Under the pieces are notes generated by a model that saw only the letters and a program-made list of their open reading frames with translations, searched no databases and was not told the origin of the DNA. 22,895 nt of DNA from a virus. The translations under genes were made by a program, and so were the position numbers. Of the stretch, positions 1 through 22,895 are shown piece by piece (the first letter of the stretch is position 1; each line of letters opens with the position of its first letter). The stretch lies in the IMG/VR virus record IMGVR_UViG_3300046535_000964, positions 1 to 22,895 of that record. One strand, given 5' to 3'.

Positions 1-444
1 CGAGGTCCACACGCCCGACAACGCCCGCCAGGCCCGCTGCATCGCCTGAGGCCCGCCGTTCTCGAGATCGTTCTGTAAATCGCGGCCCGTCTTCGATTGG
101 TAAGTCTTTTGCGCCAAATACCACGCGCCCTGGTCTTGACTATCCGGCGAAAAGTCCGTTAATCCTGTCTCATTCGCAACTTGATCCCAAGTCGACCCAA
201 TAAACTGATATCGGCCTGCGGCCGACGACGTTCGGCCCGCATTTGGTCCCGTAGTTATCGGCACGTTAACGCGAGGATGATCGGTGTAGTCGCTAAATTT
301 CCTCCCCCCGTAAATTGTGTTATAATCTGGCGCTTCCCCACCCGCAATATTATTGAGCAACTCCCGCCCTACGGGGGGAATCGTATCTCGCGGCGCAGGC
401 GCCGCCGAAGTTTCGTCGTATTTATCAAAATAATTCGCTACCAC
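1..444 (-). CDS. Endolysin, lambda R-like muramidase / lytic transglycosylase (partial, runs off left edge)
   Basis: Reading the minus strand from a GTG at 444 gives 148 open codons to the window edge. The protein closely follows phage lambda endolysin [14 protein letters not shown] (residues 46-58) matches lambda GGELFTDYSDHPR. AAGRYQF (75-81) matches [18 protein letters not shown] (94-104) matches GLKDFSPKSQD. Glu37 in AGGEAP sits where lambda has its catalytic SEGT glutamate. That family (GH104) cleaves the glycan backbone of peptidoglycan at lysis. No signal peptide or SAR helix is visible, so it should need a holin. The last visible residues, SGVWTS, align with the lambda C-terminus, so little is missing. 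GGGAG lies 7 nt before this GTG. An adjacent GTG at 447, overlapping the upstream TAG, is an alternative start. The Pro/Ala-rich first 25 residues are a linker. Confidence 0.88.
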
Positions 445-446
445 CA

Positions 447-1154
447 CTATTCTCCCAAAGCTCGCGCCGCCGCGCCCGCTCCATACTTCGCATCAAATGC
501 CCCGCGAAGCGCCGGGTTAGCTTTAAGATCCGATACCGCCGCAGGCGGGGGCTCGGCTCCGCCACCCGAGGCAGCTCCCCCAACAAGCTCTCGGAACGCT
601 GGCGTGGATGCTAGGAACTCATCAAACGTAGGAACCGGCTTCGGCACATAACCGGGCGTGAGTAGCGGACCCTCCCGATTCGCCTTCTCAATCGGCTCTT
701 TAAAGCGGTTATATGAATTATGCGCTTGAATCGTAAGCCCCATTTTGCGAAGCTGCGCATCTTGCGCCATTTTATCCCGGCGATATTGAAGCAGGTCCGC
801 AGCGCTCGACGCCTTCGCGCCCGCCGTCTCAGCTCTCGCGCCCGCGAGCGTGGATTGCGCCTCCCGCAACCCTTGTTTCGACTCCGCCTCGCTCTGCCGA
901 ATATCCATCGCTTGGTTCGCTGTAGCGCTCTGGCCCGCCGCCCCGATAGCCCGTCCAATCTGCCCGGCTCCCGTATCCCCAAACGAGGGCGGTTGCATCA
1001 ACGCAATTCCCGCACTTAGCAGCGCGGCCCGCCCCTGCGGGTTGTCCATAAAGCTGCTCCATTGACTTCGCAAATTATCATAAGTCGAAGGATCAACACC
1101 CGCAGTCGGGTCTGTCGTAGGCCCGGGCGTAAAAGGATCTGATATGCCCGCCAT
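447..1154 (-). CDS. Ejection/internal virion-type protein, 235 aa
   Basis: No firm family name, but the layout is one known from podovirus ejection or internal proteins. A short segment near residues 38-56 ([19 protein letters not shown]) precedes a Gly/Ala-rich amphipathic stretch ([15 protein letters not shown]). A long Gln/Glu/Ala/Arg-rich predicted helix (about 80-165) follows, then a Pro/Gly/Ala-rich tail. It has no signal peptide and no true membrane helix. The ATG at 1154 has GAGGAGAA just upstream, and the gene starts 13 nt after the preceding gene ends. The stop overlaps or abuts the GTG start of the endolysin. The role in genome ejection is inferred from composition and place; the function is not proven. 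Confidence 0.7.
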
Positions 1155-1167
1155 GCTCTGTTCTCCT

Positions 1168-1473
1168 CTACTTCGGTCCCCGAATCCCCGGCGCCAAACT
1201 TAACATTCCCAACATGTCTTCCATAGTTAGCGGCGGGGGCTCTGAGATATCTCGTATCCCTCCCTGCACCGCCAACGGGCTCGGGGGCTGCGTGCGCCGA
1301 GCTACTTCATTCGAAAGATAATACTCCAACGAGGGAGCCAGATCGAGAGTTCCCAAATACGGCGGCTTCATCCAACCCGGCTCACTTCTTCGATCCTCTA
1401 CCTGCCCCGGCGGGGCCTTAGTAAAAGGATCTAAAAGCTCGCCAAGCCTCCGCCGCGACTCCGGGTCCGTCAT
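1168..1473 (-). CDS. Hypothetical phage protein, 101 aa
   Basis: Not recognised. A charged N-terminus (TDPESRRRLGELLDPF) is followed by a Pro-rich, probably extended middle and a short helical, Met/Leu-rich end (TMEDMLGMLSLAPG). There is no membrane segment, Cys cluster or catalytic motif. Its ATG overlaps the stop of the upstream gene as ATGA, so translation is probably coupled. It sits in a run of four Pro/Ala/Gln-rich proteins between the fibre genes and the endolysin. In podoviruses this zone normally holds minor virion or ejection proteins, which is the best guess here. Short disordered proteins evolve fast, so sequence searches may find only close relatives. Confidence 0.65.
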   Translation of the reverse strand: MTDPESRRRLGELLDPFTKAPPGQVEDRRSEPGWMKPPYLGTLDLAPSLEYYLSNEVARRTQPPSPLAVQGGIRDISEPPPLTMEDMLGMLSLAPGIRGPK

Positions 1474-1745
1474 CAGAATCTCCGCTTCAACTCAACCATT
1501 CCGCCGTATTCAGCGGGGTTTCCGCTTTGGGGGGCCTGATACATTCCTCTTAGGCCCAGATCCCCGAAAGGGAGCGGAATTTGAGTACCTCCGCTTATCT
1601 GAGGGATACCGCCGCCCTGAAGTCCAATCTGCGGCATAGGCATAGGCATAGGGCCCGGAGGCGGGACTCCTGGGGGCATCATAGCGCCCCCGCCCATTTG
1701 CGGGGCCTGTGGTTCTAACAACGCGCCCAAAGTTCGACGATCCAT
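1473..1745 (-). CDS. Hypothetical Pro/Met/Gly-rich protein, 90 aa
   Basis: Not recognised. It is almost entirely low-complexity: an N-terminal MDRRTLGALLEP, then PPGVPPPGPMPMPMPQ, then Gly/Ile/Gln/Pro-rich sequence ending in a basic KRRF. The PMPMPM run is coded by three tandem copies of GGCATA (plus strand, 1633-1650). The ATG at 1745 is preceded by AGGAGG at good spacing, lies one base from the upstream stop, and its own stop overlaps the next ATG. The strong ribosome site and coupling argue for a real gene despite the odd composition. It opens with the same type of short N-terminal helix (LGALLEP) as the downstream protein (LGELLDP), which may mean a shared docking segment. Confidence 0.62.
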   Translation of the reverse strand: MDRRTLGALLEPQAPQMGGGAMMPPGVPPPGPMPMPMPQIGLQGGGIPQISGGTQIPLPFGDLGLRGMYQAPQSGNPAEYGGMVELKRRF

Positions 1746-1746
1746 C

Positions 1747-2325
1747 TCAACGTCCTCCTAACGCAGCCCCTAACGATGCTGGGAGCTTCAATCCTCCAGC
1801 GGCTTGTTGAGGGGAGATTCCCAGACTCGCGAACAAGTCGGCGAGATTGCTCTGTATCGGCCGCAGCGCGGGCGGGTGCGGGGTAGTGATCTTCTGCGCC
1901 TCCGGCGGCTTCGGTATCTGAACCCCCTGAAGGGATTTCAAAAGCGCGTCCGTTCCAGGCTTCTTCGTCGCCGCCGACGCGTCGGTTACGTCCGTCGGCC
2001 CCGGCGCACCCGCTGGTCTTGGAGCGGGGAGCGGCACGCTCCCGGGCACCGCTACAGCGGGCTTTGGATCTAACACGCTCCCCACCGTCGGAGCCAGTTC
2101 GCTCCTATACGCCTCCTGCGGCGGAGCGGGGCCCTGCATCGGGTTCGACGGCGTCGGCACGCCCGGCACTGGCGAAGCCGGAGTCGCGGGCGGCGGGGGT
2201 GTTAAGTCCGGGGCTGGCGGCGGTGAGCCAAACGTCGGTGTTACCGTTGGCCCAAGCATCTGCGCCTGTGCCGACGAGATTGGATTGAAAATTCCCATCA
2301 ATCTGTTCAAAAGCTCGGGGTCCAT
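1747..2325 (-). CDS. Hypothetical Pro-rich protein, 192 aa
   Basis: Not recognised. The N-terminal 24 residues (MDPELLNRLMGIFNPISSAQ) look helical. Residues about 30-150 are dominated by Pro, Ala, Val and Thr and are probably disordered. The end (LADLFASLGISPQQAAGGLKLP) is again helical or amphipathic. AGGAG sits 8 nt before the ATG, and the gene is packed between neighbours with 12-nt and 1-nt gaps. No enzyme motif, signal peptide or membrane helix is seen. Position beside Ala/Gln-rich ejection-like proteins suggests a minor virion component, but that is inference only. Confidence 0.65.
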   Translation of the reverse strand: MDPELLNRLMGIFNPISSAQAQMLGPTVTPTFGSPPPAPDLTPPPPATPASPVPGVPTPSNPMQGPAPPQEAYRSELAPTVGSVLDPKPAVAVPGSVPLPAPRPAGAPGPTDVTDASAATKKPGTDALLKSLQGVQIPKPPEAQKITTPHPPALRPIQSNLADLFASLGISPQQAAGGLKLPASLGAALGGR

Positions 2326-2337
2326 AGCGTAGCTCCT

Positions 2338-3204
2338 TTATTTGAAGAGGAAAGGTAAGAGGGCTCCACCGGCCGCCCCGATCCCGGTCCCAACGCCCGG
2401 CAGAAGTGCGCTCCCCAGCGCAGCTCCCGACGCCGCACCGCCGAGCGCCTGGAGCGCCGGGTTCGCCTGCGGGGTATTGCCCGTCGACACTGTAGCCCCG
2501 CCCGGGAGACCTTGAAGCAACGACATGATCTCCTTCGATTGCAAGAATGGCGCCATTTGGTCCCAATTGAAATTCTGCACCTGCTCTCCAAGCTGGGCTT
2601 GCGCGAGATTCTGCCGCACATCGCCCACGCCGCTCGTAGTGATCGCGGGCGCAACTTGTGCACTCTGCACCGTTGGCAAGAGCCCCATCGCTTTCAGTTG
2701 GGCATTTACGTTATTCTCATACGCCGCCTCCGCAAGCTTCGACCCCGTGTCTCCCGCAGCTTGACTCGCCCCTCTACTCGCAAGCCCCTCCGCGATTCCC
2801 TGACGGTTCCCACCAAAGTTCCCCGTCGTCACCGCCTCTCCCCGTATCGCGGGGAGCGCTTGCTCTGTTAGGTTCTGGTAAATCGGCCTAGTTGCGGCAC
2901 TTATCGCCCCCTGAACCGCAGGATTCGTATCCGGGTTAAGGAAATTCGAACTTAGCATATTATTACTCGCGGCCGCCCCGCCCGCCGCGAGCTGTGCCTG
3001 AGGCGCCGCCGCGCCCAGAGCCATCTGCTGCCCCTGCTGTTGTTCGGGCGTGAAGCCCGCGATCTGTGACCCCTGATAGCGCTGGGGGGTCGAGGCCGCA
3101 AAGTTCCTCACCCCCGGCATCGCGATATCCATAAGCTGCCTCTGTTCTGGACTAAGCTGATATTGTGTCGTCTGTGTTGGCTGCTGCCCTGATCCACCTG
3201 ACAT
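2338..3204 (-). CDS. Internal/ejection-like virion protein with C-terminal glycine zipper, 288 aa
   Basis: Gln/Ala/Asn-rich protein. The N-terminus (GSGQQPTQTTQYQLSPEQRQ) and a following GFTPEQQQGQQMAL motif recur in podovirus minor virion proteins that precede lysis genes. The middle (about 80-220) is probably helical. The last 35 residues contain repeated small-xxx-small spacing (GGAASGAALGSALLPG, then GTGIGAAGGALLPFLFK), a glycine-zipper-like hydrophobic segment that could insert in or cross a membrane. No signal peptide is present. AAGGTG precedes the ATG at 3204, one base after the upstream stop. A role as an ejected, channel-forming or membrane-contacting protein is inferred from the hydrophobic tail and gene position. 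Confidence 0.72.
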   Translation of the reverse strand: MSGGSGQQPTQTTQYQLSPEQRQLMDIAMPGVRNFAASTPQRYQGSQIAGFTPEQQQGQQMALGAAAPQAQLAAGGAAASNNMLSSNFLNPDTNPAVQGAISAATRPIYQNLTEQALPAIRGEAVTTGNFGGNRQGIAEGLASRGASQAAGDTGSKLAEAAYENNVNAQLKAMGLLPTVQSAQVAPAITTSGVGDVRQNLAQAQLGEQVQNFNWDQMAPFLQSKEIMSLLQGLPGGATVSTGNTPQANPALQALGGAASGAALGSALLPGVGTGIGAAGGALLPFLFK

Positions 3205-3205
3205 T

Positions 3206-3679
3206 TTATTGCACCTTGAAATGTTTGAGAGGCTTCCTCAACACTACTGCTACGCGCTCGAAGTTGGAAAGCTTCCTTTCCCAGCCTATTCTTCCAATAA
3301 TCTCGCAATATTCACATTCCGTAGTATTCGCCAGCTTCTCCAACGCCCCTGTTAACGTCGGTAAACAGTTATCGAGATCGTTTCCGAGAGCTAAAAAGAT
3401 CTGCAATATTCGGGTCGCAGGAAACTCAATAATTCTACCATAGACGATGAGGCGCAGCTCGCTTTCAGTACCAACGCCCCATACAAAACACTCCCTATTC
3501 AGCACCGCGCAACGCAGGAACTCTTTCGTAAAATACGGAGCCCAGATATGCGGCACGTTGTTCAGTTGTTCGTCGATAGAAGGCCAATAGATAGCGTAGG
3601 TTTCGGGAGTGAGGAGTTCAGCGTGATAATGGGGCGGAGAACCCTTTGTTCCTTGCCCCATCTCAAAGTTCAAATTCAT
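3206..3679 (-). CDS. GNAT-like / T7 gp13-type protein, 157 aa
   Basis: I start it at the ATG at 3679, which overlaps the upstream stop (ATGA) and has GGAGGG six bases before it. The longer open frame to 3769 only runs into the fibre gene. The C-terminus (CEYCEIIGRIGWERKLSNFE, then RVAVVLRKPL) matches a pattern common in phage GNAT-fold proteins, where GR-GW begins the last helix and a hydrophobic strand ends the domain. The N-terminal part (about 18-75) carries Trp/Tyr-rich helices. Phage T7 gp13 and related proteins have a similar size and position near internal virion genes. No clear acetyl-CoA pyrophosphate loop (Q/RxxGxG/A) is visible, so catalytic activity is doubtful. It has six cysteines in 157 residues and AT-richer coding than its neighbours. 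Confidence 0.72.
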   Translation of the reverse strand: MNLNFEMGQGTKGSPPHYHAELLTPETYAIYWPSIDEQLNNVPHIWAPYFTKEFLRCAVLNRECFVWGVGTESELRLIVYGRIIEFPATRILQIFLALGNDLDNCLPTLTGALEKLANTTECEYCEIIGRIGWERKLSNFERVAVVLRKPLKHFKVQ

Positions 3680-5361
3680 CCCTTTCCCTCCAGATCCATA
3701 ACCCGCTTCCGCAACGCCTTCAACTCTTGAAGGATCACCGGCACGTACTTCGAATAATCCACATACCATCTATCCTCCTTATCATCGTAGGACACGGCGA
3801 GAGGGTACACCTTCGCCGCCTCTTGTGCAATCACCCCAAACGCCCGCGACTCCGTTTCCTTCCATTGGAAATCATAAACCTCAGTCTCATCGATAATATT
3901 TCCCGCATCAAAGCTCTTTAAATCCTCCTTAAGGCGTAAATCCGACGAGGTATTATACGCCGTCGTTGTGGTGGTTATGGTGATATTCCCCACCGTAGTC
4001 CCGCTACACGCGAATTGCGAAATCGTACTCGCCCCGTTGATGTTAAGGAATAAAACCGACCCAAACCCAACGTCGCGGCTAAAGAACGCCGCCGCCCCTC
4101 CCACATTGCCCAACTCAATCCCCGTATTCGCATTCCCTAGCCCCGGATTAGACCCCACCGTCGCAACCGCGATACTAAGCCGATTCGTCACCGTCGGCCA
4201 AACCCCGGTGATATTCAACCCTCCCGTCATCACATCCCCGGCCTTCAACACGCGAAGCGCGTCTGCCGCCGCTCCCGCCGTCGATACCGGCTTCGCCGCG
4301 TCACTCGTATTATCGACGTTTCCAAGCCCAACCGCCGTTTTGTCGAGAGTCTGGAAGCTCTTATCCCCTCTCCAATACTGCGCCGTCGTGCCGACTGTTA
4401 TTGCTGCTTCGCGACTCGTATCCGTAGGGTGTTTATGATCCTCTCGCGCGTACTTCGTCGCTATTCCAACCGCCGCAGTGCCGTCCATTAAAGGCGCCAC
4501 AGTCGCGGGCGGCACGACCGCCGCATCAACATACTGTCTAGTCGCCGCTTGTAACGCCGTCACCGGATCAGCAGGCAAATTGACAGGGCCCGCAACCACC
4601 AACGCACCGCTGGATTGAACCTGAAGCTGTCCTGTAGAATTAGCAACCCCGTTAGGGCGGATGTTGACAACGCCGGATGTTAATTCTGTACCAAAAAAAG
4701 CAATAGTTCCGGTACATCTAAACAGAGAGCCTTGAATAGCACTGTTGGACATTAAACTATTACCAGCCCCCCCTGTAATCGAGATATTTCCATTCACAGT
4801 TAGCAGATTTGTGGTTTTATTCCATATCAGATCAGCGTCTCCACCAAACACACTACTATCGTTAAACTGGATCTGAGTATTAGCTCCTCCCGGCGCCCCG
4901 GGCGATACAGTAACGGTCGGCGTCAGCGTGCCCGCCGCATCGTTATAGCTCCACGTTATACCCGTTCCATTCTGAATAAGCGCCGCTGTAGCGTCTTGTG
5001 CATCCTCCGTTGTGAATACCGCGACCCCGCCCACGGCCGCCGCGACAAACGCTGTAGTCGCCAACTGCGTTGTCGACGTGCCCGCGCCCGCTGTCGGCGC
5101 AGCCGGGACCCCCGTAAACGTTGGCGAAGCCAGCGGCGCCTTCAACCCCAAATCGCTCACAAGATTTGTAACATCGCCCTCCGTGATTGGCAACGTAGGC
5201 GGAAACGTACTCGGCTTCCCCGTAATATCCGTCCACGCAACCGTCGACGTGCCCGTTCCCCCAACAACCATCCACCTCGGTGTATGAAATACATACGTCA
5301 CGCCCCCCACCGGCGTGAATTGCTGCCCCTCCGCGGGCGACGATGGAAAATCAAAACTCAT
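3676..5361 (-). CDS. Tail fibre with C-terminal S74 intramolecular chaperone, 561 aa
   Basis: The N-terminus (SPAEGQQFTPVGGVTYVF) is a short beta motif common at phage fibre starts. The TSTTQLATTAFVAAAV segment near residue 100 is a repeat-type shaft motif of tail fibres. The middle (about 165-260) has NTQIQFNDSSVFGG and NLLTVNG motifs. A second shaft stretch follows (about 260-370, including YAREDHKHPTD). The last about 90 residues are a Peptidase_S74 domain: SDLRLKE with candidate autocleavage Ser473-Asp474, GVIAQE and VDYSKYVPVILQ, ending in a coiled coil. Such domains trimerise the fibre and are then cleaved off. The gene begins one base after the preceding fibre gene. It is a likely receptor-binding component. 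An AT-richer patch (about 4600-4870) may be a swapped segment. Confidence 0.9.
   Translation of the reverse strand: MSFDFPSSPAEGQQFTPVGGVTYVFHTPRWMVVGGTGTSTVAWTDITGKPSTFPPTLPITEGDVTNLVSDLGLKAPLASPTFTGVPAAPTAGAGTSTTQLATTAFVAAAVGGVAVFTTEDAQDATAALIQNGTGITWSYNDAAGTLTPTVTVSPGAPGGANTQIQFNDSSVFGGDADLIWNKTTNLLTVNGNISITGGAGNSLMSNSAIQGSLFRCTGTIAFFGTELTSGVVNIRPNGVANSTGQLQVQSSGALVVAGPVNLPADPVTALQAATRQYVDAAVVPPATVAPLMDGTAAVGIATKYAREDHKHPTDTSREAAITVGTTAQYWRGDKSFQTLDKTAVGLGNVDNTSDAAKPVSTAGAAADALRVLKAGDVMTGGLNITGVWPTVTNRLSIAVATVGSNPGLGNANTGIELGNVGGAAAFFSRDVGFGSVLFLNINGASTISQFACSGTTVGNITITTTTTAYNTSSDLRLKEDLKSFDAGNIIDETEVYDFQWKETESRAFGVIAQEAAKVYPLAVSYDDKEDRWYVDYSKYVPVILQELKALRKRVMDLEGKG
3686..3691 (-). promoter_or_regulatory. 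Ribosome site that decides the start at 3679
   Basis: GGAGGG on the minus strand, six bases before ATG 3679, inside the last codons of the S74 fibre gene. It supports 3679 over the longer open frame to 3769. Confidence 0.7.
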
Positions 5362-5362
5362 C

Positions 5363-8300
5363 TCACCGAATCCTCTTAATTCCCGGCCCGTAGAGCCACA
5401 CGCCGCTCGAAAGCGCGTTCTGCGACATAGTGATCGTGGTCGCAGATGGTGTTAGGTTGGTAATAGTAGTATATTTGGGAAACGGCGCAATATTCCCCCC
5501 AACCCGCGTCCCACTACCAGTCCACAGCGGCTTCGACGTAGCCAAAATCTCGGTTGGCCGGTTCGCCGCCGTTTCCGTATCCCCCGCGTAGCTTATAAAG
5601 CTGATTGTTGGCGACCCCGCCGTCGTTTTCATAAACAGCCCGTCGGGCTGTGGAGGCAGCGTATCCGCCCCGTTCTCCGACGCCGGACTAAGATCCAAAA
5701 TCCCCACCGGATAGTAGGTTGCGGAGGGACCTAGGGACGTAGGATCTAACGGAATCCCTACAATATCCGTATCCGCCCCGGTGAACATAGAATACACACC
5801 CCCAACCGCCATCTTAAACCACGTCAACGCTTTCAACGTCATTGCAAACGCGGGGCCCGGGTCAACCGCACTAGTATAATAATGCGCGTACCCGAGTGTG
5901 TAGAACACGTCACCTACTCGGGACGTTCCCGCTATATCCCCCGCAGGGGTTAGTATGCGCGTCACGCCCGACAAGCTCCCTATAGAACCAGATTGTAGGT
6001 TAAACCGAACCATCGGGGCCATGTCGTAGAGATAGCTATAAGTGTTATCCTTCTGCCCAACCCCCCAGATAGATCGGCCTCGGCTACTATTATAGCCATC
6101 GTGTTCAACATTCTGCGTACCATTATACGTTCGCATAGTCAACGCATTAACACCAGAGAACAAACTTGGCCCGGGGCGCGAATCATTATCCACATCCACT
6201 ATAACGTGCCCAAACAGCTCGAGAGCTTTATCCATATTCGCCGGCAATGTAAGCGGGCCCGGCCATCCCTGGAACGTGCAATCCTGAAACGTACTCGGGC
6301 CCGCAAAGTGATAAATAGTCCGCTGATTAAAAATACACTTCCTAAACTCAGCTCGGCCATAATATATAGGCTCTTGCGACCACTCAACAATCGTAGACCC
6401 CGACGACGTCGAATCCCACATAGAAAACAAACAGCTCTCAAAAGTAACAGTGCCACCAGGGAAATCGCCGATAATTATGCCCCCTTCGGTATACATACTG
6501 GTGATAAACAGCGGCTCGCTCCAACCCCCACTCCCATGAAGCAGCCTATAGTTATAGCTCAGGGACATATTATGCCAATTTCCCTGAATATTCCCCACCC
6601 CGTGCCCGTAGCTGTTAGTATCTATACAAGTATGATTGCCATCCATAGTTATATTCGTGAAATCCATATTTCGAGCTTGGGAATTCCCAACCGCAATCCC
6701 GACCTTGCAGGATTGCACCGAACAGTTGGTTAAATGACCGAAGTCGCCGTTTCCGTCCTGATACGGCTGCACCGCAATGCCGATCATGGTATTGACGATC
6801 AAACACCCCGTAACAAACCACTGCGACGACAGCGCCGCCGCCCACGGGTTCGCGATTCCCGCCCCTTTAGCCCATGCCGGGTAGCGCGGAACCGGGTACG
6901 GGTTCGCGGGAATGGTAGCGTAGCCCGAATATCCATCCACCGCTATCCCACAATACGGTTGGAACTGATCATCCTTCGACCCGATTGGGATATAGTTGGC
7001 TTTATTCCGTCTAAACGCTAACGTTTGGGTGAGACCCACGTCGCCGATCAAATCTTGGCCATAAATTGCGAGATTCCGTACTCCAGATTGTCGGCCGCCT
7101 TGAAGATTGATAGCGGGACGATCCTTGAACATCGGAATGATCTCGGTCCCACTATGCAACCCCGCGACAGCGTGGTAACCAACCCCCTCCAACACTACGC
7201 CGCAGAAATTACTACCTCCATTAATAAAACCATAGCCAACGTGAATGGTATCGGATATATAATATGAACCATCCGGCATGAGGACGTTGCTGATTTTGTT
7301 CTCAACCGCATAATCGATAGCCTGCTGGATCGCGCACCAATCTGCACTGTCGCTAAGCGACGTCGCCTTCGGATAAACCGCTTGCGCGGCCGCAAGGGTG
7401 CTGTAGAGCGATGAAAGCAGATTCGGCAGCCCGTTGCCGAGCGCCCCGAAGTCCTTAACGTTGACACCGCTTGAACTCCCGCCCGACCCGGGAGGACCGG
7501 GAGGTCCCGCCGGGCCCGCTGGTCCGGGAGGCCCCGTAGCGCCCGTAGGCCCCGCCGGGCCCGTAGCGCCTGGAGCCCCCGTGGCGCCCGGAGCGCCCGT
7601 TGCCCCCGCGACACCAGTTGCGCCCTGAATCCCCGCCGGGCCTTGCGCGCCCGTCGCGCCCGCCGGTCCTATAGGCCCCTGGATGCCGGGCGTCCCGGGC
7701 GTCCCTATCGCAGCCGGAACCCATTGTGCTGACGTCCCATCATCATACCAAATAAACAGCAGCCCTGTATCGCTCTCCCACCAGAGCTGGCCTACAGGTG
7801 GGCTTCCCGGCGGTGAATCCCCGATCGCGGTATTCGCGCCCCCGCCCGGCGTTCCTGGAGGCCCCTGCGGCCCAACCGCGCCCGTAGCGCCGGTAGCTCC
7901 CGGGGGGCCTTGAATTCCCGCCGGTCCCTGCGAGCCCGTCGCACCCGTTGCGCCCGTCGCCCCCGTAGCTCCATTTGACCCCGCTGGGCCCGTAGCTCCC
8001 ATAGGCCCCGCTGGGCCCGTCGGACCTGCCGCGCCCGCTGGCCCAGTCGGTCCCGTAGGCCCCGCAGGGCCTTGCGGGCCTTGAGGCCCCGGCGGACCTA
8101 CCGTCCCGCCTCCACCACCGCCAGAGTTAAAGAGTTTCCTCCATACTCCCCCAATCCACTCATACGACCCCGCACCCTCGCCCGTTGGGTTGAACGTCGT
8201 TCCATTCGCCGAAACAATCATCCCCTCTCTTGGCTTCGACGGCGCTTGACCCACGGGGCGCAGCTCGACCGCGATCGTCTCATTTAACTCGAGCGATAAG

Positions 8301-8380
8301 CGTTGAAGCTCCTCAACCGTCCACTGTTGAAGTGCCTCGGTCGTTTCAAATTTAGAAGGAACATTCGCATTATAAGGCAT
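5363..8380 (-). CDS. Collagen-like, beta-helix tail fibre/spike, 1005 aa
   Basis: An N-terminal domain with a helix (about 10-40) and a SYEWIGGVWRKLF motif is followed by Gly-X-Y repeats (about 95-179). A short beta insert comes next (182-224, with GDSPPGSPPVGQLWWESDTG). A second Gly-X-Y block follows (about 226-299). GVNVKDFGALGNG then opens a pectate-lyase-3-type right-handed beta-helix (about 306-780), with typical short strands and AIQQAIDYA. The C-terminal about 220 residues form a further beta-rich region ending in YGPGIKRIR. Collagen-like rods with a beta-helix are typical of phage fibres and tailspikes that bind or cut surface polysaccharide. Catalytic residues cannot be assigned from sequence alone. 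The ATG overlaps the upstream stop as TAATG, and the stop is one base from the S74 fibre start. Confidence 0.88.
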   Translation of the reverse strand: MPYNANVPSKFETTEALQQWTVEELQRLSLELNETIAVELRPVGQAPSKPREGMIVSANGTTFNPTGEGAGSYEWIGGVWRKLFNSGGGGGGTVGPPGPQGPQGPAGPTGPTGPAGAAGPTGPAGPMGATGPAGSNGATGATGATGATGSQGPAGIQGPPGATGATGAVGPQGPPGTPGGGANTAIGDSPPGSPPVGQLWWESDTGLLFIWYDDGTSAQWVPAAIGTPGTPGIQGPIGPAGATGAQGPAGIQGATGVAGATGAPGATGAPGATGPAGPTGATGPPGPAGPAGPPGPPGSGGSSSGVNVKDFGALGNGLPNLLSSLYSTLAAAQAVYPKATSLSDSADWCAIQQAIDYAVENKISNVLMPDGSYYISDTIHVGYGFINGGSNFCGVVLEGVGYHAVAGLHSGTEIIPMFKDRPAINLQGGRQSGVRNLAIYGQDLIGDVGLTQTLAFRRNKANYIPIGSKDDQFQPYCGIAVDGYSGYATIPANPYPVPRYPAWAKGAGIANPWAAALSSQWFVTGCLIVNTMIGIAVQPYQDGNGDFGHLTNCSVQSCKVGIAVGNSQARNMDFTNITMDGNHTCIDTNSYGHGVGNIQGNWHNMSLSYNYRLLHGSGGWSEPLFITSMYTEGGIIIGDFPGGTVTFESCLFSMWDSTSSGSTIVEWSQEPIYYGRAEFRKCIFNQRTIYHFAGPSTFQDCTFQGWPGPLTLPANMDKALELFGHVIVDVDNDSRPGPSLFSGVNALTMRTYNGTQNVEHDGYNSSRGRSIWGVGQKDNTYSYLYDMAPMVRFNLQSGSIGSLSGVTRILTPAGDIAGTSRVGDVFYTLGYAHYYTSAVDPGPAFAMTLKALTWFKMAVGGVYSMFTGADTDIVGIPLDPTSLGPSATYYPVGILDLSPASENGADTLPPQPDGLFMKTTAGSPTISFISYAGDTETAANRPTEILATSKPLWTGSGTRVGGNIAPFPKYTTITNLTPSATTITMSQNALSSGVWLYGPGIKRIR
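7484..7705 (-). repeat. Second collagen-like (Gly-X-Y) coding block
   Basis: Codes about residues 226-299 of the 1005-aa fibre, with GATGAPGATGAP and GPPGPAGPAGPPGPPG. At the DNA level it is a degenerate nine-base-type repeat, a likely site of unequal recombination. Confidence 0.85.
7844..8098 (-). repeat. First collagen-like (Gly-X-Y) coding block
   Basis: Codes about residues 95-179 of the 1005-aa fibre, starting GPPGPQGPQGPAGPTG and ending GPQGPPGTPGG. It is separated from the second block by a 43-residue beta insert. Confidence 0.85.
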
Positions 8381-9966
8381 TAGTATTGCCCTAGAACCGC
8401 AATCGAGAGTTTATACCCGTCGATCCTCCAAGACTTCGAAAGTGTTTGAAACTCAATCGCCAGCGCCGCGCCAGACATCGGATCGTTTATCGCGGCGCGA
8501 AGCGCTTTAGAGTCGAACGCCACACTTGGCCCCCACGTTATCGGGCCGTCGACAAGATCCTGCGTCCCGATCCGCACCGCAACGGGAGCCCCGACGATTT
8601 TCGGCCAAATCCGCTGAAGCATCTTGCGATTTTGGAAATCAACAATCCACTCCCCTTTTCGTGACCTCCCGATAAGCGAAATCCCCTCACGCTGCAAGAT
8701 CTGTACAAAGCTAACCCCATCCCGCGTCTCGCCCCGATCGAGCATAAAGAACTTTTGCGAATCCGGCGACGCTAAAAGCACGCGGCGGCGCGTGAACTCC
8801 GACCACGGTCCCGTATCTTCGTCCCAGGTATCCTGCCCTTGGTCCCAAATCTCATCATTGCCGCCCTCAATACTCCCGATCGCCGCATTCCGAAACGTAA
8901 TCCCATCCGCGAAGCTAATCACTCCCCTCTCTCCGCCCTCGCCATAGTTCCAAATCATCGCCGCGTTTGGTTGCGTTGAGCCTTGAGTTGGATAGCAGAA
9001 CCACATTTCTGTATTCAGGGGATTGCAGAATAGAAATGAGGTTCCAAAATTAACCGTATCCATCTCACCAAAGAGCTTCGTTCGCTGCGTCTTGTCGATG
9101 ATCGAAACCTGCCGCCCCCCGATCCCGTTGTGCCAAAACATATCGTCTTGCGTCACAACAACATGCTTAGTCCCGTCGCCCGTTAGCGCAACGCACCTCG
9201 GGGCCAAGATACCGGAAGTCTCGAATAGCGGCTTCCAATCGAAGATAAACCTGCCGCCGATTTTCGTTGCCCGCCACGTCGCTGTTTCCTTATAAACATA
9301 CATCGTGCCCGCGAGCGGTAAAGCGTCGATAATCACCCCGCTGTTAACGTCATCGAGGTCTTTAATCGTCGTATCTTTCGACGGGTCAGTGTAATCCCAC
9401 GACGACGGTATGCTTCCTGGATCGGCCGGGTGCGAGGTTATAATCGTATGCGGGCGCGAAATACCGTTCTCCGTGATATTAAAGGCCATCAAATACGGGC
9501 TAAAAGCCCGCACAACCTCCGCCCGCGTGCCCGTGGGCCAGTTCGGTAAATCCGCGAACCGCGTGCCCGCGTTCATATTCGGACGATACTGCGGAACATC
9601 CAACCCGTTGTTAAATATCGGAATCCCGCCCAAAATCGTCCCATTCCAACTCTCCGTCGGGGGAGCGGAGTACGGGCCCCCAACGCTCCGCGAAATATCG
9701 TTATGGGTATTCCCGTCGTAGACGAAAATGCTCTGCGGGCTCGCCCAGATCCAGAGATTCGTCGACTGAGTCGATACGGGCATTACGAAGTGCGGGGGCG
9801 CGGGCAGCGTGCCGAATATCTGTTCCCAACCAAAGAGGCTCTCGGGAGCCCCGTTGCGATAGCGCATATTCCGCGCCATCGTCCACGCCTCGGGGGCGAG
9901 CATGTACGCTTTAACATCATTTATAACGCCTATACTTGAAAGATCGTTAATCTCGATATCAGTCAT
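8380..9966 (-). CDS. Tail nozzle-like / stabilization protein, 528 aa
   Basis: It begins at ATG 9966 with MTDIEINDLSSIGVINDVKA. The opening, in which the protein states a baseline and then lists repeated Trp/Tyr/Phe-rich strands (LWIWASPQSIFVYDGNT, TMYVYKETATWRATKIGG, MFWHNGIGGRQVSII), suggests a beta-propeller. Proteins of this size and pattern (AWTMARNMRYRNG near the start) lie just after the adaptor in podoviruses, where they form the tail nozzle or plug (compare P22 gp10). The family assignment is by pattern and position, not by detailed alignment. There is no signal peptide or membrane helix. It lies 3 nt after the 79-aa gene, and its TAA overlaps the ATG of the collagen-like fibre. Confidence 0.7.
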   Translation of the reverse strand: MTDIEINDLSSIGVINDVKAYMLAPEAWTMARNMRYRNGAPESLFGWEQIFGTLPAPPHFVMPVSTQSTNLWIWASPQSIFVYDGNTHNDISRSVGGPYSAPPTESWNGTILGGIPIFNNGLDVPQYRPNMNAGTRFADLPNWPTGTRAEVVRAFSPYLMAFNITENGISRPHTIITSHPADPGSIPSSWDYTDPSKDTTIKDLDDVNSGVIIDALPLAGTMYVYKETATWRATKIGGRFIFDWKPLFETSGILAPRCVALTGDGTKHVVVTQDDMFWHNGIGGRQVSIIDKTQRTKLFGEMDTVNFGTSFLFCNPLNTEMWFCYPTQGSTQPNAAMIWNYGEGGERGVISFADGITFRNAAIGSIEGGNDEIWDQGQDTWDEDTGPWSEFTRRRVLLASPDSQKFFMLDRGETRDGVSFVQILQREGISLIGRSRKGEWIVDFQNRKMLQRIWPKIVGAPVAVRIGTQDLVDGPITWGPSVAFDSKALRAAINDPMSGAALAIEFQTLSKSWRIDGYKLSIAVLGQY

Positions 9967-9969
9967 CCT

Positions 9970-10209
9970 CTAATCCTCTCTCGGAACCGCCGCATTCTGC
10001 TCCTTATCGTACCCGACGCTCCCCTGCGCCTCTTTCGCCCCGATAACGAGCCTTTCATTCCAATCCAACATAAATAAAACCCGATCTTCCTTCCCAATAA
10101 CCTTAGGCTTTTCTACATCCCTCCACTTTCCATCTACAAACTGCTCTATAATAACTTCAAATTCCTCCCCAGCCTCGCTAGGTTGGAAATCGACCCTCAA
10201 AGTCCGCAT
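9970..10209 (-). CDS. Small beta protein sharing a module with the Ig/TIG protein, 79 aa
   Basis: I start it at the ATG at 10209 (MRTLRVDFQP), just after the upstream stop, rather than at a far upstream codon that would overlap the decoration-like gene by 75 nt. Its whole length aligns with the first about 80 residues of the TIG-domain protein at 21354-22022. Shared features are a VDF/VDV strand, an IIE, a Trp, a Pro-x-x-Ile, an NERL/NTRL strand and KEQNAA near the end at the same spacing. It therefore looks like a stand-alone copy of that module. Function is unknown; a small virion or decoration role is plausible from the position between decoration-like and nozzle genes. Its DNA is AT-richer than both neighbours and than the other copy. 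Confidence 0.72.
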   Translation of the reverse strand: MRTLRVDFQPSEAGEEFEVIIEQFVDGKWRDVEKPKVIGKEDRVLFMLDWNERLVIGAKEAQGSVGYDKEQNAAVPRED

Positions 10210-10210
10210 T

Positions 10211-10885
10211 CTAGCCCCCGATAGTGTAGCCGCCCAGAGTAGTATTCGGGAATAGCATAACGCCGCCGAATCCAAGGCCCTCAAACCGCCATTCGGGGAG
10301 ATTCATAATCCTCTCCGTGCCGCTCGGAGTCGCAATGAGCGGAAACAGCGAGCTTGTAGTGTTTGACCAATCCGCAAACCGAATCGGACGCCCCGCTCTC
10401 GCCGTCGACAACGGCAGCGTTACCGGCGTCTGGGACGGCGCGGGCTTGTTGATAAGTATCCCGGGCTCCGTCGGGCCTAGAACCTGCGTCCCTGCCACCG
10501 TCACAACACGAAGCTCATCCAACAGCCCCGTGCTCTCGCCGCCCCCGCCGGAAGGAGCGAAATTCCCACTCAACCAAACCCAACGGGAGTTTCCCGAATA
10601 AAACTGCTTAACATCATTGATTCCAAGCGCGGTCTGAAACACGTTCGACGCATCAAAAACGTTGATATTATTCGACGTCCCCACATGCGCGATAAGGAGC
10701 GAGAACTCCTCCCTTAGCGCGGGCAGCTTCACGTTACGGTTTCCCGCGCTCGGGACAAACATATACGACTCTGGGCCGTTGAGAGGGATTGTAAAGTCGG
10801 CCGTGAGAACTACCGTCGCGCACGGCCGCTTCCCGGCGTAATGTCGCATTCGGAAGATGTTGCCGTCCTCGTGATTCGTTCGCAT
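10211..10885 (-). CDS. Decoration/fibre-like protein with two related beta domains, 224 aa
   Basis: It starts MRTNHEDGNIFRMRHYAGK. The first domain (about 23-108) and the second (about 125-224) seem to share one fold pattern: a V-T-A-x strand, an aromatic or Val-rich strand (SYMFVPSAG; GILINKP), a V-x-L-P strand (VKLPAL; VTLPLS), then a LLIAHVG or IRFADWS strand followed by an Asn/Thr-rich turn. This pattern recurs in head-decoration and head-fibre-like phage proteins. A GGGGES linker joins the domains. The same opening (MRTN) and fold pattern occur in the 116-aa protein after the capsid gene, so they look like paralogues. TAATG couples it to the adaptor. Role in head or neck decoration is inferred. 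Confidence 0.66.
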   Translation of the reverse strand: MRTNHEDGNIFRMRHYAGKRPCATVVLTADFTIPLNGPESYMFVPSAGNRNVKLPALREEFSLLIAHVGTSNNINVFDASNVFQTALGINDVKQFYSGNSRWVWLSGNFAPSGGGGESTGLLDELRVVTVAGTQVLGPTEPGILINKPAPSQTPVTLPLSTARAGRPIRFADWSNTTSSLFPLIATPSGTERIMNLPEWRFEGLGFGGVMLFPNTTLGGYTIGG

Positions 10886-11520
10886 TATAGCCCCATTCCC
10901 ATATACTGTGGCCCGACGCTCTCCTCATCCGCGATAATATCGCCTAAGCACGCGGCCCGGCCTTTAGTCATCAGGGCCTGGAATAACGACACAGCGTCCT
11001 TATCACGATTATCCATCGCGAGGCGGTAACCGGCCTCACCTATCAACCACTCCGGCGCACCCGCCAACCATTCATTCTCGATCGGGGAATCTAAAAGCAG
11101 CCCCGCTTTGTAGTAGCTCCATGTAAAAGTGTAATCCGCATCCGAGGGCGCGATGAAATCAATCGAAGTATTGCGGATAACCGCAACCTTCGGCCCGCTG
11201 CGAATCGATGAGAAGTTTGCCCGAAACGTATCTTTGTAGCTCCGTTTAAGCTGTACAAACTGGGGGCCCGACACCGGATTCGGCGTAAAGTGGGGAGGAT
11301 TATCGTCATCAACACGCAGGAATCCCGCCGGCAACGGGGCGCTATGCTCGCCCGCAAGCACCGTAAACGTTTGATCCTCTTGAAGAAGAAATCTCGGCAA
11401 CGTTTTTCCCCTCTCAAGATCCCGCTGGGCTTCCTGAAGCCTCAACACGATAGTGTCAAATTGCCGCTCGGCAAAGCCGAGTCCGTTTTGGATTCGCGTT
11501 ATCGCGTCGTTTCGGTTCAT
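10885..11520 (-). CDS. Phage adaptor / head-tail connector (SU10-type), 211 aa
   Basis: The start is ATG 11520, with GAGG five bases before it; an upstream extension to 11640 would overlap the collar gene and codes for a basic shadow. The opening (NRNDAITRIQNGLGFAERQF, then VLRLQEAQRDLERGKTLPRFLL) is a strong signature of the podovirus adaptor family found in SU10-like phages. A beta region (FTVLAGEHSAPLPAGFLRVD) and a C-terminal helical part (EWLIGEAGYRLAMD) follow. The adaptor forms a ring under the portal and carries the nozzle and fibres. Its position between tail genes and just before the nozzle-like gene fits. Its TAA overlaps the next ATG (TAATG). Confidence 0.8.
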   Translation of the reverse strand: MNRNDAITRIQNGLGFAERQFDTIVLRLQEAQRDLERGKTLPRFLLQEDQTFTVLAGEHSAPLPAGFLRVDDDNPPHFTPNPVSGPQFVQLKRSYKDTFRANFSSIRSGPKVAVIRNTSIDFIAPSDADYTFTWSYYKAGLLLDSPIENEWLAGAPEWLIGEAGYRLAMDNRDKDAVSLFQALMTKGRAACLGDIIADEESVGPQYMGMGL

Positions 11521-11525
11521 TTTAA

Positions 11526-11529
11526 CCTC
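11526..11529 (-). promoter_or_regulatory. Ribosome site that decides the adaptor start at 11520
   Basis: GAGG on the minus strand overlapping the collar gene stop, five bases before ATG 11520. Together with the family N-terminus (NRNDAITRIQ) it fixes the adaptor start. Confidence 0.65.
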
Positions 11530-12487
11530 AACACAACCGGAACACGGGAAGCAGTCCAAAATACGGCGGCATATTCGTATGCGAGCCATCTCCGCCAATA
11601 GAACCCGTAGTAAAAGTATGCGTGTGGTTTTGGCTCTCATCCTCAGTTATCGGGGTCGTGCCCGGAGGATTTGTTACCGCCGTCACCCCACCTCCGCCTT
11701 GCACCGTTGTTGTGTTAGCCCCGCCTTTTATAGAATTAATCTGATGCGTATGGCCGCGATTATTGCCGTCTGTAGTTCCCGTATGCTGATGCGACGGAAT
11801 CTGCGACGCTGTTAACGTCACTGCCGCCACGCCTCCAATACTTCCTATAGGAAAGCTCGCGCCCGCCGCTATCGGGAAGCGGTCTAGCAGATTCGGCGCG
11901 CTAAAACTAGCCCCATCCACGGCGCCAAACATGGTGCTCCATACACTAAACAACTCTGGGCACGCCGTCCGAGGATTCGACTGCCCATTAGCGATTCCGT
12001 ACCCAACCGGCAGGCTCCCACACCACAGAATCTCTCCTGGCGGACCCTCGTTGCTAAATCGGGTCCAAAAACTCCCGTCCCAGAAGAACGTATGCTCCAC
12101 AAACGGTACGCTGATGCGAATCGCCGCGTAGGAGTTAATAGTTTGGCCTGTAGCCGTCGATACGAACACTGGACCAACGTCAAATGTAGTCTTTGCTACG
12201 CGAATTATAAACCCGTTATACGGGCCCGGAACGGGGAGCAGAATCCCGAACGCTGCGCCCGCAGTAGCGCAGACGAAGAGCTTTCCATCGTCCGCCGCAG
12301 TTACGTTAAAGCTATCGCTCTTCCCCACCGCGAACGGCGTGCTGTAGGGGCGATTCGCGCCCGGAAACGTATTCTTCAGCACAGTTTTGATTAAACGAAG
12401 ATGATCGTCGCCAACGTTCTTCTTATCCCCGGCAAGCGGGTTCGAGGTTACAAGATCGCTGACGAAGGTTCCGGCCTCTAAACCCAC
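11528..12487 (-). CDS. Tail collar domain protein, 319 aa
   Basis: Starts at a GTG (12487) with GGGGAG six bases before it. The N-terminus (about 1-55, DDHLRLIKTVLKNTFPG) is a phage-fibre docking motif. Residues about 60-145 form a decoration-like beta domain (NVTAADDGKLFVCATAG). Residues about 150-205 hold the tail-collar core (GEILWCGSLPVGYGIANG, ending in SAPNLLDRFPIA). The rest is a His-rich end with HQH at 233, HTH at 246, NHTH at 287 and NMPPY at 305. In T4 gp12-type fibres such histidines bind metal ions in the trimeric tip. It is therefore a likely short fibre or receptor-binding tip. The stop is 7 nt from the adaptor start, which uses GAGG overlapping this region. Confidence 0.86.
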   Translation of the reverse strand: MGLEAGTFVSDLVTSNPLAGDKKNVGDDHLRLIKTVLKNTFPGANRPYSTPFAVGKSDSFNVTAADDGKLFVCATAGAAFGILLPVPGPYNGFIIRVAKTTFDVGPVFVSTATGQTINSYAAIRISVPFVEHTFFWDGSFWTRFSNEGPPGEILWCGSLPVGYGIANGQSNPRTACPELFSVWSTMFGAVDGASFSAPNLLDRFPIAAGASFPIGSIGGVAAVTLTASQIPSHQHTGTTDGNNRGHTHQINSIKGGANTTTVQGGGGVTAVTNPPGTTPITEDESQNHTHTFTTGSIGGDGSHTNMPPYFGLLPVFRLC

Positions 12488-12498
12488 AATACTCTCCC

Positions 12499-14364
12499 CT
12501 AGTTATAGTGGACGATGATTTGGATCTTCCCGCCCCCGCCAATCCCGCCCGTTCCGCCGCCCGTTCCCGCAGTTCCCAACGCGCCCCCAGTACCTATGGT
12601 GTAGAAGTATGAGGCGGCCGGATTTGGAACAAGCGCAAAACACCACCCTCCTCCCGCGCCACCTCCACCTGCATTCGGGCTCGGCCCCGCTCCACCTCCG
12701 CCCGCCCCCGACCCGGAATTGACCGTCGCGTGGCCTCCATTGAAGCCCGGAATCCCGTTCGCGCCCTCTCCACTCCACCGCGACGGCCCTCCAATGCCTC
12801 CGATAGTCAGCGCCGTGTTCGCGGCGGCCCCGCCATGCCCGCCATTTTGGAAATCCCCACACGTTCCCAATATTCCACCACCCACACCGAATGTATCGCT
12901 CTTGCCCCCGCCGCCGCCATTCGCCCCATACAACGGGCTCGTACAAGCCGGGCTCGTGATGTTCACACAAGTCGGTGTGCCATCCGCGCCGTTCCCCGCG
13001 CCCGGACCCGCGCCTCCGCCGCCACCTCCCGCCCCGACCAACGCGACTTCCATCCACTTCGCCCCCGCAGGGGTTGTGAATACCGCGTTCGTCCCCGTTG
13101 TAAAGACATGCAACGTAGGCAACGTCAGCGTAACCTGAGCTTTAATGAGATCCCCCGTCGACGTCAGACCCGTCACAACCTGCCCCGCTGTCGCCGTTAC
13201 CGGCTTAACGGTAGTCCCGACACTCCCATCCGACGCCATATCGTGAAAGCGTTTGTCGGTCGCGCCGACCCACGTCACTTGCGCGCCCGAGGCGGGTACC
13301 GCCGGTGCCCCAATCGTGTTGTAGAGAACTCCAGTAGCCGTAACCAAGCCAATGTCTAAAGGCGATATAAGTCCTATGCCCGCCACCGCATTCTCGAACA
13401 AAAGCTGCTTGCTGGTTACGTCGCGGCGCACCCGGGCCGCGTTGTCGATTGAATAGCTGCCGGAGGAGGGGATATTGATAGTTCCTAATCCTATAGTCCC
13501 GCCGACCGGCGCGACTCCACTCGCATCAAACAACGTAAAGCCTTTATCGAAATATCCCTCCGATCCTCCAGCCGTGGTAAAATACATCTTTCCCCTCGGC
13601 GACGCAATATTTGGATCGGAAACCGCAACACTTATCTGCCCATAGTGGATTGAGAAGGGGCCAGAGGAGTTCTGCCCGGTAAAGTCGAGCGAATAAATAC
13701 CATCGCCAACTTGGGCGCCCCGGTTCGCAACGTTACGTCCAAGCTGAAATATCGTTGACTCAAGCGCGCTCGACTCCGCCGCCAACGAAATAATGCCTGT
13801 GCTCCCGGTTGTCGAGGTTGTTAGCGGCGTCGCGCCCCCCGCTGTGAACTGCCAGGCATATTGGAGGTTAAACGAGCCATTCCCTTCAGCTTGACATAGA
13901 ATCGGCAACCCAAACGTGTCATGAAGCGCCGGATCTGCATTCACGGCGGCGCAAAGCCTCGTTGCAACCGCCGTCGTGTCATCCCCCGCACCCGCTGTTA
14001 CGCTCTTTGTCTTTGGCGACCCCGCGATCCCACTCGAGGTGAAGGTGATGCTAAATATCTGCCCCGCAATCGCGCTTCCGATCGAGCTATGGGCTTTGCC
14101 GAGAGTTAAAGGGGTTCCACCAACAGAGCCAAGTGGGTATTGAGACCAGGAATTCCCAAACTGCGCGTCGCTATCGAGCCACGGGATCGCGTGGCCAGAA
14201 GTCACATTTGGCGGATACGAACGCGGAGTTAGAAAGGGGGAGAAACCGAAGCTACGGCCCGGACCCTGGCCATACGGGATTGCGTCGAGCGGGCCGCCTC
14301 CCTGCGCGTATGCGCTGGTCGACAACACCGCGAGCGCGAGCGCAAGCGCGAGAATCCATCGCAT
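12499..14364 (-). CDS. Glycine-rich fibre-like protein with apparent Sec signal peptide, 621 aa
   Basis: The first 20 residues are a textbook signal peptide: MR, then a hydrophobic core (WILALALALAVLS), then an AYA|Q cleavage site. The start is firm because GGAGG lies six bases upstream. The middle (about 90-415) is Ser/Thr/Gly-rich beta sequence without a recognised domain. The C-terminus (about 418-621) is a phage glycine-rich domain: TTPAGAKWMEVALVGAGG, then many Gly runs with several Cys and a final GGGGKIQIIVHYN. Gly-rich tips of this type occur in receptor-binding phage fibres. A cleavable signal on a protein inside the head-tail operon is unusual. It may mean export to the cell surface or periplasm, or it may be a hydrophobic assembly element. 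Stop-to-start distance to the collar gene is 11 nt. Confidence 0.8.
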   Translation of the reverse strand: MRWILALALALAVLSTSAYAQGGGPLDAIPYGQGPGRSFGFSPFLTPRSYPPNVTSGHAIPWLDSDAQFGNSWSQYPLGSVGGTPLTLGKAHSSIGSAIAGQIFSITFTSSGIAGSPKTKSVTAGAGDDTTAVATRLCAAVNADPALHDTFGLPILCQAEGNGSFNLQYAWQFTAGGATPLTTSTTGSTGIISLAAESSALESTIFQLGRNVANRGAQVGDGIYSLDFTGQNSSGPFSIHYGQISVAVSDPNIASPRGKMYFTTAGGSEGYFDKGFTLFDASGVAPVGGTIGLGTINIPSSGSYSIDNAARVRRDVTSKQLLFENAVAGIGLISPLDIGLVTATGVLYNTIGAPAVPASGAQVTWVGATDKRFHDMASDGSVGTTVKPVTATAGQVVTGLTSTGDLIKAQVTLTLPTLHVFTTGTNAVFTTPAGAKWMEVALVGAGGGGGGAGPGAGNGADGTPTCVNITSPACTSPLYGANGGGGGKSDTFGVGGGILGTCGDFQNGGHGGAAANTALTIGGIGGPSRWSGEGANGIPGFNGGHATVNSGSGAGGGGAGPSPNAGGGGAGGGWCFALVPNPAASYFYTIGTGGALGTAGTGGGTGGIGGGGKIQIIVHYN

Positions 14365-14383
14365 AGCGTGCCTCCGTTGGAGA

Positions 14384-14418
14384 GGGGGCGGGGAATGTAC
14401 TGTTCCTCGCCCCCTTTT
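14384..14418 (+). terminator. Strong hairpin with T-run on the plus strand (antisense to genes)
   Basis: In the 63-bp gap between the decoration-like and Gly-rich genes, GGGGGCGGGGAA (14384-14395) pairs with TTCCTCGCCCCC (14403-14414) around a 7-nt loop. The stem is fully paired in plus-strand RNA (one G-U pair) and is followed by TTTT. In minus-strand RNA the same stem has one A-C mismatch and is followed by TCTCC, not a U-run. It therefore looks like an intrinsic terminator for plus-strand transcription. In the gene direction it could at most slow or partly end transcripts or protect mRNA ends. Confidence 0.6.
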
Positions 14419-14427
14419 ACACCGACG

Positions 14428-14778
14428 CTACCAAATCACCCAACCAAGGCCCGCCGTCGGGCTTCCCGTACACACCACCCGGGCGGAAGCGTTCGCACCC
14501 ACGCTTATCGCGGTCGTAAACGCCCCACCCGCGCTCGTCTGCACCGCAATCGCACCGGCGGTGAGGTTGGCGAAGATGAACACCTGACCCTTCGGCGACG
14601 CCGCCGCGACCGCAGGATCAGACGGGGGAAGATTAACCGCGCCCGCGGCTCCCAAAAACACCATCGGAGGCGATGCCGCCGAGAGCGACGTCGCCGCCAC
14701 CGTAGTCGTGCTCTCAAACACAGTCTTCGGTCCTAAGCGGAGCCCGTAGGTTTTGTTGTCGTCAAGGTTCGTACGCAT
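14428..14778 (-). CDS. Decoration-like protein downstream of capsid gene, 116 aa
   Basis: Starts MRTNLDDNKTYGLRLGPK; GGAGG lies five bases before the ATG. The body (about 25-116) fits a common phage head-decoration beta pattern: VAATSLSAASPPMVFLGA, AVNLPPSD, GQVFIFANLTAGAIAVQTS, then a final GLGWVIW strand. The start resembles that of the 224-aa protein at 10211-10885 (both MRTN, followed by the same strand order). It lies 11 nt after the capsid gene, the usual place for a cement or decoration protein. The role is inferred from position and pattern. The alternative is a small head-fibre or neck protein. Confidence 0.72.
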   Translation of the reverse strand: MRTNLDDNKTYGLRLGPKTVFESTTTVAATSLSAASPPMVFLGAAGAVNLPPSDPAVAAASPKGQVFIFANLTAGAIAVQTSAGGAFTTAISVGANASARVVCTGSPTAGLGWVIW

Positions 14779-14789
14779 TTGAGCCTCCC

Positions 14790-16046
14790 TTACGTGTTCG
14801 AGTTGATGTTGCCCAAATACGCCATCGACAGTCCACCGTAGTCGACCATCAGGCTCGCATCACTCTGCCAATACCCACGCCGGACGTCTTCGTCGTCAGC
14901 CTGAACATCGTCTTTCGCCGTGCCGTCCGGGCGCCCCGTCATCGTTACGTATTTGAGGGCTGCGAAGTCGACCACGAACGCGCTTCTCTTATAAAGACCG
15001 TGGAGCGAGAGCAACGGGTGCGATTTCATCAGAACCCGCCCGTTGGGGATCAGGAATTCCTGGAAATCCATCCCGTAGACCTTAACGACGTTGGTCACGT
15101 TAAACACGACCTTCGCCGCAAACACCTTCGACATCTCGATGAGGGCCTGGTTTCCCGCAAACATCATCCTTGTGTCGCCCGAGCCTGAGGTTGTGAAGTT
15201 AAAAGCGGGCGCAAGCGCGTCGAGGAGAGCGTTCGGGAGCCCGGCCGCCATCCCGGTATTGGGGAAGATAGTAGTATTGCTAACGGGGATGAACTCGCGA
15301 AGCCCGCCCATAAAGCGCTTTGGCTTCCCGTTATCGCCGGTCGTCTCCGCTTTGCGGCCGAAGAGGATCGAGAACTCGATATCTTCGGAGTGCTTGAACA
15401 TCTTCCGCTTTTTATCCTCACTATAGTTGTTACTAGTGCGGGTGGTTGTTTTGTCGGCCGTTCCAGTGAGTTCATAGGTGTCTTTGAAGATTTGAATATA
15501 GTTGTTATTTTTGATCGGGTTTCGCGATACAGCACGGGGCACGCCCGTACCTTCCGCGTATGCCGACCCAATAACAGTTACCCACTGGTCGTTAGCGATC
15601 GAGGCGGCGGTTGTATTGCCCGCGCCCCTCCTTACCGTAAACTGCGTGTCCGAAAGGACGTTATCGACCTCCAGAAGCTCGTGATTGAACGTCCCCGGCG
15701 CCGCTTCCGCCACCGGCTCCACGAGAAGTATGTCGCCGGGCTTCAGGTTCGTCGCCGTCCCGAGGTTTGCCCCTAGGGTCGTGATTGTGGGGTCGAGAGT
15801 ATCCACGGTAACGAGCGTGTCGGTCGCGGCCATCGCCCCGTTTACTTGAAGGCGAATCAGCACATTCCCCTCACACCACCATGAAAACTCGGGATCGTCT
15901 ACCTTCTTCTTCGCCGCCTTAGACGACATCGCGAAAATGGGCGCGGTGCCGTTCGGGTTAAAGCGCAGAATGCCTTCGCGGAAGTTTTTGGGTCGTTCAT
16001 CGACGCCCCAATCTCCGGTACCTCTGATTCCAGCCACGCCTGACAT
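14790..16046 (-). CDS. Major capsid protein (SU10/DUF5309-like), 418 aa
   Basis: The segment KHSEDIEFSILFGRK (around 218-232), followed by an FMGGLREF motif, is characteristic of the SU10/DUF5309 major-capsid group, with the HK97 fold. The N-terminal arm (about 1-60, GILRFNPNGTAPIFAMSSK) precedes a beta-rich insertion-type region (about 63-160, GDILLVEPV, ELLEVDNV, QFTVRRG). The remaining core includes QALIEMSKVFAAKVVFNVTN and a C-terminal region rich in Asp. Its length is normal for the family. It has the strongest ribosome site in the window (AAGGAG, 8 nt spacing), as expected for the most abundant virion protein. The scaffold gene lies 12 nt upstream and a decoration-like gene 11 nt downstream. 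Confidence 0.88.
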   Translation of the reverse strand: MSGVAGIRGTGDWGVDERPKNFREGILRFNPNGTAPIFAMSSKAAKKKVDDPEFSWWCEGNVLIRLQVNGAMAATDTLVTVDTLDPTITTLGANLGTATNLKPGDILLVEPVAEAAPGTFNHELLEVDNVLSDTQFTVRRGAGNTTAASIANDQWVTVIGSAYAEGTGVPRAVSRNPIKNNNYIQIFKDTYELTGTADKTTTRTSNNYSEDKKRKMFKHSEDIEFSILFGRKAETTGDNGKPKRFMGGLREFIPVSNTTIFPNTGMAAGLPNALLDALAPAFNFTTSGSGDTRMMFAGNQALIEMSKVFAAKVVFNVTNVVKVYGMDFQEFLIPNGRVLMKSHPLLSLHGLYKRSAFVVDFAALKYVTMTGRPDGTAKDDVQADDEDVRRGYWQSDASLMVDYGGLSMAYLGNINSNT

Positions 16047-16054
16047 AGTGAGAT

Positions 16055-16060
16055 CTCCTT
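16055..16060 (-). promoter_or_regulatory. Strong Shine-Dalgarno of the major capsid gene
   Basis: AAGGAG on the minus strand, eight bases before the ATG at 16046. It is the best match to the consensus in the window and overlaps the scaffold stop codon region. It fits high capsid translation. Confidence 0.75.
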
Positions 16061-17033
16061 ACTCGTCTAGCAAGAACATCGACTCTATAGCCGATAATTC
16101 TTGGCCATGTTGAGGAACCGCCCCGGCCGCAACCGCTCCCGCGGGCATGAAGGGCGATGGTTGAGCCTTTCGACCATTAGCGCGCACCGCCGCCGCAGGC
16201 GGTTGTGGTTGTCCCGGCGGAATCTTCGCGGCCATCATGACCATAGGACCCAGGTCCTCGATCATAGTCTCCAACGAAGCGTCCGGGTGCATTTGACGAT
16301 ACACCGCGCCATACTTTAAAACGAGCGGGCCGTGCGTGTCAGCCCGAATCTCAGGCCAGCGCGCATAGAACCTGCTTTCGTTCTGCGAATGCCGTTGTGT
16401 AACCTCACCATGCTTCGAAATCATAGCCGGAATCAAGCGGCTAAGTTGTTGAAGCATGTTCATCTGCCCCTTTACCAAGCCTTTAGCAAGGAGCCTCGGG
16501 ATCGCACTAACAGTATCGTTTTCGAGAGCCTCAATTTCCTCGTTCGACAACTTGAATATCGTGTCGGCTACGTGCTGGATCGCAACGCCCTCGTTCATCG
16601 ATAGAACTTGAGCGATCGCGCCCGGGTCATACGGATCGAGTTGCGGCTGCGCCGCTGAGGTAGGTTCCGTAGGAGCCGGGGTCGGAGGACTCGCTTCGCT
16701 CGGCTCAGACACCGCCTTCGGTGCTTCGACTTTCGCAGTCGGAGACTTCGGGGGAGCCTTTACCGGAGTCGGGGCGGGTGCCGACGTTCCGTCTTCGCTA
16801 TCTCCGTCGCCGAAGATAGAAGAGAAATCTAACTGTTCACTCTCGCCCCCGCTTTCGCTCGGAAGTGAGGGAGCTGCGGAATCCCCTCCTCCCCCATCCG
16901 ACGGGGAGGTAGATGGTGAGGGAGAAGGGGAACTGGCGGGAGCAGACGAGGATGCGCCACCGCTGGATGGGGAGGAGGCAGCGGCTCCACTTCCGCCAGA
17001 ATCTGGGCCATAAAGAGGTTGAGGAAAGTTCAT
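16059..17033 (-). CDS. Capsid scaffolding/assembly protein, 324 aa
   Basis: Placed directly before the capsid gene and coupled to the upstream gene by an ATGA overlap. The first about 135 residues are Ser/Pro/Gly/Ala/Glu-rich and disordered. A helical core follows (about 135-270) with EEIEALENDTVSAIPRLLAK and an ARWPEIRADTHGPLVLKYG segment seen in podovirus scaffolds. A Pro/Ala linker leads to a C-terminal acidic helix (LSAIESMFLLDE). Scaffolds with a disordered acidic N-terminus, a helical centre and a short C-terminal capsid-binding end are usual. It should organise capsid and portal into a procapsid and then leave or be degraded. Sequence conservation of scaffolds is low; the call rests on position and architecture. 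Confidence 0.82.
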   Translation of the reverse strand: MNFPQPLYGPDSGGSGAAASSPSSGGASSSAPASSPSPSPSTSPSDGGGGDSAAPSLPSESGGESEQLDFSSIFGDGDSEDGTSAPAPTPVKAPPKSPTAKVEAPKAVSEPSEASPPTPAPTEPTSAAQPQLDPYDPGAIAQVLSMNEGVAIQHVADTIFKLSNEEIEALENDTVSAIPRLLAKGLVKGQMNMLQQLSRLIPAMISKHGEVTQRHSQNESRFYARWPEIRADTHGPLVLKYGAVYRQMHPDASLETMIEDLGPMVMMAAKIPPGQPQPPAAAVRANGRKAQPSPFMPAGAVAAGAVPQHGQELSAIESMFLLDE

Positions 17034-17341
17034 TCCGTATCTCCGCTAGATGTTGCGGATTTCATATCCGCTATGATAGTTGATGGCAGATCGCGTGCTA
17101 GGATAAGGCCGCTCATCGCGCCCTTAACATATTCCTGAACAATGGCGCCATCAACACTTCCCGAAGGGGCGAGAACAATATCCGCCCGCGCTTGGATTTG
17201 GGAGTCAAGAAGCTCAACATACGCCAACCATGCGGGATGGCGAAGAAGGACCGTAAATAGATCGGCGCGTTCGCGGTCGATCTTTCGCGCCTCCCGCGAG
17301 ACTTTCTGAAGCTCATCTAAGAGCCTAGTATGCGGGTCCAC
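17030..17341 (-). CDS. Hypothetical protein between portal and scaffold, 103 aa
   Basis: Starts with GTG at 17341, inside the end of the portal gene (17-nt overlap), with GGAGGT just before it. It is a small, mostly helical protein. Residues about 5-30 (LLDELQKVSREARKIDRERADL) form a charged helix or short coiled coil. The rest (HPAWLAYVELLDSQIQAR, then VKGAMSGLILARDLPSTIIA) is also helical. There is no membrane segment. Its stop overlaps the scaffold ATG (ATGA). Small helical proteins occur at this site in many podovirus head modules, but I do not know a function. Involvement in head assembly is inferred from placement only. Confidence 0.72.
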   Translation of the reverse strand: MDPHTRLLDELQKVSREARKIDRERADLFTVLLRHPAWLAYVELLDSQIQARADIVLAPSGSVDGAIVQEYVKGAMSGLILARDLPSTIIADMKSATSSGDTE

Positions 17342-19310
17342 TTGGGACCTCCATGCCTTGGTCCGGGAGAGCGTTGAGGCCCGCCGCCGTAGACGCGGCG
17401 TTCCCCGGGGCCGCGCCCGAGGGCGGTAACGCCCCGCTTGCGCCCGGAGGGCGCATAGGAATCACATTCCCCTGCTGCGCTTGCGCCGCGAGCTGTTGGT
17501 CGGGCACAACTTGGACCTTAAATTGGTTGATGTTGCGGAGGCCGGCGAGCTGCGCCGTCCACGCAAAGATCCGCGTCCAGTCATACGACATCGCGACTTG
17601 CGGGGGCATCATTCGCACCCCGGCCATAATCTCCTTCCACAGGTTCGCTTGCGCCATCCGGTCGATTGGCAACGTGCCGTCAACCGGCACGAGGTCGAAG
17701 AACCCCTGAATATCCTCCGGCGAGACATTTAGGAACTCCTGCCCGGCTTCGAGTGCAAAACTCCCCACGCGGCGCAGCTTTGCTTCGGTATCGTAGAATT
17801 GTTGTGAGCTTTGCACAAGCTTCTGGGCGTGCGGCGCAAAGCCTGTAGCGGACATATATTCGGTGATTGTCTTTTGGCGATTGACGCCGAAGCTTGTAGT
17901 TGTTCGTACCTCCGTTGCGGTCTTGCGCGCCGTGCCGGTTTGGAGCGCGCCCATAATCTGGTCATTTACCCCCGTTATGCGTTCCCCGAGCCCCATCATC
18001 GATTGGAAATCCGACATATGCGCCCGAGTCACGTCGTTCACGGGAACCTGTTTGAAAATTTTATCGAGATCGGTGCCATAGGCTTCGGGCCGCAGACGCC
18101 AGATGAAACCGGGCCCGGGCTTCGACGCATCCTTCATAACAATCTTCGACGGATCAACAATAAATTGGTTATTAAGCGACGCTCTTACGTTGAAGAAATG
18201 CGTGTTAACGAGCCAATCGATCGTCTGCTGAACGGGCTCGAGAATCTGGGGCGTGCCCCGCGTATACGTGCCGTAGCCTTCAACTTCAGATTCGAGAACA
18301 TCGAACGGAAACTTGCAGTGGATTTGGCCGAGGGGCGAGGCCCCGACAACAAGCCCAAAGTCATCTGTTACAGTAAAGCACCATTTTTGTGGATAATTCG
18401 TCGTCCCCACGCCCCATTCGCTCGGAATAAGCTCGACATAGAACTCCCAAAACACTGCGCCCGCCGGGTGTTTAGTCTCCTCCGTCTCGTCCTCGTAGAG
18501 CGACCGCGTGAACATCGGGCGCTCGAGCGCAGAAGAGTTGAGATTAAAGTTCCGATCCTCCGTAACATGTTCTTTTAGATACTTAACATTATCATTATAA
18601 TACCCTTGGTCTTTGCGTTGAAGGATATGGTTCCATCCGAGCCGACACCGCGAGGCACAAAATTCGCCCTGCTGGAAATTCTTCACGGGCACGCGAGGAT
18701 CAGTAATAAAATCCCAAGGACTAATGTTGTAAACACGATTCCCTTGATAACCTTCGATTTCCTGCGTTGTCTGGTATAGCCCAGTGGCGCCAGTAGCCGG
18801 ATCGTCCATCTCGACCAATTGACCATAGTGGAGTTTCTCCCGGCACCAATAACTTCCCAGCACGCCCATCCCATATTTGCCGGCGTCATACAGCCAGATA
18901 TAGTATGGCCCCATCATACCTCCAACCTCAACCTGATATCCAATCAGCGCCTCCATTGCTTGGACTTGCATTTCGCCTTCGCCATGACGGCCCGCGAATT
19001 GGTGCACCGGGCTCCGAGCGAAGAACACACTGGTCCAGTAGGTGTGGGCGGACATCAGAACCGCGTAGGTGTAGGGGATTTGGATCGTTGTGTAACGGGG
19101 CTCGCCCTGAACGTCCCGCGAATTACGCCGCAGCGCGTCGGCTTCGCTCTCCGGCATAAATGCGAGCGTAGCGTTCTCCGCCTTCCTCCACGTCGCGTGC
19201 TGGTTTTCTTGCTCCTGGGTTGCGAGGAGCACGCGCGACTCGATCTTTTTGAGCAGCTTTTTGTGAAGCGGCGAGTCCTTAGGGATATTGAGGCTGTATG
19301 ACGTCGCCAT
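17325..19310 (-). CDS. Portal (head-tail connector) protein, 661 aa
   Basis: Directly follows the large terminase stop. The N-terminus (about 20-60, RVLLATQEQENQHATWRKAE) and the MSAHTYWTSVFFARSP segment near 90-110 are portal-type. NISPWDFITDPRVP (near 190-205) and ITGVNDQIMGALQTGTARKT (about 455-475, followed by ATEVR) are typical of podovirus portals. The C-terminal about 60 residues are Gln/Pro/Ala-rich, with VVPDQQLAAQAQQGN. The length fits the podovirus portal class. The dodecamer occupies one capsid vertex, engages terminase and later the adaptor. The 103-aa gene overlaps its last 17 nt. Confidence 0.9.
   Translation of the reverse strand: MATSYSLNIPKDSPLHKKLLKKIESRVLLATQEQENQHATWRKAENATLAFMPESEADALRRNSRDVQGEPRYTTIQIPYTYAVLMSAHTYWTSVFFARSPVHQFAGRHGEGEMQVQAMEALIGYQVEVGGMMGPYYIWLYDAGKYGMGVLGSYWCREKLHYGQLVEMDDPATGATGLYQTTQEIEGYQGNRVYNISPWDFITDPRVPVKNFQQGEFCASRCRLGWNHILQRKDQGYYNDNVKYLKEHVTEDRNFNLNSSALERPMFTRSLYEDETEETKHPAGAVFWEFYVELIPSEWGVGTTNYPQKWCFTVTDDFGLVVGASPLGQIHCKFPFDVLESEVEGYGTYTRGTPQILEPVQQTIDWLVNTHFFNVRASLNNQFIVDPSKIVMKDASKPGPGFIWRLRPEAYGTDLDKIFKQVPVNDVTRAHMSDFQSMMGLGERITGVNDQIMGALQTGTARKTATEVRTTTSFGVNRQKTITEYMSATGFAPHAQKLVQSSQQFYDTEAKLRRVGSFALEAGQEFLNVSPEDIQGFFDLVPVDGTLPIDRMAQANLWKEIMAGVRMMPPQVAMSYDWTRIFAWTAQLAGLRNINQFKVQVVPDQQLAAQAQQGNVIPMRPPGASGALPPSGAAPGNAASTAAGLNALPDQGMEVPSGPAY
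17347..17352 (-). promoter_or_regulatory. Ribosome site that decides the GTG start at 17341
   Basis: GGAGGT on the minus strand within the portal 3' end, about six bases before GTG 17341. No ATG in this frame has comparable support, so this site sets the start of the 103-aa gene. Confidence 0.65.
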
Positions 19311-20837
19311 TTAGGGGCATCCTCTAACAAGCTCAAACCGATCGACATTCGAATCATCGTACAGCGCGTCGAGACTCATACCCCGCTCGAGGAAGGGGTT
19401 CGAGAGATCTTGGAGCGCGAGCGCAGAAGCATCGAGGTCGTCATCGACGCCCCCGTAGATTGGTCCATAGGAGCTGTATTGTTCGATAAAGTGTGAGTGC
19501 TCGGCTCCGATCCACAACAGACCCTGGGACGCCAACCCCCCGATCACGTTCGTTATGCGGGCGAACTTTGACATCTTGTCGTCGACGGGCAGCACGGTGT
19601 AGTACACTCCGCGCCGCTTCATCTCTTGGTCGAGCAACCATTTTAAAACCCTCTGATACGCGACCGCGTCTACCACGATCCGCGAGACTCGATACTGGCG
19701 CGCGAGACGAAACGCCGTCGCAACGGTCCATGAGGGCTCGTGCCCGCGACTGCGATCGCAATCGAGAAGATGATACTCCCCGTTATGTCGCCCCCAGACA
19801 TAATGGCACTCGTAATCTTTGCCCTGAAGGCCCTTCGCCATCGCCCGGTCTGACGGAGGCGGCACGGGGTCGATGCCTAGAACTGCGTAACAGCCCTGCG
19901 GTTTGATGCCGGGCTGGCGGATGTTTAGCCACGGATGTTGAAACGACGCGCTCTCAGGCGAGATGAGACGACATTCCATCTCCCGCATAAAGATTGAAAG
20001 TTTGTTCCGCTGTATCGAGGCCTTCTTGTCGTCGCGGAGCGCGCGGGTTGGGAACCTCTCCTCCCAAGCTGAGAGTTGTTTCTCGACCTCAAGATCCATC
20101 GTCTTGTAGGTCCAACAGGGGACGACGCGGGAGGTCCATTGCGTGTCCTTGAGAGCCTGTTGGGAAACGTCCTCTTTGTGCTGCGGCGTGATGGCCATAG
20201 CGAGCTTCGCGTTTGGCTCCTCCGTCACGGGGGCGAGCGAGTTTTTGACCGCTCCGAGAATAAGGTCCGCAATCTTGTTACGCTGCTCCTCAGTTGCGGC
20301 CGTTTCATCGGTCTGAGGATCGTCGACAATAATAAGGTCGGGACGGTAATCGTCAAAGTTAATTCCGCGCAAGCTCCCGGTGATTCCGGCGGCGAGAACC
20401 CATATTGTATGTCCGAAACCCTTATGCTCAATTTCGATCTGAGTTTCTTCCCACTTCCGCCCGGGGTGGAGATTGAAGGCGGAGCGCCAGAGATGGTTTC
20501 GTTCAACTTGCGTTCGAAGCCATTGAACACTTCTAATGGCGTCCCTTTCGGAAGCACCAACATATAAGACGGTGCGGGAGATGCCATATGCGATCCTTTT
20601 CGAGGCGAAGGTGCGGAGGCGGGTGGTTTTGGTCGAGCCGCGAAAGCACACAAGATTCACAAGCCGCGCGGCGGGGTCTTCGAGTGGCGACCACATTTCT
20701 TTCGCGAAAGCGGGCGAGGTTTGGCGGAACGTCTGCGGGAAGAACGTGCGGGCGTAGAACTCACTATCCACCGCGCCGAGCTTAACCAACTCCGCTACGG
20801 TTAGGGTGACGGAGGCTTGAGGCGGCGCGGGCGTCAT
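19311..20837 (-). CDS. terL: Terminase large subunit, 508 aa
   Basis: The ATPase domain has a P-loop CFRGSTKTT (64-72), with Thr where a second Gly is common. The Walker B strand LIIVDDPQ (168-175) has Asp-Asp instead of Asp-Glu. The coupling motif is in AMAITPQHKED (about 214-223). The AAGITGSLRGINFDDYRPD region (about 149-167) is shared with podovirus TerL. The C-terminal RNase H-like nuclease shows acidic residues at GIDP (Asp323), VVDAVAY (Asp390) and DDDLDASAL (Asp465-469). It cuts and pumps DNA through the portal. The ATG overlaps the preceding stop (ATGA) and the TAA abuts the portal ATG. The overall type looks T7/SU10-like and not lambda-like. Confidence 0.93.
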   Translation of the reverse strand: MTPAPPQASVTLTVAELVKLGAVDSEFYARTFFPQTFRQTSPAFAKEMWSPLEDPAARLVNLVCFRGSTKTTRLRTFASKRIAYGISRTVLYVGASERDAIRSVQWLRTQVERNHLWRSAFNLHPGRKWEETQIEIEHKGFGHTIWVLAAGITGSLRGINFDDYRPDLIIVDDPQTDETAATEEQRNKIADLILGAVKNSLAPVTEEPNAKLAMAITPQHKEDVSQQALKDTQWTSRVVPCWTYKTMDLEVEKQLSAWEERFPTRALRDDKKASIQRNKLSIFMREMECRLISPESASFQHPWLNIRQPGIKPQGCYAVLGIDPVPPPSDRAMAKGLQGKDYECHYVWGRHNGEYHLLDCDRSRGHEPSWTVATAFRLARQYRVSRIVVDAVAYQRVLKWLLDQEMKRRGVYYTVLPVDDKMSKFARITNVIGGLASQGLLWIGAEHSHFIEQYSSYGPIYGGVDDDLDASALALQDLSNPFLERGMSLDALYDDSNVDRFELVRGCP

Positions 20838-21121
20838 CGCTCTATCGCTTTGGGCGAGATGTGAAGCTCTTTCGTCATCACGTCAACTATCCTCTCTATC
20901 GAGTGTTCGTTTTTCTTCGTCGATCCCTCCAACACTGTTAGGCGGGTGTTGATGTCGTCGAGGTGCGGCGAGCCCCGAACTTCGAGAGTATTCACCCGGG
21001 ATTCAAGCCGCACCATGTAGCCCCAGCCGGAGAACGTTAAACTTAAAACGAAGAGCGCTTGCGCTATGAGAAAGTAAACGAGAGTTGAGTTCTCTTTCAT
21101 CCATGACTTTAGTTCTGTCAT
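20834..21121 (-). CDS. One-helix membrane protein with coiled coil, 95 aa
   Basis: I start it at ATG 21121 (MTELKSWMKENSTLV), four bases after the preceding stop. An upstream TTG extension to 21184 would run back into the holin-like gene. A transmembrane helix (about 12-34, TLVYFLIAQALFVLSLTFSG) is followed by a charged helix with heptad spacing (about 37-86, LESRVNTLE ... INTRLTVLE ... SIERIVDVM). This fits a lysis-cassette accessory or i-spanin-like layout, or a membrane-anchored XhlA-like protein. It is not diagnostic. No ribosome site is strong, so it may depend on coupling from the upstream gene. Stop overlaps the large terminase start. Confidence 0.72.
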   Translation of the reverse strand: MTELKSWMKENSTLVYFLIAQALFVLSLTFSGWGYMVRLESRVNTLEVRGSPHLDDINTRLTVLEGSTKKNEHSIERIVDVMTKELHISPKAIER

Positions 21122-21125
21122 AGCG

Positions 21126-21326
21126 CTATCGGACGCTGGGTATATGAAGCCCACCTCCACCAGCAAACTGCAACAAGATTCCAATCAAGATGATAACTCC
21201 GATCGCCACCAAGACTATAGTGGCGATCTGTTGGAGCGGGGGCGGGAGAGGGATCTGGTTTAGAAGCCAGTAGAGAAAGATGCAGACGATTACGAGGACG
21301 ACGAGATAGATGAGCAGAGTAACCAT
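21126..21326 (-). CDS. Small two-helix membrane protein, holin-like, 66 aa
   Basis: Two strong hydrophobic helices: about 3-22 (LLIYLVVLVIVCIFLYWLL) and about 33-54 (QQIATIVLVAIGVIILIGIL), joined by a Pro-rich turn (NQIPLPPPL). It ends in FAGGGGLHIPSVR. The size and two-helix hairpin fit a class II-type holin, but similar small membrane proteins of unknown role (Thivi_2564-like) are also common, so the name is tentative. GAGGA precedes the ATG at 21326. It sits beside a coiled-coil membrane protein and the terminase genes, an arrangement seen in podoviruses that carry a membrane-lysis pair near terminase. The endolysin is about 20 kb away. Confidence 0.66.
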   Translation of the reverse strand: MVTLLIYLVVLVIVCIFLYWLLNQIPLPPPLQQIATIVLVAIGVIILIGILLQFAGGGGLHIPSVR

Positions 21327-21353
21327 AGTCGGGTCCTCTTGTAGAGGAGGAAG

Positions 21354-22022
21354 TTACTTCTTTGTTGGGGCGTGCTTAGGATGGTCATCTTCATCTTTCT
21401 TCTTCGGCATCGGCGCAGAGGCGGAGAGCGCGGCCGACGAGGCGGGCGCGTGCGCGGAGGTGGAGGTGGAGGTGGAGGTCGCGCCGCCCGTCGCGGCGGT
21501 GAAGGTAAACTCCACGCTCTCGCTTGGGAACGGGCCCGTTTGGACGAGCACGGGCACGGCGCCCTCGACCGCGCCAGCGGGGCTTATGGTTGCGGAGAGG
21601 GAGGTTGCGGAGCCGAACGTAGTCGGGAGCGCCGCGCCATTAAATACGATAGTGCTCGTGTCGGTAAAGCCGCTCCCGGTCGCCGTTACAGAAGTGTCGG
21701 CGCTCCCGATCGCGGCGGTAGCGGGGGCGATGGAGTCGAGGACTGGAAGCTCAACTCCCGCGTACCCGGCGGCCGACGCGAGACTCATCGCCGCGTTTTG
21801 CTCTTTAACGTAAACGGGCACGGTAACGTCTTCGCCCTCGACGATGAGCCTTGTGTTCGGCGCGAGGAAGAATTCTTTCCGCTCCTGCTTCTTCGAGTGA
21901 ATGGGAACGGGGCGCGAGGCTACCCACGCCGCGCCCTCGGCGGCCCGGTGCTCGATAATAAACCTCCCAGCCACAGGATCGTTCGCGTTCTCCTTCTTCA
22001 CATCAACCTGAACTACCGTCAT
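21354..22022 (-). CDS. Ig/TIG-domain protein, 222 aa
   Basis: An N-terminal module (about 1-80, MTVVQVDVKKENANDP) resembles the whole 79-aa protein at 9970-10209, including KEQNAA (73-78). It is followed by an IPT/TIG immunoglobulin-like domain (about 94-176: LDSIAPATAAIGSADTSVTA, GSGFTDTSTIVFNG, then SVEFTFTAA). The end is a Ser/Thr/Ala linker and a Lys/Asp-rich tail (PMPKKKDEDDHPKHAPTKK). Ig-like domains on phage particles usually help bind cell or mucus glycans, or decorate capsids. GGAGGGAA sits close before the ATG at 22022. There is no signal peptide. A plus-strand GGAGGT repeat codes the TSTSTSTS run. Confidence 0.76.
   Translation of the reverse strand: MTVVQVDVKKENANDPVAGRFIIEHRAAEGAAWVASRPVPIHSKKQERKEFFLAPNTRLIVEGEDVTVPVYVKEQNAAMSLASAAGYAGVELPVLDSIAPATAAIGSADTSVTATGSGFTDTSTIVFNGAALPTTFGSATSLSATISPAGAVEGAVPVLVQTGPFPSESVEFTFTAATGGATSTSTSTSAHAPASSAALSASAPMPKKKDEDDHPKHAPTKK
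21456..21479. repeat. (GGAGGT)x4 tandem hexamer
   Basis: Four perfect copies on the plus strand inside the Ig/TIG gene; they code the Thr/Ser linker. Slippage here would change the linker by two residues per copy and keep the frame. Confidence 0.8.
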
Positions 22023-22093
22023 CGCTTCCCTCCATTAGAGTGTTTGCGCCTTGTCTCCGCCTTCGGCAGGGAACGCGGCGGGAGCGGAGCTAT

Positions 22094-22115
22094 CGTTGTG
22101 CCTGCCGTCACAACG
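22094..22115 (-). other. Hairpin between small terminase and Ig/TIG gene
   Basis: CGTTGTG and CACAACG form a perfect 7-bp stem with an 8-nt loop. It begins six bases after the small terminase stop. In the minus-strand direction no U-run follows, so a terminator is not supported; RNA stabilisation or a chance hairpin is possible. The rest of the 98-bp gap (22023-22120) holds only the ribosome site of the next gene and a weak ctccgc/gcggag pairing. Confidence 0.3.
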
Positions 22116-22120
22116 CTACA

Positions 22121-22738
22121 CTACCCTTCCAGCGGTGGGACAACCGCCGTCGGGGACTCCGCTCCCGGGCTCTCAATGTCCACGGGGTCAAGTGGTGCGG
22201 ACATCGAAAGCGAAGATCCTGAGTGTCGTAACTCTGCTAAGCGAAGGGCTTGCCGGGCTTCTTCGAGCGCGAGGGGCGTAAGCCCCTGGATCGCAACCGT
22301 TTGCGTCCGGGCATCAGTATTGTTATTGACAACCACGCTCGGGGTTGAAGCGGGCGCGTAACCGAGCCGGTCGAGCGTCATGCTTACAACATTCTCAAGC
22401 CTCTGCATCGGAATCTGCTCGCCCTTCTTCTGAAGCTGCGACAACATAATATCGAGGCTCGCCTCCGCGACCCCTGTCAGCTTCGCCCGAATCGCATAAT
22501 CGTGCTCGCGCTGGAACTCCTGTTTCCTCCGGGCGAGATATTCCCGAAACATATCCGTCCCTGTGATCGCGGATATCGTATTTGGATTCTTATTCAACGC
22601 CGCCGCGATCTCCGTGAACGTAGTCCCCGGATTCCTAATCATATGATCCGCAATGCTCGAATACCACCACCTCCACCTTCCCTCCCAATGGGGGCCCTGT
22701 TTCGTCCGCGCCAGCGCTGGTTCTGCTATCGTCATCAT
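22121..22738 (-). CDS. Terminase small subunit-like DNA-binding protein, 205 aa
   Basis: A helix-turn-helix is visible at about residues 39-60 (TTFTEIAAALNKNPNTISAI), followed by a basic helix (TDMFREYLARRKQEF) and a long helical region (about 75-130). This is the layout of small-terminase proteins, which recognise the packaging site and hand DNA to the large subunit. The C-terminal about 60 residues are Pro/Ser/Glu-rich and disordered. Position just before the packaging and head genes supports this. The start could be either of two ATGs at 22738 and 22735; no strong ribosome site is visible. An alternative is a general HTH phage regulator, less likely given the context. Confidence 0.74.
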   Translation of the reverse strand: MMTIAEPALARTKQGPHWEGRWRWWYSSIADHMIRNPGTTFTEIAAALNKNPNTISAITGTDMFREYLARRKQEFQREHDYAIRAKLTGVAEASLDIMLSQLQKKGEQIPMQRLENVVSMTLDRLGYAPASTPSVVVNNNTDARTQTVAIQGLTPLALEEARQALRLAELRHSGSSLSMSAPLDPVDIESPGAESPTAVVPPLEG

Positions 22739-22895
22739 AGAACCAGCATAGTCGCTTGGGCGGGGTTGTGCAGGGAATGTCGTTAAAGGGGCGCTTTATT
22801 CCATCGCTATTCGCACCGCCCCTCACCACTTTGACTTAGACCGGGGGTGGCGGTTTTGGGGACGTATGGCAGCCAGCCAGCAGACCTCTAGCCCC
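22739..22895. other. Non-coding right end, short stretch with a hairpin
   Basis: 157 bp with no supported gene. ACCGCC (22815-22820) pairs with GGCGGT (22849-22854) and is followed by TTT on the plus strand, a weak terminator-like shape with a long loop. TGCACA and TATGCT with a 16-base spacer lie just upstream of the small terminase ATG on the minus strand but too close to it for a confident promoter. Two minus-strand frames are open for 20-24 codons from the window edge, so the end of an upstream gene may lie here. Confidence 0.35.

Follow-up and report, generated by a model that had tools for sequence, protein, structure and literature searches.

A candidate Sec-exported, fibre-like protein with a glycine-rich tip encoded in the late operon of a phage with an SU10-type capsid protein

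It is assumed that tailed phages make their fibre proteins in the cytoplasm as components of the virion, and the gp38-type polyglycine adhesins at the long-tail-fibre tips of S16-like phages are virion tip proteins without a signal peptide (SP). Exported fibres of phage-like build are known from bacteria; in particular, the mosaic adhesive trimer (MAT) fibres of Bdellovibrio bacteriovorus are exported and combine an SP, a phage-like fibre and varied tips, and they are encoded by chromosomal genes of the predator and all contain a conserved beta-rich domain of ~130 aa after the SP (PMC10769870). We analyzed a 22,895-bp viral contig (the window), nearly all genes of which are on the minus strand, and which encodes a 621-aa protein that, like the MAT fibres, has an SP followed by a phage-fibre-like body and a tip of adhesive type. 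By analogy, the MAT family of Bdellovibrio appears to be the closest known kind; however, the 621-aa gene sits in a phage late operon, the likeness concerns the SP, the body and the tip, and we do not claim membership of the family.

A search for Gly_rich_2 in 385 alphaproteobacterial genomes identified three further loci (L198–L200) with tandem arrays of SP-bearing proteins that contain phage-fibre repeats (e.g., GPGSSTDNAIARFDGTTGK) and end in a Gly-rich tip or an S74-like domain; the array in L198 (G388:C4:1-12000) consists of four or five genes. These arrays resemble the MAT fibres, and they share the SP, the phage-fibre repeats and the type of C-terminus with the 621-aa protein. They differ in that their neighbours are non-phage genes in the stretches examined and in that the proteins of L198 and L200 have a common post-SP motif, C-x-P-G-x-AG...YN...QxC..W, which is absent from the 621-aa protein and whose C-x-P-G-x-AG element was not found in IMG/VR. 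In the open-licence literature, as represented mostly by titles and the openings of abstracts, we came across no account of a tailed phage whose tail-fibre proteins carry an SP.

Genomic setting and signal peptide of the 621-aa protein

The phage of the window has an SU10-type major capsid protein (MCP) and an SU10-type adaptor (table 1). The gene for the 621-aa protein, for which the first-pass annotation gave no strand, is encoded on the minus strand between a 116-aa gene adjoining the MCP gene and the gene for the tail collar protein. Because the phage has at least two ordinary fibres without an SP, one with collagen-like repeats and one with an S74 chaperone, the SP-bearing protein would be an extra. 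A GC-rich hairpin separates the 116-aa gene from the SP gene; TTTT comes after it on the opposite strand, and since there is no U-tract in the direction of the genes we ruled out a role as a terminator. Elsewhere in the window (20834-21184), the terminase gene is adjoined by a gene for a small, possibly lysis-related protein that has a single hydrophobic segment (ENSTLVYFLIAQALFVLSLTFSGWGYMV).

Table 1. Coordinates of the features discussed (all on the window)
Feature	Coordinates	Strand	Basis
SU10-type major capsid protein (MCP)	14790..16046	minus	PF17236, E 2.5e-29; anchor of the survey of relatives
116-aa gene adjoining MCP; possible decoration protein by position	14428..14778	minus	No family match in Pfam or PHROGs
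GC-rich hairpin (AGGGGGCG.GGAA...)	14383..14415	minus	MFE of the 81-nt region -32.3 kcal/mol, z -1.95
Shine-Dalgarno GGAGG, 6 nt upstream of ATG	14371..14375	minus	Start-site reading
621-aa SP-bearing fibre-like protein, Gly-rich tip	12499..14364	minus	ORF and SP score
Predicted Sec SP, residues 1-20, MRWILALALALAVLSTSAYA|Q	14305..14364	minus	SP score, with random N-termini as reference
Beta-alpha-beta domain, residues 72-198, possibly tail-sheath/tail-tubular-B-like (weak)	13771..14151	minus	AlphaFold, Foldseek and PHROG
Gly-rich tip, residues 440-621	12502..13047	minus	Composition and fragment scan
Tail collar/fibre protein, directly downstream of the SP gene	11528..12487	minus	PF07484, tail PHROGs
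SU10-type adaptor protein	10885..11640	minus	PF24175, E 2.6e-9
SP-less tail fibre, conserved N-terminal fibre domain and collagen-like repeats	5363..8380	minus	PF01391; N-terminal domain profile, E 1.7e-22
Second SP-less tail fibre, C-terminal S74 chaperone	3676..5361	minus	PF13884, E 1.2e-10

The start region reads CCAACGGAGGCACGCT-ATG, i.e., GGAGG-CACGCT-ATG, so that the firm start proposed in the first-pass annotation (GGAGG at a distance of 6 nt) stands. The later in-frame starts, GTG13 and TTG14 within the hydrophobic core and GTG54, all lack a Shine-Dalgarno sequence, and initiation downstream of the SP was therefore ruled out. The N-terminus, MRWILALALALAVLSTSAYA|QGGG, has the sequence features of a Sec/signal peptidase I substrate: a positively charged n-region (one Arg), an h-region with a mean KD of 3.1 and an AxA-type cleavage motif, AYA|Q. 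Neither a twin-Arg motif nor a lipobox is present; the Cys at +1 that marks the lipobox of lipoprotein exclusion factors is absent, the first Cys being residue 138. To score SPs we used a hand-built rule score, not SignalP or DeepTMHMM. The 621-aa protein scores 4.41 vs. 2.34 or less for every other gene (23 genes in the window) and has by this score the sole convincing SP of the window, and the hydrophobic core and AYA|Q site noted in the first-pass annotation are thus borne out. Among random N-termini with the composition of related phages, 3e-5 reach ~4.3–4.41 and 4e-4 reach a looser cut-off of 3.5. After residue 21, every window of 19 residues has a KD of 1.6 or less, revealing no second transmembrane segment; the protein is therefore not a multi-pass membrane protein. 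Near-perfect hexamer repeats (CTCGCG/CTTGCG), whose number could rise or fall, code for the SP core LALALALA (window ~14325-14355).

Fibre-like body and glycine-rich tip

Searches with the whole protein found no relatives in Pfam, NCBIfam, IMG/VR or INPHARED and no useful match in PHROGs, and the single PDB match, 5afo, reflects a Gly run and was discarded as not meaningful. The full-length AlphaFold model (mean pLDDT 38) was too poor for use, and the structure search was limited to residues 72–198, which were predicted from the single sequence with moderate confidence (pLDDT 73). In Foldseek this region matched tail-sheath and tail-tubular-B domains with probabilities of 0.99–1.00 but with E values of 3e-3 to 2e-2, and phrog_165 (tail sheath) matched the protein weakly (E 0.047); residues ~72–198 thus bear a weak resemblance to tail-sheath or tail-tubular domains. 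Residues ~340–410 (GVLYNTIGAPAVPASGAQVTWVGATDKRFHDMASDGSVGTT), judged by eye, could be fibre shaft sequence.

The C-terminal region of the protein (residues 440–621) is 36% Gly, vs. 14% in residues 21–439, and contains four of the six Cys (138, 157, 466, 474, 502 and 575), in agreement with the Gly-rich tip with several Cys described in the first-pass annotation. When the last ~220 residues were searched alone, they matched the phage tail-fibre family phrog_863 (E 1.3e-5), a match not obtained using the full protein; this family is annotated as 'tail fiber assembly', a name that is also applied to gp38. The match of the tip to Gly_rich_2 (PF21722) was below cut-off (E 0.1; 13 bits vs. a cut-off of 24.3). 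A Gly-rich receptor-binding tip is also what gp38-type adhesins have, and a PDB search gave no sequence match between a solved gp38 structure and the 621-aa protein. There is no PF13884 match for an S74 chaperone in the 621-aa protein, and this domain resides in the second SP-less fibre instead. The earlier description of a Gly-rich fibre-like protein with a cleavable-looking Sec signal, for which cleavage is predicted, is well supported.

Signal peptides and N-terminal fibre domains in related phages

To survey relatives, ~120 related loci, in which gene calls are mechanical, were gathered by capsid-anchored searches, and we scored N-termini with a cut-off of 3.5 or more and defined proteins of 200 aa or more as large. 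An SP is carried by 9 of 335 large tail-region proteins vs. 7 of 641 upstream genes, a modestly higher proportion based on raw counts. In addition to the window gene, the tail-region cases comprise two proteins in L002, one in L006 (L017 is identical), one in L030, three in L100 and one in L109; the last (LLAGC) was rejected as a Sec/signal peptidase I case since it is probably a lipoprotein, and a further weak candidate in L078 (score 3.08) probably does not have a true SP. L002 encodes a third SP-bearing protein of 290 aa that scores 3.07, below the cut-off, and the three large proteins of L100 are consecutive and accompanied by a fourth of 95 aa. We consider these tandem runs in L002 and L100 more telling than the difference in frequency. 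By this score, large SP-bearing fibre-like proteins are uncommon but recurrent across the ~120 related loci, and at times three to four of them are consecutive. Small SP-bearing or membrane proteins are common in the same loci, as expected for lysis genes.

Two SP-bearing proteins from other phages share the tip family, one of 1157 aa in L006/L017 (phrog_863, E 9e-14) and one of 414 aa in L133 (phrog_863, E 3e-13; PF21722, E 1e-9). When the SP proteins of L006, L133 and L100 were themselves used as queries, matches over the full length came only from the same or near-identical contigs. The four SP genes that follow each other in L100 (4835-9081) lie between capsid and nozzle-like genes. Two SP proteins of L002 (12255-13496 and 14336-15208), one of them with a LamG-like domain, have a common C-terminal motif, RDL.H.NDN(S/T)P(M/L)WL, which is possibly a sorting or assembly tag. 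L066, a distant relative, encodes a 908-aa SP-bearing protein (1077-3803) that looks beta-helix-like by eye and adjoins a terminase-like gene.

The ordinary fibres of this phage group contain a conserved N-terminal domain of 66 aa, for which we built a profile from 52 ORFs (44 distinct). None of the 52 has an SP, and the SP proteins listed above are not among them. The profile does not match the 621-aa protein, even with filters off, and the copy of the domain in the window belongs to the SP-less fibre with collagen-like repeats; the two proteins are thus the reverse of each other, one with the domain and without an SP and the other with an SP and without the domain, which favours export. In SU10, long and short fibres both dock via N-terminal residues (PMC9509320), and by analogy we infer that the conserved domain, which the 621-aa protein lacks, may be a virion-docking domain. 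It was seen in about a third of the loci, many of which are fragments, and a fibre without it exists (L201); its absence is therefore no proof of an off-virion protein.

Gly-tip fibres without an SP occur in five relatives (L201–L205). Four of these, the PF21722 fibres of L202–L205, share the Gly-rich C-terminal tip and the phage type with the 621-aa protein but, unlike it, have the conserved N-terminal domain and no SP, whereas the fibre of L201 has neither. The first-pass annotation held that homologs lacking the signal would speak against export, and this objection applies in part, as the five are relatives without a signal but cousins that share the tip rather than orthologs. The SP-bearing protein of L133 and the SP-less fibre of L201 are 35% identical across the fibre module and tip and have unrelated N-termini, indicating that fibres of one kind can begin either with an export signal or with an N-terminus of the ordinary sort.

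Export, alternative readings and implications

We lean towards the reading that the 621-aa gene encodes a phage-made, Sec-exported, fibre-like accessory adhesin rather than an ordinary virion fibre. This reading starts from the gene itself, its SP features, the homology of its tip, the missing N-terminal fibre domain and the recurrence in relatives, and would add export, cleavage, periplasmic folding, fibre-like trimerization, ligand binding and a benefit to the phage. Export is argued for by the start with its ribosome-binding site, the lack of a usable alternative start and the presence of an SP on proteins of this tip family from two further phages. It is further supported by the SP-bearing tail-region proteins in L002, L030 and L100, by their higher Cys content and by the Bdellovibrio precedent of SP-bearing phage-like fibres (PMC10769870). 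The off-virion part of the reading is weakened by the location of the gene in a structural operon, the expected place for virion parts, and we found nothing that would take the 621-aa protein through the outer membrane, which counts against an exported adhesin. As an exported adhesin, the protein would be built of virion-type modules (a sheath-like domain, a probable shaft and a Gly-rich receptor-tip domain), with the SP occupying the place of the conserved N-terminal domain of the ordinary fibres. Late in infection, SecYEG would translocate it and it would be cut after AYA-20 (Ala20); the mature protein would fold in the oxidizing periplasm, possibly with disulfides, and be kept there or passed outward. 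Lysis, at the latest, would free it beside the virions, and its tip would bind an envelope or extracellular ligand, most likely as an accessory non-virion factor that might benefit the phage, for example, by filling the receptors of the infected cell itself, of debris or of neighbouring cells.

The Cys content bears on where the protein would fold. After the signal, SP-bearing tail-region proteins contain 1.40% Cys vs. 0.65% for 324 others (Mann-Whitney p 5e-5), and Cys counts are even in 10 of the 11 mature tail-region cases and in L133, the exception being L078. This pattern fits, if weakly, disulfide folding in the periplasm, although the parity was noticed post hoc and the enrichment may reflect domain content instead. 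The even counts, the location in the head-tail operon and a body made of virion-type modules would also suit a virion part that is exported, folded with disulfides in the periplasm and, during lysis or later, added to virions as a supplementary adhesin. We regard this as unlikely: no docking domain was recognized in the 621-aa protein, two SP-bearing Gly-rich bacterial proteins have odd Cys counts after the SP (7 in L149 and 11 in L154), and we know of no precedent for such a part in tailed phages.

The first-pass annotation had offered export or a hydrophobic assembly element as explanations of the N-terminal segment. Predicted export is the better of the two: instead of being a bare hydrophobic patch, the segment is organized into n-, h- and c-regions with an AxA site, which makes an assembly element less likely. 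Correspondingly, although operon position, fibre-like modules and the ordinary Gly-tip fibres of relatives all fit an ordinary virion fibre with an uncleaved N-terminus for assembly or membrane contact, such a fibre is improbable given the classical n-h-c organization with AYA|Q, the lack of any such segment in the 52 fibres with the conserved N-terminal domain and the expectation that such a segment would route the growing polypeptide to Sec. Still less probable is a superinfection-exclusion factor that, once exported, would bind the phage's own receptor, either at the cell surface or from within the envelope, and block further adsorption or DNA entry. Its tip is homologous to phage fibre tips and might recognize a receptor of the same host, and the position in the operon is accessory and variable; however, this gene is late, whereas proteins with an exclusion role tend to be small and to be made early, comparison with Pfam, PHROGs and NCBIfam showed no likeness to any known exclusion protein, and an outer-membrane anchor and a lipobox are both absent. 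Finally, it is very unlikely that the gene is cargo, i.e., a host-type exported adhesin gene acquired by the phage and useless to it, since, notwithstanding the tandem chromosomal genes of this build in L198–L200, residues 21–416 have no relative in 754 sampled alpha- and gammaproteobacterial genomes (a weak result, as the search had no positive control), the middle domain appears virion-like and the GC content of the gene (60.5% vs. 57.3%) does not indicate recent insertion.

Beyond this phage, we consider it possible, though rather doubtful, that some tailed phages, as a class, produce fibres in two sets, one docked on the virion and one Sec-exported, in which an SP replaces the N-terminal domain and which would mature in the periplasm and either act off the virion or join it at lysis; the late operons of such phages would be a reservoir of exported chimeric fibres such as the MAT fibres of Bdellovibrio. 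Recurrent SP-bearing fibre-like late proteins without the N-terminal domain would mean that some phages export adhesins too. If true, this bears on superinfection, decoys formed by debris and aggregation, and it would offer a way in which the exported fibres of predatory and other bacteria could have evolved from those of phages.
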